Shown here: one piece after another, positions 1 through 62,322 of the stretch
How positions within the stretch are numbered: the first letter of the stretch is position 1
How the letters are laid out: the number at the start of each line of letters is the position of its first letter
Source: Caulobacteraceae bacterium
GTDB taxonomy: Bacteria > Pseudomonadota > Alphaproteobacteria > Caulobacterales > Caulobacteraceae
Assembly (NCBI GenBank): GCA_947452365.1
Contig: CANGCO010000008.1
Span: 1-62,322 of the forward strand
Reading direction: 5' to 3'
Length of the DNA stretch: 62,322 nucleotides
The notes under the pieces: model-generated
What the model saw: the letters and a program-made list of their open reading frames with translations, nothing else
Told to the model about the DNA's origin: nothing
Database searches by the model: none
Translations under genes and position numbers: made by a program

Positions 1-1
1 G

Positions 2-997
2 CCGCCCATCCTACGTGATCGCCTTCGTCTGCCGGTTATCGCCTCGCCCCTGTTCATTATCTCGACGCCGGACCTGGTGATTGCCCAGTGCAAGGCCGGC
101 ATTGTCGGCTCTTTCCCGTCCCTGAATGCACGCCCTGTCTCCTTGCTCGACGAATGGCTGCACCAGATTCGTGAAGAATTGGCCGCTTGGGACCGCGACC
201 ATCCAGAAGCGCCCTCGGCCCCGTTTGCGGTCAATCAGATCGTCCACAAGACCAATAATCGCCTCGATGAGGATGTCGAGCTATGCGTCAAGCACAAGGT
301 GCCGGTGATCATCACCTCGCTCGGCGCGCGCGAAGACATTAATCAGGCGGTTCGGTCCTATGGCGGCATCACCCTGCACGATATTATCAATAACAAGTTC
401 GCGCGTAAGGCCGTGGAAAAGGGCGCAGATGGCCTGATCGCCGTGGCGGCGGGCGCCGGTGGTCATGCTGGCACGCTTTCGCCGTTTGCCCTGATCCAGG
501 AAATCCGCGAATGGTTTGATGGTCCCTTGGCCTTGTCCGGCTCGATCGCCAGTGGCGCAGCAATCTTGGCCGCCCAGGCCGCGGGTGCGGATCTGGCCTA
601 TATTGGCTCGGCCTTTATCGCCACCAAAGAAGCCAATGCCGATCAGGGCTATAAGGACATGATTGTGGAGTCGGCTGCCGACGATATTGTCTATTCTAAC
701 CTGTTTACGGGCGTGCACGGCAATTATCTCAAGCCCTCCATCGTCAAGGCTGGCCTTGATCCCGAAAACCTGCCCGTCAGCGATCCGTCCAAGATGAATT
801 TTGGCTCGGGTGGCAATCAAGAAGCCAAGGCCTGGCGCGATATCTGGGGCTGCGGCCAGGGGATTGGCGCAGTCAAGGACCTGCAGTCCGTGGCTGAGTT
901 TGTCGCGCAATTGTCAACGCAATATGAGGCGGCCAAGGCCGATCTTTCGGCCAAGACCAGCTTGACCGCCGGGCATAAACTGGCGCTTAGCGCCTAG
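2..997 (+). CDS. nitronate monooxygenase / 2-nitropropane dioxygenase family, 5'-partial
   Basis: FMN-dependent oxidoreductase of the nitronate monooxygenase (NPD/FabK-like TIM barrel) family, expected to oxidise alkyl nitronates in the cytosol. The frame is open from base 2, so the start lies before the window. The GTG at 77 is unlikely to be the start, because the residues before it (LPVIASPLF, then PDLVIAQCKAGIVGS) already read like the usual N-terminal strand. Later motifs are GADGLIAVAAGAGGHAG (phosphate/FMN loop) and LAYIGSAFIATKEA. The C-terminal third (HGNYLKPSIV) is typical of the long form. The family is clear, the true substrate is not. It ends 31 bases before a strong hairpin. Confidence 0.88.
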   Translation, partial: PPILRDRLRLPVIASPLFIISTPDLVIAQCKAGIVGSFPSLNARPVSLLDEWLHQIREELAAWDRDHPEAPSAPFAVNQIVHKTNNRLDEDVELCVKHKVPVIITSLGAREDINQAVRSYGGITLHDIINNKFARKAVEKGADGLIAVAAGAGGHAGTLSPFALIQEIREWFDGPLALSGSIASGAAILAAQAAGADLAYIGSAFIATKEANADQGYKDMIVESAADDIVYSNLFTGVHGNYLKPSIVKAGLDPENLPVSDPSKMNFGSGGNQEAKAWRDIWGCGQGIGAVKDLQSVAEFVAQLSTQYEAAKADLSAKTSLTAGHKLALSA

Positions 998-1028
998 TAA
1001 TCCCCTCTCGTTCAACTGAGGGCTAAGC

Positions 1029-1074
1029 TCTCCCCGGCAATAGGTGATTTTCACCGTTTCCGGGGAGATTTTTT
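1029..1074 (+). terminator. strong two-tier hairpin with T-run, abutting a start codon
   Basis: A perfect 9-bp stem, TCTCCCCGG at 1029-1037 with CCGGGGAGA at 1060-1068, encloses an inner 5-bp stem GGTGA (1043-1047) / TCACC (1051-1055). Six T residues follow (1069-1074). This is the shape of an intrinsic terminator for the upstream monooxygenase gene. The T-run ends exactly at the GTG start codon at 1075, and the only plausible ribosome site for that gene (GGGGAG, 1062-1067) is the 3' arm of the stem. Confidence 0.85.
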
Positions 1075-2553
1075 GTGAGCGATGATGCCTCGCCGCGGCT
1101 TGGCCTGCCCTATGTGGCAGCCGGTCAGGCCCAGAAGCACATTACGGTCAATGAAGGCCTGTCGCGGCTAGACGCCATGGTTCAGATGGCGGTTGAGAGC
1201 CGGTCTTTGAGCGCTGCCCCCGCCAATCCCGCCGATGGCAGCCTGTACATCCTGTCGGCGACCGGGACGGGCAGTGGCTGGAACGGCCAGCCCTCCGGCA
1301 GCTTGATGCGCTTTGAGGCCGGAAGTTGGGCCGCCGTACCCGTGGCTGAGGGCGTCTTGGCCTGGCTGCGCAATGAAGACCTATTGCTGGTTTATGACGG
1401 CAGCCAATGGCAGAGCTTTTTTGGCCTGCTCAAGGCCCTGAACAATCTGGATCGTCTGGGCCTGGGCACGAGCGCCGATGCCGCCAATCCCTTAAGCGTT
1501 CGGCTAAACAAGGCTCTGTTCACCGCCAAGCCGGTGGCCGAGGGCGGCGATGGCGGGCTGCGCTATACCTTGAACAAGGAAACGTCGGGCGCGGTTTTGT
1601 CTTTTTTGATGCAATCGGGCTGGTCTGGCCGGGCTGAGCTTGGTCTGATCGGGTCGGATGATCTCAGCCTCAAGGTCAGCAGTGACGGCGCTAGCTGGCA
1701 GACCGCGCTGAGTGTGGACCGCGCCACTGGCAAGGTCAGTTTTGCCAAGGGGGCCCTGCGCAGCCAGACTGATGTGTTTACCGCCAGCGGCACCTATTCG
1801 CCGCCGCCCTGGGCGCGCCGGTTGGAGATCACCCTGATTGGCGGCGGCGGCGGTGGGGCTAGTGGGGCCAGCGGCGATGCAACTGCCGTGCGCCTTGGCG
1901 GCGGCGGCGGCGGTGCGGGCGGCCTTGTTAGTGAGCGGTTTGACCTAGAAGACTTAACCGCGCCCCTAACCCTGAGCATTGGTCCGGGCGGATTGGGCGG
2001 TCTGGGCACAACGGGCACCAGTGCGGGTAATCTTGGCAATGGCGGTGGTGCAACGACGATCGCGTCCGGGGGCGCCATCCTTTTGTCCGCCAGCGGCGGG
2101 CAGGGCGGCTCTAGCCTTGGCGGGGCGGGGGGGCTTGGCACGTTTGGATCCTCGGCATCGGGCGGTGCCTCAATAGCGACCGCAGCAGCAGCGCCGGGCT
2201 CAGCAGGCCTTGGCGCAGGGCCAGGCGGCGGCGGGGGCGGCGGCGCGCTCGACACGGCGTCAAACCTTCGGGCCGGGGGCCAAGGCGGCTCAGGCCATCC
2301 GGTCGGCGGAGCGGGCCGCACCAGCCTCGGCGGCGCGGTTGGCGCATCCGGGGCGGCCAAGGCCTGGCTTAAGGGGGTCGGCGCCGGCGGTGGTGGTTCT
2401 AGCGCCTCGGCTACAGCCTCCCCGGCGGCCGCGGGCAGCGGCGGCGCCCCTGGCGGCGGCGGCGGCGGCGGGGGTGCAGCGCGAAACACCTTCACCTCGG
2501 CCAAGGGCGGTGATGGCGCGCGCGGCGAAATCTGGATCACGGCTATTGGCTAG
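1075..2553 (+). CDS. DUF2793 phage/gene-transfer-agent type protein with glycine-rich C-terminal domain
   Basis: 492 residues. The N-terminus (SPRLGLPYVAAGQAQKHITV, then NEGLSRLDAMVQ) is the DUF2793 signature, a domain known to me from alphaproteobacterial prophages and gene transfer agent fibre or spike genes. From about residue 230 the motif DVFTASGTYSPP starts a glycine-rich domain like those of phage tail and receptor-binding proteins; the last 240 residues hold repeated GGGG runs. GTG start at 1075; the SD GGGGAG is buried in a terminator-like stem. No other phage or GTA gene lies nearby, so it is an orphan. Function as a surface-binding fibre is inference. The long minus-strand ORF here is only the shadow of GGC codons. 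Confidence 0.8.
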   Translation: MSDDASPRLGLPYVAAGQAQKHITVNEGLSRLDAMVQMAVESRSLSAAPANPADGSLYILSATGTGSGWNGQPSGSLMRFEAGSWAAVPVAEGVLAWLRNEDLLLVYDGSQWQSFFGLLKALNNLDRLGLGTSADAANPLSVRLNKALFTAKPVAEGGDGGLRYTLNKETSGAVLSFLMQSGWSGRAELGLIGSDDLSLKVSSDGASWQTALSVDRATGKVSFAKGALRSQTDVFTASGTYSPPPWARRLEITLIGGGGGGASGASGDATAVRLGGGGGGAGGLVSERFDLEDLTAPLTLSIGPGGLGGLGTTGTSAGNLGNGGGATTIASGGAILLSASGGQGGSSLGGAGGLGTFGSSASGGASIATAAAAPGSAGLGAGPGGGGGGGALDTASNLRAGGQGGSGHPVGGAGRTSLGGAVGASGAAKAWLKGVGAGGGGSSASATASPAAAGSGGAPGGGGGGGGAARNTFTSAKGGDGARGEIWITAIG

Positions 2554-2618
2554 GGCCGGTTTTGCCCTAATCTGTTTGGCATGACCGGGATGGATCCGGC
2601 CAGATGCGAGGACCGATT

Positions 2619-3017
2619 ATGATCCGACTTGGCCTGATCTATGGCGCAAGCTTGGCCACCTATCTGGGGCTGGACTTTCTTTGGCTCACACTGGCCGGAG
2701 GCCTTTATCGGGCCGAGATCGGCGCCTTGATGCGGCCTGTGCCGAATATCACGGTGGCCGGTGTGTTTTATCTGCTCTATGCGGCGGGTATAGTTGTATT
2801 TGCCGTGCGGCCGGGCAATCTTGGCCAAGGCCTTGTTCAGACGGCCTTATTGGGCATTTTCCTAGGCCTTATGGCCTATGGCACTTATGACCTAACCAAT
2901 TGGGCGGCGTTTGAGGGCTATTCCGCCAAGATCGCCCTGATCGATCTGGTCTGGGGCAGTCTCTTGACCGGATTATGCGCCTTGGCAGGCCGATTGGTCG
3001 CCGCGCGCCTGACCTAG
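2619..3017 (+). CDS. DUF2177 family membrane protein
   Basis: 132 residues, four predicted transmembrane segments: about 3-22 (YGASLATYLGLDFLWLTLAG), 45-64, 74-95 and 105-128. The pattern LDFLWL near the N-terminus, FYLLYAAGIVVFAV in the middle and a charged loop with TYDLTNWA match DUF2177, a small inner-membrane family of unknown function. I chose ATG 2619 over ATG 2604 because GAGG at 2608-2611 sits at ribosome-site distance from it. The stop TAG shares its bases with the stop of the convergent acyltransferase gene: CTAG at 3014-3017 is both stops. Confidence 0.8.
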   Translation: MIRLGLIYGASLATYLGLDFLWLTLAGGLYRAEIGALMRPVPNITVAGVFYLLYAAGIVVFAVRPGNLGQGLVQTALLGIFLGLMAYGTYDLTNWAAFEGYSAKIALIDLVWGSLLTGLCALAGRLVAARLT

Positions 3018-4126
3018 GCGGCTTTTGCCATCTTGGGCCTTTTTGCCCAGCGCCCCAGCGCCATCGAAGGCTTCTCGATCCAGCGATACGATAGCTGCGC
3101 GGCGATTAAGGATAGGCCCACCGTCGCTGCGATCAGGACCCCTAAGGGGGCCTTTCCGGAAAACAGGTGAAATACGGTTAAGAGCACGGGCAGATGCAGC
3201 AGATAAAGGCTGTAGGACACCTTACCGAGCCAGGTCAAAGCCTTGCCCGACAAGACCTTAACCAGAGTTGCCGATCCAAAGGCGGCTATGACATAGAGCA
3301 TGGCCGCGAGCCCCGTAGCCCAAAGGCTGAGGACGGGCAGGGTCCGCGGTAGGAAGAACAAATATCCGCCGAGGATGACGGCCGCCACACTGGCCCAAGG
3401 CCCGGTCTTGGCCATCCAGATGCTTATGGTCTGGTTCTTGAGATAGAGCAGGGTTCCGGCCGCAAACATAACGCCATACTGGACCGTGCCGCACAGGGTT
3501 TGGACCAGAGGTGACAGGCCGCCTTGTGATAGGGCAAGGTTCGCGCCTGCGCTCAAGATCGCGGCGATCATCAGGGTCAAGGCTGGCCGGGCGCGCATGC
3601 CAAAAAAGATCAGCGGAAAAATCATCGATATGCGTAATTCGTGGACCAGGCTCCACATTACATTGATCAGGCTCATATCGCGGTGCTGGTCGGTCATTAG
3701 CAAATGCCCCGCCAGCATGGCCGGAGCCACCGGATAGGCCCAGGACTGGGCATTGAACCAGCCGCTTAAGGCCGCGATCGGCTGGGGCTGAACCAGCAGG
3801 TAAAGCCCTGCTGACATAAATACGGCAAGGGCAAACGGCGGATAGATACGCAAGAATCGCTTGGCGGCAAATCGGCCATAGTCAAATCCGACCGGGTCCT
3901 TAGCGAGGCCTGACTGGATCGAGGCCGCCAGCACAAACCCGCTCAAGACAAAAAACAGCAAGACTGCGCCGGGGCCGTCGACCAAGAGCCGCAAGGGCGT
4001 CGCCGTCATCCACCAGGCGACCGAGCCGTGACCGCGCGCACTGGCAGGCAGGGTGAGCAGGCAATGGTGAAAGACCACGGCAAGGGCTGCCAGTCCACGT
4101 AAAGAATCTAGAGATTTAAAGCGCAT
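3014..4126 (-). CDS. acyltransferase 3 family membrane protein (OafA/YrhL-like)
   Basis: 370 residues from ATG 4126, with about ten hydrophobic segments. The start MRFKSLDSLRGLAALAVVFHH carries the family's SLRG and the catalytic-region His (VFHH). Also seen are RFLRIYPPFALAVF (R-x10-R region) and a C-terminal SYSLYLLHLPV. Such integral membrane proteins O-acylate (often O-acetylate) cell-surface sugars, LPS or peptidoglycan; the substrate here is unknown. The frame stays open upstream to 4285, but that extension only reads through the tRNA-Thr gene, so it is not coding. Stops overlap the convergent DUF2177 gene by four bases. Confidence 0.88.
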   Translation of the reverse strand: MRFKSLDSLRGLAALAVVFHHCLLTLPASARGHGSVAWWMTATPLRLLVDGPGAVLLFFVLSGFVLAASIQSGLAKDPVGFDYGRFAAKRFLRIYPPFALAVFMSAGLYLLVQPQPIAALSGWFNAQSWAYPVAPAMLAGHLLMTDQHRDMSLINVMWSLVHELRISMIFPLIFFGMRARPALTLMIAAILSAGANLALSQGGLSPLVQTLCGTVQYGVMFAAGTLLYLKNQTISIWMAKTGPWASVAAVILGGYLFFLPRTLPVLSLWATGLAAMLYVIAAFGSATLVKVLSGKALTWLGKVSYSLYLLHLPVLLTVFHLFSGKAPLGVLIAATVGLSLIAAQLSYRWIEKPSMALGRWAKRPKMAKAA

Positions 4127-4194
4127 AGCTGCCACCCGGCCGTCGAACAGGGCCCCGTCTTGGGTCAAACTCTGTAGGGGGCTTTGAAAGGTTG

Positions 4195-4220
4195 CCCCTC
4201 GATCGTATCCGATCGAGGGG
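4195..4220 (-). terminator. 10-bp perfect hairpin downstream of tRNA-Thr
   Basis: CCCCTCGATC (4195-4204) and GATCGAGGGG (4211-4220) form a perfect 10-bp stem with a 6-base loop, five bases beyond the encoded CCA end of the tRNA on the minus strand. The following transcript would read CAACCTTTC, so there is no real U-tract. It may act as a weak terminator or as the 3' processing boundary of the tRNA precursor. Confidence 0.6.
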
Positions 4221-4224
4221 CCGC

Positions 4225-4299
4225 TGGTGCCGCCGGGCAGGATTGAACTGCCGACCTCAGCATTACCAATGATGCGCTCTACCACTGAGCTACGGCGGC
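4225..4299 (-). tRNA. tRNA-Thr (anticodon GGT)
   Basis: Read on the minus strand: acceptor GCCGCCG pairs CGGCGGC, D-arm GCTC/GAGC, anticodon loop TTGGTAA (anticodon GGT, reading ACC/ACU), T-arm GGCAG/CTGCC with TTCAATC loop, discriminator A and an encoded CCA. G1-C72 and C2-G71 agree with threonine identity. The anticodon stem CATCA/TGCTG contains one mismatch (T29 opposite C41). Upstream on the minus strand is GCTATAGC (4311-4318), close to the Caulobacter-type -10 element, with TTGACT (4339-4344) farther out; the spacing is long, so the promoter call is weak. Confidence 0.95.
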
Positions 4300-4417
4300 G
4301 AAGAGGGGCGGCTATAGCGAATGATCATCGCTAGGTGAAGTCAAAATCGTCTTGACCGGTGACGAAAGCTTCGCCACCTGATGGTGCGTGACCGAAAAAC
4401 CGAGCCAAACCAAGTCT

Positions 4418-4549
4418 ATGACCGATCGCACGCTTAGCCAAAAGGCTGAGAAAGAAGCGCGACTGGCCGCGGCCCTGCGGCAAAACCTGCGTCGCCGCAA
4501 GGTCGCCGCGCCCGCCAAGGCCCCTGAGTCGGGTTCAGAAGAGCGCTAG
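4418..4549 (+). CDS. small basic conserved protein upstream of murA
   Basis: 43 residues, ATG 4418 to TAG 4549. The sequence is strongly helical and charged: KAEKEARLAAALRQNLRRRK, then an Ala/Pro-rich tail ending in EER. I recall small basic proteins of this pattern just upstream of murA in other alphaproteobacteria, which supports it as a real gene, but I cannot name the family. It lies about 100 bases before murA on the same strand. No function can be given; the Arg/Lys-rich helix might bind nucleic acid or ribosomes (guess). The frame was judged by residue pattern, with no strong SD in front. Confidence 0.6.
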   Translation: MTDRTLSQKAEKEARLAAALRQNLRRRKVAAPAKAPESGSEER

Positions 4550-4649
4550 GCTTGGCTAAAGTCGGGTCTGGCAATGCCTTAGGCCCTTGCGTCTTGGCCC
4601 TTGCGGCCGCAAACAGGCTTAAATGAATTGCTAGGTTGCGGGGGTCCAG

Positions 4650-5939
4650 ATGGACAAGATTGCCATTATCGGGGGAGAGCGCCTGTTTGGGGAAATCCCG
4701 ATCAGCGGGGCCAAGAATTCGGCGATCAAACTGATGGCGGCCAGCCTCTTGACCGACCAGCCCTTGCGCCTGACCAATATGCCGCGCCTGGCCGATACGC
4801 GCTTTTTGGGCCGCCTGTTGCAAAGGCTGGGTGCTGAACTGATCGAGCGCGATGGGCCAGACGGCTCAGAGACGGTCTTGCACACCCCCGAAATCCTCGG
4901 CGCGATTGCCCCCTATGATCTGGTGCGCCAGATGCGGGCCTCGTTCAATGTGCTGGGTCCCCTGATTGCCCGCACCGGCCATGCCAAGGTGTCCTTGCCG
5001 GGCGGCTGTACCATCGGTGCACGCCCTGTGGATCTGCATCTCAAGGCCTTGGAGGCGCTCGGCGCCCAGATTGACCTGCATGAGGGCTATGTCTTTGCCC
5101 AGGCCCCACGTGGCCTGCGCGGCGCTGAAATCACCTTTCCCTTTGTCTCGGTCGGGGCGACCGAGCATGCCATGCTGGCGGCCGTATTGGCTGAGGGCGT
5201 GACGGTCCTGTATAATGCCGCTTGCGAGCCTGAAATCGGTGACCTGGCCGATTGTCTGACCATGATGGGGGCCAAGATTGAGGGCAAGGGCACCTCGACC
5301 CTGGTCATTACCGGCGTAACCCGGCTCGGCGGCGGGACCCATTCGGTGATTGCCGACCGGATCGAGACCGGCACCTATGCCGTGGCCGCCGCCATGGCCG
5401 GCGGTGAGGTGCGCCTGACCAAGACCCAGTCTGGCTTTATCCAGAGCCTGCTCGACTTGATGGTTAAGGCCGGTGTTGGGGTCGAGCCTACACCAGACGG
5501 TATGATTATCCGCCGCGGTGAGGGCCGATTAGAGGCGGTTGATGTGCATACTGATCCCTTTCCCGGCTTTGCCACTGACCTTCAGGCCCAGTTCATGGCC
5601 CTGATGACCACGGCGCGGGGCGAGAGTGTGATCCGCGAAACCATTTTCGAAAACCGCTTCATGCATGCGCCGGAATTGGCGCGGCTAGGGGCTGAAATTT
5701 CGGTGCATGGCGGCGAGGCGCGCGTCACCGGGGTTGATCGCCTGAACGGGGCTGAGGTCATGGCGACCGATCTTCGCGCCTCTGTGAGTTTGGTCATCGC
5801 AGGCTTGGCCGCCAAGGGCGAAACCGTCGTCAACCGGGTCTATCATCTGGACCGAGGTTTTGAGCGGCTGGAAGAGAAACTGGGGGCCTGCGGGGCTCAG
5901 GTGCGCCGGATCAAGGGCGCGGCATCGGACGAGGGCTAG
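4650..5939 (+). CDS. murA: UDP-N-acetylglucosamine 1-carboxyvinyltransferase MurA
   Basis: 429 residues, full length. First committed step of peptidoglycan synthesis in the cytosol: enolpyruvyl transfer from PEP to UDP-GlcNAc. Visible landmarks are [12 protein letters not shown] (Lys22, substrate contact), the loop [16 protein letters not shown] with the catalytic, fosfomycin-target Cys120, and the C-terminal [12 protein letters not shown] with the active-site Asp. Residue spacing equals that of well-known MurA enzymes. The stop TAG at 5939 is one base from the ATG of the following DUF2948 gene (5941), so the two are probably translationally coupled. Very sure. Confidence 0.98.
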
Positions 5940-5940
5940 A

Positions 5941-6375
5941 ATGTCGACGGATCAGGGTTCATTGCGCCTTTTGGCGGAAGACGCCGAGGACCTAGCCGTG
6001 ATCTCTGCGGCCCTGCAAGATGCTGTCGGGCTTGTCGGCGACATGGCCTTTGATGCCAAGACCCAGCGCCTGACCTTGGGCCTGAACCGGTTTCGCTGGG
6101 AAAACGGCGTGCGGGCCAAGGAGCGGGTCCGCACCGGCCTGCAATTTGGCAGTGTCCTGAGCGTCCAGACCAAGAATCTGCGGCGGGATGCCAAGGCCGC
6201 CGTGGTCGAATTGCTAGCCGTGCAATTTGAACCGGGCGAGGCCCCGGGCGGGGTGGTGCATCTGGTCTTTGCTGGCGGCGGTGATCTGCGAGCGCAAGTC
6301 GAGTGCATTGATGTCATTGCCGCCGATCTGTCTGCGCCCTGGCCAACCCCGCGCAGGCCTGGCCACAAGGCCTGA
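5941..6375 (+). CDS. DUF2948 family protein
   Basis: 144 residues from ATG 5941, directly behind murA. The pattern LRLLAEDAEDLAVISAALQD near the start, FRWE (residues 46-49), and a C-terminal IDVIAADLSAPWP is characteristic of DUF2948, a cytosolic alphaproteobacterial family of unknown function that is regularly found between murA and hisD. That order is kept here. The frame is open further upstream inside murA, but the murA C-terminus makes 5941 the sensible start. No catalytic motif is visible; the role is unknown and the coupling to murA is positional evidence only. Confidence 0.85.
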   Translation: MSTDQGSLRLLAEDAEDLAVISAALQDAVGLVGDMAFDAKTQRLTLGLNRFRWENGVRAKERVRTGLQFGSVLSVQTKNLRRDAKAAVVELLAVQFEPGEAPGGVVHLVFAGGGDLRAQVECIDVIAADLSAPWPTPRRPGHKA

Positions 6376-6465
6376 TCAAGGCGCCGTTTCATCAAGCCTG
6401 TTTAATTGGGCTAAAGCGGCCTATATCCGCCCTCTCCACTGACCCTTCTGGCTTGAGTGTTTGTC

Positions 6466-7743
6466 ATGCGCCGTTTCAACGTGTCCGATCCGGGATTTGA
6501 GGCTGAATTTGCTGCCTTTCTCGATGCCCCGCGCGGATCACCGGCCCAGGTCGATTCAGCCGTGGCGGCGATTGTTGAGGCGGTTAGGGCCGAGGGCCTG
6601 CCAGCCGTCTTGCGCTTTGCCGAACAATTTGATCACGCGGCCCTGACTGAGACGACCTTGCGCGTCACCGCCGACGAGATCGAGGCCGGAGCGGCTGCCT
6701 GTCCGCAGGCGGTGCGAGACGCTATCGATTTTGCCGCCGACCGTATCCGCACCTATCACGCCCGCCAGCGCCCCGCTGATGCGCAATGGGTGGACGAGAC
6801 CGGCACAGAGCTTGGCTGGCGCTGGACGCCTTTGGAGGCGGTTGGGATCTATGTGCCGGGTGGCCGGGCCGCCTATCCCTCGACTGTGCTGATGAATGCC
6901 GTGCCAGCCCAGGTGGCAGGCGTTGATCGGATTGCCATGGTCACCCCACCAGGCAAGCTGCAACCGGCCGTACTGGCGGCGGCCAAGGCCGCTGGGGTGA
7001 GCGAGATCTGGCGTCTGGGTGGTGCTCATGCGGTGGCAGCCCTGGCCTATGGCGCGGGCCCGATTGCGCCGGTCGACAAGATTGTCGGTCCCGGCAATGC
7101 CTTTGTGACCGCCGCCAAGCGCAGACTGTATGGCGTGGTGGGCATTGATGCCCTGGCGGGTCCTTCAGAGATTGTCGTGGTTGCCGATGGGGCTAATAAT
7201 CCAGACTGGATCGCCGCTGACCTTTTGTCCCAGGCCGAACATGACCCCGCCGCTCAATCCATACTGATTACCGACGACGGTGCCTTTGCCGATGCGGTTT
7301 GCGCGGCGATTGAGGCGCAATTGAAAACCCTGGCCACGGGCGAGGATGCGGCAGCCTCTTGGCGCGATTATGGGGCGGTCATCCTGTGCCCGCTAGACGA
7401 TAGCCCACGTCTGGTCGACCAGATCGCACCCGAACATGTCGAGTTTGCGGTTGAGCAGCCGCAAGCCTTGTCCGACCGGGTGCGCCATGCCGGGGCCATT
7501 TTCCTTGGCCGTCATGCGCCAGAAGCGATTGGCGATTATGTCGCCGGGTCCAACCATGTCCTGCCAACCAGCCGCGCTGCCCGATTCAGTTCTGGCCTGT
7601 CCATCTATGATTTCTTGAAGCGGACTTCCCTGATCCGCTGTGATGCGCAAGCCTTTGAAAAGCTGGCTGGTGCGACCATTGCCCTGGCCGAGGCCGAGGG
7701 TTTGCCTGCCCATGCAAGATCAGCGGCGATCCGGCTTGGCTAG
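6466..7743 (+). CDS. hisD: histidinol dehydrogenase HisD
   Basis: 425 residues from ATG 6466 ([15 protein letters not shown]); a GTG three codons earlier is less likely. Catalyses the last two oxidations of histidine synthesis, L-histidinol to L-histidine, with NAD and zinc. Seen: the NAD region [57 protein letters not shown] (zinc-binding His), PEHVEF and the end [11 protein letters not shown]. Length matches the family. It follows murA-DUF2948 with a 90-base gap. The stop TAG shares CTAG (7740-7743) with the stop of the convergent ygfZ gene. Confidence 0.97.
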
Positions 7744-8546
7744 CTGGGCATCCAGTCTGGCCAGACGATAGTAACGGGCTGATCGTTCAGGCTTAGGAGG
7801 CCATCGAGGCGGTCTAGGCGCATCAGGGCCATGGCCCGGCCCGCCTGTCCGGTCAACACGGTCCCGGCGCGCAGGTCGCCGCTTAAGATTTCCGTGCCAA
7901 ATCCGGGCATGGGGCCATCAAACCGGATTGGCAGCATCCGGGTCTTGATCAGGCCGCGCCGCTTCATGCGCGATGTGGTTTCCTGACCCACAAAACAGCC
8001 TTTTTTGAAATCAATGCCATTGAGCAGGTCGAAATTGGCCTCAATCGGATAGGTCTTGTCGGCTTCCGCATCTTGGGCGGGGTCGGGTATACCAAGCCCA
8101 AGGCGGTGAGCCTGATAGGCGGCCTCGTCCGTGATGCGGGCCGTTGCGGGCGCAGTCTGGCCATAGCCGCGGTGGCCAAGCCTTGCTAGCCGAGGGTCCT
8201 CGATAAAGCCCGGCGGCGCCTGCGCGCCCCAGATCGCGCTGACGCTCAAGGCGCTCGCGCCAATATCGACCTTGGCCCGCAAGCGATAGAGGGTCAGGCG
8301 CTCGATCAGGGCCACTTGGCGATCGGCGGCTACATCCAACAAACAGCCGGTCTCGCTAGCCAGCACAAAGAGATCAAACAAGAGCTTGCCCTGAGGCGTT
8401 AAAAGCGCGCCAAACCGCAGTTCGCCCGGGGTCATGGCCTCGACATCCTGGCTCAGCAGGCCTTGCAAAAAGGTTCGCCAGTCGGGCCCCTCAATCGCGA
8501 CCAGGGCGCGGGAGGTGAGGGCGGCGTATTGGGTTTGCGTCGTCAT
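7740..8546 (-). CDS. ygfZ: folate-binding YgfZ / GcvT-like protein
   Basis: 268 residues. YgfZ (IBA57-like) proteins bind tetrahydrofolate and help maintain certain iron-sulphur enzymes, including MiaB-type radical SAM proteins. The hallmark motif K-G-C-[FY]-x-G-Q-E is present as KKGCFVGQETTSRMKRRG near residue 185, after an N-terminal GcvT-like domain (IEGPDWRTFLQGLLSQDV). The C-terminal barrel is shortened but normal for alphaproteobacterial members. Divergent from the glycosyltransferase gene at 8623, with a 76-base gap for both promoters. Ends in a four-base stop overlap with hisD. Confidence 0.93.
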   Translation of the reverse strand: MTTQTQYAALTSRALVAIEGPDWRTFLQGLLSQDVEAMTPGELRFGALLTPQGKLLFDLFVLASETGCLLDVAADRQVALIERLTLYRLRAKVDIGASALSVSAIWGAQAPPGFIEDPRLARLGHRGYGQTAPATARITDEAAYQAHRLGLGIPDPAQDAEADKTYPIEANFDLLNGIDFKKGCFVGQETTSRMKRRGLIKTRMLPIRFDGPMPGFGTEILSGDLRAGTVLTGQAGRAMALMRLDRLDGLLSLNDQPVTIVWPDWMPS

Positions 8547-8622
8547 GCTATCAATCTGGGGCCTTTGGGGGCAAAACGCTAGGGCTAGAGCGCAGGCTCA
8601 GGTGCGCTTATATAGGCGAATA

Positions 8623-9621
8623 ATGGCCAAAGACCCGCGCGCGATTCTGATCATTACCGCCACCCGGATCGGGGATGCGGTCCTGTCTTCAGGTCTGATC
8701 AAGGCCCTGCACGATCAATACCCTAGGGCGCGGTTTACCCTTGTTGCAGGCCCCGTCGCCGCGCCCCTGTTTGCCGATGTGCCAAATCTTGACCGGGTGA
8801 TTGCCTTTTCTAAGCAAAAGGATGGTGGCCACTGGTTTGCCCTGTGGCGGGCCGTGCGCGGTCAGACCTGGGATCTGGTGGTTGATGGTCGAGGCTCGGC
8901 GATTTCCTATTTCCTAGCGGCCAAGCGGCGGGTCATTCATCGCAAGTCAGGCCGGATCGCGCACAAGGTGGTCGAGGCCGCAAGGCTGCTTGGCCTGCAA
9001 GACCACCCGCCGACGCCCTATCTTTTTACGTCCAAGCAGACCCAGGCGAGGGCCCGCGACCTGATCGGGCCTTTGGGTGTGCCCATTCTGGCCATGGGGC
9101 CGGCCGCCAACTGGATGGGCAAGGCCTGGCCAAGCGAGCGGTTTGCCAAGGTGGCTCACGCCCTGCTTGGCCCCGATGGCCCCATGCCAAGCGGGCGATT
9201 ATTAATCCTTGGCGGCCCAGGCGATGAGGCTGCGAGTTTGGCCTTGCGCCAAGTCTTGCCGCCCGATCGCTGGATCGATCTGACGGGCAAGGCCGACCTT
9301 CTGACCGTCTATGCGGCGCTTAAATATGCAAGACTGTTTGTCGGTAATGATTCCGGCCTAATGCATCTGGCCGCCGCTGCGGGCGCGCCAACGCTTGGCT
9401 TGTTTGGGCCTTCGGATGACCGGCTCTATGGCCCTTGGGGCCCCTCGGGCAAGGTTCTGCGTGGACCGCGCAGCTTGGCCCAGATCCGGGCGATTGATCC
9501 TGATCTCAACCAAGCGGTTTGCCACATGCTCGACCTGCCCGAAGAGGCAGTGGTCGAAGCGGCCAAGGCCTTGTATGACCAGTGCCAATCCACTTTTTTC
9601 CCAAGGGATAATCCGCCATGA
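8623..9621 (+). CDS. glycosyltransferase family 9 (heptosyltransferase-like)
   Basis: 332 residues from ATG 8623. GT-B fold enzyme related to ADP-heptose:LPS heptosyltransferases. Seen: N-terminal ILIITATRIGDAVLSSGLIK (acceptor-side loop with the conserved Asp), the central domain change near residue 150, LAMGPAANWMGKAWP, and the nucleotide-sugar motif FVGNDSGLMHLAAAAGAPTLGLFGPSDD. It likely adds a heptose (or other sugar) to the LPS core in the cytosol; hldE/hldD at 35-37 kb would supply ADP-heptose. TATATAGG just before the start may be part of a -10 region. Overlaps the next gene by four bases (ATGA). The acceptor is unknown. Confidence 0.88.
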   Translation: MAKDPRAILIITATRIGDAVLSSGLIKALHDQYPRARFTLVAGPVAAPLFADVPNLDRVIAFSKQKDGGHWFALWRAVRGQTWDLVVDGRGSAISYFLAAKRRVIHRKSGRIAHKVVEAARLLGLQDHPPTPYLFTSKQTQARARDLIGPLGVPILAMGPAANWMGKAWPSERFAKVAHALLGPDGPMPSGRLLILGGPGDEAASLALRQVLPPDRWIDLTGKADLLTVYAALKYARLFVGNDSGLMHLAAAAGAPTLGLFGPSDDRLYGPWGPSGKVLRGPRSLAQIRAIDPDLNQAVCHMLDLPEEAVVEAAKALYDQCQSTFFPRDNPP

Positions 9622-10955
9622 CCCAGACCTTTGACCTGATCGTGCGCGGCGGCGTCCTGGTTAATCATGCAGGCCGGGGCCTTGCGGATATTGGCGTGCG
9701 CGGTGGCAAGATTGTGGCTGTGGGCGATCTGGGCCAGGCCTTTGCCGATCAGATCTTTGATGCCACGGGCCTGACCATCCTGCCCGGCGTCATAGACAGT
9801 CAGGTGCATTTTCGTGAGCCGGGCCTGGAATGGAAAGAAGACCTTGAAACCGGCTCGCGCGGTGCAGTCCTTGGCGGCGTCACCGCCGTGTTTGAAATGC
9901 CCAATACCGAGCCGACCACGACCGATCCTGACGCCCTCATGGATAAGCTCAGCCGCGCCAAGGGCCGCATGCATTGTGATCATGCCTTTTATGTCGGCGG
10001 CACCCACGACAATACCGCATTCTTAGGCGAGATGGAGCGCCTGCCCGGCTGTTGCGGCATCAAGGTGTTTATGGGGGCCTCGACCGGCTCGCTATTGGTG
10101 GCTGATGATGCCGGCGTTGAGGCCGTCTTGCGCAATATTTCGCGCCGGGCAGCGTTTCATTCTGAAGATGAATATCGCCTAGCCGAGCGCAGGTCTTTGG
10201 CCCGCACAGGCGACTGGACCAGCCATCCCGAGGTGCGGGACCCGCAAACCGCGATCCAGTCGACCGAGCGTCTGGTCTCGATCGCCAAGCGGCTGGGTAA
10301 GCGCATTCATGTGTTGCACGTCACCACGGCTCAGGAAATCGACTTTTTGGCCAAGCACAAGGATGTCGCCAGTGTCGAGCTGACACCGCAGCACCTGACC
10401 CTGGTCGGGCCAGAGGCCTATGAGGACCTCAAGGGCTTTGCCCAGATGAACCCACCGATCCGCGATGCCTCGCACCAGCCGGGCCTATGGCGCGGGATCA
10501 CTATGGGGGTTGCCGATGTCATGGGCTCTGACCATGCGCCGCATACGCGCGAGGAAAAGGCCAGGCCCTATCCCGCCTCGCCATCGGGTATGCCCGGCGT
10601 CCAGACCCTGGTGCCGATCATGCTGACCCATGTCGCCAATGGCCGTTTGACGCTGGAGCGGTTTGTGGACCTGACCTCGCATGGTCCGCAGCGTGTGTTC
10701 GGTCTGGCCGATAAGGGCCGGGTGGCTGAGGGTTATGATGCAGACCTGACCATTGTCGATTTGAAGGCGCGCAGGACCATTAGCCATGGTCAGATGGCCA
10801 CCCGCTCGGGCTGGACCCCGTTTGACGGGTTTGAGGCCCAGGGCTGGCCGATTGCAACCATCATCCGTGGACAGATTATCATGCGCGATGATGAAGTGAT
10901 TGCTCAGGGCCAGGGCGCGCCGGTGCGCTTTAACGAAACCTTGGGCGAGGCTTAA
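9618..10955 (+). CDS. dihydroorotase-like amidohydrolase (class I PyrC family)
   Basis: 445 residues. Cyclic amidohydrolase of the dihydroorotase/allantoinase group. Seen: LPGVIDSQVHFREPGL, FEMPNTEPTTT, GIKVFMGASTGSLL (with the Lys often carboxylated), FHSEDEYRLAERR, HVLHVTTAQEI and MGSDHAPHTREEK with the catalytic Asp and metal His. The first metal-binding His of the usual H-x-H-x-R motif is replaced by Gln62 (Q-x-H-x-R); I recall this in other alphaproteobacterial members. It may be the housekeeping pyrimidine enzyme or a paralogue. Starts within the glycosyltransferase stop (ATGA); SD AAGGGAT. Confidence 0.85.
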   Translation: MTQTFDLIVRGGVLVNHAGRGLADIGVRGGKIVAVGDLGQAFADQIFDATGLTILPGVIDSQVHFREPGLEWKEDLETGSRGAVLGGVTAVFEMPNTEPTTTDPDALMDKLSRAKGRMHCDHAFYVGGTHDNTAFLGEMERLPGCCGIKVFMGASTGSLLVADDAGVEAVLRNISRRAAFHSEDEYRLAERRSLARTGDWTSHPEVRDPQTAIQSTERLVSIAKRLGKRIHVLHVTTAQEIDFLAKHKDVASVELTPQHLTLVGPEAYEDLKGFAQMNPPIRDASHQPGLWRGITMGVADVMGSDHAPHTREEKARPYPASPSGMPGVQTLVPIMLTHVANGRLTLERFVDLTSHGPQRVFGLADKGRVAEGYDADLTIVDLKARRTISHGQMATRSGWTPFDGFEAQGWPIATIIRGQIIMRDDEVIAQGQGAPVRFNETLGEA

Positions 10956-10985
10956 GGCCCCAGCGAGGGCAAGGATACGAATAGC

Positions 10986-12776
10986 ATGGGTGGTTTGGTC
11001 GATATTGGCTCTGCGCCGTTTCGTGATGCGCGCTATGGCCCGCGTCAGGTGGTGGTCGAGCGCCTGGCCGATGGTGGCTTGGTCATGACCAATACCACGC
11101 CGGTGGTCACTAAGGACCTAACCATGACGGCGGCGCTGGAGCGGTGGGCAAGCCTTGATCCAGACCGCCTCTGGCTGGCCCAAAGGGCGGGGGAGGGCTG
11201 GGCGCATTTAAGCTATGGCGATGGCGCGGCCAAGGTTGCCGCGATCGCGGGTGGCTTGGCGGCCCTGGGTCTTGAACGCGGCCAGCCGCTCTTGATCCTG
11301 GCCCGCAATAGTATTGACCAGGCACTGATCTCTTATGCCGCCATGAGTCTGGGCGCGCCGATCGCGCCGGTCTCGCCGCAATATGGGCTGGCGGGCGCGG
11401 ATCTTTCGCGGCTGGCCTATGCTGTGGACCTGATCAAGCCAGCGGCGGTCTATGTCGATGACGCCATGGCCTTTGCCGGGGCCCTTGACAGTCCAGCCCT
11501 TGCGGGCTTGGCCGTTATTGCCAGCCAGAATGCACGGCCCAGCGACCTTCGGCTTGCCGACCTGGCCATGTCATCACCAAAACCAGCGACCGCGGTGACT
11601 GGCGATATTGCCAAGCTTTTACTGACCTCTGGCTCCACGGGCAAGCCCAAGGCCGTCATAGGCCTGCATAGCAATATCTGCATCAATGCCGCCCAGATTG
11701 CTGCCTGCTATAATGACACTGACCCGCCGATTGTGGTCAATGCCGCGCCTTGGAGCCATAGTCTCGGGGCCAATGCGATCTTGCACATGATCACCCATCG
11801 CGGCGGCAGCCTCCATATCGATACTGGCCAGCCAATACCCGGGCGGTTTGAGGAAACCTTGCGCAATCTGCGTGAGATTGCCCCGACCTATCACAATATG
11901 GTCCCGGCCGGTTGGGGCCTGTTCGTGGGCGCCTTGGAACAGGATGAGGCCTTGGCGCGGACGTTTTTCTCGCGCGTTCGGGTCCTGCAATATGGCGGGG
12001 CCAATCTGGCGCAAAGCATTTGCGACCGCATCCAGGCCGTGGCCGTGCGCCTGACCGGCGAGCGGCTGACCTTTGCCACTGGCTATGGCTCGACCGAGAC
12101 CGGGCCGACCGCGAGCAATATTCATTGGCTGAATGACCGTACCGGCATGTGTGGCCTGCCTGTGCCCGGAACCTCGGTCAAGCTGGCGCCCGAGGGCAAT
12201 AAGTTCGAAATGCGGGTCAAGGGCCCCCAGGTCTCGCCCGGTTATTATGGCGCGCCAGAGCTGTCGGCCAAGGCGTTTGATGAGGACGGCTTTTACAAGC
12301 TGGGCGATGCGGCCCGCTTGCTGGATGAGGCGGACCCTGAGGCGGGTTTGGTGTTCGATGGCCGTCTGGTTGAGAATTTCAAGTTGGCATCGGGCACATT
12401 TGTCGCGGCGGGCACCTTGCGCATTGCCGCGGTCTCGGCCATTGGCGGCGCGGTTTCAGACGCTGTGGTCTGCGGCGAGGGGCAGGCGGGTGTTGGCCTT
12501 CTGCTATTCCTGAATGGGCCATACTGTGCCCAACTGGGTGACGATGCGGCCGTCCGGGATGCGATCTGGGCTGGGCTCGAAAAAATGAATGCCCAGGCCA
12601 AGGGCGGCGGTGGCAAGATTGCCCGGGCCATAATCTTGACCGATGCGCCTGACCCGATCTCGGGCGAGATTACCGATAAGGGCTATATCAATCAGGCCCT
12701 GTCGCGCCAAATCCGTTCGGCGTCCGTCGAGCGGCTGTTTGCTGATCATCCGGATACGGATGTCCTTTGTTTTTGA
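10986..12776 (+). CDS. AMP-binding acyl-CoA ligase, feruloyl-CoA synthase-like
   Basis: 596 residues. ANL-superfamily ligase: activates a carboxylate to an acyl-AMP and then to its CoA thioester. Seen: the P-loop-like LLLTSGSTGKPKAVIGLHSN, the A5-type GYGSTETGPTASN, and KLGDAARL followed by FDGRLVENFKLASGTF. The N-terminal FRDARYGPRQVVVER and the VENFKLASGTFV linker are what I know from feruloyl-CoA synthases, which start side-chain removal from hydroxycinnamates. No hydratase/lyase (ech) or vanillin dehydrogenase partner is next to it, so the substrate is uncertain. SD AAGGA. Same strand as, and 21 bases before, the ThDP enzyme. Confidence 0.82.
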   Translation: MGGLVDIGSAPFRDARYGPRQVVVERLADGGLVMTNTTPVVTKDLTMTAALERWASLDPDRLWLAQRAGEGWAHLSYGDGAAKVAAIAGGLAALGLERGQPLLILARNSIDQALISYAAMSLGAPIAPVSPQYGLAGADLSRLAYAVDLIKPAAVYVDDAMAFAGALDSPALAGLAVIASQNARPSDLRLADLAMSSPKPATAVTGDIAKLLLTSGSTGKPKAVIGLHSNICINAAQIAACYNDTDPPIVVNAAPWSHSLGANAILHMITHRGGSLHIDTGQPIPGRFEETLRNLREIAPTYHNMVPAGWGLFVGALEQDEALARTFFSRVRVLQYGGANLAQSICDRIQAVAVRLTGERLTFATGYGSTETGPTASNIHWLNDRTGMCGLPVPGTSVKLAPEGNKFEMRVKGPQVSPGYYGAPELSAKAFDEDGFYKLGDAARLLDEADPEAGLVFDGRLVENFKLASGTFVAAGTLRIAAVSAIGGAVSDAVVCGEGQAGVGLLLFLNGPYCAQLGDDAAVRDAIWAGLEKMNAQAKGGGGKIARAIILTDAPDPISGEITDKGYINQALSRQIRSASVERLFADHPDTDVLCF

Positions 12777-12797
12777 TCTTCTGAGCTGGAGCCTCTC

Positions 12798-14339
12798 ATG
12801 AACGGTGCCGATGCCCTGATCCAGACCCTGGCCGATAATGGCGTCGAGGCTTGTTTTGCCAATCCCGGCACCAGCGAAATGCAATTTGTTGCGGCCTTGG
12901 ATCGCGAGCCGCGCATGCGGGCAGTGCTGTGCCTATTTGAAGGCGTGGCCACGGGGGCGGCCGATGGCTATGGGCGTATGACGGGCAAGCCTGCCGCGAC
13001 CCTGCTGCATCTGGGGCCTGGCTATGCCAATGGCGGGGCTAACCTGCATAATGCCAGGCGGGCCGGCACGCCCGTAGTCAATGTGATCGGCGACCATGCC
13101 ACCTATCACCGCCAATATGATGCACCACTCAATTCCGATATTGCCGCCTGGGCCAAGGCCAATTCCAACTGGGTCGGGTCAGCCGAAACTGCCGATCAGG
13201 TTGGCGATCTGACCGCTCAGGCCGTCGCCGCCAGTTTTGGCCCGCCGGGCGGCTGTGCCAGCCTGATCCTCCCCGCCGATAGCGCCTGGACCGAGACCGA
13301 CAAGCGCGGGCCCCAAATCACTGTGCCGCCCAGACCCGTCCCAACCAAGGCCGTGATTATAGAGGCTGCGGCGCGGTTAAAAGCGGCTAAACAGCCAGTC
13401 ATACTGATCGGCGGAACGGCTTGCGGCGAGGCAGGTCTTGCTGCTGCCGGACGGCTCAAGGCCGCGGGCGTGCGGGTCCTGATCGATACGTTTGTGGCCC
13501 GCCAAGCGCGCGGGGCGGGCCGGTTCCTGCCAGACCGCATGCTGTATTTTGGCGAAATGGCGATCAAGGATCTGGCCGGTTCTGACCTGATGGTCCTGGT
13601 CGAGACCGCCTTGCCAGTATCCTTCTTTGCCTATCCCGATATGCCCAGCGTCTTGGTGCCGGAGGGCTGCGCGGTCGAGACCTTGGCGGATAAGGCTAAG
13701 GACGGGGTTGCCACCCTAATTGCTCTGGCCGATGCCATGGACGCACCAGCCTCTGGCGACCTAACAGTGTTAGATTTGCCTGACGCGCCCAAGGGCGAGT
13801 TGAATGCCTATACGATTGGGGATTCCATTGCCCGGCATATGCCAGACCATGCGGTGATTTCTGACGATGCGGTGACAGCGGGCCTGCCCATCTATACCCA
13901 GACCGCGAGGGCGCGGGCGCATGAATGGTTGATGCTGACCGGCGGGGCGATCGGTCAGGGGATTCCCGTGGCGATTGGGGCCGCCATTGCCTGTCCCGAG
14001 CGCAAGGTCTTGTCCCTGAATGGCGATGGCGCGGCCATGTATACGGTTCAAGGACTTTGGACCATGGTTCGCGAAGACCTCGATGTCACAGTGGTGGTGT
14101 TTGCCAATCATGCCTATCGCATCCTCAATATCGAATTTGCGCGCACGGGCTCTGGCAGGCCGGGGCCAGCGGCGCGCGCCCTGCTCGATCTGGGTTCTCC
14201 GCGCATAGATTGGGTCGCGCTCGCCAGTGGCATGGGCATGAAGGCGGTATCTTGCGACACGGCTGAGGCGTTTGATGCCGCCATGGCCGAGGCCATGACG
14301 CAAAAGGGCCCACGCATGATTGTCGCGGCCCTAGCCTAA
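12798..14339 (+). CDS. ThDP-dependent enzyme, acetolactate synthase large-subunit-like / benzoylformate decarboxylase-like
   Basis: 513 residues with the three-domain thiamine-diphosphate fold. Seen: N-terminal NPGTSEMQFV and LFEGVATGAADGYGRM (the Glu that protonates ThDP), central Rossmann-like domain near residues 190-330, and the ThDP-Mg motif GDGAAMYTVQGLW ... VFANHAYRILN. At 513 residues it lacks the length of true acetolactate synthase, and no small regulatory subunit (ilvH) follows. Annotation pipelines often call this group acetolactate synthase; a 2-keto acid decarboxylase or ligase role is equally possible. Probably co-transcribed with the acyl-CoA ligase. Confidence 0.82.
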   Translation: MNGADALIQTLADNGVEACFANPGTSEMQFVAALDREPRMRAVLCLFEGVATGAADGYGRMTGKPAATLLHLGPGYANGGANLHNARRAGTPVVNVIGDHATYHRQYDAPLNSDIAAWAKANSNWVGSAETADQVGDLTAQAVAASFGPPGGCASLILPADSAWTETDKRGPQITVPPRPVPTKAVIIEAAARLKAAKQPVILIGGTACGEAGLAAAGRLKAAGVRVLIDTFVARQARGAGRFLPDRMLYFGEMAIKDLAGSDLMVLVETALPVSFFAYPDMPSVLVPEGCAVETLADKAKDGVATLIALADAMDAPASGDLTVLDLPDAPKGELNAYTIGDSIARHMPDHAVISDDAVTAGLPIYTQTARARAHEWLMLTGGAIGQGIPVAIGAAIACPERKVLSLNGDGAAMYTVQGLWTMVREDLDVTVVVFANHAYRILNIEFARTGSGRPGPAARALLDLGSPRIDWVALASGMGMKAVSCDTAEAFDAAMAEAMTQKGPRMIVAALA

Positions 14340-14348
14340 CCAACAAAA

Positions 14349-14376
14349 AGCCCGCCGAGGTTTCCCCCGGCGGGCT
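14349..14376 (-). terminator. intrinsic terminator of the 4-Cys repeat gene
   Basis: AGCCCGCCG (14349-14357) pairs with CGGCGGGCT (14368-14376) around a 10-base loop. On the minus strand the stem runs into TTTTTGTTG, a proper U-tract, so it terminates the gene that ends at 14401. On the plus strand it lies ten bases after the ThDP-enzyme stop but lacks a T-run, so action there is less sure. Confidence 0.85.
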
Positions 14377-14400
14377 GATACTTAGTCCATAGGCAAGCGC

Positions 14401-15750
14401 CTATTTGGTATTGCCTGGCAGCTTGCAGCCATCACCAATCGACTTGGCTTGGGTGCAGCTGAGCACCGATTTGGTTTCGTCGGTTCCAATCGCATATTCC
14501 AAAACCCAGCCGGGCAGGCCGTCCGAGCAGGCGACTTCGAGGAATTCAGATGTTTCGGCGCGGCCAATGGCACGGGCATTGGAAACTGTGCAGCTGGCCT
14601 TACCCTTGGCCTTGAGCGCCGTGGTCAAAAGCGGATAGGCCGCTTCTGCCTTGGAGAAGCTACAGCGATAACCGGCCAATGGCGCGCGGGCGCAGTTTAG
14701 GATCTGGGCCTTGGCACCGGCTGCGGTTGGGAAGATGGCCACACCGCCATCTTCACGGTTCTTACAGGCCAGTTCGACGACTTCCTTGTCATTGCCCTGA
14801 ACCGGGAAGGCGGCATATTTGGCCACGTCGCAATTAAAGCCAGCCTTTTTGGCAAGGCTGGAATAGAGGCCAGCTTGCTGGGTTTCGGCCTCGCGCGCAT
14901 CGGTTAGGGTACAGCCGCCACCGACAAAGCTTGCATCGGCGCACTTAATCGACTTGGCCAGATTATCGCCCTTGACCTGCATCATATAGCCTTCGCCGGT
15001 CTTACAAGCGATTTCGTAATAGTCCGATCCGTCGACCGTCGACAGCACATAGCGCATGTCGGATGGCTCGCAACCCTTGGCTACCTTGGTGCTCAGGGCC
15101 TTGATCGGGGCGATATTCTGCTCTGGCGTGGATAGGAGGCACTTTTGACCGGACTGTTCGAAGGTTATGCAGTTCATGCTGCTCACCTTGCGGTCCGCCG
15201 TAGCGGGCAGGGCAGCGGTCAAAACCATGCCCGCACCAGACTGGCAGGCCAGTTCATAATACACATTGGCTGAGCTCTGGCCGATATAACGGGCCTTGGC
15301 GATCGGGCAGGCCTTGCCGGTCTTGGCGACCATGGGCTGCAGGCCGGCTTCTGGATTGGCATTGCCAGGCAGGGCGCAGGCCAGCGAATTCTTTTTTGGC
15401 TTGCCGTCTGGGCCGACCACATCGGCCGAGGTGGCAACGCAGTCAAAGGTCAGGGGCGTAGAGCCATCCGACATGCCCTGAACGATATAGCCAAGGCCTT
15501 CGCTACAGGCGACTTCGAAAAAGGCGGTCGTGACCTTGGCCCCGTCCTTTTTGGTGTCGGACTGACCAATAAAGCGGGCATCGGTCAGGGTACAGCCGAG
15601 GCCGGCCTTGGCGATAATGGCCGGGGCCTTTTCCATGCCAGCCTTGCGCGTAGCAGGCGGTATGGCTTCAGCAGCTGGTTTTGCCGCAAGGGCAGGGGAC
15701 GCAATCGCAAGGACAAGCGCAGCGACCAGTCCCAATCCATATGGCCTCAT
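14401..15750 (-). CDS. exported protein of five tandem 4-cysteine repeats, family not recognised
   Basis: 449 residues from ATG 15750 (SD AGGAGT). A Sec signal peptide (hydrophobic 5-20, cleavage near ALA at 21-23) points to the periplasm or outside. The mature part holds exactly 20 cysteines in five modules of about 80 residues: Cys 53/82/104/125, 148/169/194/204, 227/249/270/280, 307/329/353/363, 387/408/432/442. Each module reads C-x4-6-AR[FY]IG-like, then [VLI]AC-x2-G, then a C, then ten residues to a fourth C (21 in module 1). Two disulphides per module are likely. I do not recognise the domain; a binding or structural envelope role is only a guess. Own terminator follows. Confidence 0.85.
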   Translation of the reverse strand: MRPYGLGLVAALVLAIASPALAAKPAAEAIPPATRKAGMEKAPAIIAKAGLGCTLTDARFIGQSDTKKDGAKVTTAFFEVACSEGLGYIVQGMSDGSTPLTFDCVATSADVVGPDGKPKKNSLACALPGNANPEAGLQPMVAKTGKACPIAKARYIGQSSANVYYELACQSGAGMVLTAALPATADRKVSSMNCITFEQSGQKCLLSTPEQNIAPIKALSTKVAKGCEPSDMRYVLSTVDGSDYYEIACKTGEGYMMQVKGDNLAKSIKCADASFVGGGCTLTDAREAETQQAGLYSSLAKKAGFNCDVAKYAAFPVQGNDKEVVELACKNREDGGVAIFPTAAGAKAQILNCARAPLAGYRCSFSKAEAAYPLLTTALKAKGKASCTVSNARAIGRAETSEFLEVACSDGLPGWVLEYAIGTDETKSVLSCTQAKSIGDGCKLPGNTK

Positions 15751-15993
15751 AAAATCCACTCCTGGGGTATTGTGTGCAAAGATTGTTATTGGCGCGCAGC
15801 TTAAGCCTGCTTGCGCCGACTTGGTCAAGTTTGCGCATCAAATTGGTCTGAATATGTCGCATGGCTTTGACAGGTTTTGCGCCTTGGTGCGCGCTTCTAG
15901 GCTGGACCGCCGCGGCGATAAGCGCCATGGGTGGAGGCAAGAGTCCAGTGCGCGGCTTTGGTTTAGCGCACAGTTTAAGGAGCCAAGGGTTAT

Positions 15994-17064
15994 ATGCAGG
16001 ACGGTACCCCCGACAATCCCGCCGATATTAACGAGCGCCGCCCGGCCCTGACCTATCCGTTTGAAAGCCCGCCCGCAGACGGCGAGACGGTCGAGATCGC
16101 GCCGGGCGTGCTGTGGATTCGGATGGCCCTGCCATTTGCCCTGGCCCATATCAATCTTTGGGCGATCCGCGATGGCGAGGGCTGGGCAATTGTCGATACC
16201 GGGGTCCAGACCCGCGAAACCGCGGCGGCCTGGCGTCAAATCTTTGCCGGCCCGCTTGGCGGCCTGCCTGTGACCCGTGTTTTCGTGACCCATATGCATC
16301 CAGATCATGTCGGCATGGCCGGCTGGATCACGCGTAAATTTGATTGCCGCCTTTGGATGAGCCGATTGGAATATGTCACCTGCCGGGTATTGGCCGCCGA
16401 TACGGGCCGTGAAGCCCCCGAAGATGGTGTGCGCTTTTACCGTGCCGCAGGCTGGGATGAGGATGCGATCGAAACCTATAAGGCAAGGTTTGGCGGCTTT
16501 GGCAAAGGCGTGCATGCCTTACCGGACAGCTATAAGCGCCTGTCTGATGGCGATGAGATCCAGATTGGCGACGATATGTGGCGCATTGTGGTGGGCTCGG
16601 GCCATTCGCCTGAACACGCTTGCCTCTATTGCGAAGAGCGTAAGCTGTTGATTTCGGGCGATCAGGTCCTGCCCAAGATCTCATCCAATGTTTCGGTGTT
16701 CCCGACCGAGCCCGAGGGCGATCCCTTGAGTGATTGGCTTAGCTCCCTAGCCAAGATCAAGGCCCAGGTGCCGGACGATGTCTTGGTTTTGCCTTCGCAT
16801 AATGAACCGTTTTATGGCCTGCATGCCCGGCTCGATCACCTGATCCGTGGTCATGAGCGGGCCTTGACGCGTCTGACCGCGGCCTTGGCCGAGCCCAAGC
16901 GCAGTATTGACGTGTTCGGGTCCTTGTTTGCGCGTAAGATCGGGCCTGAGGTGCTGGGCATGGCGACGGGCGAGAGCCTGGCGCATCTCAATTGCCTTGT
17001 GGGTCGGGGCCTTGCTGTGGTCGAGCCCGACGCCGAAGGTACCTATTGGTATCGTCAAGCTTGA
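15994..17064 (+). CDS. MBL-fold metallo-hydrolase
   Basis: 356 residues. Metallo-beta-lactamase fold with the zinc motif THMHPDHVGMAG (H-x-H-x-D-H), the third-strand His in GSGHSPEHACLY, the bridging Asp in LLISGDQVLPKIS and the late His in LPSHNEPFYGLH. A C-terminal helical extension follows from about residue 285 (HERALTRLTAALAEPKRS). This architecture is common in bacterial hydrolases of unknown substrate, some acting on acyl-CoA or lactone esters. No signal peptide is seen, so it is cytosolic. Start ATG 15994 behind AAGGAGCC. The 243 bases between it and the divergent 4-Cys repeat gene hold no clear promoter motif that I could fix. Confidence 0.88.
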   Translation: MQDGTPDNPADINERRPALTYPFESPPADGETVEIAPGVLWIRMALPFALAHINLWAIRDGEGWAIVDTGVQTRETAAAWRQIFAGPLGGLPVTRVFVTHMHPDHVGMAGWITRKFDCRLWMSRLEYVTCRVLAADTGREAPEDGVRFYRAAGWDEDAIETYKARFGGFGKGVHALPDSYKRLSDGDEIQIGDDMWRIVVGSGHSPEHACLYCEERKLLISGDQVLPKISSNVSVFPTEPEGDPLSDWLSSLAKIKAQVPDDVLVLPSHNEPFYGLHARLDHLIRGHERALTRLTAALAEPKRSIDVFGSLFARKIGPEVLGMATGESLAHLNCLVGRGLAVVEPDAEGTYWYRQA

Positions 17065-17158
17065 GGTTTTCCATTTCGCCCGGCTAGATCGATCTGGGTC
17101 TTGACGGACAGTTTTGCGCGCTAGATTGTTTCAGTGACGGTGTTTGGGAGCAGGGATT

Positions 17159-18157
17159 GTGAACGATAACAAGTCGGATTTGTTGCGGTCCTTAAGCATT
17201 GACCGCACCCAATCCCAAACCCAAGCCACGCGCTCGCCGATTGGGGTCAGTGCCATTGCGATTGCGATTGTTGCCAGTCTTGGAATTGGCGCTTCGATCG
17301 GTTGGATCGCAAAGCCTAGGCCCAAGCCCGTTGTCGCGGCACCGCCCGTCGATTCAGCCCAGCGCCCGGTGAGGGCCAGTGGCCTAACCGCGTCTGGCTA
17401 TGTTGTTGCCCGCGCCCGCGCCACGATTGCCGCTGAGGTTACCGGTCGGGTGGTCGACGTCAGGGTCGAGGAAGGCCAGGTCGTGCGGGCAGGTGATATC
17501 TTGGCTGTGCTCGATGGCACGATTGCCAATGCGGATAGCCAGACTGCTCAGGCGCGTCAAAAGTCTGCCGAGGCCTCGGTCGCGGCCGCCCAAGCCGGTG
17601 CCGACGAGGCGCAAAAGGCGTTTGTTCGCGCCAGGTCACTGTCCGCATCCGGCTATGCCAGCGATGCCAATTTACAGGCCGCGACCGCACGGACCCAGTC
17701 GGCCCAGGCCCAGTTGGATCTGGCCCGTGCGCAGCTGGGCGCAGCACGCTCTGACGCAAACCGCGCCAGCCTGCAATTGGGCAAATTTGTCATTCGTGCA
17801 CCGTTTTCGGGTGTGGTGATCGACAAGGCCGCCCAGGCCGGTGAAATCATCTCGCCCCTATCGGCTGGCGGTGGTTTTACCCGCACGGGTATCTGCACCA
17901 TTGTCGATATGGACAGTCTCGAGATCGAGGTCGATGTGAATGAGGCCTATATTGGCCGCGTTACGGCTGGGCAAAAGGTCGAGGCTGTGTTGGATGCCTA
18001 TCCCGACGCGGTGCTTCCGGCCCATGTGATTGCGACTATTCCTGCCGCCAGCCGAGACAAGGCCACGGTGCGGGTTAGGATTGCGTTTGACGGCAAGGAT
18101 GTTCGCACCTTGCCGGATATGGCCGTAAAGGTCACCTTTGTCGAAAAACCAGCCTGA
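17159..18157 (+). CDS. HlyD/MacA-type periplasmic adaptor of an ABC exporter
   Basis: 332 residues from GTG 17159 (SD GGGAGCAGGG). One N-terminal transmembrane helix (about 32-52, AIAIAIVASLGIGASIGWIA) anchors it in the inner membrane. Then comes a split lipoyl/barrel-sandwich domain (TASGYVVARARATIAAEVTG; second half FSGVVIDKAAQAGEIISPL), a helical hairpin of Ala/Gln/Arg-rich heptads (130-200), and a beta-barrel domain (EIEVDVNEAYIGRVTAGQKV). It would join the transporter to an outer-membrane channel. Next genes are an ATPase and two FtsX-like permeases, so this is a MacAB/DevBCA-like exporter. Substrate unknown. Confidence 0.9.
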   Translation: MNDNKSDLLRSLSIDRTQSQTQATRSPIGVSAIAIAIVASLGIGASIGWIAKPRPKPVVAAPPVDSAQRPVRASGLTASGYVVARARATIAAEVTGRVVDVRVEEGQVVRAGDILAVLDGTIANADSQTAQARQKSAEASVAAAQAGADEAQKAFVRARSLSASGYASDANLQAATARTQSAQAQLDLARAQLGAARSDANRASLQLGKFVIRAPFSGVVIDKAAQAGEIISPLSAGGGFTRTGICTIVDMDSLEIEVDVNEAYIGRVTAGQKVEAVLDAYPDAVLPAHVIATIPAASRDKATVRVRIAFDGKDVRTLPDMAVKVTFVEKPA

Positions 18158-18181
18158 TCGCGGCTAGAACCGGAGCCCCGC

Positions 18182-18874
18182 ATGTCCGATTTCATCAAGC
18201 TGACCAATGTCACCAAGACCTATACCCGTGGCAAGGAATCCATCAGCATTTTTGACAAGCTGACCCTGTCCATTCCCAAGGGTGATTTTGTCGCCATTAT
18301 GGGCCCGTCGGGGTCTGGCAAGACCACCTTGCTCAATCTGCTCGGCGGCACGGACCGCTGTGATAGCGGCGAGATCGTGTTTGATGGCGAGCATATTGAG
18401 GGCTATTCGGAAGGCCAGCTTGCGGCTTGGCGGGCGCGCAATGTCGGGTTTATTTTTCAGTTTTATAATCTGATGCCGGTCTTGACCGCAGCACAGAATG
18501 TTGAATTGCCTTTGATGCTGACCTCGCTGACCTCGCTGCCCTCGCAAAAGCGCAAGGACAATGTCGCAACGGCCTTAAAGATTGTCGATCTATCGGATCG
18601 GGCTGGGCACAAGCCCAAGGAATTGTCGGGTGGTCAACAGCAGCGCGTGGCAATTGCTAGGGCCATAGTCTCGGACCCTAAATTTCTGCTCTGTGATGAG
18701 CCGACAGGGGATCTCGACCGCGCCACGGCCAATGACATCCTAAAGACCTTGCAGCAGCTTAATCGCGAACTGGGCAAGACCATTATCATGGTCACCCACG
18801 ACCCCGAGGCGGCGCGCTTTGCCACCCGCACCCTGCACCTAGATAAGGGCCAATTTGTCGAGGTGACGTCGTGA
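18182..18874 (+). CDS. ABC transporter ATP-binding protein (MacB/LolD type)
   Basis: 230 residues. Walker A GPSGSGKTTLLNLLGG, Q-loop in FIFQFYNLMPVLTA, ABC signature LSGGQQQRVAIARAI, Walker B FLLCDEPTGDLD and H-loop VTHDPEAARFA are all intact. The FYNLMPVLTAAQNVELPL stretch is typical of mechanotransmission-type ATPases that work with FtsX-like permeases. SD GGAG before ATG. Its last four bases overlap the GTG start of permease 1, so the operon is adaptor - ATPase - permease - permease. The odd insertion LTSLTSLPSQKR after the Q-loop is somewhat longer than in LolD. Confidence 0.94.
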   Translation: MSDFIKLTNVTKTYTRGKESISIFDKLTLSIPKGDFVAIMGPSGSGKTTLLNLLGGTDRCDSGEIVFDGEHIEGYSEGQLAAWRARNVGFIFQFYNLMPVLTAAQNVELPLMLTSLTSLPSQKRKDNVATALKIVDLSDRAGHKPKELSGGQQQRVAIARAIVSDPKFLLCDEPTGDLDRATANDILKTLQQLNRELGKTIIMVTHDPEAARFATRTLHLDKGQFVEVTS

Positions 18875-20040
18875 CCGATTTCGATCTGGTTTGGAAAAAC
18901 CTGTTTCGCAGGCCGCTGCGCACGGGTCTATTGATCGTCTCAATCTTTATTGCCTTCCTGATTTTTGGCCTGCTGGTCAGCGTTAATGTTGCGCTTGAGC
19001 GTTCGTCCAATAGCGGTACGGCGAGCAATCGTTTGGTGGTCGCCAACAAGATCAATTTCACCCAACCCATGCCGATCGCCTATGTCAATCAGGTCGCGAC
19101 CATCAAGGGGGTAACGGCGGTCACGCATTTTAGCTGGTTTGGCGCCTATTATCAGGACCAGACCAAGAGCCGGTTTGTCGGCTTTGCCGTCGATCCTGCC
19201 ACCTATACCGCCATTTATTCTGATCAGATTAAGCTGGGCCCAGGCCAGCGCGAGGCCTTTATCAAGACCCGCGACGGGGTGATTGTCGGCAAGGCCTTGG
19301 CGGAAAAATATGGTTGGCGCCTTGGCCAGGTTATTCCGATCAGTTCCAATATCTATATCAAGCCAGATGGCGGCCGCGCATTGGACATGCGGGTGGTGGG
19401 CATTTTTTCCGGCGCTAAGCCTGATGATCCAACCACGGCGCTCTATTTCAACTATGAATATTTGAATGAGAGCCGGACGTTTGGCAGAGACCAGATTGGG
19501 ACCATAGGCGTGGTCACCGCCTCACCCGATTTGAACGATGCCGTGGCCAAGGCGATTGATGCCCGGTTTGCAAACTCGCCTTATGAGACCGCCACAGTCG
19601 ACGAAAAGACCTTTCAGCGGGCGTTTCTGAAGCAGGCTGGTGATCTGAACTTCATCATTACCATGGTGGTGGCCGCGGCCTTTGCCGCGATCTTAATGAT
19701 TGTCGGAACAACCTTGGTATCTGCGGTGCGCGAGCGGACCAAGGAGATTGGGGTGATGAAGACGCTTGGCTTTCCAGGGCCGCGCGTCCTGCGCATGGTG
19801 CTCGGCGAGTCCATCCTATTATCGGGACTTGGCGGCGGCCTAGGCCTGGGTGTGGCGGCCCTTATGTTAAAGGGCCTGTCAAAATCGGCCATGGGGGCCA
19901 GCTTTGGTGACCTGTCCATGGACTTAAGCGTCGCCTTGGTTGGGATCGTCTTGGCCTTATTGCTGGGCCTGGTGACCGGCCTTATCCCGGCCCTGTCTGC
20001 CCTTCGCATGAACATTATCGACGCCCTCGGTCGGCGATAG
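18871..20040 (+). CDS. FtsX-like ABC transporter permease 1
   Basis: 389 residues. One transmembrane helix near the N-terminus (FRRPLRTGLLIVSIFIAFLIFGLLV), a periplasmic MacB-type domain (about 45-255), and three C-terminal helices (about 265-285, 310-335, 350-375) in the FtsX arrangement. The segment RERTKEIGVMKTLGFPGPRVLRMV is the cytoplasmic coupling region that contacts the ATPase. GTG start inside the ATPase stop. It likely forms a heterodimer with permease 2, since both are encoded once in this operon. Expected to push a substrate from the periplasmic side rather than to import. Confidence 0.9.
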   Translation: MTDFDLVWKNLFRRPLRTGLLIVSIFIAFLIFGLLVSVNVALERSSNSGTASNRLVVANKINFTQPMPIAYVNQVATIKGVTAVTHFSWFGAYYQDQTKSRFVGFAVDPATYTAIYSDQIKLGPGQREAFIKTRDGVIVGKALAEKYGWRLGQVIPISSNIYIKPDGGRALDMRVVGIFSGAKPDDPTTALYFNYEYLNESRTFGRDQIGTIGVVTASPDLNDAVAKAIDARFANSPYETATVDEKTFQRAFLKQAGDLNFIITMVVAAAFAAILMIVGTTLVSAVRERTKEIGVMKTLGFPGPRVLRMVLGESILLSGLGGGLGLGVAALMLKGLSKSAMGASFGDLSMDLSVALVGIVLALLLGLVTGLIPALSALRMNIIDALGRR

Positions 20041-20050
20041 GAGACGCGTC

Positions 20051-21229
20051 ATGAGCCTTATGAACCAGACCGGTTCGGTCATAATGATGAATGTGCGCTC
20101 CATCCCGCAAAGGCTGTGGATGTCGGTTGCGACTGTGGTGTCGATTGCCCTGGTGGTCGCGGTCCTGCTCGGCTTTTTGGCGCTTGCCAACGGCTTTAGC
20201 CAGACCCTCAAGGGCTCCGGTTCACCCAATGTAGTGATTGTTCTGCGCGACGGGTCTGGCGCGGAGTTGAACAGCGTGATTGGCCGTGATCAGATCGATC
20301 TATTGGCGGCCGGCCCGGGCATCAAGCTGGGCGCGGACGGAAAGCCCTTGATCTCGGCGGAACTGATGCTGGTCGTTGATGGGATCAAGAAGTCCTCGGG
20401 CACCAAGGCCAATATGCCCCTGCGCGGCATCGGCCCCAATGGCCTGGCCGTGCGCAGCCAGGTGCGCCTGCGCGAAGGGCGCATGTTTGCGCCCGGCTCG
20501 AACGAGATTGTGGTGGGTGCAGGGCTTTTGCGCGAATTTGCCGGTTTTGAAATGGGCAAGACTATTCGCTTTGGCGCCCAGACCTGGCGTGTGGTGGGGG
20601 TGTTTGAGGCCCCCGGCACTGTGTTTGAATCCGAGCTTTGGGCCGATGCGCCCGTGGTGCAGAGCCTGTTCAATCGCGGCACCAGTTTCCAAACCGCCCG
20701 CATTGCCTTGACCAGTCCCGAGGCCATGCCGGCCTATCTGGCCTATATCAAGTCCGATCCGCGTCTGCAGCTTAAGGTCCAGAGCGAACAGGCCTATTTT
20801 GCCGCCCAGGCCGAACGCTCGGGCCTTCTGATCAAATATGTCGGCTGGCCTCTGGGCCTGATCATGTCGGTCGGAGCCTTGGCTGGGGCCTTGAACACCA
20901 TGTATGCTTCGGTGGCCTCGCGGGCGTCTGAGATCGCGACCTTGAGGGTGATCGGGTTTTCGGGATTTTCGGCCTTTATGGGCACCATGTGCGAGGCGCT
21001 AGTCTTGTCCGCGCTTGGCGCGCTCTTGGGTACAGCAGCCTGTTCGCTCTTGTTCAATGGCTTGTCAGCCTCAACGCTGGGCGCGGGCTTTACCCAGGTG
21101 GCCTTTAGGCTTCAGGTTGGGCCAGAGCTGGTGGGACAGGCCATGGTGCTGGCCCTGGTGATCGGTTTTGTCGGCGGCGTCTTTCCGGGTCTGCGCGCCG
21201 CGCGTCAAAGGCCGCTTCTGGCGCTTTAG
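20051..21229 (+). CDS. FtsX-like ABC transporter permease 2
   Basis: 392 residues, SD AGGAG before ATG 20051. Same plan as permease 1: N-terminal helix (LWMSVATVVSIALVVAVLLGFLAL), large periplasmic domain with MacB-like strands (residues 50-260), three C-terminal helices, and coupling segment SRASEIATLRVIGFSGFSAF. Sequence identity with permease 1 looks low, so a heteromeric pore is more likely than a recent duplication. Ends convergent with the flagellar genes; TTAG at 21226-21229 serves as both stop codons (TAG on plus, TAA on minus). Confidence 0.9.
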   Translation: MSLMNQTGSVIMMNVRSIPQRLWMSVATVVSIALVVAVLLGFLALANGFSQTLKGSGSPNVVIVLRDGSGAELNSVIGRDQIDLLAAGPGIKLGADGKPLISAELMLVVDGIKKSSGTKANMPLRGIGPNGLAVRSQVRLREGRMFAPGSNEIVVGAGLLREFAGFEMGKTIRFGAQTWRVVGVFEAPGTVFESELWADAPVVQSLFNRGTSFQTARIALTSPEAMPAYLAYIKSDPRLQLKVQSEQAYFAAQAERSGLLIKYVGWPLGLIMSVGALAGALNTMYASVASRASEIATLRVIGFSGFSAFMGTMCEALVLSALGALLGTAACSLLFNGLSASTLGAGFTQVAFRLQVGPELVGQAMVLALVIGFVGGVFPGLRAARQRPLLAL

Positions 21230-21690
21230 GCGCTTTGATTTAGGGTCAGGGCCGTGCTCGGTCCTTGGGTCTGGGTTGCGCCTGGGCCATAGCCCGCCCC
21301 TGTGCAGCGCGCCGCCGCCACCTCATGGGCAATCGCGCGCACCACGCCCTCGGTCACGGTCTTGGCCGCCTCGATCGCGCGTCCGTGCCGCGCCAGCACA
21401 GCGTCAAAAGCCTCAGTCGCCTGAAGCAGTGCCATCCGGTCGGCGCGTTGCGTGCCCTGCAAGATCTCGGGGGTTTGGCGCAATTGCCGCGATTCGTGCC
21501 GATAGAGATTAGCCAGCCTAGTCGTCTCCGGCAGGGTCTGGGTAACATCCAGGGGCCGGTTGCGTTCAAAGGCCTGGCATTCCAGGGCCAGCCGCTCAGT
21601 CAAGGTCACAGTCAGGTTTAGGATATAGGCCAGTCGTTCGGTGGCGGCCTGATTGTCCGGTTCTGGGACGGGCAGGGCCTCTGGCATCAT
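21226..21690 (-). CDS. FlgN-like flagellar protein (possibly FlbY-type)
   Basis: 154 residues, last gene of the flgI operon. Mostly helical with heptad-like spacing ([48 protein letters not shown]) and a C-terminal GAGYGPG motif followed by a Ser/Thr/Gln tail. This agrees with FlgN-type chaperones for hook-associated proteins and with the small flagellar gene found behind flgI in caulobacters (FlbY, from memory). Its ATG overlaps the stop of the rod-binding gene (ATGATG). The flagellar link rests mainly on operon context; the exact family is unsure. Confidence 0.65.
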
Positions 21691-22031
21691 GGGTTTGTCT
21701 CCAGATTCAGGCCCTGCATTTTCAAGATTTCCCTTTGGACAGCGGCGGCTAGGCCAACCCCGCCAGCGCGGCTGATCTGTTTGGCATAGGCCTCAGTCAG
21801 GAAGGACTTAAAGGCGGCCTCACCCTCGCCGCCGCCAAATGGCTCTGACGTCTCGACCCCGCTAAACAGGGTAGACAGGGCATTGGACAGATAGGAGGCC
21901 TCAAAATCCTCTGCGGTTTTACGGATCTTGGCCAAGGTTTCAGGGTCTGCGGAGCGGGATTGGGACAGGGCCGGGGCCGCCGGGATCGGGCGCAATAGGC
22001 TTGGTGAAACGCTGATTGGGCTTAAGGCCAT
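21687..22031 (-). CDS. flagellar rod-binding protein (FlgJ N-terminal domain type)
   Basis: 114 residues, a lone Rod-binding domain. The key block is [20 protein letters not shown], then [20 protein letters not shown] and [17 protein letters not shown]. In gammaproteobacteria this domain is fused to a muramidase in FlgJ; alphaproteobacteria usually carry it alone, as here, with the peptidoglycan-cutting partner encoded elsewhere. It caps or scaffolds rod assembly in the periplasm. It follows flgI with a one-base overlap (TAATG), so the two are translationally coupled. Confidence 0.88.
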
Positions 22032-23146
22032 TACATTACCTCAATATCGGCCTGCAGCGCACCTGCGGCCTTGATGGTCTGGAGGATGGAAATCATATCG
22101 CGGGGCGTGACCCCAAGCGTGTTCAGCGCCTTGACCAAGGACGCTAGAGAAGCCCCATCCTTTAGGGTCAAGAGCTGTTTGCCGGTCTCTTCGCTAACCG
22201 TGACTGTCGATTGTGGCACGATCTGGGTGGTGCCCCCGGCAAGCGGATTGGGCTGGCTGACGGTTGGCGTTTCCTGAACCGAGACGGTCAGATTGCCCTG
22301 CTGTACAGCGACGGTGGAGATGCGGACATTATCGCCCATGACAATGACGCCCGCGACCTCGTCGATCACCACCTTGGCAATATTGTCGGGCTGGATTTCT
22401 AAGGACTCAATCTGGGTAACGAACCCAACCATGTCCTGGCCCCTGGGAGGGCGCAGGGTGACAATGGTGGGATTATCGGCAAAGGCCGCGCCGGGATAGC
22501 GGGCATTAATCGTCTCGCTAATCCGCTTGGCGGTGGTGAAGTCGGGATTGCGCAGGGTCAGACGCATCTGGCTCATCTGGCCCAGTTGAAAGCCGGTTTC
22601 CTTTTCAACCAGAGCGCCGCCAGCAATCCGGCCAGCGGTGGGAACACCCTTTGTAACCGAAGAGCCCGAATTGCCAGACGCTGAGATCGCCCCGGTCTGG
22701 ACCGTGCCCTGGGCCAGGGCATAGGCCTCACCATCGCCGCCAAGCAGGGGGGTGACCAATAAGGTGCCGCCGAGCAGGCTCTTGGCATCGCCAAATGCCG
22801 AGACGGTGACATCGATCTTGGAGCCGGTCGCGGCAAAGGCTGGTAGGCGCGCCGTGACCATGACGGCGGCGACATTCTTGGTATTGAGATTGGCATCGCG
22901 GGTATTGACGCCCAGCCGCTCTAACATGGCCTCGAGGCTCTGTTTGGTGAAGGGGGCATTGCGCAAGGAATCGCCTGTGCCATTCAGGCCAACCACAATT
23001 CCGTAGCCGACCAATTCATTGTCGCGAATGCCTTCGAACGAGACAATGTCCTTGATCCGCGACCGCGCCATGGCCGAGGTCGTCACCAGGCTCATCATAG
23101 CCACGGCCAAGATGACCCGTGTCCAAATCCAGAGGCGCTGACCCAT
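22031..23146 (-). CDS. flgI: flagellar P-ring protein FlgI
   Basis: 371 residues. Builds the P-ring around the flagellar rod in the periplasm/peptidoglycan. Signal peptide at 1-27 ([17 protein letters not shown]), then [20 protein letters not shown] and [15 protein letters not shown], the invariant start of the mature protein. Later: [36 protein letters not shown] and the C-terminal [20 protein letters not shown]. Full length. A sigma-54-type promoter lies on the minus strand at 23203-23217 with a dyad about 85 bases further upstream, as in late-class Caulobacter flagellar genes. Divergent from fliX. Confidence 0.97.
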
Positions 23147-23202
23147 TTTGCCTATTCCTCGAACTCAATCGCGCTCTAACCCTGCGCCTTGGTCCTTGTC
23201 AT

Positions 23203-23217
23203 GCGAAGATCGTGCCA
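23203..23217 (-). promoter_or_regulatory. sigma-54 (-24/-12) promoter of flgI
   Basis: On the minus strand the sequence TGGCAC-GATCT-TCGC matches the RpoN consensus TGGCAC-N5-TTGC with a single change, and keeps the essential GG (-24) and GC (-12) at the right distance. Transcription would begin near 23191, giving flgI a leader of about 45 bases. Sigma-54 control of hook/basal-body genes is established for Caulobacter. Confidence 0.7.
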
Positions 23218-23278
23218 AGTCCGCTCAGAAAAATGATTAATGGATTCATAGATTTGAAAATGGACCGCCGGGAAGGTC

Positions 23279-23307
23279 AAGGCTCTGGGCAAGAATTGCC
23301 GAGCCTT
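23279..23307. promoter_or_regulatory. long dyad between flgI and fliX, FlbD/ftr-like enhancer candidate
   Basis: AAGGCTC (23279-23285) and GAGCCTT (23301-23307) flank GGCAA (23288-23292) and TTGCC (23296-23300), forming an almost continuous 12-bp dyad with a two-base offset. It sits about 100 bases upstream of the predicted flgI start of transcription, the usual distance for the FlbD enhancer in Caulobacter, and its GGCAA/TTGCC core resembles ftr elements as I remember them. FlbD binding is inference. Confidence 0.5.
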
Positions 23308-23321
23308 AAGGATACATAAAC
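23306..23321 (+). promoter_or_regulatory. possible CtrA box for fliX
   Basis: TTAA-GGATACA-TAAAC has two AT-rich half sites with the 7-base gap of the CtrA consensus TTAA-N7-TTAAC, one base off. It overlaps the right arm of the dyad and lies 70 bases before the fliX start. Caulobacter fliX belongs to the CtrA-dependent class. GANTC sites at 23243 and 23365 are also in this intergenic region. Confidence 0.4.
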
Positions 23322-23390
23322 GCCAATTCTTGAGACTGGTCTTCAGGCGCAGTGATGCTGTGTCGATTCCATTGAACGGATGCCGCCGCC

Positions 23391-23810
23391 ATGAAGATCA
23401 ATGGCTCCAGCCCCATAGGCCCCAGTGGTTCAAGCCGCTCGACCATGCGCGCCAGCAGCGGCGGATTTCAGCTGCCGCAAGCCGAGGCGGCCGAGGCGCT
23501 CGGCGCTACGGCCCGCGCCCTTGGCCCAACCGGTATTGGATCGATCGATGCCCTGCTGGCGCTGCAGGCTGTCGGCGGCCCGCTCGAGCGCCGTCGCCGC
23601 GCCCTGCGCCGGGCCGATAAGATTTTGGATGAGCTCGACGCGGTCAAGATCAGCCTGCTTGAGGGCGAGGTGCCCGCGAACGCCCTGAGCAATCTGGTTA
23701 AGGCGGTGCAGCAAACCCGCGACTCAACCGATGATCCGGGCCTTGAATCGGTCCTTAACGAGATCGAAACCCGTGCTGCGGTTGAAATCGCTAAGCTTGA
23801 AACCCGTTAA
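23391..23810 (+). CDS. fliX: class II flagellar assembly regulator FliX
   Basis: 139 residues. FliX is a membrane-associated regulator that couples completion of early flagellar structure to FlbD activity, so to sigma-54-dependent late genes. Seen: the N-terminal MKINGSSPIGPSG with a Ser/Gly-rich segment, the GIGSIDALLALQAVGG block (53-68) and the basic ERRRRALRRADKILDELDAV helix, in the FliX order. It is divergent from flgI, the same layout as in Caulobacter, which strengthens the call. SD is weak (GAACGG). Stop TAA at 23808. Confidence 0.88.
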   Translation: MKINGSSPIGPSGSSRSTMRASSGGFQLPQAEAAEALGATARALGPTGIGSIDALLALQAVGGPLERRRRALRRADKILDELDAVKISLLEGEVPANALSNLVKAVQQTRDSTDDPGLESVLNEIETRAAVEIAKLETR

Positions 23811-23854
23811 ATGCACTCATTTGCCGCCATATCGTCGTTCTATGACGAGGTGCG

Positions 23855-23882
23855 TTGATCCGCACAGATGTTTTGGTATAAG
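23855..23882 (+). promoter_or_regulatory. sigma-70 type promoter of dksA
   Basis: TTGATC (23855-23860), 16 bases, TATAAG (23877-23882), 48 bases ahead of the dksA ATG at 23931. Spacing and both hexamers are close to the general -35/-10 pattern. It is the best match in the 120-base gap after fliX, so dksA probably has its own promoter rather than depending on fliX transcription. Confidence 0.45.
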
Positions 23883-23930
23883 CGGCCTCGCTTCAGCACG
23901 AAGCGTTAAATAGAGAGCGTGAGGACGTCC

Positions 23931-24359
23931 ATGACGACGGCCACAGTGCAGGTGGATATGTCTACCTATCGTCCCTCGGAGGACGAAGAATTTATGTCTC
24001 CGCGTCAACGTGCCTATTTCCGGCAAAAATTGATGGCGTGGCGGCAAGACATTCTCGATCAATCGAAGGAAACCCTGTCGCATCTGCAACAGGAAACCGA
24101 AAACCATCCCGACATTACCGACCGCGCCACCTCCGAGACCGACCGGGCGCTCGAACTGCGCACCCGCGACCGACAGCGCAAGCTGATTTCCAAGATTGAG
24201 GCGGCGATCCGGCGGATCGAGGATGATTCTTACGGCTATTGCGAGGAAACCGGCGAGCCGATCAGCCTTGCTCGCCTCGAAGCCCGGCCAATCGCGACCC
24301 TCAGCCTCGAGGCGCAAGAACGTCACGAGCGCCGCGAACGGGTTCACCGCGACGACTAG
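23931..24359 (+). CDS. dksA: RNA polymerase-binding transcription factor DksA (zinc-site-less form)
   Basis: 142 residues from ATG 23931 (GTGAGG as SD); the GTG at 23919 is a weaker start. DksA enters the RNA polymerase secondary channel and works with ppGpp. The coiled-coil tip reads HPDITDRATSETD with the conserved DxxDRA, followed by LELRTRDRQRKLISKIEAAI. In the zinc-finger region only Cys104 remains: C-x2-T107 and S125-x2-A128 replace the two C-x2-C pairs of E. coli. Such forms are usual in alphaproteobacteria and could resist oxidative loss of zinc. Lies between fliX and gltX. Confidence 0.94.
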   Translation: MTTATVQVDMSTYRPSEDEEFMSPRQRAYFRQKLMAWRQDILDQSKETLSHLQQETENHPDITDRATSETDRALELRTRDRQRKLISKIEAAIRRIEDDSYGYCEETGEPISLARLEARPIATLSLEAQERHERRERVHRDD

Positions 24360-24465
24360 CCCTAGACCCGTGGCCCTGCGATCCAATTGGCGCTAGGCTG
24401 GGTTTTGATTTTGCGACCCTGTCCCAGTGCGGATGGGATCGTCTTCCAGCTATGAAAGACTGCCC

Positions 24466-25800
24466 ATGACCGTTAAGGTCCGCTTCGCCCCATCTCCGAC
24501 GGGCCGTATTCATGTCGGCAATATCCGCGCCGCCCTGACCAATTGGCTGTTCGCGCATCGCCATGGCGGCGTATTCGTGCTGCGCATTGACGATACCGAC
24601 CTTGAGCGGTCGACCCAGGCCTTTGAGGACGGGATCGAGACAGACCTGACCTGGCTGGGCCTGACCTGGAACGAGCGCTATAACCAGTCCAAGCGGTTCG
24701 ATATTTATCAGACAGCGGCTGAGCGGCTAAAGGCCATGGGCAAGCTCTATCCTTGTTATGAGACGGGCGAGGAGCTGGACCGCCGCCGAAAGGTGCAATT
24801 ATCCCGCGGACAGCCGCCAATCTATGACCGCGCAGCCTTGGCCCTGACCCCTGACCAGATCGCCGCATTGAACGCTGAGGGCCGTAGGCCGCATTGGCGG
24901 TTCAAGCTGGATGGCAGGCGGGTCAAATGGACCGATCTGGTGCGCGGTGAGTGCGATGTCGACACCACTTCCATGTCCGATCCGGTCCTGATCCGCGAAG
25001 ACGGCGCTTTTCTTTATACCCTGCCATCGGTGGTGGATGACCTGGAAATGGGCATTAGCCATGTGGTGCGCGGCGAGGATCACGTCACCAATACCGGCGT
25101 GCAGATCGAGATTTTTGAGGCCCTGGGCGGCACAGCCCCGATTTTTGGCCATTTTTCGCTTCTGGTCGGCACAGATGGCGAGGCCCTGTCCAAGCGGCTG
25201 GGCTCCATGTCGATCATGGATATGCGCGACAAGGGCTTTGAGCCCCTAGCCGTGACATCGCATCTTGCAAGGCTAGGTACCAGTGATCCGCTCGAGGCCA
25301 TGGCATCGCTCGAACTTTTGAGCGAGAGCTTTGACTTCTCCAAGCTTGGCCGTGCGCCCGCGCGCTATGATCCAGCCGATCTGGAGCGCTTGAACGCCCA
25401 GGTGCTGCATGCCATGCCCTATGGTCAGGCCAAGCCGCGGCTTGAAGCCTTGGGCGTGGATCTGGGCGAGGCCTTCTGGCTGGCCATTCGGACCAATCTG
25501 GCCATGTTTACCGATGTCACCGAATTGGCGCGTCTGGTGGCGGGGCCTGTGACCCCTATGATTGAGGATGCTGACTTTATCGCGCAAGCCTTGGCGCTTT
25601 TACCGACCGAGTTTGATGACAATGTCTGGAGCGATTGGGTGGGCGCGGTCAAGACTGCGACGGGTGCCAAGGGCAAGGGCCTGTTCCAGCCCCTGCGCCG
25701 TGCCCTGACCGGAATGGATCATGGCCCCGAAATGGGCCCGCTTCTGGTCCTGATCGGGCGTGAGCGGGCAGCCGCGCGTCTGGCGGGCCAAACAGCCTAG
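24466..25800 (+). CDS. gltX: glutamyl-tRNA synthetase GltX
   Basis: 444 residues from ATG 24466 (MTVKVRFAPSPTGRIHVGN). Class I synthetase that charges tRNA with glutamate. HIGH-type motif PSPTGRIHVGN, LRIDDTDLERS, VRGEDHVTNTGVQIEIFEAL and the KMSKS-type loop ALSKRLGSMS are present. The C-terminal anticodon-binding domain is shorter than in E. coli. Alphaproteobacteria often hold two gltX copies, one of which may charge tRNA-Gln; which copy this is cannot be told here. One base separates its stop from the convergent LOG-family gene. Confidence 0.95.
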   Translation: MTVKVRFAPSPTGRIHVGNIRAALTNWLFAHRHGGVFVLRIDDTDLERSTQAFEDGIETDLTWLGLTWNERYNQSKRFDIYQTAAERLKAMGKLYPCYETGEELDRRRKVQLSRGQPPIYDRAALALTPDQIAALNAEGRRPHWRFKLDGRRVKWTDLVRGECDVDTTSMSDPVLIREDGAFLYTLPSVVDDLEMGISHVVRGEDHVTNTGVQIEIFEALGGTAPIFGHFSLLVGTDGEALSKRLGSMSIMDMRDKGFEPLAVTSHLARLGTSDPLEAMASLELLSESFDFSKLGRAPARYDPADLERLNAQVLHAMPYGQAKPRLEALGVDLGEAFWLAIRTNLAMFTDVTELARLVAGPVTPMIEDADFIAQALALLPTEFDDNVWSDWVGAVKTATGAKGKGLFQPLRRALTGMDHGPEMGPLLVLIGRERAAARLAGQTA

Positions 25801-25801
25801 T

Positions 25802-26410
25802 TTAGGTGAGGTCTGCGGCCCCTAGCATCATGTTCAGGCCGCGGGTTTCCTCCAGCATGACGCGCAGGGTCGGTAACAGGTCCTCGACCTGAGCGACAGA
25901 TCGAAAGGCCGCGCGGAAGGCTTCCGGCGTCAGACGGCTCTCGATCGTATGATCGACCAGCTCGAAAAACGGACGCCAAAACCCTTTTTGGTCCAGAAAC
26001 ACAATCGGCTTGCGGTGCAGATCGAGCCGGCGCCAGGACAGAAGCTCAACCACTTCTTCCAGCGTACCAATGCCGCCGGGCAGGACGACAAAGGCGTCCG
26101 ACTGCTCGAACATCATCATCTTGCGCTCATGCATAGAGGTGACGACCACCGTCTCGACCGTGTCAAACAAGATTTCGCGGCTACGCAAGAATTGCGGCAT
26201 GATGCCCAGTACCTTGCCGCCATGGTCATGGGCCGACCTGGCCACCGACCCCATCAGGCCCACCCCGCCGCCGCCATAGACAAGGCGCACGCCCTCATCG
26301 GCCAAGATCTTGCCGAAACCCGCTGCGGCCTTGATAAAATCAGGATCAGCAGCATTGGATGAGCCGCAATAAACGCATACAGATGAAAGACTTGAGGTCG
26401 AAAAATCCAT
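25802..26410 (-). CDS. LOG family protein (TIGR00730 Rossmann fold)
   Basis: 202 residues from ATG 26410 (MDFSTSSLSSVCVYCGSS). Members hydrolyse nucleoside 5'-monophosphates to base plus ribose phosphate, as in cytokinin activation. Seen: VCVYCGSSNAADPDF, VYGGGGVGLMGSVARSA, MHERKMMM and the catalytic PGGIGTLEEVVELLSWRRL. Older annotation as lysine decarboxylase is wrong for this fold. The ORF stays open for ten codons more, but that start has no ribosome site. Divergent from the lipoprotein gene at 26510, convergent with gltX. Confidence 0.92.
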   Translation of the reverse strand: MDFSTSSLSSVCVYCGSSNAADPDFIKAAAGFGKILADEGVRLVYGGGGVGLMGSVARSAHDHGGKVLGIMPQFLRSREILFDTVETVVVTSMHERKMMMFEQSDAFVVLPGGIGTLEEVVELLSWRRLDLHRKPIVFLDQKGFWRPFFELVDHTIESRLTPEAFRAAFRSVAQVEDLLPTLRVMLEETRGLNMMLGAADLT

Positions 26411-26509
26411 GAGGTTCGGGTTCCAAATCCAGGCAGGCACCGTTCTGAGTCGAGGCGGTCATACTAGCCGACTCTGTTTGCACCGGCGCAGCTATTCAAG
26501 GTTGGATTG

Positions 26510-27343
26510 ATGAAGAGTTTGTGTCTGACCCGGAGGCGGGCATTTGCCCTATTTGCCGCCTTAAGCACTTTGCCGCTTCTGAGCGCCTGCGGACCCGCGC
26601 CCAAGGCTGAGGAAATCAAGGCCCCGGTGCTCGATTTTGGCTATTTGCAGGCGCCGGTCCTGACCTCGGCGCGGGTATCGGGCGCTATGGTCGTGCTATC
26701 AGGACGCTCGGCCAATGCGGCTAGGGTCAGGCTATCTAGCCCCTATGGTCAGGCCCTTGGAACCACGGCCAGCGATGCGGGCGATTGGTCGATCGAGGTA
26801 CCAGCCGCGCTTAATTCGGCCGAGCCACTGCAAATATATGGCCTGTCGCAAGATCTTGACGGGCGACAGGTCCAGGCCGAAGGCTATATTGCTGTCCTGC
26901 CTGATGCCTTGACGCCAGCTGTGCTATTGCGGGCCGGTACAGGCGCGCGGCCGATTGGCCCGCGAAGGGCGGGGCTTGCCACTGTGATCATTACCGATTT
27001 CGATGATGTCGGCGGCCTTGCCGTATCTGGGCAGGCGGCATTAGGGCAGGAGATCAAGGCCGCGCTTGATGGGGTCTGGGGCGCCCAAGGCCGCGCCGGC
27101 CGTGATGGCCATTTTAGCCTGGCCCTATCTGGAGCTACCCGGCCGGGCGCGCATCAGGTCAGTTTGCAGATCGGTGCCCGCACCTTGGTTCTGCCGCTAG
27201 ACATCCAGCCGGCACGATTGGCGGCGGGCCGGCTTTTTAAATCGACGCGATTACAAGGCGGATGGCGAATTGACTGGACCACACCCAGCGGCGGGGTGCA
27301 GTCCAGTATGGTCATGGTACCAAGCCCTCAAGGACAAGTATGA
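26510..27343 (+). CDS. predicted lipoprotein, beta-rich, partner of the downstream ABC exporter
   Basis: 277 residues from ATG 26510. Signal peptide with a twin-Arg-like RRR and hydrophobic core, ending in a lipobox LLSACG, so Cys27 or so should be lipidated. The rest is rich in short beta strands (VSGAMVVLSGRSANAARVRL; SDAGDWSIEVP), resembling bacterial Ig-like carbohydrate or adhesion modules; a second similar stretch begins near residue 160. I cannot name a family. Its stop overlaps the ATG of the ABC exporter (ATGA), which argues for a shared task at the envelope. Function unknown. Confidence 0.72.
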   Translation: MKSLCLTRRRAFALFAALSTLPLLSACGPAPKAEEIKAPVLDFGYLQAPVLTSARVSGAMVVLSGRSANAARVRLSSPYGQALGTTASDAGDWSIEVPAALNSAEPLQIYGLSQDLDGRQVQAEGYIAVLPDALTPAVLLRAGTGARPIGPRRAGLATVIITDFDDVGGLAVSGQAALGQEIKAALDGVWGAQGRAGRDGHFSLALSGATRPGAHQVSLQIGARTLVLPLDIQPARLAAGRLFKSTRLQGGWRIDWTTPSGGVQSSMVMVPSPQGQV

Positions 27344-29199
27344 GCCTGCGTTTTTCTGCCCCGTCGCGCCGCGAGTCTGTCGCGGGCGCAATTGCTGAGC
27401 CCGCGACGCCGTTTCACCTGGTGCAGGTCTTAAGCGATCTTTGGCGTTTGGTGATCCGCTCTAATGCACCGCAGCTCAAGACCCGTTTGGGCATTGCCTT
27501 GGCGCTGACCGTGATTGGCAAGGCCCTGGGCGTGGTTGCCCCCTTGCTCTTGGGCGCAGCCGTCAATCGGCTGGCCAAGGGACATGATGCCGCGGCGGGT
27601 TTTGCGCTAGCCTTTGCGGGTCTAGCCGTCGGCTGGGCGGTGATCCGTATGCTGGCGGCGATTGCGCCCCAGGCCCGTGACGCCATTTTCACGCCCCTGG
27701 CCCAGGCCGCTCAACAAACTGCTGCGACCGAGACCTTTGCCCATGCCCTGACCCTGTCGATGGATTTCCACCAGACCAAGCGTACAGGCTCGCTGTCGCG
27801 GGTGATTGATCGCGGTGCGCGCTCGATAGATTTTCTGTTGCGCACCTTGGTGTTCAATCTGGCCCCGACGGCGCTGGAACTGGCTATGGCGGCCATTGTG
27901 CTGGCCAAGGCCTATGACTGGCGCTTTGCCGCAACAGCGGTCCTGACCGTGACCGTCTATGGGGTCTTGACCTTTGCCATTTCCGACTGGCGCATAGGTC
28001 ACCGCCGCGCGCTTAATGAGGCCGATTCAGAAGCCGCGGGGCGGGCGGTGGATGCCCTGATGAATTATGAGACCGTCAAGACCTTTGGCGCAGAGGCGCG
28101 GGCGGCGGCGACCTATGATCAGGCCCTGAGTGGGTATTCCAAGGCCTCGGTCCAGGCCAATACCTCGCTGGCCCTGCTCAATGGCGTTCAGGCCGTGGTG
28201 ATGAATATTGGGCTGGGGATTATGGCCGTGCTGGCGGGCATGGAGGCCATGGCCGGGCGCATGGGGCCGGGGGATGTCACCGCCGCCATACTGATCCTTA
28301 TCTCGCTCTATGCGCCCCTGAACATACTCGGCTTTGCCTATCGCGAAATTCGCCAGTCCTTTATCGATATGGAGGCCATGCTCGACCTAACCCGCCAAAA
28401 GCCGGACGTGGCCGATGCCCCAGATGCCATTGATCTGCCGGGCGCCCTGGACCGGCGCGGCGGGGATATTGTGTTTAAGGGCGTGTCCTTTCGCCATGAT
28501 GCGCGATCAGAGGGCCTCAGCGACGTCTCCTTCCAGATTGCGCCTGGCACGACCACGGCACTGGTTGGCCCCTCTGGCGCGGGCAAGACCACGCTTGTGC
28601 GCCTGGCCTTGCGGCTGATCGATCCGCAAGCAGGGCAGGTCATGCTCGATGGGGTAGACCTTAAGCAGTTAAAGGTCGCGGCCTTGCGCCGTGCCGTGGC
28701 CCTGGTGCCGCAGGATGTGGCCCTGTTCAATGACAGCTTGAGGGCCAATATCGCCTTTGCTCGGCCAGAGCTTACGGATGACGCAATCTGGGCTGCTGCC
28801 GAAGCCGCAGAGCTTGGAAATTTCATCCGCGGCCTGCCCGACGGCATGGCCACGCGTGTGGGCGAGCGGGGCCTGAAACTGTCGGGCGGTGAGCGTCAAA
28901 GGGTTGGCATAGCCCGGGCCTTGCTAGCCGATCCGCGCGTCCTGATCCTGGACGAGGCCACCAGCGCGCTGGACAGCCGCACCGAACAAGCCATCCAGGC
29001 CACCTTGCGCCGCGCGCGTCAGGGTCGCACCACCCTGGTCGTGGCCCACCGGCTATCGACCATTGCCGATGCCGATGAGATCTTGGTGCTCAAGGTCGGC
29101 CGCGTGGTCGAGAGAGGGACGCACCAAGCCTTGATCGCGCTTGACGGCGAATACGCGTCCCTGTGGCGCAAACAGACGCGCAAGACCTCAGCCAACTAG
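27340..29199 (+). CDS. ABC exporter, ATM1/HMT1 type (permease fused to ATPase)
   Basis: 619 residues: six transmembrane helices (about 45-340) followed by the nucleotide-binding domain (380-610). Walker A GPSGAGKTTLVRLAL, signature LSGGERQRVGIARALLADP, Walker B VLILDEATSALDS and H-loop VAHRLSTIADAD are intact. The stretch HALTLSMDFHQTKRTGSLSRVIDRG and the phrase DALMNYETVKTFGAEARA are typical of ATM1-like exporters of glutathione-linked or metal-linked compounds. The lipoprotein gene upstream overlaps by four bases. Stop CTAG is shared with the convergent methyltransferase gene. Confidence 0.92.
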   Translation: MSLRFSAPSRRESVAGAIAEPATPFHLVQVLSDLWRLVIRSNAPQLKTRLGIALALTVIGKALGVVAPLLLGAAVNRLAKGHDAAAGFALAFAGLAVGWAVIRMLAAIAPQARDAIFTPLAQAAQQTAATETFAHALTLSMDFHQTKRTGSLSRVIDRGARSIDFLLRTLVFNLAPTALELAMAAIVLAKAYDWRFAATAVLTVTVYGVLTFAISDWRIGHRRALNEADSEAAGRAVDALMNYETVKTFGAEARAAATYDQALSGYSKASVQANTSLALLNGVQAVVMNIGLGIMAVLAGMEAMAGRMGPGDVTAAILILISLYAPLNILGFAYREIRQSFIDMEAMLDLTRQKPDVADAPDAIDLPGALDRRGGDIVFKGVSFRHDARSEGLSDVSFQIAPGTTTALVGPSGAGKTTLVRLALRLIDPQAGQVMLDGVDLKQLKVAALRRAVALVPQDVALFNDSLRANIAFARPELTDDAIWAAAEAAELGNFIRGLPDGMATRVGERGLKLSGGERQRVGIARALLADPRVLILDEATSALDSRTEQAIQATLRRARQGRTTLVVAHRLSTIADADEILVLKVGRVVERGTHQALIALDGEYASLWRKQTRKTSAN

Positions 29200-30458
29200 A
29201 CCTTTGCGAGGCCTAGCTGGATCACATTGGTGCGCTCAGTGCGGAAACCCGCCTCGCAATAGCTCAGGTAAAACTGCCAAAGGCGGCGGAAGCGCTCATC
29301 AAAGCCAAGCGGCTTGATCTCGTCCCAAGCCCCCTGGAACCGCTCGGACCACTGGATCAATGTATCGGCATAGTTTTGGCCAAAGCGGGCAATATTGCGC
29401 CATTCCAATCCAGCCTTGTCGGTCTCCTGACGCAGGCGCTTTTCGCTCGGCAACATGCCGCCGGGAAAGATGTATTTCTGAATAAAGTCGGCGCGGCTGC
29501 GGTAATCAGCGAATAATTCATCCTTGATGGTGATGATTTGCAGGCCCGCCTGGCCGCCGGGGGCTAGGACATCATGGATCTTGTTGAAATAGGTCGGCCA
29601 ATATTTCTCGCCGACTGCCTCGAACATTTCGATTGAGGCAACCCTGTCAAACGCGCCCTTAACGTCACGATAATCAATCAGCTGGATATCAGCCTGGTCG
29701 GCTAGGCCTGCATCGAACAGGCGCTTTTTGGCAAAATCGTGCTGGGCCTGAGAAATGGTAATGCCGGTGACCTTGGCCCCGACCTCCTTGGCGGCAAATT
29801 CGGCAAACCCGCCCCAACCGCAGCCGATTTCAAGCACGCTCTGACCCGACTGCAGGTTAATCGAGCGGGCAAGGCTGGCATATTTATGGTGCTGGGCGGC
29901 GGACAGGCTCTGGTCTGGGGTTTCAAACCTGGCCGAGGAATAGGTCATGGAGGGGTCAAGCCAGCGCGCATAGAAGGCATTACCCAGATCATAATGCGCA
30001 TGGATATTGCGCTGTGAGCCCTGTTTGGAATTGCCGTTCAAAAGGTGGCCAATGAAGTTAAAAATCGAAACCAGCGGGTTGCCCTGAACCAACTTGGTCA
30101 AGTGATCCCAATTGGTCGTAAAGGCCTGCAAGACGGCTGAGAGGTTGGGACTGTCCCATTCCTTGGCAATATAACCTTCACCAAAGCCGATATCGCCGCC
30201 GGCCATGACCCGGCCGACAAAGCGAAAATCATGGATCACCAGCACAGCCTCTGGCCCGGCCTCCTTGCCTTGAACCTTAAAGGCCCGGCCCGATGGCATG
30301 ACAAAGCTGAGCGAACCATAGCGCCAATTGTCATTGGATACGCGCACAGCCGTCTTGAAGGCCGCTGGGGCCTTACGCATTTCCGTCAAGGCCCAGATGT
30401 CTGCCGTCAGGGGCGCAATCGTATCAGGGACATAGTTTAGTAAAGACGCAGTAGACAT
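29196..30458 (-). CDS. cyclopropane-fatty-acyl-phospholipid synthase family methyltransferase
   Basis: 420 residues. SAM-dependent transfer of a methylene or methyl group to unsaturated acyl chains of membrane lipids. Seen: IHAHYDLGNAFYARWLDPSM, the SAM loop SVLEIGCGWGGFAEFAAKEV, ASIEMFEAVGEKYW, and the C-terminal FYLSYCEAGFR with the active-site Cys. SD AGGTGAG before ATG. It is the last gene of the photolyase - FAD - DUF1365 operon. In Rhodobacter such a neighbour (UfaM, as I recall) methylates unsaturated lipids toward furan fatty acids, so it need not make cyclopropanes. Stops overlap the ABC exporter. Confidence 0.9.
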   Translation of the reverse strand: MSTASLLNYVPDTIAPLTADIWALTEMRKAPAAFKTAVRVSNDNWRYGSLSFVMPSGRAFKVQGKEAGPEAVLVIHDFRFVGRVMAGGDIGFGEGYIAKEWDSPNLSAVLQAFTTNWDHLTKLVQGNPLVSIFNFIGHLLNGNSKQGSQRNIHAHYDLGNAFYARWLDPSMTYSSARFETPDQSLSAAQHHKYASLARSINLQSGQSVLEIGCGWGGFAEFAAKEVGAKVTGITISQAQHDFAKKRLFDAGLADQADIQLIDYRDVKGAFDRVASIEMFEAVGEKYWPTYFNKIHDVLAPGGQAGLQIITIKDELFADYRSRADFIQKYIFPGGMLPSEKRLRQETDKAGLEWRNIARFGQNYADTLIQWSERFQGAWDEIKPLGFDERFRRLWQFYLSYCEAGFRTERTNVIQLGLAKV

Positions 30459-30466
30459 TAACTCAC

Positions 30467-31249
30467 CTAAGATATGGGACGAGAGACCTTGCCCAGGCTT
30501 ATGCTTGCCTGTGGCCCCGGAGGCCGGGCACCGAAGACGGCACCCTTGATCCAGAGGCGCAGGGCCTCCCAGTGGATAGCAACAACCACGCCCAAAGTCA
30601 TAAAGGGCATGGTTAGAAAAAGTTTGAACAGCTGTCTGTCCGTCAAGGCCAAACGTCGCGCAACCAATGTGGCAGTAAAGTCTATTTCACCGCCCACTTG
30701 TTTGAGAATTGTCAGATTAAAGCGGTCCTTCGGATCGGTAACTATGAATTTATAGCCCCCCTCGACCCGGTAAAAGGGCGACACATACAGGGCCTTATCG
30801 GCAAACTGATGATCCACATCTAGGCCATCGGCGGGCAAAACATAGGCATGGGTCTGGCCAAAAGTGTTATTGACCTCATAAATCACCGCCCTCAGCACAT
30901 CTTGGTCATCATGGACAAAAAAGAGCGAGATGGGGTTGAAGACAAAGCCAAGCACTCTTGGGAAACACAATAGGCTGATGCGGTGGGTTTGCACCTTGAG
31001 GCCAAGTTGGTCCAGAACGCCCTGAACCCAGACTCTAAGGCTTGAGCCATTCCTGGCGCCATGATCGCGCGCGTCGAAGGAAAACAAGCCAAACCGGCCA
31101 TTGCGAAGGGTTTTTAGACCCTTAAACGCCGTGTCCAGATGATCGATATCGATCATGATTTGAAACACATTATAGCTGAACCTATGCGCCCTTGGTTGGG
31201 TGCGCAGGTGTGTGGTCTTGCCCAGATAAAGCCTGGCCAGATCGGTCAC
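30467..31249 (-). CDS. DUF1365 family protein
   Basis: 260 residues from GTG 31249, whose bases overlap the TGA of the upstream FAD-oxidoreductase gene (GTGA). The open frame reaches 31342, but that part lies inside the neighbour. Seen: LYLGKTTHLRTQPRAHRFSY, LLCFPRVLGFVFNPISLFFV, VIYEVNNTFGQTHAYVLP and KALYVSPFYRVEGGYKF, all marks of DUF1365, a family of unknown biochemistry nearly always beside a CFA-like methyltransferase and an amine-oxidase-like flavoprotein. Likely helps the lipid modification; no catalytic residues are assigned. Confidence 0.92.
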   Translation of the reverse strand: MTDLARLYLGKTTHLRTQPRAHRFSYNVFQIMIDIDHLDTAFKGLKTLRNGRFGLFSFDARDHGARNGSSLRVWVQGVLDQLGLKVQTHRISLLCFPRVLGFVFNPISLFFVHDDQDVLRAVIYEVNNTFGQTHAYVLPADGLDVDHQFADKALYVSPFYRVEGGYKFIVTDPKDRFNLTILKQVGGEIDFTATLVARRLALTDRQLFKLFLTMPFMTLGVVVAIHWEALRLWIKGAVFGARPPGPQASISLGKVSRPIS

Positions 31250-32580
31250 GCGCGCTGGCTCTCGCGCGCTGAAGTCTTGGCGTTTGCCGATTGCAAATCG
31301 GGCAAGGCCCCGCCGGGAATACGGTGATCGACAAAGTCCCATGGCACCTTGCCGCCCAGCGCCAGGGCGACACGCAGGCCCGCCGTCAAGCCGTCTTCGT
31401 GAAAGCCATAACCAAGCCAGGCCCCGGCATACCAGACCCCGCCGCGCCCCTGTATGCGGTTAAATTGGCGCTGTGAGGCTAGGGCGGCTGTGTCAAATTG
31501 CGGATGGGCATAGTCATAGACGCCAAAGGTCAGGGCCGGGTCAGGGGCCTTGGGCGGATTCAGCGTCACAAACAAGGGCCGCTTTGGATCAATGGCCTGA
31601 AGCGTGTTCATCCAATAGCTAACCACGCCGTCCGTGCTAGCCCCTGCCGTATGCAGCACATTCCAACTGCCCCAGGCCGCCTTGCGCTTGGGCATCAGGC
31701 TGGGGTCGCGGTGCAGATAGGCGGTATTAGGCGCAAAGCGGACTGCGCCCAAAAAGGCCCGCTCTTCGGCATCGGCATCGGTGAGGGCCGCAAGACTCTC
31801 ATCCGAGTGACAGGCCATGATCACCTGATCAAACCGCTCTGTGTGGCTGCGGCCATCTGTGACCGCGACCTGATTGCCAAGGCGCTGAACCGTCACATTG
31901 CCAGCACCGACGCGGATCTTGTCGCCAAGCAGGTCGCGCAACTTATCGACATAAGACCGACTGCCGCCCTTAATGGTGTGCCAGCTTGGCTGGACCATTT
32001 GTAATAGGTCGTGATTGGCAAAAAACCGCAAAAAGCTCTCGGCCGGAAAGGCCATGATCTGACCCTCTGTGCTCGACCAGATCGCCGCGCCCATGGGTAG
32101 GATATAATGATCGATAAAACCCTTGCTATAGGCGCCAAGGCTTAGATAGCCGCCAAGGGTCAGGTCGCCGACCCGGCCGGACTGAAGGTCCTGCGCTGCC
32201 GCCTTGTTGAATCTTTGCATGTCGAGCAAGAGCCGCAAAAAGGTCGGGCGCACCAGGTTGCGCTTTTGCGCAAATACGCCATGCGGAAAATTTGACGACC
32301 ATTCGGTGCCGGAACCGGAAAACGCAAAGCTCATATCCGTGGCCATGCTTTCCACACCGAGAGCGTCTAGCAAGCCAATGAGATTGGGATAATTCTTCAG
32401 GTTATAGACTATAAACCCGGTATCCACATCAATGGACTGGCCGTCATAATCAATCGTCACCGTATTGGAATGGCCACCAATCCGCTCTGATTTTTCATAA
32501 ATGACAACATCGTGTTCGGCTTGCAGGGCATAGGCGGCCCCAAGGCCGGAGACGCCAGAGCCGATAATCGCGATCTTCAT
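31246..32580 (-). CDS. FAD-dependent amine-oxidase-like flavoprotein
   Basis: 444 residues. N-terminal dinucleotide fold MKIAIIGSGVSGLGAAYAL with the GxGxxG pattern, then EKSERIGGHSNTV. C-terminal GVWYAGAWLGYGFHEDGLTAGL is the FAD-closing motif of this subfamily. Such proteins form the second gene of the photolyase/DUF1365/CFA operon in many proteobacteria; a role as fatty-acyl desaturase or saturase (UfaD-like) is known from Rhodobacter as I remember it, and is only inferred here. ATG overlaps the photolyase stop (ATGA). Confidence 0.9.
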   Translation of the reverse strand: MKIAIIGSGVSGLGAAYALQAEHDVVIYEKSERIGGHSNTVTIDYDGQSIDVDTGFIVYNLKNYPNLIGLLDALGVESMATDMSFAFSGSGTEWSSNFPHGVFAQKRNLVRPTFLRLLLDMQRFNKAAAQDLQSGRVGDLTLGGYLSLGAYSKGFIDHYILPMGAAIWSSTEGQIMAFPAESFLRFFANHDLLQMVQPSWHTIKGGSRSYVDKLRDLLGDKIRVGAGNVTVQRLGNQVAVTDGRSHTERFDQVIMACHSDESLAALTDADAEERAFLGAVRFAPNTAYLHRDPSLMPKRKAAWGSWNVLHTAGASTDGVVSYWMNTLQAIDPKRPLFVTLNPPKAPDPALTFGVYDYAHPQFDTAALASQRQFNRIQGRGGVWYAGAWLGYGFHEDGLTAGLRVALALGGKVPWDFVDHRIPGGALPDLQSANAKTSARESQRA

Positions 32581-34046
32581 GGAACCTCGTCCGTGTGCAG
32601 TGTTTTTAAGCGGCCATAGGCTTCCAGCGCCCGATTGCGCGCCAGACTATGGTCGATAATCGGTTTTGGATAGGTGGCGCCGAGGTTTATGCCCGCCGCC
32701 CTTAATTCGAGGCTTGAGGCCTCCCACGGGCGGTGGATCAGCTTGTCAGGCAGGCCCGCCAATTCCGGGATCCAGCGGCGGATATAGGCCCCTTTTGGAT
32801 CAAATTTTTCGCCCTGGCTAAAGGGATTAAAGATGCGGAAATAGGGTGAGGCATCGGCGCCGGTACCTGCCGTCCATTGCCAACCGGCCGCATTATTAGC
32901 CAGGTCCGCGTCGAGCAGCGTATCCCAAAACCAAGCCTCGCCCTCGCGCCAATGGATCAGCAAATGTTTGATCAGGAAGGAGGCGACAATCATCCGGACC
33001 CGGTTATGCATCCAACCTGTAGCCCAGAGCTCGCGCATGCCCGCATCGACCATGGGATAGCCGGTCAGGCCGGCCTGCCAGGCCTTGAGGCCCGTCTCGT
33101 CCGTCAACCAGCCAAACCCATCAAAGCCGGGCTTGAAGTTTTGCGTGGCAATGTGGGGGAAATGAAACAACAGGTGATGATTAAATTCGCGCCAGCCAAT
33201 CTCGGCTAGGAACTTGTCGCGGGCGCTGTCGTCGAGATCACCCTGATGGCTGGCCATTTGCGCTGCCAGCCAGACCTGACGCGGGCTGAGCTCGCCAAAA
33301 TGTAGATGCGGCGACAGGCGCGATGTGCCCAGCTTGCCCGGTTGGTCGCGGCCCTCGGCATAGGCATTGGCGGGCCCGGCCAGAAAATCATCCAGCCTTG
33401 CCTGCGCGCCAGCCTCGCCCGGTTGCCAATCGTCAAACCCCTTTGACCAGTCAGGCTTGGTGGGGTGCAGGCCCCAATCGTTCAGACGGTCCGAGGCTGG
33501 CCAATTGTCCGGCGACAGGATTTGCGCCGGGGCGGGCAGGGCGCTGGTCGCGGTGACCTTGGCCCGGGCGGCGCGCCAATAGGGGGTAAAGACCTTGTAT
33601 GGCCCGCCAGACCCCGTGGCCACGGTCCAGGGCTCATTGAGCAAGGCGCCATTAAACGAAGTCACCTCAAGCCCAAGGTCTTTCAGAGCCGCCTTGAGCT
33701 GGGTGTCGCGGGCCGTGGCGCCGGGCTCATAAAGCCGGTTCCAGACCACCGCCTCGGCGCCCGTTTCCTGAACAAGCGCCTTGACCACCTCGCCCGCCTG
33801 ACCCTTGCGTAGGACAAGCGACGCGCCCAAGGCCGCCAGATCGTTTGACAGCGATCCCAAGGACCGGTTCAGCCACCACTGGCTGGCAGCCCCCATGGGT
33901 CTTTGTTGCGGATCAGTATCGAACACATAGAACGCAATCACAGGTCGGCCGCTCTGAACCGCATGGGTCAGGGCCGGATGGTCACGCAATCTTAAATCCT
34001 GGCGAAACCAGACCAAGATGGGCTTTGTCGTTAGATTGGCCGTCAT
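32577..34046 (-). CDS. phrB: deoxyribodipyrimidine photolyase / cryptochrome family
   Basis: 489 residues from ATG 34046 (MTANLTTKPILVWFRQDLRL). Blue-light FAD enzyme that splits cyclobutane pyrimidine dimers. N-terminal Rossmann-like antenna domain (PILVWFRQDLRLRDHPAL), then the FAD domain: TGYPMVDAGMRELWATGWMH, NRVRMIVASFLIKHLL and ANNAAGWQWTAGTGADA with Trp residues of the electron path, ending in RIFNPFSQGEKFDP. Leads a four-gene operon on the minus strand. The 86-base gap to kdsA contains GTATA-N14-TATAC (34073-34096), which could carry both promoters. Confidence 0.95.
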   Translation of the reverse strand: MTANLTTKPILVWFRQDLRLRDHPALTHAVQSGRPVIAFYVFDTDPQQRPMGAASQWWLNRSLGSLSNDLAALGASLVLRKGQAGEVVKALVQETGAEAVVWNRLYEPGATARDTQLKAALKDLGLEVTSFNGALLNEPWTVATGSGGPYKVFTPYWRAARAKVTATSALPAPAQILSPDNWPASDRLNDWGLHPTKPDWSKGFDDWQPGEAGAQARLDDFLAGPANAYAEGRDQPGKLGTSRLSPHLHFGELSPRQVWLAAQMASHQGDLDDSARDKFLAEIGWREFNHHLLFHFPHIATQNFKPGFDGFGWLTDETGLKAWQAGLTGYPMVDAGMRELWATGWMHNRVRMIVASFLIKHLLIHWREGEAWFWDTLLDADLANNAAGWQWTAGTGADASPYFRIFNPFSQGEKFDPKGAYIRRWIPELAGLPDKLIHRPWEASSLELRAAGINLGATYPKPIIDHSLARNRALEAYGRLKTLHTDEVP

Positions 34047-34072
34047 GAACTGGTCGGTTCGTCCTTGTTTAT

Positions 34073-34096
34073 GTATAGGTCGCACGTCAGATATAC
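34073..34096. promoter_or_regulatory. dyad in the photolyase-kdsA divergent promoter region
   Basis: GTATA (34073-34077) and TATAC (34092-34096) form a spaced inverted repeat. On the minus strand it reads TATACA, a fair -10 for the photolyase operon about 26 bases before its ATG; on the plus strand TATACG could serve kdsA. No known sigma-E (TGATC-type) element was found, so the regulator remains open. Confidence 0.35.
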
Positions 34097-34132
34097 GCTC
34101 AGACTCGTGGCTTGGATTAAGGGAATCGCCAA

Positions 34133-35008
34133 TTGACCCAGATAGACGCCTTAAAGCCGGTGGCCGCGCCCAATGCTACCGTCATTGTAAAAACGCCAAA
34201 TGGCGGTGAGGTGAAAATTGGCAATCAGCAAAAACTGACCGTTATTGCCGGCCCTTGCCAGCTGGAAAGCCGCCAACATGCGCTGGAAACCGCTCATGCC
34301 TTGAAAGAAATGGCTGACCGCTTGGGCATGGGCCTGATCTATAAGACCTCGTTCGATAAGGCCAATCGCACCTCGATCAGCACTCAGCGCGGAATTGGTC
34401 TGGAGCAGGCCTTGGACATATTTGCCGAAATCCGCGACGTCACCGGCCTGCCCGTCCTGACGGATGTGCATGAAGCCGCGCAGTGCGCCATAGCCGCCCA
34501 AGCCGTAGATGTGCTGCAAATTCCAGCATTTCTCTGTCGCCAGACCGATTTGCTGATTGCCGCCGCTGTGACCGGCAAGGCGGTCAATGTTAAAAAGGGT
34601 CAGTTCTTAGCGCCTTGGGACATGAAGAATGTGATCGGCAAGCTGCTGGCGGCGGGCAATCCTAATGTCATGGCCTGCGAGCGCGGGGCCTCGTTTGGCT
34701 ATAATACCCTGGTGTCTGACATGCGCGCCTTGCCGATTATGGCCGAGATTGGTTGTCCGGTGGTGTTTGATGCGACCCATTCGGTGCAGCAGCCGGGCGG
34801 TCAGGGCGCGACCTCGGGCGGTCAGCGCCAATTTGTGCCGGTGCTGGCGCGGGCTGCGGTCGCGATCGGCGTGGCGTGTGTGTTTGTCGAAACCCATCCC
34901 GACCCGGACAATGCGCCATCGGATGGTCCAAACATGGTGCCCATGCATCAGTTTGAAGCCCTGATGGCGGACCTTTTGCGCTATGATCAGCTGACCAAGG
35001 GCTGGTAA
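34133..35008 (+). CDS. kdsA: 2-dehydro-3-deoxyphosphooctonate aldolase (KDO-8-phosphate synthase) KdsA
   Basis: 291 residues, TTG start at 34133 with AAGGGAA as ribosome site. Condenses arabinose 5-phosphate with PEP to KDO-8-P for the LPS inner core. Seen: [68 protein letters not shown] and [18 protein letters not shown]. The Cys in AGPC is the mark of the metal-dependent class; E. coli KdsA has Asn there. Nine bases precede hldE, so LPS sugar supply is one operon (kdsA-hldE-hldD). Confidence 0.96.
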
Positions 35009-35017
35009 GGTCAGAGC

Positions 35018-36487
35018 ATGGATTTATCGACCCTTCAGGCCCAGCTTACGGCCATTTCCGGCCGTAAAATCGTCTGTATCGGCGATCTGATGATTGATCG
35101 CTATGTCTATGGTGACGTGGCCAGGATCTCGCCTGAGGCCCCGATTCCGGTTTTGGCCAAGACGGCTGAGACGGTCATGCTCGGCGCTGTTGGCAATGTG
35201 GCGCGCAATGTTGCGGCCTTGGGCGGGCAAGCAGTCTTGTGTGCGCCCATGGGCGATGATGCGGTCGGCCAAGAGCTTGCGGCCCTGGTTGAGGCAGAGC
35301 CCGGCCTGATCGGCCATCTGGTGCCCCAGGCCGGACGCCAAACCACGGTCAAGGTGCGGTTTGTTGCCAGCGGCCAGCAATTACTGCGCGTCGATTCTGA
35401 AACCGCTAGTGCGATTTCGCCAGAAGCCGAGGCGGGCCTGATCGCGGCGCTTGAGGCGGCTATTGCCGATTGCGGCGCGGTGGTCTTGTCAGACTATGCC
35501 AAGGGCACGGTCACTGCCGCCGTGATCAAGGCCGCTCAAGCCGCCGCGACCAAGGCCGGTGTGCCCCTAATTGTTGACCCCAAGGGCCGAAGCTTTTCAA
35601 AGTACGGCCCCGTAGACCTGATCAAGCCCAATGCCGGGGAATTAGCTCTCGCTGTCGATCTGCCGGTCTATACCGATGCCCAGACCGAGGCGGCCCTGCT
35701 CGCGGCCCTAGCCTCCTGCGAGGCCAAGGCCATACTGGTTACCCGCGCCGCCCAAGGCATGTCCCTGGCCGTGCGCGGACAGGCTGTGGTGCATTTCCAC
35801 GCCAAGCCTAGGGAGGTTTTCGATGTGTCCGGCGCAGGCGATACCGGGCTTGCCGCCCTTGGCCTTGCCTTGGCGGCAAAAGCCGATCTCGCCAGCGCGA
35901 TCGAATTGGCCATACTGGCCTCAGGCGTTGTGGTCGAAAAGGCGGGGACGGCGACGGCTAGCCCCGCTGATCTGATCGGCGCAGAACTGGCCGCCCATAT
36001 GGCCCCGACCGAGGCCAAGATTGTCACGCCAGAATCCATGCAGCAGATTGTCAGTGGCTGGCGCGCCGCGGGTTTAAAGGTTGGCTTTACCAATGGCTGT
36101 TTTGATATTTTGCATCGCGGCCATGTTGCCTATCTGGCCCAGTCGCGGGGCTGGTGCGATCGGCTGATTGTCGGCTTGAATACTGACCGCTCGATCCGAG
36201 TGCTCAAGGGGCCAGAGCGGCCGATCAATGATCTGGAATCGCGCGCCCTAGTTTTGGCTGGTTTGGCGCATGTGGACCTTGTTGTGCCTTTTGATGAGGA
36301 CACCCCACTAAATCTCATTGCGGCCGCGCGCCCAGACGTCCTGATCAAGGGGGCCGACTATACCGAGGCCACTGTGGTCGGGGGTGATCTGGTCAAGGCC
36401 TATGGTGGACAGGTGCGTCTTGCGGCCCTGGTGGACGGCTATTCCACTACGGCCGCGATTGCGCGGTTCAAAAAGGACGCATTGTGA
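35018..36487 (+). CDS. hldE: bifunctional D-glycero-beta-D-manno-heptose-7-phosphate kinase / 1-phosphate adenylyltransferase HldE
   Basis: 489 residues, two domains. Residues 1-320 are a ribokinase-like sugar kinase (IVCIGDLMIDRYVYGDVARI; late EVFDVSGAGDTGLAALGLAL with the catalytic Asp). Residues 340-489 are a nucleotidyltransferase (VGFTNGCFDILHRGHVAYL with the HxGH motif; PDVLIKGADYTE). Makes ADP-glycero-manno-heptose for the LPS core. Typical length and order. Ends by GTGA overlap with hldD. The G-x-G-D motif reads AGDTG where many members have AGDT[VF]. Confidence 0.96.
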   Translation: MDLSTLQAQLTAISGRKIVCIGDLMIDRYVYGDVARISPEAPIPVLAKTAETVMLGAVGNVARNVAALGGQAVLCAPMGDDAVGQELAALVEAEPGLIGHLVPQAGRQTTVKVRFVASGQQLLRVDSETASAISPEAEAGLIAALEAAIADCGAVVLSDYAKGTVTAAVIKAAQAAATKAGVPLIVDPKGRSFSKYGPVDLIKPNAGELALAVDLPVYTDAQTEAALLAALASCEAKAILVTRAAQGMSLAVRGQAVVHFHAKPREVFDVSGAGDTGLAALGLALAAKADLASAIELAILASGVVVEKAGTATASPADLIGAELAAHMAPTEAKIVTPESMQQIVSGWRAAGLKVGFTNGCFDILHRGHVAYLAQSRGWCDRLIVGLNTDRSIRVLKGPERPINDLESRALVLAGLAHVDLVVPFDEDTPLNLIAAARPDVLIKGADYTEATVVGGDLVKAYGGQVRLAALVDGYSTTAAIARFKKDAL

Positions 36488-37485
36488 CACGAAGACTGAT
36501 CTTGGTGACCGGCGGTGCCGGGTTTATCGGCTCCAATATTGTCGCAGGCCTGCTTAAGGATCCGTCGCTCGAAGTCGTGGTCTGCGACCGGTTGCGCGGG
36601 GCCGAAAGCGGCAAGTGGCGCAATCTGGCCAAGTCGCCCATCTATGATTTTATTGACCCTGACCAGATCTGGGACTGGCTAACGCGCAACCATAGTGACC
36701 TCGAAGCGATTATTCATCTCGGTGCCATATCTTCGACCTCCGAGCCGGATGCCGACAAGATTATTCAGAATAATTTTTGCCTGTCGCGGGACCTGTTTCG
36801 CTGGTGCACCCAGAATCAGCGCCGTCTGATCTATGCGTCTTCGGCAGCGACCTATGGCGATGGGGAGGCAGGCTTTGATGATGATAATCGCCTTGAGGCC
36901 CTAAAGGCGCTTCGGCCCCTAAACGCCTATGGCTGGTCCAAGGCCTTGTTCGATATTTTTGCCGCGCGTGAGGCAGAGCAGGGCCGCACCCCGCCGCAAT
37001 GGGTCGGCTTGAAATTCTTTAATGTTTATGGCCCTAATGAGTATCACAAGGGCAGCATGCGCTCGGTCGTTGCGCATATTTATCCCAATATTGCCAAGGG
37101 CTTGGGCGTTCAGCTATTTCGCTCGCACAACCCAAACTATGCCGATGGCGGCCAGTTGCGCGATTTTGTCTATGTGCGCGATGTGGCCGATGTTGTGGTC
37201 TGGCTTTTGGACCATGCCGAGGTTAGTGGCGTGTTCAATCTGGGCACTGGGCAAGCAAGAGCCTTTCTGGATCTGGCCCATGCCGCCTTCAAGGCCGCTG
37301 GCCAGACGCCAAATGTCAGCTTTATCGATACGCCCGAACTGATCCGCGACAAGTACCAATATTTTACCCAGGCCAATATGCAGCGGCTAAGGCTAGCGGG
37401 CTATACACGGCCCTTTACCGCCCTCGAGGACGGGGTCGCCGATTATGTCACCAACTTCCTGTCCCAGCCGGATCCTTATCTGTGA
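36484..37485 (+). CDS. hldD: ADP-L-glycero-D-manno-heptose 6-epimerase HldD
   Basis: 333 residues, GTG start overlapping the hldE stop. NAD(P)-dependent epimerase that gives ADP-L-glycero-D-manno-heptose. Rossmann start ILVTGGAGFIGSNIVAGL, IHLGAISSTSE, the catalytic set SSAATYGDG and Y-x3-K in NAYGWSKALFD, KFFNVYGPNEYHKG and LRDFVYVRDVADVV. All typical of HldD rather than a general SDR epimerase. Completes the heptose pathway together with hldE. The next small gene overlaps its stop (GTGA). Confidence 0.96.
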   Translation: MTRRLILVTGGAGFIGSNIVAGLLKDPSLEVVVCDRLRGAESGKWRNLAKSPIYDFIDPDQIWDWLTRNHSDLEAIIHLGAISSTSEPDADKIIQNNFCLSRDLFRWCTQNQRRLIYASSAATYGDGEAGFDDDNRLEALKALRPLNAYGWSKALFDIFAAREAEQGRTPPQWVGLKFFNVYGPNEYHKGSMRSVVAHIYPNIAKGLGVQLFRSHNPNYADGGQLRDFVYVRDVADVVVWLLDHAEVSGVFNLGTGQARAFLDLAHAAFKAAGQTPNVSFIDTPELIRDKYQYFTQANMQRLRLAGYTRPFTALEDGVADYVTNFLSQPDPYL

Positions 37486-37679
37486 GCGCCAATAACAATC
37501 CCGCTGCCCAATCAGCGGCCATGAGCCTGATTGCGCAATATGGCGATGATGCCGAGGTGATTGCCGTGATGCGGGCCGCAGAACTCGCGGCTATCGGCGA
37601 TGTTCAAGGCCTTGAGCATTGGGACGCCGTACGCGCGGCGATTATGGCCTTTGATGCGGGCGAAGGCACACGCCAATAG
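37482..37679 (+). CDS. small helical hypothetical protein behind hldD
   Basis: 65 residues, GTG start overlapping the hldD stop by four bases, which favours a real, coupled gene. The sequence is alanine-rich and probably two or three helices: MSLIAQYGDDAEVIAVMRAA, ELAAIGDVQGLEHWDAVRAAI, with a conserved-looking YGDDA and GD-x2-G-x3-W pattern. I recall small alphaproteobacterial proteins of this pattern (of DUF6961 kind) but am not certain of the family. No membrane segment or catalytic motif. Function unknown. Confidence 0.6.
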   Translation: MSANNNPAAQSAAMSLIAQYGDDAEVIAVMRAAELAAIGDVQGLEHWDAVRAAIMAFDAGEGTRQ

Positions 37680-37752
37680 GCTTATCCACCCTTGCCCCTG
37701 GGCATTGGACTGCTAAGGTTTGCCCAACAAGAAGCCTTTTAGGGAAGATGAA

Positions 37753-39204
37753 ATGGTTGGGATTTCTGCCTGGGGCGCCTATGCGCCGCGCCTGCGCCTT
37801 AGCCGCAAGGCGGTCACCGCCGCCAATGCCTGGATCGCGCCCAATCTGGTCGGCAAGGGCAAGGGCGAGCGGGCCATGGCCAATTGGGACGAGGATGCCT
37901 TGACCATGGCGGTTGAGGCCAGCCGCGATGCCCTAGGCGCCGGCGATGATCGCAGCCATATTGACGCCCTCTATTTTGCCTCGACCACAGCCCCGTTTGC
38001 CGACCGCTTGAATGCTGGGATTGTTTCGGCGGCCTTGACGCTCGAGCGGACCAGCCAGGGCGTCGATATTACCGGCTCGCAGCGTGCAGGCCTAACCGCG
38101 CTTAGCCAGGCGCTGGCGGCGGTGAAATCGGGTTCTTCAAAGGCGGCTCTGGTTGCGGGCGGCGAGCACCGCCGGGCAAGGGCAGCATCGGCGCAGGAAC
38201 TGGACTGGGGCGATGGGGCGGCCGCTTTTGTGGTGTCGACCCAGGACACGGTCGCCGATTTCATCGGTCATGGGGTGGTCACAGCCGACTTTGTCGATCA
38301 TTTCCGCGGCGCCGATGCCGAATTTGACTATCAATGGGAAGAGCGCTGGATCCGCGATGAGGGCATAGCCAAGCTGGCCCCGCCCGCGATCAAACAAGCC
38401 CTAGCCGCGGCGGGTATCGGCGCCGAGGCTGTGACGCAGTTTTGCTTTCCCTGCACGTTTTCAGGCCTAGCCGGCCAGGTGGCCAAGGCCTGCGGTATTC
38501 CGGCTGAAGCTGTGCAAGACAATCTGGCCGCGACCTTGGGTGAGGCGGGCGCAGCCCATGGCCTGATCATGCTGGCCCAGGCGCTCGAAAACGCCAAGGC
38601 GGGCGATATCATTGTTGCGGCGCAATTTGGTCAGGGCTGCGAGGCCCTGGTGTTTCGCGCCACGGGCCTGGTTGCGACCCATCGCCCGGCGCGCGGCGTT
38701 GCAGGTAATCTGGCTGACCGCAAGGAAGAGACTAATTATCTGAAATTCCTGTTCTTCCAAGACCTGGTCGATTGGGAAAAGGGCATGCGGGCGGAAAAGG
38801 ACAATAAGACCGCCCTGACCACGCTCTATCGCAATTCAGACCAGATCTTGGGTCTGGTTGGCGGGCGCTGTACCGAAACTGGCGTGGTGCAATATCCGCG
38901 TACCCGCATCTCGGTTGCCCCGAACAATCCAGCGATTGATACCCAAGAGCCCTATAAATTTGCCGAACGCTCGGCCAGCATATTGTCCTGGTCGGCCGAC
39001 TATCTGACCTTCGCCATGGCCCCGCCCAATCATTACGGCATGATGGTATTTGAGGGCGGCGGGCGCATCTTTATGGACATAACCGATGTCGAGCCCGGCG
39101 AGGTTGAGACCGGCATGGGCGTCAAGATGGTGTTCCGCCTCAAAGAGGTCGACGAAAAGCGCGGCTTTAGGCGCTATTTCTGGAAGGCTGTGCCCAAGCG
39201 CTGA
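37753..39204 (+). CDS. HMG-CoA-synthase/ketosynthase-III-like protein with C-terminal OB-fold (DUF35-like) domain; catalytic Cys replaced by Gln
   Basis: 483 residues from ATG 37753 (AGGGAAG as SD; the earlier TTG is unlikely). Residues 1-330 form a thiolase-fold condensing enzyme: VGISAWGAYAPRLRLSR, YFASTTAPFADRLNAGIV, SGLAGQVAKACGIP. At the position of the active-site Cys in HMG-CoA synthase (ACYGGTAAL) it reads SQRAGLTAL, Gln110 replacing Cys. Residues 355-483 are an OB-fold tail (GVVQYPRTRISVAP; FEGGGRIFMDITDVEPGEVETG) without visible zinc cysteines. It pairs by function with the thiolase at 39937; vapBC lies between. Reaction unknown. Confidence 0.8.
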   Translation: MVGISAWGAYAPRLRLSRKAVTAANAWIAPNLVGKGKGERAMANWDEDALTMAVEASRDALGAGDDRSHIDALYFASTTAPFADRLNAGIVSAALTLERTSQGVDITGSQRAGLTALSQALAAVKSGSSKAALVAGGEHRRARAASAQELDWGDGAAAFVVSTQDTVADFIGHGVVTADFVDHFRGADAEFDYQWEERWIRDEGIAKLAPPAIKQALAAAGIGAEAVTQFCFPCTFSGLAGQVAKACGIPAEAVQDNLAATLGEAGAAHGLIMLAQALENAKAGDIIVAAQFGQGCEALVFRATGLVATHRPARGVAGNLADRKEETNYLKFLFFQDLVDWEKGMRAEKDNKTALTTLYRNSDQILGLVGGRCTETGVVQYPRTRISVAPNNPAIDTQEPYKFAERSASILSWSADYLTFAMAPPNHYGMMVFEGGGRIFMDITDVEPGEVETGMGVKMVFRLKEVDEKRGFRRYFWKAVPKR

Positions 39205-39209
39205 TGGTT

Positions 39210-39605
39210 TCAGGCGACGGCTACAATATCAGTCGCATGGAAGTCCTGGCCCTTGAACAATAAGGGCAGGCCGCGCGACTTGGCCAGCGCATAACTGAAA
39301 CAGTCGCCATAGTTTAGATTGGCCCGGCCCTGGCCACGGCCAAAGCGGGCAAAACCGTCTATGGCGGCGACCAGCAAGGCCTCGTCAAATGGAACGGTAA
39401 CGAGGCCCGCACGATCGATCAGGGCTTCAAGCGCCTTGGCCTCGGTCTCGTCGTCGCGGCTGCGGCGGCAGACGATCCAGCATTCCAGCCTTGTGGCCGC
39501 TGAGATCAAGGCCGGGCCGTCCTGATGGATGTGGCGCAGAAACGCATAGGCCTCCGGCTCACCGCGCAGGATCGCGATCAGGGCCGAGCTATCGACCACG
39601 ATCAT
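39210..39605 (-). CDS. vapC: VapC-type PIN-domain toxin ribonuclease
   Basis: 131 residues. PIN-domain endoribonuclease of a type II toxin-antitoxin pair. The acidic centre is visible: MIVVDSSALIAIL (Asp5), TRLECW (Glu), NYGDCFSYALAKS (Asp) and FKGQDFHATDI (Asp). Targets of VapC toxins are usually tRNA or rRNA loops. Its ATG overlaps the antitoxin stop (ATGA), the normal vapBC order. The pair lies on the minus strand between the ketosynthase-like and thiolase genes, five bases from the former's stop, which looks like a later arrival. Confidence 0.9.
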   Translation of the reverse strand: MIVVDSSALIAILRGEPEAYAFLRHIHQDGPALISAATRLECWIVCRRSRDDETEAKALEALIDRAGLVTVPFDEALLVAAIDGFARFGRGQGRANLNYGDCFSYALAKSRGLPLLFKGQDFHATDIVAVA

Positions 39606-39862
39606 TTTGGCAGGCCATTCTCGTCATAAAGCATCTGGTCATGCGTTCGAGCATCGCGCAGGGGCAGGGCCGCCAAGGTCTGTTGCAAGCCGCGTGTGTA
39701 TTGCCAAAGCGCGTCAAAATCACCGTCAGACCCTGTATCGGGAAGGGTTTCGAGCCTTTGCCGCAGCGCCGTCGTCACGGCTTCGGTCAGGGTTTCGCCT
39801 GTCCGTTGGGCGACTTCTCTAGCGAGGCGATCAGCCTCTTCACTGCGTATATACAAGCTCAT
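39602..39862 (-). CDS. vapB: VapB-type antitoxin (Rv0623-like)
   Basis: 86 residues. N-terminal MSLYIRSEEADRLAREVAQR and TGETLTEAVTTALRQRLE form the ribbon-helix-like DNA-binding part of the Rv0623/PSK family; the C-terminal part (RTHDQMLYDENGLPK) should wrap the toxin and block its active site. Two GTATATAC palindromes, one inside the first codons and one just upstream, are its probable operator. The gene is divergent from the thiolase gene, so VapB binding might touch that gene's expression too (inference). Confidence 0.88.
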   Translation of the reverse strand: MSLYIRSEEADRLAREVAQRTGETLTEAVTTALRQRLETLPDTGSDGDFDALWQYTRGLQQTLAALPLRDARTHDQMLYDENGLPK

Positions 39863-39876
39863 TCTTGGGTATATAC
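39847..39876. promoter_or_regulatory. paired GTATATAC palindromes, probable VapB operator
   Basis: The perfect 8-bp palindrome GTATATAC occurs at 39847-39854 and again at 39869-39876, centres 22 bases apart (about two helical turns), bracketing the vapB start codon at 39862. Both share the extended form [CG]GTATATAC. Toxin-antitoxin operons are usually self-repressed through such repeated palindromes. Confidence 0.6.
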
Positions 39877-39936
39877 TCCAATCCTAATCAGAGCGCCACA
39901 TAGAGCGCCTAACACAATCCATTGGGAGTTTGGGAC

Positions 39937-41139
39937 ATGGCCGCAGGCATTCGCGACAAGGTTGCTGTTATTGGTATGGGCTGCTCCAAGTTCGGGGAGC
40001 GGTGGGATGCTGGCCCCGATGACCTGATGGTTGAGGCCTATATTGAGGCCATGGCCGATGCCGGTATCCAGCCCTCGCAACTCGATGCGGCCTGGTTCTC
40101 GACCCATATTGACGAGATCGGGGCGGGCAAGGGCGGCACGCCCATGTCGATCGCCTTGCGCCTGCCCAATATTGCTGTGACCCGGGTGGAAAACTTCTGT
40201 GCCTCAGGCTCGGAAGCCTTTCGCGGCGCGGTCTATGCGGTGGCAGCGGGAGCCGCCGATATTGCCATTGCCGTTGGCATGGAAAAGCTGAAAGACACCG
40301 GCTATGGCGGCCTGCCGACCGGCGCGCCGGGCACGTTGGCGCCCCAGACCATGCCCAATGGCTCAGCCCCCGGCAATTTTGCCCAACTGGCCTCGGCCTA
40401 CCGCGCCAAGCATGGTGTTTCTGCGATCGACCTGAAGCGTGCCATTGCGCATGTCTCGGTCAAGAGCCACGCGAATGGCGCCAAGAATGCCAAGGCGCAT
40501 TTGCAAAAGGCTGTGACCGAGGAACAGGTCATGAATGCGCCGATGATTGCCGAGCCGCTTGGCCTATTTGACTGCTGCGGCGTTTCCGATGGTGCGGCTT
40601 GCGCGATTGTGACCACGCCAGAGATTGCACGCTCGCTCGGCAAGACGGACCTGGTTATGGTCAAGGCCTTGCAGCTATCGGTCTCTAACGGCTCTGAGAG
40701 CCAATATAATGGCTGGGACGGCAGTTATTTCCACACCGCCCGCATTGCGGCCAAAAAGGCCTATCGCGAGGCGGGGATTGAGCGGCCACGCGACCAGATC
40801 TCGATGATCGAGGTGCATGACTGTTTCTCCATCACCGAGCTGGTGACCATGGAAGACCTGTTCATCAGCGAAGAGGGCCAAGGCTGGCGCGATGTTATGG
40901 ACGGCTTTTATGACGCCGATGGCGGCGTGCCCTGCCAGATTGATGGCGGCCTGAAATGCTTTGGCCACCCCATTGGGGCCTCAGGCCTGCGCATGCTCTA
41001 TGAAATGTATCTTCAGCTGCAAGGCCGGGCCGGATCGCGGCAATTGGCCAATCCCAGCCTGGGCATGACCCATAATCTGGGCGGTTCGCCCTCGACCAAT
41101 GTCTGTTCGGTCGCCATAGTCGGGCTCGAAGGGGCCTGA
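39937..41139 (+). CDS. thiolase / acetyl-CoA acetyltransferase family (SCP-x type)
   Basis: 400 residues from ATG 39937 behind GGGAG. Condensing or cleaving thiolase of the SCP2/SCP-x branch. VAVIGMGCSKFGERWD at the start, nucleophile Cys in VENFCASGSEAFRGAV, EVHDCFSITELVTMEDL, and the C-terminal GHPIGASGLRMLYE with the catalytic His. This group commonly pairs with DUF35 OB-fold proteins in lipid or sterol degradation, which fits the OB-containing gene across the vapBC insertion. Substrate unknown. Two alternative hairpins follow its stop. Confidence 0.9.
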   Translation: MAAGIRDKVAVIGMGCSKFGERWDAGPDDLMVEAYIEAMADAGIQPSQLDAAWFSTHIDEIGAGKGGTPMSIALRLPNIAVTRVENFCASGSEAFRGAVYAVAAGAADIAIAVGMEKLKDTGYGGLPTGAPGTLAPQTMPNGSAPGNFAQLASAYRAKHGVSAIDLKRAIAHVSVKSHANGAKNAKAHLQKAVTEEQVMNAPMIAEPLGLFDCCGVSDGAACAIVTTPEIARSLGKTDLVMVKALQLSVSNGSESQYNGWDGSYFHTARIAAKKAYREAGIERPRDQISMIEVHDCFSITELVTMEDLFISEEGQGWRDVMDGFYDADGGVPCQIDGGLKCFGHPIGASGLRMLYEMYLQLQGRAGSRQLANPSLGMTHNLGGSPSTNVCSVAIVGLEGA

Positions 41140-41161
41140 TTACGGCCCCCGCCTTTGGGGG
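41131..41161 (+). other. two mutually exclusive short hairpins at the thiolase / DUF3089 junction
   Basis: GGGGCC (41131-41136) can pair with GGCCCC (41144-41149), or CCCCC (41146-41150) with GGGGG (41157-41161); the two share bases. There is no T-run. The second stem covers the G-rich ribosome site in front of the DUF3089 gene. Could be a weak terminator or a translational switch; the elements are short. Confidence 0.35.
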
Positions 41162-41165
41162 TGAC

Positions 41166-42368
41166 GTGAAGGTCATGACGCGCGGCAAGATGGGCTTTAA
41201 GCGGTGGATCGCCTTGGGGGCTCTGGTTTTTGTCAGCCTTGTGCTGACGGCCGTATTCTATTGGCGCAATGACATCATCCAGGCCTCGCTTGACCCCAAG
41301 CAGCCGTTTCAGACCTATTCGCCGCCGCCAGCGCCTGACTATACTAGGTCGGCAAGTTGGGCTCTGATCCCCGACCGGCCAGACCGCTGGACCGACCGGG
41401 ACCTGCCCGCCGACGTGTTCTTTGTTCACCCGACCACATTTGACGGCGGTAATCACTGGAATGCGCCGATCGACGAGCCAAGGGCGGACCGGCTTTTGAC
41501 CCGGGTCATGCTGCCCAATTATGCCGGGCCGTTTTATCGGGTGGGAAGGATGTTTGCGCCGCGCTATCGCCAGGCCAGCCTCTATTCCCAATTAACCAAT
41601 CGCGACGATGCGCGCGAGGCCAGACGCTTTGCCTATGGCGATGTGCGGGCTGCGTTTCGATACTATCTAGACCATTACAATTTTGGTCGGCCCTTTATCC
41701 TTGTCGGGGTCGAGCAGGGCGGAACCTTGGTGGCGCGCCTGTTGCGGGACGAGATTGCCAGCCAGCCTCGCCGGGTTCGCCAGACGGCCGGTGTCTATAT
41801 GATTGATACTGTTGTGGCGGCGGATGATTATGGTTCAACAGCGATGGTGCCCGCCTGTAGCCATCGTGACCAGGCCCGCTGTGTGGTGGCTTGGACCAGT
41901 GTGCTCGACTCCAATCCAGAGCCGGGCCAAGATCGGGCCAATCGTGCCTCGGTCTGGAAGGGCGATCAACTCGAAGACCTCGCGCCGCGCCAACCCCTCT
42001 GCGTCAATCCCTTGCTCGGCGCGCGAAGCGATGACCCTGCCGGGGTGAAATCTAATCTTGGCGCGGCCAATGTCACCGGCCTGGAATGGGGGGCAAGGCC
42101 AGCCTTCCTGATCCGTCAGGTCGGGGCCCAGTGTGTCGGCGGTCTGTTAAAGGTCACGCGGCCCAAATCGCCGTCCCTGGTGCCCAGCGGCGGCTGGACC
42201 GACCAGCTTAAGCAACCGGCCTTTAGCCTGTTTTATGCCGATCTCGAGGCCGATGCCCAGGCCCGGGTCGCGTCCTTGCTGAACCTGCAAGACTTTCCCA
42301 AGCCCGCCCCGCCAATCGAGCGCCGTGGCGACCAAGGCCGCACACCCGCGCACAAGGTCGGAAACTAG
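41166..42368 (+). CDS. DUF3089 family alpha/beta-hydrolase-like protein lacking the nucleophile Ser
   Basis: 400 residues from GTG 41166 (ATG at 41175 is an equal candidate). One N-terminal transmembrane helix (IALGALVFVSLVLTAVFYW), then the DUF3089 core with ADVFFVHPTTF, NYAGPFYRVGRMFAPRYRQA and a nucleophile-elbow strand. In the family the elbow is GHSQG; here it reads LVGVEQGGTL, with Glu183 in place of Ser. So it may be a non-hydrolytic member. The rest (AWTSVLDSNPEP; GWTDQLKQPAFSLFYADLEA) keeps family spacing. Probably faces the periplasm. CTAG at its end is shared with the convergent DUF6285 gene. Confidence 0.82.
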   Translation: MKVMTRGKMGFKRWIALGALVFVSLVLTAVFYWRNDIIQASLDPKQPFQTYSPPPAPDYTRSASWALIPDRPDRWTDRDLPADVFFVHPTTFDGGNHWNAPIDEPRADRLLTRVMLPNYAGPFYRVGRMFAPRYRQASLYSQLTNRDDAREARRFAYGDVRAAFRYYLDHYNFGRPFILVGVEQGGTLVARLLRDEIASQPRRVRQTAGVYMIDTVVAADDYGSTAMVPACSHRDQARCVVAWTSVLDSNPEPGQDRANRASVWKGDQLEDLAPRQPLCVNPLLGARSDDPAGVKSNLGAANVTGLEWGARPAFLIRQVGAQCVGGLLKVTRPKSPSLVPSGGWTDQLKQPAFSLFYADLEADAQARVASLLNLQDFPKPAPPIERRGDQGRTPAHKVGN

Positions 42369-42739
42369 GCCCCGGCCAGGGCCGCTTTCAGGCCCGAATA
42401 ATTGGGCTGGTCGATCTGGACCTGGTCGATAATGCTGGCGCGCAGATGGGCCAAGAGCGCCGGGTCGGAAATAGCGATCTGACCCTCGCGGATCGCGCCG
42501 CAAAGCGCAGTATTGAGCGCGGTAAAATCTCCATCCTGGTTCAGCAAGGCGCGCAGGCGCAGCGTGGCGGCCTGTTCCGCTGCCTCACCCTGTTGGATTT
42601 CGCGCCGGATGGTGTGCAGGGCATTGACGGCGACGCGGGCCAGGAACACATCGCGGTCCTGAAGCTGCGGCGCGGCGCGGGTCTCGATAAAGCCGATCAC
42701 GGCATCGACCAGTTCAAGGGATGTGGGCTGCAAGATCAT
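42365..42739 (-). CDS. DUF6285 family protein
   Basis: 124 residues, helical. The pattern ELVDAVIGFIETRAAPQL, FLARVAVNALHTIRREIQ and a late HLRASIIDQVQIDQPNYSGL is what I know for DUF6285, a small family almost always next to an ACAD10-like phosphotransferase and acyl-CoA dehydrogenase. Its ATG overlaps the stop of the phosphotransferase gene (ATGA). It may be an accessory subunit of that kinase, but no reaction is known. Stops overlap DUF3089 by four bases. Confidence 0.78.
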   Translation of the reverse strand: MILQPTSLELVDAVIGFIETRAAPQLQDRDVFLARVAVNALHTIRREIQQGEAAEQAATLRLRALLNQDGDFTALNTALCGAIREGQIAISDPALLAHLRASIIDQVQIDQPNYSGLKAALAGA

Positions 42740-43731
42740 GCGGCGGCCTCCAAAAGCGTAATCAGATCAATCTCAGTCTCGCTGGTGCGGCGGCCAATCA
42801 TGGCCCGCTCGACCGAGGCATCGGCGCCGGTGGCAAAGGACTGGTACATGGTCATGCACATAATCCCCCACTTCATCGAGCCCAGCATCTGCCAATATTG
42901 GACCCGGTCCAGGCTGATTTCGTCGCCACCGGCCGCGGCATAGGCGTCCAACAATTGGCTATAATCGCCAAAGCCGCCGACCGGCTTGGCATGATTGCCA
43001 AATCGCCAAGAATTGACGCAGATCCAGCCCAGATCCTCGGCAGGATCGCCCAGATGCGCCAATTCCCAATCCAGAACGGCGCGCAGGCCGTCTTCTGGAT
43101 GGATCATCAGATTGCCATTGCGAAAATCGCCATGAACTAGGACGCGCTGGGTAAGGGCAGGGGCCTTGGATTTCAGATAGACTAAGGCCGCCTCGATGAT
43201 GGGACGCTCAGCCCCGCAGCCGCGATAGACCGCCTCGTATTTCTCAAGCTCAGTTAGGGCATCCGATACGGCCAGGTCGGGCAGGCCCTCAGTCGGGATG
43301 GCGTGAATCTGGGCCAGGACCTTGCCGCACTGTGCCGCAAGGCCGGGCCGGATGGTGGCAAAGGCCTCATTGCGGACAATACGGCTGCCCAGGGTCTCGC
43401 CCTCGACCTTGCCCATGACATAGGCCTCGCCAACCCCGTCCGCTTCTTCGAAAACATAGGGCACAGACGGCACGGGCGCGCCGGTCGCCGCGGCGGCGCG
43501 GATCAGGGCGGCCTCGGTTGCCAAGGGCACGGCATTGCCAGAGCCGGTTACGCCATCGGGCCTGCGCCGCAAGATCAGGTCAATTGGCCCAGTGGGGCTG
43601 GCGAGCCTTAGCCCCCAGGTCTCTTGGCTGGCCCCGCCCGATAGGCGGCGCAGATCCTCAAGGCCCGTGGCCCCTGTAGCAATCTTGCCAGCCACGCGGC
43701 CAAGAGCGGTCATCAGCTCGGCAGCATCCAT
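42736..43731 (-). CDS. aminoglycoside-phosphotransferase-like kinase (ACAD10-type)
   Basis: 331 residues with a protein-kinase-like (APH/choline kinase) fold. Seen: LSGGASQETWGLRL (ATP loop), YVMGKVEGETLG, the catalytic loop LVHGDFRNGNLMI and the metal-binding AVLDWELAHLGDPAEDLGW. This subgroup is the bacterial form of the ACAD10 N-terminal kinase, thought to phosphorylate 4-hydroxyacyl-CoA ahead of beta-oxidation; it is not an antibiotic-resistance enzyme. No acyl-CoA dehydrogenase partner is adjacent. Follows recG on the same strand after a 64-base gap. Confidence 0.88.
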   Translation of the reverse strand: MDAAELMTALGRVAGKIATGATGLEDLRRLSGGASQETWGLRLASPTGPIDLILRRRPDGVTGSGNAVPLATEAALIRAAAATGAPVPSVPYVFEEADGVGEAYVMGKVEGETLGSRIVRNEAFATIRPGLAAQCGKVLAQIHAIPTEGLPDLAVSDALTELEKYEAVYRGCGAERPIIEAALVYLKSKAPALTQRVLVHGDFRNGNLMIHPEDGLRAVLDWELAHLGDPAEDLGWICVNSWRFGNHAKPVGGFGDYSQLLDAYAAAGGDEISLDRVQYWQMLGSMKWGIMCMTMYQSFATGADASVERAMIGRRTSETEIDLITLLEAAA

Positions 43732-43795
43732 TGGGCGTCTCCCGTATTGTCTTGTTTTGTTGCACTGTGACGCCTTGAAGGCCCGCCGCCAAGGC

Positions 43796-45871
43796 TCACC
43801 CAGCGTCAGTCAGTCCAAGTGCGGCCTGCCAATCAAAGATTTCGCATAGAACCCGCACAGCCTGGCCCCTTGGACTGTTCAGGCCCGGGTCGCGGGCCAA
43901 GATTAGCCGGGCATCATCGGCGGCGGCCGAGATTAGGTCCTTGTGCGCAATCGGATCGGCAAAGCGATAGGCCGGAAAGCCGCTTTGTTTGAGACCCAAG
44001 GGATCGCCGCCGCCGCGCAAGGCGAGGTCCCGCTCGGCAATCTCAAACCCGTCATCGGATTTGCGCAAGATATCGAGCCTGGCCTCGCCGGTCTTGCTTA
44101 AGGGGGGATCATAGAGCAGGACGCACGAGCTTTCCCGCACCCCCCGGCCAACCCGGCCACGCAGCTGGTGCAACTGGGCTAGGCCAAAGCGCTCGGCCTG
44201 TTCAATCACCATGATGGAGGCATTGGGCACATTGACCCCGACCTCGACCACAGTGGTGGCGACCAGCACACTGACCTTGCCTTCGGTAAAGGCCTGCATC
44301 ACAGCGTCTTTTTCCGCAGGCGGCATTTGGCCATGCACCAGGCCCACGCGAGGCCCCATATGTTGGCGCAGGTCCGCGGCCCGGGCTTCGGCGGCGGCGA
44401 GGTCCATTAGTTCGGATTCGGCGACCAGAGGGCAGATCCAAAAGGCCTGCGCGCCGCTAGCGACCACGGTCTTGAGCCTTTGCACAATCTCGCCAATGCG
44501 CGGCAGGGGAACAGCCCGTGTGGCGACCGGGGTGCGGCCTGGCGGCTTTTCGTCAATCCGCGAGACATCCAACTCGCCATATTGCGTCAGTTCCAGCGTG
44601 CGCGGTATTGGGGTGGCGGACATGGCCAAGAGGTGGACACTGGCCCCCTTGTCCTGCAGGCGCCGCCGCTCGGCCACGCCAAACCGGTGCTGTTCGTCAA
44701 TCACGGCAAGATCAAGCCGGGCATAGACGACATCGTCCTGAAACAGGGCATGGGTGCCAACCAGGATATCGACCGCGCCGCTGGCCAGGGCGCGCAGCTT
44801 TTCAGCCCGGCCTGCGCCCTTATCGCGCCCCGTTAGAAGCATGACCGAAAGCCCTTGAGCGGCGAGGGGGGCGGACAAGGTTTCAAAATGCTGCCGCGCC
44901 AAGATTTCTGTTGGGGCCATGAGCGCTGATTGACCACCACTTGCGGCGACATCGGCCATGGCCAGCATGGCCACCACCGTCTTGCCGGAGCCGACATCGC
45001 CTTGAACCAGCCGGCTCATGCGCTCGCCCACCAGCAGGTCGCCGCGAATTTCCGACAGGCTGCGGTTCTGGGCGCCGGTCAGGCGAAAGGGCAGGGCCGC
45101 CTGCAGGGCATCAGACACAGGTGAGGCGGGGATGATCGGTGCCGCCTCGCGCCGTCTTGCCGCCTTGCGCTGGGCCATGGCGAGTTGGTGGGCGAGCAGC
45201 TCGTCATAGGCAAGGCGCTGCCGCTGGGGCGCAGCAATATCCATATCCGCCACCGTTTTGGGATCATGCAGCCGCTCCAGCGCCGCGCGCCAACCGAGCC
45301 AGCCCTTTCGCGCCAGCCAGGCGGGGTCCTGCCATTCGGCCAGATCGGGCGTCTTGATTAGGGCCTCGAGCGCCAATCTTCGCAGGGTGCGCGAGGGCAG
45401 GCCCGCTGTGGTGCCATAGACCGCCTCAATCAGGGGAATGTCATCCAGCCTTCCAGCATCGAGCAGATAGTCCGGATGGGCGATCTGGGCCTCAATCCCG
45501 AACCGCTCCAGCTTGCCACTGACGGCGCGGGCAGCACCGGGCGGGTGCTGGGTCTCTAGGTGCGGTCCGCCGCCCTTGAACCAGGTCAGGAACAGAAATC
45601 CCGTCTCATCCAGTGTGCGGATGCGCCAAGGTGCGCCGCGGCGGCTGGGCGGCAGATGGGCATCAATGCGCACGACCAGGGTCTGGACCAGCCCGTCCTG
45701 AGCGGCCTGGACTGTGATGCGCTTACGCTCAATCACGCCTTGCGGACACAAAAAGGCTAGGTCGCGCACCAGGGGTCCAGCGGCGCGCTCGACCAGGGGC
45801 GCAATCTTGGGGCCTATGCCCTTGAGCGAGGCCGCAGGCGCAAACAGGGGGAAGAGAATCTCCGGACGCAT
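43796..45871 (-). CDS. recG: ATP-dependent DNA helicase RecG
   Basis: 691 residues from ATG 45871 (MRPEILFPLFAPAASLKGIG); the frame is open to 45955 but that would overlap sdhE. Branch-migrating helicase that remodels stalled forks and Holliday junctions. Wedge/OB domain in 1-260, then Walker A QGDVGSGKTVVAMLAM, LMAPTEILARQH, DEQHRFGVAER, SATPIPRTLEL, and the C-terminal LHQLRGRVGRG and RGGGDPLGLKQSGFP. All helicase motifs intact. Divergent from sdhE over 82 bases. Confidence 0.96.
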   Translation of the reverse strand: MRPEILFPLFAPAASLKGIGPKIAPLVERAAGPLVRDLAFLCPQGVIERKRITVQAAQDGLVQTLVVRIDAHLPPSRRGAPWRIRTLDETGFLFLTWFKGGGPHLETQHPPGAARAVSGKLERFGIEAQIAHPDYLLDAGRLDDIPLIEAVYGTTAGLPSRTLRRLALEALIKTPDLAEWQDPAWLARKGWLGWRAALERLHDPKTVADMDIAAPQRQRLAYDELLAHQLAMAQRKAARRREAAPIIPASPVSDALQAALPFRLTGAQNRSLSEIRGDLLVGERMSRLVQGDVGSGKTVVAMLAMADVAASGGQSALMAPTEILARQHFETLSAPLAAQGLSVMLLTGRDKGAGRAEKLRALASGAVDILVGTHALFQDDVVYARLDLAVIDEQHRFGVAERRRLQDKGASVHLLAMSATPIPRTLELTQYGELDVSRIDEKPPGRTPVATRAVPLPRIGEIVQRLKTVVASGAQAFWICPLVAESELMDLAAAEARAADLRQHMGPRVGLVHGQMPPAEKDAVMQAFTEGKVSVLVATTVVEVGVNVPNASIMVIEQAERFGLAQLHQLRGRVGRGVRESSCVLLYDPPLSKTGEARLDILRKSDDGFEIAERDLALRGGGDPLGLKQSGFPAYRFADPIAHKDLISAAADDARLILARDPGLNSPRGQAVRVLCEIFDWQAALGLTDAG

Positions 45872-45953
45872 AATCACATCATAGCGCGACTGGTCGCAGA
45901 CGCGGCGCCGTTCTATATGCCTTTTCTCGATTTCTGAGCATAAGGGCCCGGTC

Positions 45954-46250
45954 ATGAGCGATTCTAACCATCAGGCGCGGCTAAGACGCGTCAAGTTCCG
46001 CGCCTGGCATCGCGGATTTCGCGAAGCGGACCTGATTATCGGCCCGTTTGCCGACCAGTTTCTGGATGGGTTCAGCACAGACCAACTGGATGCCTTTGAA
46101 GCCCTGATCGAGGCCCCGGATCAGGACCTGTATGGCTGGATTGTTGGCCGCATTGAAACGCCATCTGAATTTGACGGCGAAATACTAAACATGATCAAAG
46201 ATTTTCGGTTTAAAGCTCATGCGATACGTGGGGTCGGGCAGGGGGCCTGA
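45954..46250 (+). CDS. sdhE: FAD assembly factor SdhE / YgfY family
   Basis: 98 residues. Helps attach FAD to the succinate dehydrogenase flavoprotein subunit. The core is LRRVKFRAWHRGFREADLII with the RGxxE-like RGFRE motif, then FADQFLDGFSTDQLDAFEALI and DLYGWIVGR, matching SdhE size and fold. Lies between recG (divergent) and mfd (same strand, 113-base gap); in many alphaproteobacteria sdhE is found between recG and mfd, so synteny supports the call. Confidence 0.94.
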   Translation: MSDSNHQARLRRVKFRAWHRGFREADLIIGPFADQFLDGFSTDQLDAFEALIEAPDQDLYGWIVGRIETPSEFDGEILNMIKDFRFKAHAIRGVGQGA

Positions 46251-46363
46251 TCGGGCTTGATCCGCGTTCAATTTGGACGAGCCCTTGCCCAGACCCGGGC
46301 ATTGGCCCTATCAGACGGCCCCGCTAGGATAGGTTGGCGGGTGACTAAGGGTAAAGACGAAAC

Positions 46364-49300
46364 GTGGTAACGCCTTCTGACGCTAAACGCCTGGCCCAGC
46401 ACCCTGGCCGCCTGGATCTGACGGGCGCGCCCGAAGGGTTTGATGCCCTGATCATGGCTGATCTGGTGCGGGCCAAGGGGGGCACTTGCGCCTTTGTCGC
46501 CCGGGATGGTGCCCGCGCAACGGCCTTTGCCGAGGCCCTGACCTTTTTCGCGCCCGAGATTGAGGTCATCCGATTTCCCTCTTGGGACTGTCTGCCCTAT
46601 GACCGGATCGGTCCGTCAGCGGCGGTAGCGGCCCAACGTATGGCGGCCTTGAGCCAGTTGGCACAGGCCCCGTCGGGCAAGGCACCGCGCCTCTTGATTA
46701 CCCAGATCCCGGCCCTGGTCCAGCGTGTGCCCTCACGCTCTGTGATCGCGCGGGCCAGCTATATGGCCGCCATTGGCCAAGAGGTAAACATTACGGACCT
46801 AGAGCGGTATTTTGCCGTCAATGGCTATGTCCGGGCCTCGACCGTCTCAGCCAAGGGTGAATTTGCCATTCGCGGCGGCGTGATTGATGTGTTTCCGCCC
46901 AATGCCGAAGAGCCGGTGCGACTGGACCTGTTTGGCGATACGTTAGAGACCATTCGCGCCTTTGATCCAGAAACCCAGCGCTCGATCCGGCCGCTGAATT
47001 CAGTCGCGCTTTTGCCGGTCAGCGAGGTTCTGGTTGAACCGGATTCCATCTCGCGCTTCCGCACCGGCTATGTGGCCGCCTTTGGCGCGCCGCTTGACGA
47101 CGCCCTCTATGCCTCGGTCAGCAATAGCGGTCGGCGGGCGGGCATGGAGCATTGGCTGCCGCTGTTTTACGAGCGAATGGAGACCTTGTTTGACTATCTG
47201 GGTCCCGACGCCCTGATCGGTCTGGACTATCTGGCCCCCGAAGCGCGCGATGAGCGCCTGGCCATGATTAGCGATGCCTATGAGGCGCGCACCGATCAGG
47301 CTGGGATCCGCAGTGGCTATAAGCCCCTGACCCCGGACCAGCTCTATCTGACGGGCGAGGAATGGGACCGCTTGTTTGACATCCATCCCTCGCGCCGCTT
47401 TACGCCGTTTCGTCATGACGGCGAGGGGCAGGTCGATATGGGCGCGCGGCAGGGGCGCGGCTTTGCACCCGAACGGGCCAAGGACTCCTCCAACCTGTTC
47501 GAGGCCGCCGCCGACCATGCTCGCACCCTTGGTGCGGCCGGTAAGCGGGTCTTGTTTGCGTCTTGGTCGGAAGGCTCGTCCGAGCGTTTGGGCGGCATGC
47601 TGGGCGATCATGGCCTCAATGACCTGATCTATTCGCCCTATTGGCAGGCCGCCAAGGCCGCCGATCCCAAGCGGCCACAGCGCGTGGTCCTGCCGCTGGA
47701 GCACGGGTTTGAGACCGACACCTTGGCGGTTATTTCCGAGACCGATATTCTCGGCGACCGGCTGGCGCGCCCGACCAAGCGCCGCCGCGCCCAGAACTTC
47801 TTGGCTGAGGCCTCGTCCCTCACACCGGGTGATCTGGTCGTGCATATTGACCATGGCATTGGCCGCTATGATGGCTTGAAGACCTTGGATGTGGCGGGCG
47901 CGCCGCATGACTGTCTTGAGCTGCAATATGGCGGCGAGTCCAAGCTGTATCTGCCAGTTGAAAATATCGATCTTCTGACCCGCTACGGCGCTGAGAGCGA
48001 TGATGTGCAGCTGGACCGGCTCGGCGGCGCAGCCTGGCAGGCCCGCAAGGCCAGGGCCAAGGTGCGCCTGCGCGAAATGGCCGATGGCTTGATCAAGATC
48101 GCGGCGGCGCGGATGCTGAAAAAATCCGAGCAGATCTTGTCGCCACAAGGCCTGTTCGAAGAATTCTGCGCCCGGTTCCCGTACGAGGAAACCGAAGACC
48201 AACTGCATGCCATTGGCGATGTGCTGAGCGATCTTGGCTCTGGCCGACCCATGGACCGGTTGATCTGCGGCGATGTTGGCTTTGGCAAGACCGAGGTGGC
48301 GCTAAGAGCGGCCTTTGTCGTGGCCATGAGTGGGCGGCAGGTGGCGATTGTCTGCCCCACCACCTTGCTTGCGCGCCAGCATTTCAAGGGCTTTTCCGAG
48401 CGCTTCAAGGGCTGGCCGGTCAAGGTGCGCCAGCTCTCGCGTATGGTCCCGGCCAAGGAGGCGGCTGAAACCCGCGCCGGCGTGGCCGCAGGTGAGTTGG
48501 AAATCCTGGTCGGCACCCATGCGGTCTTGTCTGAGCAGGTCAAGTTCAAGGATCTGGGCCTGGTCATTGTCGATGAAGAACAACATTTCGGCGTCAAGCA
48601 TAAGGAAAAGCTCAAGGCCCTGCGCGCCGATGTGCATATGCTGACCCTATCGGCGACACCCATTCCGCGTACGCTTCAGATGGCCTTGTCGGGCATTCGC
48701 GAGCTATCGATCATTGCCACCCCGCCGGTCGATCGCCTGGCCGTGCGTACCTATGTCATGCCCTTTGATCCGATTGCGGTGCGCGAAGCCTTGCTGCGCG
48801 AAAAATATCGCGGTGGTCAGGCCTATTTTGTCACGCCGCGCCTTGCTGACCTGCCTAGGCTTGAGACCTTCTTGCGCGAACAGGTGCCCGAGGTGAAATT
48901 CGTGGTTGGCCATGGCCAGATGGCCCCGACCCAGCTCGAAGACGTGATGAGCGCGTTTTATGACGGCCAATATGATGTGCTCTTGGCCACCAGTATTGTG
49001 GAGTCTGGGCTCGATATTCCTGCGGCCAACACCCTGATCATCAATCGCGCCGACATGTTTGGCCTAGCCCAGCTCTACCAATTGCGTGGCCGGGTTGGCC
49101 GGGCCAAGACCCGGGCCTATGCCTATATGACTACCCCAGCCGATAAGCCCATTACCCTATCGGCAGAACGGCGGCTCAAGGTTTTGCAATCGCTTGATAA
49201 TCTGGGCGCGGGCTTCCAGTTGGCCAGTCATGACCTTGATATTCGCGGCGGCGGCAATCTGCTCGGCGATCAACAGTCGGGTCATATTCGCGAGATCGGG

Positions 49301-49837
49301 GTCGAGCTCTATCAGCAAATGCTCGAAGACGCCGTCAATGAGATGAAGGCCGGCGAGGTCGAGATGCCGTCGGATCGTGGATGGTCGCCCCAGATCAATA
49401 CCGGTGCCTCGGTCTTGATCCCGGAATATTATGTGCCGGACCTGAATGTGCGCCTTGCCCTTTATCGGCGTCTGTCCGAGGCTGAGCGGGCCGAGGACCG
49501 TGAGGCCATGGCCGCCGAACTGATCGACAGGTTCGGCCCCTTGCCGGATGAGGCGGGTCAGTTGCTAAAAGTGGTGGCGATCAAGGGGCTTTGTCGTCAG
49601 GCCAATGTCGCCAAGATCGATGTCGGTCCCAAGGGGGCTGTGGTCTCGTTCCGCAATGACACCTTTGCCAATCCCATGGGCTTGATTACGTTTGCGCACA
49701 AGAATGCCATGGCCTGGCGGGTGCGGCCTGACCATAAGGTGGTGGTCAAGGGTGAGTGGGAAACCCCCAATCAGCGCCTTGGCGCAGCCGAGCGGATCTT
49801 GACTGAATTGGCGAGATTAGCGGCCTTAAGCAGCTAG
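46364..49837 (+). CDS. mfd: transcription-repair coupling factor Mfd
   Basis: 1157 residues from GTG 46364. Removes stalled RNA polymerase from lesions and recruits UvrA. N-terminal UvrB-like module (DLVRAKGGTCAFVARDG; PSWDCLPYDRI), polymerase-interacting CarD-like domain near 480-560 (PGDLVVHIDHGIGRYDGL), RecG-like motor with CGDVGFGKTEVALRAAFV, DEEQHFGVKHKEKL, TLSATPIPRTLQMAL and YQLRGRVGRAKTRAYAY, and a C-terminal autoinhibitory domain (residues 1010-1157). Full length. AAGGG lies about 12 bases before the start, so the start is fair rather than certain. Overlaps the convergent DsbA-like gene by 12 bases. Confidence 0.97.
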   Translation: MVTPSDAKRLAQHPGRLDLTGAPEGFDALIMADLVRAKGGTCAFVARDGARATAFAEALTFFAPEIEVIRFPSWDCLPYDRIGPSAAVAAQRMAALSQLAQAPSGKAPRLLITQIPALVQRVPSRSVIARASYMAAIGQEVNITDLERYFAVNGYVRASTVSAKGEFAIRGGVIDVFPPNAEEPVRLDLFGDTLETIRAFDPETQRSIRPLNSVALLPVSEVLVEPDSISRFRTGYVAAFGAPLDDALYASVSNSGRRAGMEHWLPLFYERMETLFDYLGPDALIGLDYLAPEARDERLAMISDAYEARTDQAGIRSGYKPLTPDQLYLTGEEWDRLFDIHPSRRFTPFRHDGEGQVDMGARQGRGFAPERAKDSSNLFEAAADHARTLGAAGKRVLFASWSEGSSERLGGMLGDHGLNDLIYSPYWQAAKAADPKRPQRVVLPLEHGFETDTLAVISETDILGDRLARPTKRRRAQNFLAEASSLTPGDLVVHIDHGIGRYDGLKTLDVAGAPHDCLELQYGGESKLYLPVENIDLLTRYGAESDDVQLDRLGGAAWQARKARAKVRLREMADGLIKIAAARMLKKSEQILSPQGLFEEFCARFPYEETEDQLHAIGDVLSDLGSGRPMDRLICGDVGFGKTEVALRAAFVVAMSGRQVAIVCPTTLLARQHFKGFSERFKGWPVKVRQLSRMVPAKEAAETRAGVAAGELEILVGTHAVLSEQVKFKDLGLVIVDEEQHFGVKHKEKLKALRADVHMLTLSATPIPRTLQMALSGIRELSIIATPPVDRLAVRTYVMPFDPIAVREALLREKYRGGQAYFVTPRLADLPRLETFLREQVPEVKFVVGHGQMAPTQLEDVMSAFYDGQYDVLLATSIVESGLDIPAANTLIINRADMFGLAQLYQLRGRVGRAKTRAYAYMTTPADKPITLSAERRLKVLQSLDNLGAGFQLASHDLDIRGGGNLLGDQQSGHIREIGVELYQQMLEDAVNEMKAGEVEMPSDRGWSPQINTGASVLIPEYYVPDLNVRLALYRRLSEAERAEDREAMAAELIDRFGPLPDEAGQLLKVVAIKGLCRQANVAKIDVGPKGAVVSFRNDTFANPMGLITFAHKNAMAWRVRPDHKVVVKGEWETPNQRLGAAERILTELARLAALSS

Positions 49838-50491
49838 GGCCTGATCGATCGCAGCGGCGAGATTTTCAGGCGATTCTGCGCCAACGGCGGCGACCTTGCC
49901 GCCAAAAATGGTGAAGGGCACGCCGGTAATCCCGGCCTGAACGGCAACGCCGTGCTCATGCGCGATCAAGGCCTTGTCGGCCTCTTCGGATAGGAGTTTC
50001 AGCACCATCATCCGCTCTAGGCCAACCTTGTCGGCAATATCGGCCAAGACGTCTGGGTCGCCAATATCGCGTAGATCGGTGAAATAGGCGGCCATAACCG
50101 CCTCAATCATCGCGTCTTGCAGGCCCGCAGCGGCTGCCCAGCTAATGACCCTGTGCACGGCATTGGTATTGGGCGAGATGGGAATCTCGGTCAGATTCAG
50201 GACCAAGCCATCCTCAGCCGCTCCAGCCTTGAGCGCGTCATGGGCGGCGCTTAATCTTGCAGGGTCTTTGAACTTGGCCGCCATATAGGCTTTGCGATCA
50301 ACACCTTGTTCGGGAAGGCTCGGATCAAGCTGGAAGGGTCGCCAGACAATGGTTGCCTCGATATTGGGCCGCAGAGCCAGCGCCTTTTTCAGTCGCCGCC
50401 AGCCGAGATAGCACCAGGGACAGACCACATCGGCAACAAAGTCGATGGTCATGGGAATGGGCGGGGCGATGGGGGCGGCGGGTGTTTGCAT
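49826..50491 (-). CDS. DsbA-family thioredoxin-fold oxidoreductase (FrnE-like)
   Basis: 221 residues. Cytosolic DsbA/FrnE-like fold: VDFV-type strand IDFVADVVCPWCYLGWRRL with the CPWC redox pair, WRPFQLDPSLPEQG, helical insertion (65-160), and cis-Pro loop ITGVPFTIFGGKVAAVGAESP. No signal peptide. Members act as disulphide isomerases or polyketide-related isomerases; oxidative stress links are known for FrnE. The ATG at 50491 has no clear SD; MTIDF at residue 14 is another possible start. Convergent with mfd. Confidence 0.9.
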   Translation of the reverse strand: MQTPAAPIAPPIPMTIDFVADVVCPWCYLGWRRLKKALALRPNIEATIVWRPFQLDPSLPEQGVDRKAYMAAKFKDPARLSAAHDALKAGAAEDGLVLNLTEIPISPNTNAVHRVISWAAAAGLQDAMIEAVMAAYFTDLRDIGDPDVLADIADKVGLERMMVLKLLSEEADKALIAHEHGVAVQAGITGVPFTIFGGKVAAVGAESPENLAAAIDQALAA

Positions 50492-50505
50492 GCCGACAGC
50501 TTGAC

Positions 50506-51849
50506 CTAGCTGGCGCGCCGCCGCAAGGCCAAGCTTGCTGCCCGCTCTAGGGCCTTGGCGGCGCCTTCCCCCGCTGTGACCTCGGCCACGCCAATATCGA
50601 ACTCAAGGGTAAAGGGCGATTGACCTTGAGCCGTACCAAACTGGGTGCAGCCAACCACGGCAGCCACCCGCTCGGCCGCCAGCCTTGCGCAGGCTGCATC
50701 TGTGGCGGGCATGGCCAGAGCAAATAGGTCAGGCGCCAGACGAGCGGCCATATCTTCGCCCCGCACCAGTTGCGCGACCATGGACCCAAGCTGGGGCATG
50801 ACCGTGTCCAGCCTCCCCTCAGAGCGGGCCCTTGCCGTATCGGGACGCTCGGCTATGCGCAGCACACAAATCGAAAGCGGACGATGGCTGGCCAAGGCGG
50901 CCTTGTTGAGGCTTAAAAGGTGGCTGGCAAATAATTGGGCCGTAAATAGGCCCGTAGCCGCGTCCATAAGGTCCGATGCGCGACTATCGATCAAGATGGC
51001 CTTGGCCCGTTTGATCCGGCGAAACAGGCGGGCCGATTCCAGCACCTGGTTTGCGATCAAGACCTCATCCGTGCCAGGCGCAATCAGGTCGCTAATGCTG
51101 CGATTAAAGGCCTCGGACGGCGTAGCATCATCTCTATCGGATAAGAATAGCCAGATCGGCAGATGAAAATCGTCCTTATTGCGCCGGGCCGCCATGGCCA
51201 TGGATAGGGTGTTTTCCCGGTCCTGTCCGGCGCGCAGTATGACCGCATCGGGCTTGAGGCCAGCAAGGCTGTCAAATCCAGAACGGCTGTTAAAGGTCGC
51301 CGATACCTCGGCGCCGCTGCGGGTTAAGGCATTATGCAGGGCCAGAATTGACGGCCCCGGCTCGCCAATCATCAAGACGCGATAGGGGGCACGGGTCTGG
51401 CTGGTTTGGCCCATCTCCAGACCCTGACCCTGATCGGCAAGGGTCTGGGTTCGCAAGGCGATCTCGTCTTCGGCTATGGCCAGCCGAGCCAGAGCCTCAA
51501 GGCGTGCGGCCATTTGGGTTGGGTGGAGGGGCTGGGCCAAGATCAGGTCTAGGCCGTCCAAGGGCCCCAGCGGGTCAGGACGGGCTAGGGCAATGACCAT
51601 TAGGGTGCGCGAGGCCATCGCTGCCTTTAGCCTTTGCCCAAGTTTTGCCGCCTCAGCCAGGGCGCTTTGCGGCGCATTGACCAGGTCAAGGATCACAATA
51701 TCAATCAGGCGATTGGCCACAGCGGCCAAGGCCGCGCCAGGACGATCGGCGAGGCCAAGCGGCCAGCCTAGGGGGGCAAGACCCTCGATCAGGTCGCGGC
51801 GGGCGTGTTTGGCCCGGGTGACCAATAAGACGCGCGCTTGTTCCTGCAC
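50506..51849 (-). CDS. popA: PopA-like c-di-GMP effector: two receiver-like domains and a degenerate GGDEF domain
   Basis: 447 residues from GTG 51849 (SD GAAGGGAA). Domain 1 (5-115) and domain 2 (155-280) are response-regulator-like; domain 1 keeps an Asp in VILDLVNAP but lacks the acidic pair (LLVTRAKHAR). The GGDEF domain (290-447) has lost its active site: the signature position reads APDLF. The inhibitory I-site RxxD is intact (R363-GE-D366), five residues before it as in PleD (RxxD-x5-GGEEF). That combination is PopA of Caulobacter, which binds c-di-GMP and guides CtrA degradation at the pole. Symbol by similarity. Confidence 0.72.
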   Translation of the reverse strand: MQEQARVLLVTRAKHARRDLIEGLAPLGWPLGLADRPGAALAAVANRLIDIVILDLVNAPQSALAEAAKLGQRLKAAMASRTLMVIALARPDPLGPLDGLDLILAQPLHPTQMAARLEALARLAIAEDEIALRTQTLADQGQGLEMGQTSQTRAPYRVLMIGEPGPSILALHNALTRSGAEVSATFNSRSGFDSLAGLKPDAVILRAGQDRENTLSMAMAARRNKDDFHLPIWLFLSDRDDATPSEAFNRSISDLIAPGTDEVLIANQVLESARLFRRIKRAKAILIDSRASDLMDAATGLFTAQLFASHLLSLNKAALASHRPLSICVLRIAERPDTARARSEGRLDTVMPQLGSMVAQLVRGEDMAARLAPDLFALAMPATDAACARLAAERVAAVVGCTQFGTAQGQSPFTLEFDIGVAEVTAGEGAAKALERAASLALRRRAS

Positions 51850-51914
51850 GAAATTCCCTTCAGCCCTGACGCAAGGGCATGGTTTCGGACCGCCCCGGTT
51901 GACGCTAACCTATT

Positions 51915-51930
51915 TGTAACGCCCATTACA
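51915..51930. promoter_or_regulatory. TGTAA-N6-TTACA dyad upstream of the SDR/racemase genes
   Basis: Perfect 5-bp inverted repeat, TGTAA (51915-51919) and TTACA (51926-51930), in the 147-base gap between popA and the SDR gene. TTGACG at 51899-51904 lies just before it and may be a -35 element. The arrangement would suit a TetR-like repressor, but none is nearby. Confidence 0.3.
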
Positions 51931-51996
51931 GGCGATGCGAACACGATGCCAGCCTATCGCAAACACCTAGCCGTGCCAAATAAGGACCAGTCTGGA

Positions 51997-52764
51997 ATGA
52001 ATACGCTATCTCTAAAAGGTCAGGTGGCCGTTGTTACCGGCGCTTCTAGCGGTCTGGGCGTTCGGTTTGCACATATATTGGCCGATGCCGGGGCCTCTGT
52101 GGCCTTGATGGCCCGGCGCACGGATCGGCTCGATGCTGTCGTGGCGGCCATTGTCGCCAAGGGTGGCGTGGCCAAGGCTTTCGCTCTAGATGTCTCGGAT
52201 GCCCATGCGATTGGCCCAGCCATGGATGCGGCCCAGGCGGCTCTTGGCCCGATCTCGATCCTGATCAATAATGCCGGGGTTGGTGCTGATGGTCGGGCGC
52301 TCGATATATCGATCGAGGATTATGATGCAGGCTTTGCGGTCAATACCCGCGGCGTGTTTTTTGCTGCGCGTGAGGCGGCGAGGCGCATGATTGATAGTGG
52401 TCTGGCGGCCCAGGGCCTGTGCCGGATCGTCAATATTGCCTCGATTGCCGGATCGAATTCACTCCCGGGCCTGCCTGTCTATTGCGCGACCAAGGCCGCT
52501 GTCATCAGCCTGACCAAGAGCCTGGCCAAGGAATGGGTACGCAAGCTGATTGCCGTCAATGCCATATGCCCAGGCTTTATCGAGACCGAAATCAATGCCG
52601 ATTGGTTTAAGACCGATGGCGGCCAGGCCCAGATCAAGAGCTTTCCGCGTCGCCGCCTCATGCTGGACAGCGACCTTGATGGCGTGCTCATGACCCTGGT
52701 CGGCCCGGGCGCGCACGGCATGACCGGCTCAATCATCACGATTGATGACGGCCAAACCCTTTAA
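51997..52764 (+). CDS. short-chain dehydrogenase/reductase (SDR)
   Basis: 255 residues from ATG 51997 ([21 protein letters not shown]); the frame is open further back, but the extension is not SDR-like. NAD(P) loop [22 protein letters not shown], catalytic Ser in IASIAGSN, and Tyr-x3-Lys in YCATKAAV. Classical SDR, oxidising or reducing a 3-hydroxyacyl-like or alcohol substrate. Twenty-six bases before the racemase gene on the same strand, so both probably treat the same acyl-CoA. Cofactor choice (ARRTDR at strand 2) suggests NADP. Confidence 0.9.
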
Positions 52765-52790
52765 TCCACAATAATAACGGAGAAACCCCC

Positions 52791-53918
52791 ATGGCGTCTG
52801 GACCCCTATCAGGCCTGAAAATTGTTGAATTTGCCGGGATTGGCCCTGGCCCCTTTTGCGGCATGCTCTTGTCCGATCTTGGCGCGGATGTTGTGCGCAT
52901 TGACCGCAAGGGCGCAGGCCGAGGCTCAAAATTTGATGTGACCGGCCGCGGCCGCCGGTCCATCGCCCTGGACCTCAAATCGCCTGCGGCGGTTGAGGCC
53001 TGCTTGAAGCTAATGGACGGGGCTGATGCCGTGTTTGAAGGCTTTCGTCCCGGCGTGATGGAGCGGCTTGGTCTTGGTCCCGATGTGGCGCTGAAGCGCA
53101 ATCCAAAACTGGTGTTTGGTCGCATGACCGGCTGGGGTCAATTCGGCCCCTATGCCAAGGCTGCGGGCCACGACATGAACTATATAGCCATTACCGGCGC
53201 GCTGCATGCGATCGGTACAGAGGACAAGCCTGTGCCACCGCTCAATCTGGTCGGCGATTTCGGCGGTGGTGCGCTTTATCTGGCCTTTGGGTTGCTGGCC
53301 GGGGTCATCCATGCCCGCGCAACCGGCCAGGGCCAGGTGATTGACTGCGCCATGAGCGATGGTGCCGCCAGCCTAATGGCCATGTTCTATGGCATGAAGG
53401 GCTCAGGCATGTGGGGCAATGACCGCCGCACCAATCTGCTGGACGGCGGCGCCCATTTCTATGACACCTATCAATGCAGCGATGGCAAATGGATATCGAT
53501 CGGCTCGATCGAGCCGCAATTCTATGCCCTCTTGCTGGAAAAGACCGGCATTACCGATCCTGCCTTTGCCAATCAGATGAGCCGTGAGGCCTGGCCTGAT
53601 CTGAGCGCCAAATTGGCAACTGTGATTGCCACCAAGACGCAAAAAGACTGGTGCGATCTGATGGACGGCACAGACGTTTGCTTTGCGCCCGTGCTGGATC
53701 TGGATGAGGCGCCCAAGCATGCGCACAATGTCGCGCGTCAGACCTTTATTGAGGTCGAGGGTGTGGTCCAGCCCGCGCCCGCGCCGCGCTTTTCGGCAAC
53801 CCCTGGGCAGGTTCAGGGCCCGCCGCCTGCGATTGGTGGTCATACGGAAAGTGCACTCTTGGACTGGGGCTTTAGTGGTTCGGAGATCGACGCGCTGAAA
53901 TCGGCGGGCGCGGTCTAG
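52791..53918 (+). CDS. CaiB/BaiF CoA-transferase family, alpha-methylacyl-CoA racemase-like
   Basis: 375 residues, SD GGAG. Family III fold: [44 protein letters not shown]. The pair [17 protein letters not shown] and [15 protein letters not shown] gives the His and Asp of alpha-methylacyl-CoA racemases, which interconvert 2-methylacyl-CoA epimers before beta-oxidation. C-terminal [20 protein letters not shown] is standard. Full length. A 9-bp hairpin follows the stop. Likely part of branched-chain or sterol side-chain use together with the SDR and VOC neighbours. Confidence 0.9.
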
Positions 53919-53936
53919 GCTAGGGCTTTACCTGGT

Positions 53937-53960
53937 GCCGAGGATGATCCTATCCTCGGC
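53937..53960 (+). other. 9-bp perfect hairpin between racemase and VOC genes
   Basis: GCCGAGGAT (53937-53945) pairs with ATCCTCGGC (53952-53960) around the six-base loop GATCCT. No T-run follows, so intrinsic termination is doubtful. It lies 20 bases before the next ATG, just ahead of its SD GGGAG. May protect or split the mRNA between the two genes. Confidence 0.5.
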
Positions 53961-53979
53961 TCAGAACGGGAGACTGCCC

Positions 53980-54522
53980 ATGTCTGGAACCTTGCCGACG
54001 CTCAAGGGCGTCCATCATTCAGCCTTTCGCTGCCGCGATGCCGAAGAGACGCGGGCCTTTTATGAGGACGTGCTGGGACTGCCCTTAAAGGCGGCCTTGG
54101 TGTTTGAAGAAGAGCCGGGCACCGGACGGCCTCAGCCCTATATGCATCTGTTCTTCGCGCTGGCCGACGGCAATTATGTCGCCTTTTTTGACGTGCCCGA
54201 AGGCGCGCATGAGGGCAAGTTCAAGATGAAGTCCGGCTTTGACCTGCATTTTGCCATGGAGGTCGAGAGTCATGACCAGATGATGGCCTTTAAGGCCAGG
54301 CTTGATGCGGCTGATGTGCCCTGTTTTGGTCCGATCGACCATCACTTCGTTCATTCGATCTATTTTTATGACCCCAATGGCCTGAATCTGGAAATCACCT
54401 GCCGCGATGCCAGCCATGATCAGGTCATGGAAACCGAAGCGGCCAATGCTAAGGCCGTGATCGCGGCCTGGACCGCCCGCACCGCTGCGCAAAAGGCTGC
54501 TAACAAGGCCGGTGCCGCCTAA
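53980..54522 (+). CDS. VOC (glyoxalase/bleomycin resistance/dioxygenase) family protein
   Basis: 180 residues from ATG 53980 with SD GGGAG. First beta-alpha-beta unit LKGVHHSAFRCRDAEETRAF / YEDVLGLPLKAAL, second unit DLHFAMEVESHDQMMAFKAR, and metal-side residues His (GVHHSAF), His (HFVHSIYFYD) and Glu (LNLEITCR). A one-metal lyase, isomerase or dioxygenase is possible. C-terminal Ala/Lys-rich helix extension. Same strand as the racemase, but separated by the hairpin. Substrate unknown. Confidence 0.88.
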   Translation: MSGTLPTLKGVHHSAFRCRDAEETRAFYEDVLGLPLKAALVFEEEPGTGRPQPYMHLFFALADGNYVAFFDVPEGAHEGKFKMKSGFDLHFAMEVESHDQMMAFKARLDAADVPCFGPIDHHFVHSIYFYDPNGLNLEITCRDASHDQVMETEAANAKAVIAAWTARTAAQKAANKAGAA

Positions 54523-54555
54523 ACCGCTTGCCCTTACTATCTTTGCTTTCGAGCA

Positions 54556-55464
54556 ATGGCCGATTTGACTATAAGGCCGCGCATGATGACAAGTTCACGC
54601 GGCTCAGTATCGAGGATAAATCTTATTCAGGGCATTATCCTGGTGTTCCAAACGATTGGCCGGGCCGGCCTTCGTTTGTTTGGGCGCGATGTCATGCTCT
54701 ATGTCGGCGGCGTCTCGTTTTTCGCGCTTTTGGCCGTATTTCCAGCGGTCGCGATTTTGATTGGCATTTATGGATTGTTTGCCACCCCAGACCAGGCGGC
54801 CACGCAGGCTGAAATGGTGGCGCGGTTCATGCCGATCGGCGCCCAGGACCTGTTTCGTCACGAGGTGTTAAGATTGTCGCGTGTGCCGCTCGGCACGGTT
54901 TCGGCGCAAAGTGGCCTAGCCGGTCTGGTCGGGGCCTATGCCGCGCATCGCGGGTTTAAGGCCTTGCTTGCAGGCCTGAGCTTTATCCATGATGAGGATA
55001 AGCCGCAGGGCTTTGTGCGGTTCAATCTCTTGGCCCTCGTCGTTCTGATCGCCGCTTTTGTCTTGCTGGGTCTGGTTTCCGTGGCCTTTTTGATGGTCCG
55101 GGTCCTGGCCAATGCCTCGGGCATTAGCCTTTTGGCAGGCGTATCCTGGCTGTTTAGTGAATGGGTCTGGGCCAGTCTTGGCCTCAGCCTCGGTCTAAGC
55201 CTCATCTATCGCTATGTCATGTCGAGCGAGCCGGTCGTCTGGCCAGCGGCCCTGATTGGCGGGGTGGCGGCCGCGGCCCTGACCCTGGCAGCGTCCTGGG
55301 CCAGCGGCGTCTATGTCAATCAGATCGCCCATCTTGGTGCCACCTATGGCTCGATCTCGGCTGTGGTCATATTCCTGATCTGGGTGTCTTGGAGCGTGAA
55401 TGCGGTGTTTTACGGCGGCGCTCTGGCGACCGAGGCAGAAATCGTGCTAAGAAAACAATCCTAA
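54556..55464 (+). CDS. YihY/virulence factor BrkB family membrane protein
   Basis: 302 residues, six predicted transmembrane helices (about 45-75, 110-128, 155-180, 190-215, 225-250, 260-290). Motifs VMLYVGGVSFFALLAVFPAV near the first helix, GLAGLVGAYAAHRGFKALL, and the late HLGATYGSISAVVIFLIWVSWS are the YihY/BrkB marks. Once misnamed ribonuclease BN; the actual role, perhaps transport, is unknown. Weak SD; MMTSS at 54583 is another start. Three bases separate its stop from the convergent tusA-like gene. Confidence 0.9.
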   Translation: MADLTIRPRMMTSSRGSVSRINLIQGIILVFQTIGRAGLRLFGRDVMLYVGGVSFFALLAVFPAVAILIGIYGLFATPDQAATQAEMVARFMPIGAQDLFRHEVLRLSRVPLGTVSAQSGLAGLVGAYAAHRGFKALLAGLSFIHDEDKPQGFVRFNLLALVVLIAAFVLLGLVSVAFLMVRVLANASGISLLAGVSWLFSEWVWASLGLSLGLSLIYRYVMSSEPVVWPAALIGGVAAAALTLAASWASGVYVNQIAHLGATYGSISAVVIFLIWVSWSVNAVFYGGALATEAEIVLRKQS

Positions 55465-55467
55465 AGC

Positions 55468-55680
55468 CTAGGGTTTTTCGATCAGAAAGCTTAGGCCGCC
55501 AGCCTGTGACAGGCTTTCAATTACAATCAGGCCCAGGCTCTGGGCCAGGTGCGGCACGTCAATCTTGGCCATGGGATCATCGGCCAAGAGGCGAAGGTAA
55601 CTGCCAGAGGCCGCCGTCTCTACTGCGCGACGCAGACGCAAGGTCGGGACAGGGCAGCGATGGCCGCGCGCATCGATCAA
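55468..55680 (-). CDS. TusA-family sulfur carrier / sulfurtransferase
   Basis: 70 residues in the frame starting TTG 55680. The N-terminal DARGHRCPVPTLRLRRAV carries the CPxP motif whose Cys holds persulfide sulfur; then LRLLADDPMAKIDVPHLAQS and GGLSFLIEKP complete the fold. TusA proteins pass sulfur for tRNA thiolation or molybdopterin. The start is doubtful: neither TTG 55680 nor CTG 55695, in the same frame and adding five residues, has a good ribosome site. Follows the DUF2855 gene by 23 bases. Confidence 0.85.
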   Translation of the reverse strand: MIDARGHRCPVPTLRLRRAVETAASGSYLRLLADDPMAKIDVPHLAQSLGLIVIESLSQAGGLSFLIEKP

Positions 55681-55703
55681 GATTTCAGCGGGGGGCAGGG
55701 CCT

Positions 55704-56792
55704 TTAAGCCTCTATGCGGGCCATATGGCCCTGTTCGGGCCGGGCGCGGCCCTCAAGGACCTCAAAATAGATCGCCTCGACTGCCGCTGGGCCGACGCCT
55801 TCAGAGACCTTGAGCCAGCCTGCCACATCGGCCAAGAACGCGGTCCAGACCCCCGCGACGCGCTTATCCAGCTCGCCCGGACCCCAGTCTGTGTGCCGCT
55901 TCTTGATCTGGCTTGGAGCAAAGAACAGGGTAGGTTTTGGGCCGGGCAGGGCCTCGTGAATCTCTCGGTCCTCCCAATGCGTGCCGCCGACCGAGCAGGA
56001 ATAGGCCAGAGCCTCGGCAAAATGGTTATGGATCGCCGCCCGAACCGAGCCACCGCCGGCCATATCGACAAAAACGGCCGTGTCCTTGGCTAGGGTCCCG
56101 ATGGCGTCATAGGTCACCACCTTGTCATAATAGCCGGTGTTTTCGACAAAGACCTTATTGGCGTCAGACGTCAGGCCAATAATCTCAATGCCCTTGCGGG
56201 CGGCATGTTTGAGCGCAAAGGCCAGGCCAAGCGAGGTCTTGCTCGAGGCGCTGGACAAGATCACCTGTTTGGCGCCGAAAAAGCCGTTATCCTCTAGGAA
56301 ATCATCAATCACGAATGAGGTCATGAACAGGGGCCGCAATATGGCCTGAGCCGGTTCGATTTCGGTGGTGTGTCCGGCATCGTTCGAAACGCGCTGGTAA
56401 TTATTATAGACGGCAGCAAGCGCTGCGCGGTGCTCGGCCTTGTCGATCAAGCTGGCGGGCGAGGCGCGATCGGCCTCGATCACCAGATAGCTGGACATGG
56501 GAAAATAGCCGTAAAGGCGCTCACCGACTGCCACGCCCGGATGACGGCTCTCGACCACATTACCAAAGCCCCAGACCGGAATCCGGCCAAGGCCTTCGGG
56601 GGCTGGGAAAAAATTCCAATAACCCATGGCCTGCCCAAACACGCCATAGGTGATATTATTGGCGGTAAAGGCAAAATGGTCGATCTTGACCAGGATGTCG
56701 CCGTCCTTCAGGGCCTGAACCGGCTGGGTTCGCCATTCGGCCCTGCGCAAATCGCCGCGCGACACGAGGAAGTCTTGGCTGTGCAGGGTCAT
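55704..56792 (-). CDS. DUF2855 family protein (MDR-like)
   Basis: 362 residues from ATG 56792 (MTLHSQDFLVSRGDL). Looks like a distant medium-chain dehydrogenase: FTANNITYGVFGQAMGYWNFFP, VWGFGNVVESRHPGVAVGERLYGY, then a Rossmann-like ILSSASSKTSLGLAFAL and GLTSDANKVFVENTGYYDKVV. No zinc ligands are seen. Known to me only as DUF2855, often next to acyl-CoA genes; a reductase function is plausible. Between enoyl-CoA hydratase (60 bases upstream) and the tusA-like gene. Confidence 0.88.
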   Translation of the reverse strand: MTLHSQDFLVSRGDLRRAEWRTQPVQALKDGDILVKIDHFAFTANNITYGVFGQAMGYWNFFPAPEGLGRIPVWGFGNVVESRHPGVAVGERLYGYFPMSSYLVIEADRASPASLIDKAEHRAALAAVYNNYQRVSNDAGHTTEIEPAQAILRPLFMTSFVIDDFLEDNGFFGAKQVILSSASSKTSLGLAFALKHAARKGIEIIGLTSDANKVFVENTGYYDKVVTYDAIGTLAKDTAVFVDMAGGGSVRAAIHNHFAEALAYSCSVGGTHWEDREIHEALPGPKPTLFFAPSQIKKRHTDWGPGELDKRVAGVWTAFLADVAGWLKVSEGVGPAAVEAIYFEVLEGRARPEQGHMARIEA

Positions 56793-56852
56793 GGGGCGCT
56801 CCGGCGGTGATTTCAGCGTGACAGTGCCGTTTCGGGCCTGGGCTGGCAAGGC

Positions 56853-57647
56853 TTAGCGGAAGGGAAAGCTGGGACTGCGCTTTTCCATAAAGGCGGCGCG
56901 GCCCTCAGCAAAATCAGGCCCCTCGACGGCATCGAGTATCCAGGCCCGGGTCTGATCAGTCTCTGTGGCTTGGCCGTTCAGGATCATGGCCACCACCTGC
57001 TTGACCTTGCGCGCGGTCCATTGCGACGATGAGGTGATCTGGGCAAGCTTGGCCAAAACGGCGGTCTCCAGCGCATCTGGCGCATGCAGGCTATTGACCA
57101 GATGGATGCGCAAGGCCTCGTCCGCGGTCATGATCTCGCCGGTAAAGAGGATGTTCTTGGCAGCGGACGCCCCGACCGCATCGACCAGCCGCTTTGTATC
57201 GCTAAGGCCATACATCAGGCCAAGCCGCGCAGGCGTAATGCCAAACCGCGCATCGTTTGCCGCCAGCCTAAGGTCACAGGCCAGCGCCAGCGCCAGGCCA
57301 CCGCCCACGCAAGCCCCGCGGATCATGGCAATCGTCGGCTTGGACAGGCCAGCCAGTGCATCGACGCCGCCCGACACGGCATTGCGATAGGCGGTCGCTG
57401 CCTCGCGCGTGCCATAGACCACTTCAAACTCAGATATATCGGCTCCAGCGGCAAAATGCTCGCCTGCGCCGCGCACGATCAAGACCTTGGCCGCCTCCGC
57501 CGCCTCTACCGCCGCACAGGCCGCGGGCAGGGCTGACCACATGGCCTTGGTCATGGCATTGCGCTTGGCCGATTGGTTGAGGGTCAGAACAGCATAGTCG
57601 CCGATCAGGTCTAGGGTCAGGGCCTGGTCTGCAAAGGTCTGGGTCAT
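56853..57647 (-). CDS. enoyl-CoA hydratase/isomerase (crotonase) family
   Basis: 264 residues from ATG 57647 (MTQTFADQALTLDLIG); a GTG three codons earlier is possible. Crotonase fold: VLTLNQSAKRNAMTKAMWSAL, oxyanion loop EHFAAGADISEFE, second loop IRGACVGGGLALALACDLR, and ARFGITPARLGLMYGLSDTKRL. The usual catalytic Glu pair is not fully kept: the helix position carries ARLGLMYG rather than P-E-x-x-L-G, so isomerase or other chemistry may apply. First gene of a three-gene minus operon. Divergent from DUF6249 (57814). Confidence 0.88.
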   Translation of the reverse strand: MTQTFADQALTLDLIGDYAVLTLNQSAKRNAMTKAMWSALPAACAAVEAAEAAKVLIVRGAGEHFAAGADISEFEVVYGTREAATAYRNAVSGGVDALAGLSKPTIAMIRGACVGGGLALALACDLRLAANDARFGITPARLGLMYGLSDTKRLVDAVGASAAKNILFTGEIMTADEALRIHLVNSLHAPDALETAVLAKLAQITSSSQWTARKVKQVVAMILNGQATETDQTRAWILDAVEGPDFAEGRAAFMEKRSPSFPFR

Positions 57648-57813
57648 GGACGCCACCGTTCTGGGCTAAGGAGGTTTGGCCGCTGGATTACAGGCTATGG
57701 CAAAGATTACAAAGATTTCATGCAATCGTGTGCATCTAAACGGGCAGGCTTGGGTCTCTAATCATCAGAAGCCTGCGGCATTGACGTCGCAGCTATGGAT
57801 TTGGAGATGTTTT

Positions 57814-58215
57814 ATGGCCGAGATTTTGGTTCCTTTGGGTTTTCTCACATTTTTGACCGCAATCATCATTGTGCCCGTGATTATGCGCAGCCGTGACCGC
57901 GCCCTGCTGCACGAGACCTTGCGGATCGCCTATGACAAGGGCCAGCCGGTTGCGCCGGAAATGATCGAAATGCTTCAGCGAGATGTTCGCGAGCGCAGTG
58001 GGCGGCATGCTCGCAGTTCTGCGGGCCGTGATTTGCGTTGGGCGGTCATTCTGATCGGCCTGGCCCTCGGCTTGGTCGCTATGAGCTTTGCACTGAATAT
58101 GACAGAGGGCCCCGAGGCGCTCTATGGCACACTGGCGGGTGCGACCATTCCTGGGTTTATTGGTCTTGGGTTTTTAGTGCTCTGGTATTTTGGCCGCAAC
58201 AAGCCTGAGGTTTGA
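57814..58215 (+). CDS. DUF6249 domain membrane protein of the ECF sigma operon
   Basis: 133 residues from ATG 57814 (GGAG as SD). N-terminal transmembrane helix (LVPLGFLTFLTAIIIVPVIM), cytosolic linker with RDRALLHETLRIAYDKGQ and PEMIEMLQRDVRERSG, then two more helices (72-92, 108-128). The MxRxRDR-x-x-HET-x-R pattern and small size fit DUF6249, regularly placed before an ECF sigma gene. Possibly senses envelope state. Followed after 32 bases by the sigma factor. Confidence 0.78.
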   Translation: MAEILVPLGFLTFLTAIIIVPVIMRSRDRALLHETLRIAYDKGQPVAPEMIEMLQRDVRERSGRHARSSAGRDLRWAVILIGLALGLVAMSFALNMTEGPEALYGTLAGATIPGFIGLGFLVLWYFGRNKPEV

Positions 58216-58247
58216 AGCGCGGCTGATCGAGCGGGCCGGGGCAGGGC

Positions 58248-58841
58248 ATGAGCATGCAAAAGGCAAGGCCGCTGGCCAGCCTGCACGATATCGATCTGGT
58301 GTCCTTATCGATTGCGGGGGACCGTACGGCGTTTGGCGAACTGGTTCGGCGGCACGGCCCAGGCGTGCGCGGCCTTTTGCGCCGCATGGGGGCTGAGCCG
58401 GATCTTGCTGATGATGTTGCCCAAGACGCCTTCCTGACCGCGTTTGAACAGATTGCCGAGTTTCGCGGCGATGGCAGTTTTGCGGGATGGGTCAAGCGCA
58501 TTGCCGTGCGCCTGCATATCCGTCGCTGGAAAAAAGATCGCCGCCTCGATCTGATGGCTGAGACCCCTGAACCGATCTGGGACGGCAACGCGCAGCCGGG
58601 CGATAGTGCCGCGCAGGCGCGACATATGGATCTCGATTCAGCGCTGGCGGCCTTAAGTCCGGCTGAACGGGCCTGCGTTAGCCTGTGTTTCGGGGCGGGC
58701 ATGTCGCATGCAGAGGCGGCCGAGGCCTTGAATATTCCGCTCGGCACCGTCAAATCGCATGTCAAACGCGGACTAGAGCGGCTTAAACATCAACTGGCCC
58801 CAAATGCTGAGGCCCGATCAGAGCAAGACGCCCATGGCTGA
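58248..58841 (+). CDS. ECF-type RNA polymerase sigma factor
   Basis: 197 residues. Region 2 (LVSLSIAGDRTAFGELVRRH and ADDVAQDAFLTAFEQIAEFR, then GSFAGWVKRIAVRLHIRRWK) and region 4 (ALAALSPAERACVSLCFGAG; EAAEALNIPLGTVKSHVKRGL) are both clear, with no region 1 or 3. It directs polymerase to a small regulon, perhaps its own operon. No classic anti-sigma with a zinc-binding HxxxCxxC follows; the next gene, overlapping its stop, is a short membrane protein that may hold it. The long linker from about 105 to 125 is normal. Confidence 0.92.
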   Translation: MSMQKARPLASLHDIDLVSLSIAGDRTAFGELVRRHGPGVRGLLRRMGAEPDLADDVAQDAFLTAFEQIAEFRGDGSFAGWVKRIAVRLHIRRWKKDRRLDLMAETPEPIWDGNAQPGDSAAQARHMDLDSALAALSPAERACVSLCFGAGMSHAEAAEALNIPLGTVKSHVKRGLERLKHQLAPNAEARSEQDAHG

Positions 58842-59214
58842 TCACGATTTCAAGTACCGACTCGAACGCTTGTTCAATACCCCGCCAAGCCTTGCCGATA
58901 GCGAGGCCTTTGCCCTGAGGGTTGAGGCGCGTTTGGCCAAGGGCTGGCAGGTGCGCAATCTGGTGCTCGGCGCTTCGGGCCTAATCGGGGGTCTGATTGC
59001 CGTGCGCCAGGCCATGGGCCTGAACCTGTATGGACGATTAGAGGCCTTTTCTGGCCTTGAAACGCGTCAGGCCTTGGCGAGTTTGGCGCGCTGGACCCCG
59101 TCCCATCTGGGCTTGCCCTCATGGCCATTTGGTGGTGAAGCGATCTGGATGTCAGGCGGCCTGATGGTTTTGGCCATTGGATTTGCCTTGATACGGTTGC
59201 TTGAGGAGGTCTAG
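58834..59214 (+). CDS. small membrane protein, likely regulator of the ECF sigma factor
   Basis: 126 residues from ATG 58834 (MADHDFKYRLERLFNTPPSL), overlapping the sigma stop by eight bases. Cytosolic N-terminal helix, then a transmembrane stretch (NLVLGASGLIGGLIAVRQAM) and a C-terminal one (SGGLMVLAIGFALIRLL). The overlap and topology argue for an anti-sigma-like role, holding the factor at the membrane, but no zinc motif or known anti-sigma domain is visible. A DUF6249 - sigma - this gene trio suggests a small sensing unit. Function inferred from context. Confidence 0.68.
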   Translation: MADHDFKYRLERLFNTPPSLADSEAFALRVEARLAKGWQVRNLVLGASGLIGGLIAVRQAMGLNLYGRLEAFSGLETRQALASLARWTPSHLGLPSWPFGGEAIWMSGGLMVLAIGFALIRLLEEV

Positions 59215-59219
59215 GCCCT

Positions 59220-60044
59220 TTGTCCGCCCAAACACAGGCCGCTATTGCCCGGATCTCGGCCCCGGAAATTACGGCCCGCAAAAGTGGTGAGCCGATTGTC
59301 TGTCTGACCGCCTATACCGCGCCCATGGCGGCCCTAATGGATCCGCATTGCGATCTTTTACTGGTTGGCGATTCGGTTGGCATGGTGGTGCATGGCCTGC
59401 CCAATACGGTTGGCGTGACCTTGGAGATGATGATCCTGCACGGTCAGGCCGTCATGCGCACCGCCAAGCGCGCCCTCGTTGTTATCGACATGCCGTTCGG
59501 CAGTTATGAAGGCTCGGTGCAAGCGGCCTATGACAATGCCGTGCGGATCATGAAGGAAACCGGTGCCCAGGCGGTCAAGGTCGAGAGCGGCCCAACCGTG
59601 CCCGACACGATTGCCTATATGGTGCGCCGCGGCATTCCGGTTATGGGCCATGTCGGCCTTAGGCCCCAGTCCGTCTTGGTCGATGGCGGGTTTCGTGCCA
59701 AGGGCCGCACCGAGGACGAGCGCGAGCGCGTGATTGCTGAGGCCAAGGCCACAGCCGATGCGGGGGCCTTTTGTCTGGTGGTTGAGGGCGTGGCCGAGGC
59801 TCTGGCCCGCGATGTGACCGCCGCGGTCAGCGTGCCGACGATTGGCATTGGCGCATCCAGCGGCTGTGACGGACAGATTCTGGTTACGGATGACATGCTG
59901 GGCCTGTTTGACTGGACCCCGAAATTTGTCCGCCGCTATGCCGATCTGCGCGGTGAAATCAGCCGCGCCGTCGAATCCTATGCGCAAGATGTCCGGGCAA
60001 GGCGGTTTCCGGGCAAGGAAGAGACTTATTTTTCCAAGCCTTGA
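59220..60044 (+). CDS. panB: 3-methyl-2-oxobutanoate hydroxymethyltransferase PanB
   Basis: 274 residues from TTG 59220, with a strong SD (GAGGAGG at 59203-59209). Makes ketopantoate for pantothenate and CoA with methylene-THF. Metal ligands in LLVGDSVGMVVHG and VVIDMPFGSYEGS, substrate region AVKVESGP, GHVGLRPQSV, and catalytic Glu in LVVEGVAEALARD, then IGIGASSGCDGQILV. Full length. Five bases after the membrane regulator of the sigma operon. No panC is adjacent. Confidence 0.96.
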   Translation: MSAQTQAAIARISAPEITARKSGEPIVCLTAYTAPMAALMDPHCDLLLVGDSVGMVVHGLPNTVGVTLEMMILHGQAVMRTAKRALVVIDMPFGSYEGSVQAAYDNAVRIMKETGAQAVKVESGPTVPDTIAYMVRRGIPVMGHVGLRPQSVLVDGGFRAKGRTEDERERVIAEAKATADAGAFCLVVEGVAEALARDVTAAVSVPTIGIGASSGCDGQILVTDDMLGLFDWTPKFVRRYADLRGEISRAVESYAQDVRARRFPGKEETYFSKP

Positions 60045-60134
60045 GCTTAACCTGCACCGCTTGCATTGCGGCCAAGCCCGACAGGCGATAGGTTCCCACC
60101 TCATTGTCCCTGGCCAAGAGCGGAGCCTGCACGC

Positions 60135-60902
60135 GTGTCCGACGTATTTGATGAAGTCGAAGAACAACTTCGGTCCGAACAGTATATGGTCATGGCGCGC
60201 CGCGCTGTGCCCTGGATCATTGGCACCCTAGCTGCAGCCCTGGTGATTGCCGTGGGTGTTTATGGGTATCTGGACTATCAGACCAAGCAGGCCGGTAAGG
60301 CCGCTGAATCCTATGGCCAAGCGCTTGAGACCTATACCAAGGGCGATAAGGCGGCGGCCTTTACAGAGTTCCAGACCGTGATCAATGTCGGCTCGGGCGG
60401 CTATAAGGCCCTAGCCCTGATGCAGCAGGGCGCGATTCGCCTCGAGCAGGACAAGACGGCCGAGGCCGTGACCTTGTTTGATGCCGCCGCCAAGGCCGCG
60501 CCGAATTTAATCATAGGCGACGCCGCCCGCCTCAAATCCGCCTTCGCCGTGATGGACACAGCGCCTTATTCGGAAATCGAAAAAAGGCTCAAGCCCTTGA
60601 CGGAAGTAAAACACCCCTATCGCCCAACCGCCATTGAGGCCCTGGCCCTGGCCAAGATTGCCGCTGGCAAGGTCGCTGAGGCCAAGAGTGATCTGAATGT
60701 CCTGACCCTGCTGCCCGATGCACCAGACGCCATGCGCCAGCGCGCCAATGCCGCGATCAGCCTGATCGATGCCGGAACCGCCAAGAGCATGCCGCAGGTC
60801 GCCAAGGCCGCCTTGGCCCTGCCCAAGCCCATAACCCTGCCCGCCGGGGCCATGATCCCTGGCCTGACCGCGCCACAAGCCCAGGCTGGAGCCGCCCAAT
60901 GA
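60135..60902 (+). CDS. TPR-like membrane protein upstream of bamB (YfgM-like)
   Basis: 255 residues from GTG 60135 (SDVFDEVEEQLRSEQYMVMA). One transmembrane helix (WIIGTLAAALVIAVGVYGYL) after a cytosolic head, then a periplasmic repeat domain: GKAAESYGQALETYTKGDKA, YKALALMQQGAIRLEQDKTA, with tetratricopeptide spacing. In E. coli the yfgM - bamB - der order is the same and YfgM works near the translocon and outer-membrane protein folding. The bamB gene begins inside its stop (ATGA). Confidence 0.88.
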   Translation: MSDVFDEVEEQLRSEQYMVMARRAVPWIIGTLAAALVIAVGVYGYLDYQTKQAGKAAESYGQALETYTKGDKAAAFTEFQTVINVGSGGYKALALMQQGAIRLEQDKTAEAVTLFDAAAKAAPNLIIGDAARLKSAFAVMDTAPYSEIEKRLKPLTEVKHPYRPTAIEALALAKIAAGKVAEAKSDLNVLTLLPDAPDAMRQRANAAISLIDAGTAKSMPQVAKAALALPKPITLPAGAMIPGLTAPQAQAGAAQ

Positions 60903-62242
60903 CCTTTAAACGGACCCTTACTGTCCTTGCCCTGATCGCTGTCACCGGCCTGGCCGGATGCGCCTCGATCAGCAAGATGAACCCCTTCAAGGGCGGTGCA
61001 AATAACAAGGTCAAGGCCTCTGAAGGCCAGAGGATCTCGATCATTGCCTTTGATGAAAAACTGGCCGTGGCCGATGCCCTAAAGGGCGTGGACTTTTATC
61101 TGCCCGATCCGGTTGCCCGCACAGATTGGCCCTTGCCGGGTGGCACGCCCGAGCAGTCGGTCGAGCATGTTGCGGCAGGCGCTGATTTCCGCATCGCCTG
61201 GAAGACCGGTTTTGGGTCCGGGTCCAATCGGCACATGCATATTACAGCGCCGCCGGTCGCCGCCGATGGCATGATCTTTACCATGGATGGCGAGGCCGGG
61301 GTTTCCGCGCATTTGGCGACCACGGGGGCGCAGGTCTGGCACAGCAATCTTGCCGCGCGCAATCGCCGCGACAAGGAAGCCTTTGGCGGTGGCGTTGCCT
61401 ATAGCAATGGCAAGCTGGTCGTCTCGTCCGGCTATAGGTTCATTGCCGCTGTGGATGCCAAGACCGGTGCCACGGTCTGGAAGGTCAATGTTGAATCCCC
61501 GATCCATGCCGCGCCAACCATCTCGAACGGCAAGGTCTATGTGGTATCGACCGACAATGAGCTCTTGACCTATGATCTGGAAACCGGCGCGCCGGGCTGG
61601 ACCTATCAGGCCCTTGTGGAGTCTGCGCGTATACTGGAAGCCTCTAGCCCGGCTGTGTCAGGCGATACGGTGGTGGCCGGCTTTGCCTCGGGCGAGCTGA
61701 TTGCCTTGCGCACGATCAATGGCAATGACTTGTGGCAGGAGGTCCTGTCGCGGGCCAGCCGCACCAATGCCCTGTCCGAAATTCGCGATATTCCAGGCCG
61801 CCCGGTCATTTATAAGGGCGATGTGTTTGCGGTCAGCCATTCGGGCGTGTTTGCTGCGACCGATATGCGGACCGGCACGGCGCGCTGGTCCTTGCCGATC
61901 TCAGGCGTTTCGACACCCTGGGCAGCGGGCGATGTGGTGTTTGTGGTGTCCAAGGCCGGCGAAGTAATCTGTGTCTCGCGCGAAAGCGGCCAGGTCTATT
62001 GGGTCAATGACCTGAACAAGGACCGCAAGAAAAAGCAGCGCGCCCTGTGGTCTAGCCCGGTTCTGGCCTCTAACCGTCTGGTGATTGTATCCAGCACGGG
62101 CGAGATGGTGGGCCTTAATCCGCGCACCGGCGCTCTGGAAAAGACGCTAAACTTGGGTACGCCCGCCTTGCTATCGCCCATTGCCGTCAATGACATGCTA
62201 TATATTGCCAGCGATAAGGGCGATCTGATCGCCATTCGCTAA
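60899..62242 (+). CDS. bamB: outer membrane protein assembly factor BamB (PQQ-like beta-propeller lipoprotein)
   Basis: 447 residues. Signal peptide and lipobox TGLAGC place it as a lipoprotein (Cys21). The rest is an eight-bladed propeller with repeats of the type V-x-x-xT-G-A-x-V/L-W: TTGAQVWHSNL, KTGATVWKVNV, ETGAPGWTYQAL, RTGTARWSLPI, ESGQVYWVND, RTGALEKTLNL. BamB supports BamA in folding outer-membrane beta-barrels. Longer than the E. coli protein by some 55 residues, mainly the insert at 30-90. Downstream der begins after 50 bases. Confidence 0.93.
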   Translation: MTFKRTLTVLALIAVTGLAGCASISKMNPFKGGANNKVKASEGQRISIIAFDEKLAVADALKGVDFYLPDPVARTDWPLPGGTPEQSVEHVAAGADFRIAWKTGFGSGSNRHMHITAPPVAADGMIFTMDGEAGVSAHLATTGAQVWHSNLAARNRRDKEAFGGGVAYSNGKLVVSSGYRFIAAVDAKTGATVWKVNVESPIHAAPTISNGKVYVVSTDNELLTYDLETGAPGWTYQALVESARILEASSPAVSGDTVVAGFASGELIALRTINGNDLWQEVLSRASRTNALSEIRDIPGRPVIYKGDVFAVSHSGVFAATDMRTGTARWSLPISGVSTPWAAGDVVFVVSKAGEVICVSRESGQVYWVNDLNKDRKKKQRALWSSPVLASNRLVIVSSTGEMVGLNPRTGALEKTLNLGTPALLSPIAVNDMLYIASDKGDLIAIR

Positions 62243-62292
62243 GGATCGGCACTGTCGCTGATCTTGAGATTATTTGAGGAGACCGCGCGTTC

Positions 62293-62322
62293 ATGGCGCT
62301 TAAAGTCGCGATCGTCGGTCGC
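62293..62322 (+). CDS. der: GTPase Der (EngA), 3'-truncated by the window edge
   Basis: Only ten codons are present: ATG 62293 followed by ALKVAIVGR, which is the start of the first G domain just before the P-loop of EngA/Der. AGGAG ahead of it at about 62276 is a fair ribosome site. Gene order TPR - bamB - der supports the call. Der is the double-GTPase of 50S ribosome assembly. Confidence 0.8.
   Translation, partial: MALKVAIVGR

Follow-up and report, generated by a model that had tools for sequence, protein, structure and literature searches.

A predicted exported protein of five homologous four-cysteine modules, near-universal in and nearly exclusive to the Caulobacteraceae

Introduction

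Several described systems come close to the protein considered here. The cystatin/monellin-like fold (monellin MNEI, phytocystatin, HRG) consists of a helix and a four-stranded antiparallel sheet, as is predicted for the present module. PepSY (PF03413) is likewise a small alpha+beta module and occurs in the same genomes as the present protein. BLIP, with its tandem alpha+beta inhibitor domains binding beta-lactamase, may resemble it too. The Spi protease inhibitor Inhibitor_I69 (PF13734) gives weak matches to some members of the family, and beta-propellers (WD40-type, Photorhabdus lectins) appear among the structural matches to the full-length model.

The locus described here differs from each of these. 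No sequence relation to the cystatin/monellin group was found, and the module is nearly confined to one bacterial family. The 12 copies of PepSY which were read contain no cysteines, whereas every module of the present protein carries four. Inhibitor_I69 was not found in 58 of 66 proteins of the family, and the protein of the window gave no match to it at E ≤ 10. Unlike the propellers, the full-length model has helices between its sheets.

The gene and its signals

The window, by which we mean the whole stretch of 62,322 nucleotides that was analysed, is the eighth contig of a genome of 2.59 Mb. An initial annotation had placed an exported protein at 14401-15750. These positions are exactly one open reading frame including its stop codon and lie on the minus strand, which had been left unstated; the ATG is at 15750, the stop at 14401-14403, and the product (the window protein) has 449 aa. 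Approximately residues 1-23 (15682-15750, minus strand) have the appearance of a Sec-type signal peptide with a basic start, a hydrophobic core and an ALA-A cleavage region. This was judged by eye, and the structure model has low confidence in residues 1-26. The look of the N-terminus supports the signal peptide that had been claimed, and the protein is probably exported. A regular-expression search of the window protein gave no lipobox, and no membrane anchor was seen in the sequence. The other signals claimed earlier could be located. A Shine-Dalgarno sequence AGGAG (15759-15763, minus strand) stands 8 nt before the ATG, and 3' of the gene, between it and a convergent gene, there is an intrinsic-terminator-like hairpin (14349-14376, minus strand) whose 12 pairs, read from 14376 to 14349, are followed by TTTTG.

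A promoter-like sequence, TTGAC-N17-GCTTAA, was recognized at 15801-15828 (minus strand) by comparing patterns across related loci. The pattern TTGAC-N17-GCT[AT] was derived from the window and five same-genus loci, which consequently are not independent. It is present upstream of the gene in 30 of 64 related loci, where 0.36 is expected from plain base shuffles, and in 25 of 59 after removal of the five loci from which it was read, many of the remaining loci being closely related to one another. In 34 of the 64 loci it was not found, and a general sigma-70 scan gave no promoter in 14300-16100. The box with its fixed spacing would fit steady expression from a housekeeping-type promoter.

The GC content is 0.58-0.63 throughout 12000-18000. 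A mobile-element origin was considered and rejected on the even GC content and the lack of plasmid, phage, PADLOC or PHROGs matches, and an RNA element was rejected as there is no Rfam match in 12000-18000.

Five homologous modules

The window protein was said to contain exactly 20 cysteines in five sets of four, and a count gives this number and this arrangement. All modules are encoded on the minus strand. Module 1 lies at 15373-15660 (residues 31-126; cysteines 53, 82, 104 and 125), module 2 at 15136-15372 (residues 127-205; cysteines 148, 169, 194 and 204), module 3 at 14908-15135 (residues 206-281; cysteines 227, 249, 270 and 280), module 4 at 14659-14907 (residues 282-364; cysteines 307, 329, 353 and 363) and module 5 at 14410-14658 (residues 365-447; cysteines 387, 408, 432 and 442). 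The spacings are those given before, 21-29 for C1-C2 and 21-25 for C2-C3, and the C3-C4 spacing, earlier described as mostly 10, is exactly 10 in modules 2-5 and 21 in module 1. The reported period of about 80 corresponds to C1-to-C1 distances of 95, 79, 80 and 80. The two motifs said to be shared by every module fared less well. With a loose regular expression the AR-x-IG-like motif and the [VIL]AC-x2-G motif are each found in four of the five modules, and module 4, the most divergent, is without both: it has LACKNR in place of the second and no AR-IG motif.

When each module in turn was left out of the HMM, modules 1-5 were recovered with 39.2, 45.2, 41.3, 27.3 and 46.9 bits, respectively, and the best score among 5 x 200 shuffled copies of the window protein was 9.2 bits. 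All ten pairs of modules align in hhalign with probabilities of 94.8-99.4%. The HMM recovery and the hhalign comparisons support the proposal of five homologous four-cysteine modules: they are true homologous repeats and not a product of chance.

Distribution and module number

With a profile built from 66 proteins of the family, each of the 133 sampled near-complete genomes of the Caulobacteraceae (at least 90% complete, at most 5% contaminated) has a match, as have 146 of all 149 sampled genomes of this family, and the matches cover 22 of 22 genera. One match per genome was seen in 116 of the 146, two or three in the other 30. In a set of 60 sampled relatives, 35 of the 36 Caulobacteraceae match but none of the 24 genomes which represent four further families of the order; in a sample of the class the matching genomes were 5 of 385, four inside the family and one outside. 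The single-module profile found 11 of 398 genomes in a sample of the phylum and 41 of 200 in a sample of the order, all of them Caulobacteraceae. These samples overlap one another. The named relatives that carry the protein are Caulobacteraceae metagenome bins, followed by Caulobacter and Phenylobacterium. The protein is near-universal in, and nearly exclusive to, the Caulobacteraceae.

The copy outside the family (locus L190, contig 62 of genome G382; 206-1267, plus strand) has three modules, which score as positions 1-2-3. It is found on an 11 kb contig together with genes for the adenosyl-hopene transferase HpnH, an HpnG-like protein and squalene-hopene cyclase; the genome has a rated completeness of 95% and a contamination of 5%. 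Transfer, contamination or the remnant of a wider distribution are possible readings of this copy.

The number of modules varies. In a set of 116 distinct proteins, five modules are present in 91, three in 18, four in six and a single one in one; some of the short forms are partial, since contig ends truncate L025/L107, L101, L103 and L108. True four-module proteins are those of L029, L038 and L039, and there are 17 true three-module proteins. Of the 27 open frames whose number of modules is not five, 16 had their modules assigned to positions. Two four-module proteins of genus g15 (L029 and L039) score as positions 2-3-4-5, and the one of genus g16 (L038) as 1-2-5-5. In genus g2, 15 of 18 proteins have three modules, two have five (L167 and L168) and one has a single module. 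The middle module of ten g2 three-module proteins fits best as position 2 in all ten, while a clean 1-2-3 assignment was obtained in only three of them and the others are ambiguous. Among the proteins with five modules, a given position remains recognizable from one genus to the next, and for this reason the array of five probably predates most genera of the family. The shorter forms may be module losses.

Two side observations were made in g2 loci. In L034 (4461-7708) two three-module genes stand on either side of a gene for an MBL-fold protein (match at 5608-6615), as if a local duplication had taken place around a conserved neighbour. In L035 a single-module protein, an open frame with 7 cysteines, is encoded at 2422-3048 (minus strand) in a genome that also has two three-module proteins.

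Conservation of cysteines and of one glutamate

Three alignments were used. The first (A1) holds the window protein and 21 relatives which are 28-95% identical to it, 22 of the 30 loci L002-L031 being used with P0001 standing for L002; all 20 cysteines are invariant in these 22 proteins. The second (A3) has 66 rows, made up of the window protein and 65 of 69 loci, with L101, L103, L107 and L108 omitted because they are cut by contig ends. Here 64 rows have exactly 20 cysteines, one cut row has 18 and one row has 21. The third (A4) consists of 30 of the 66 A3 proteins, chosen for diversity among those with exactly 20 cysteines, and the invariance of the cysteines within it is partly selected; the unselected figures are those of the first two alignments. 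In the 64 proteins with 20 cysteines a C3-C4 spacing of exactly 10 is seen in module 3 of 55 proteins, in module 4 of 61 and in module 5 of 47; it is 9-13 in module 2 and 10-21, mostly 17, in module 1.

When 150 modules are aligned, only five columns are invariant, namely the four cysteines and a glutamate three residues before C2. All 320 modules of the 64 rows with 20 cysteines have this glutamate, and so do all 607 modules detected by an HMM which, being built from cysteine-complete proteins, favours such modules; duplicate loci are counted in the latter number. With the same bias, none of the 607 modules has another residue at an aligned cysteine position, and C4 was left unaligned in 129 of them. 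After the cysteines and the glutamate the next-best position is a glycine five residues after C2, conserved in 97%. An arginine in the predicted strand neighbouring the glutamate is conserved in 67%, and no module has an equally conserved partner for the glutamate. The family-wide range, the variable number of modules and a glutamate as invariant as the cysteines are new compared with the initial annotation.

Six within-genus pairs gave dN/dS values of 0.07-0.21, dS being near 1 in two of the pairs, and outside its genus the identity to the window protein is 28-53%. The computation shows the gene to be under purifying selection.

Comparison with known domains

A profile search assigning the modules to a known domain had been named as the result that would speak against their being undescribed. 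No such assignment was obtained in the profile libraries tested. The best Pfam match of the window protein has E 0.87 and 10.2 bits against a cut-off of 25, and NCBIfam, PADLOC and PHROGs gave no match to it. Against the PDB sequences the window protein reached a best E of 0.33, and the protein and module profiles gave nothing even at E 10. The 66 proteins have weak Pfam matches scattered over 11 families, the best at E 0.0018; the commonest of these is DUF5061, seen in nine of the 66 proteins with the same best E of 0.0018. The 150 modules have matches scattered over four families with a best E of 0.0071. No c-type cytochrome motif CxxCH occurs in the window protein. A literature search covering open-licence papers found no description of the protein, and nothing relevant was found for CC_0391-0396 and CCNA_00395-00400, the presumed range of locus tags near ccrM for the Caulobacter copy. 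As far as these tools can tell, the protein is apparently undescribed.

Predicted structure

The model of the full-length protein (pLDDT 86.8, pTM 0.57) shows the order helix then four strands, five times. The low pTM is as for beads whose mutual placement is uncertain. The prediction of one module, which had been suggested earlier as a check, was made for module 5 alone with the 150 modules as alignment, and gave a confident model (pLDDT 89.5, pTM 0.79) of a helix and a four-stranded sheet in the order H-E-E-E-E.

Foldseek of the single module against the PDB gave nothing at E ≤ 0.001. With VIA-align the best Z among the matches listed is 4.9; these best matches include monellins, with 69 of 83 residues superimposed at an rmsd of 3.5, and the N-lobes of small-molecule kinases tie with monellin at this value. 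Phytocystatin, the HRG cystatin domain and a designed cystatin fold follow lower in the range of 3.8-4.9. BLIP is absent from the 50 matches listed, which is uninformative. VIA-align itself warns that a Z this low may mean just a common arrangement, and the predicted module has a weak resemblance to the monellin and cystatin folds, Z being too low to claim the fold.

The full-length model was also compared with known structures by Foldseek, and beta-propellers were found with a best E of 5.6e-06. We set aside a propeller reading of these matches on query TM-scores of 0.10-0.15 with large rmsd in the 50 matches listed and on Z values under 5, the arrangement of the full-length chain being uncertain in the model. 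Matches of the same low TM were obtained in a library of viral folds. The propeller matches probably arise as both structures are a series of four-stranded meanders.

Genomic neighbourhood

The divergent neighbour of the gene codes for an MBL-fold metallo-hydrolase (15994-17064, plus strand, PF00753) and the convergent neighbour for a thiamine-pyrophosphate enzyme of the acetolactate-synthase-like type (12798-14339, plus strand, NF005760). Among 65 testable loci of the 69, the MBL-fold gene is the divergent neighbour in 56, lies 2.8 kb away in one and is absent in eight; the gene for the thiamine-pyrophosphate enzyme holds the convergent place in 42 of 64 testable loci. Because both neighbours look cytoplasmic, we read this as a conserved gene order rather than a pathway.

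Further along the window, at 17144-20040, an adaptor gene of the RND/HlyD type (by profile) is followed in a row by an ABC ATPase and an FtsX-like permease (both by eye), which probably form an ABC exporter operon. The copy of Caulobacter vibrioides DSM 9893 (L188, 7876-8952) lies about 16 kb from ccrM, a call whose best match, NF050803, is below the cut-off of that model. Two genes at 10949-12171 in the same locus are DsbA-like by eye.

Discussion

The model we favour hypothesizes that the gene codes for a steadily made, exported chain of disulphide-stapled beads which serves as a multivalent binding scaffold in the cell envelope, and we give it an even chance of being right. In each bead a single helix would pack against an antiparallel sheet of four strands. 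In the predicted structure C1 lies ahead of strand 1, C2 is at the end of strand 2, C3 comes after strand 4, and C4 is placed mostly about 10 residues beyond C3, except in module 1. As C1 and C2 sit at the same end of one hairpin, the simplest pairing would be two disulphides per module, C1-C2 and C3-C4. The two bonds would in this way staple one end of the bead, C1-C2 spanning the first hairpin and C3-C4 holding together the loop that follows strand 4; the invariant glutamate would lie in strand 2. Genes for a DsbA-like protein (PF13462) and DsbB (PF02600) are present in the genome of the window, and the model proposes that DsbA/DsbB oxidize consecutive cysteine pairs during the entry of the polypeptide into the periplasm. 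The completed protein, located either there or on the cell surface, would bind protein or polymer at several places and would not be an enzyme. The predicted arrangement is not outlandish: tandem disulphide-stapled extracytoplasmic beads are known, and no tested family contains this one. Some observations speak against this model. The predicted fold lacks a strong structural match, the promoter pattern was not found in 34 of the 64 loci, and the flanking genes code for enzymes of cytoplasmic type without an obvious connection to the protein, the MBL-fold gene being absent in eight and displaced in one of the 65 testable loci. One strictly invariant glutamate per module could also mean a catalytic or metal site.

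Four other readings have to be weighed against the scaffold, which they overlap in part, and the likelihoods given need not sum to one. The beads could be cystatin-, PepSY- or Spi-like heads of a periplasmic inhibitor directed against a protease or a cell-wall hydrolase. Inhibitor domains in tandem, each with disulphides of its own, are known from other proteins, e.g., the kininogens, and the weak resemblance of the module to monellin and to the three cystatin structures would fit, as would the weak matches of eight of the 66 proteins to Inhibitor_I69 (E ≤ 0.1, best 0.0061). A genome search with Inhibitor_I69 found 0 of 100 genomes and also 0 in the controls, and is hence uninformative. The resemblance is, however, of the kind which kinase N-lobes score equally well and which may be a common arrangement. 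No cystatin family is among the listed Pfam matches of the 66 proteins (E ≤ 0.1) or of the 150 modules (E ≤ 0.01), and the cystatin QxVxG loop occurs in just two of the 66 proteins, once in each and at different places. Homology to PepSY was rejected, as 12 PepSY copies aligned by hhalign with the A4 alignment gave a probability of 0.5% and 1.4% in the two directions, where a reversed control gave 0.3% and module 3 against module 5 gave 99.4%. The positions of highest conservation are moreover the cysteines and one glutamate, and no variable inhibitory loop was identified. We judge an inhibitor to be unlikely. The same glutamate is what recommends a second reading, namely that every bead uses it in one of five equal sites for a cation, a sugar acid or a small molecule. 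Its presence in every module of the 64 rows stands against only 67% for the arginine of the neighbouring strand, and a simple Glu-Arg staple fails to explain it for that reason. Yet beyond the cysteines and the glutamate nothing is invariant, the next residue being the glycine at 97%, which is too little to define a complete site; a glutamate buried for structural reasons would give the same conservation. We judge such ligand or metal sites to be quite unlikely.

The two remaining readings concern the place and the chemistry of the protein. It might be a secreted component of the surface or matrix, associated with the holdfast, the S-layer or exopolysaccharide, and not a soluble periplasmic protein; the signal peptide, the repeat architecture and the moderate divergence outside the genus are what such a component might show. 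A protein present in every near-complete genome of the family is hardly tied to one surface organ, however, and neither anchor nor lipobox was seen in the sequence. In our judgement this is improbable. A redox protein or thiol buffer, in which the cysteines would cycle between reduced and oxidized forms against oxidative stress in the envelope, could be read from 20 invariant cysteines behind a signal peptide. But no two cysteines are closer than 10 residues, which leaves no CxxC, and they are at the ends of predicted strands, as for structural disulphides, and we hold this reading to be very improbable. The scaffold is favoured over all four.

A more far-reaching form of the scaffold model states that the module is new and arose near the root of the Caulobacteraceae, and that the glutamate next to the disulphide lets each bead of the chain bind the same envelope partner. 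We put this forward as a tentative and rather doubtful proposal. If it is true, the poly-bead scaffold would belong to the core of the Caulobacter cell envelope and would have escaped notice until now. The Caulobacteraceae include Caulobacter vibrioides/crescentus, which is among the best studied bacteria, and a protein carried by all 133 sampled near-complete genomes of the family, for which we could find neither a family model nor a paper, is a missing entry in the inventory of a model cell. Its modules also make a clean system for study: natural proteins have one, three, four or five beads, the four cysteines and the one glutamate can be changed, and the host is tractable.
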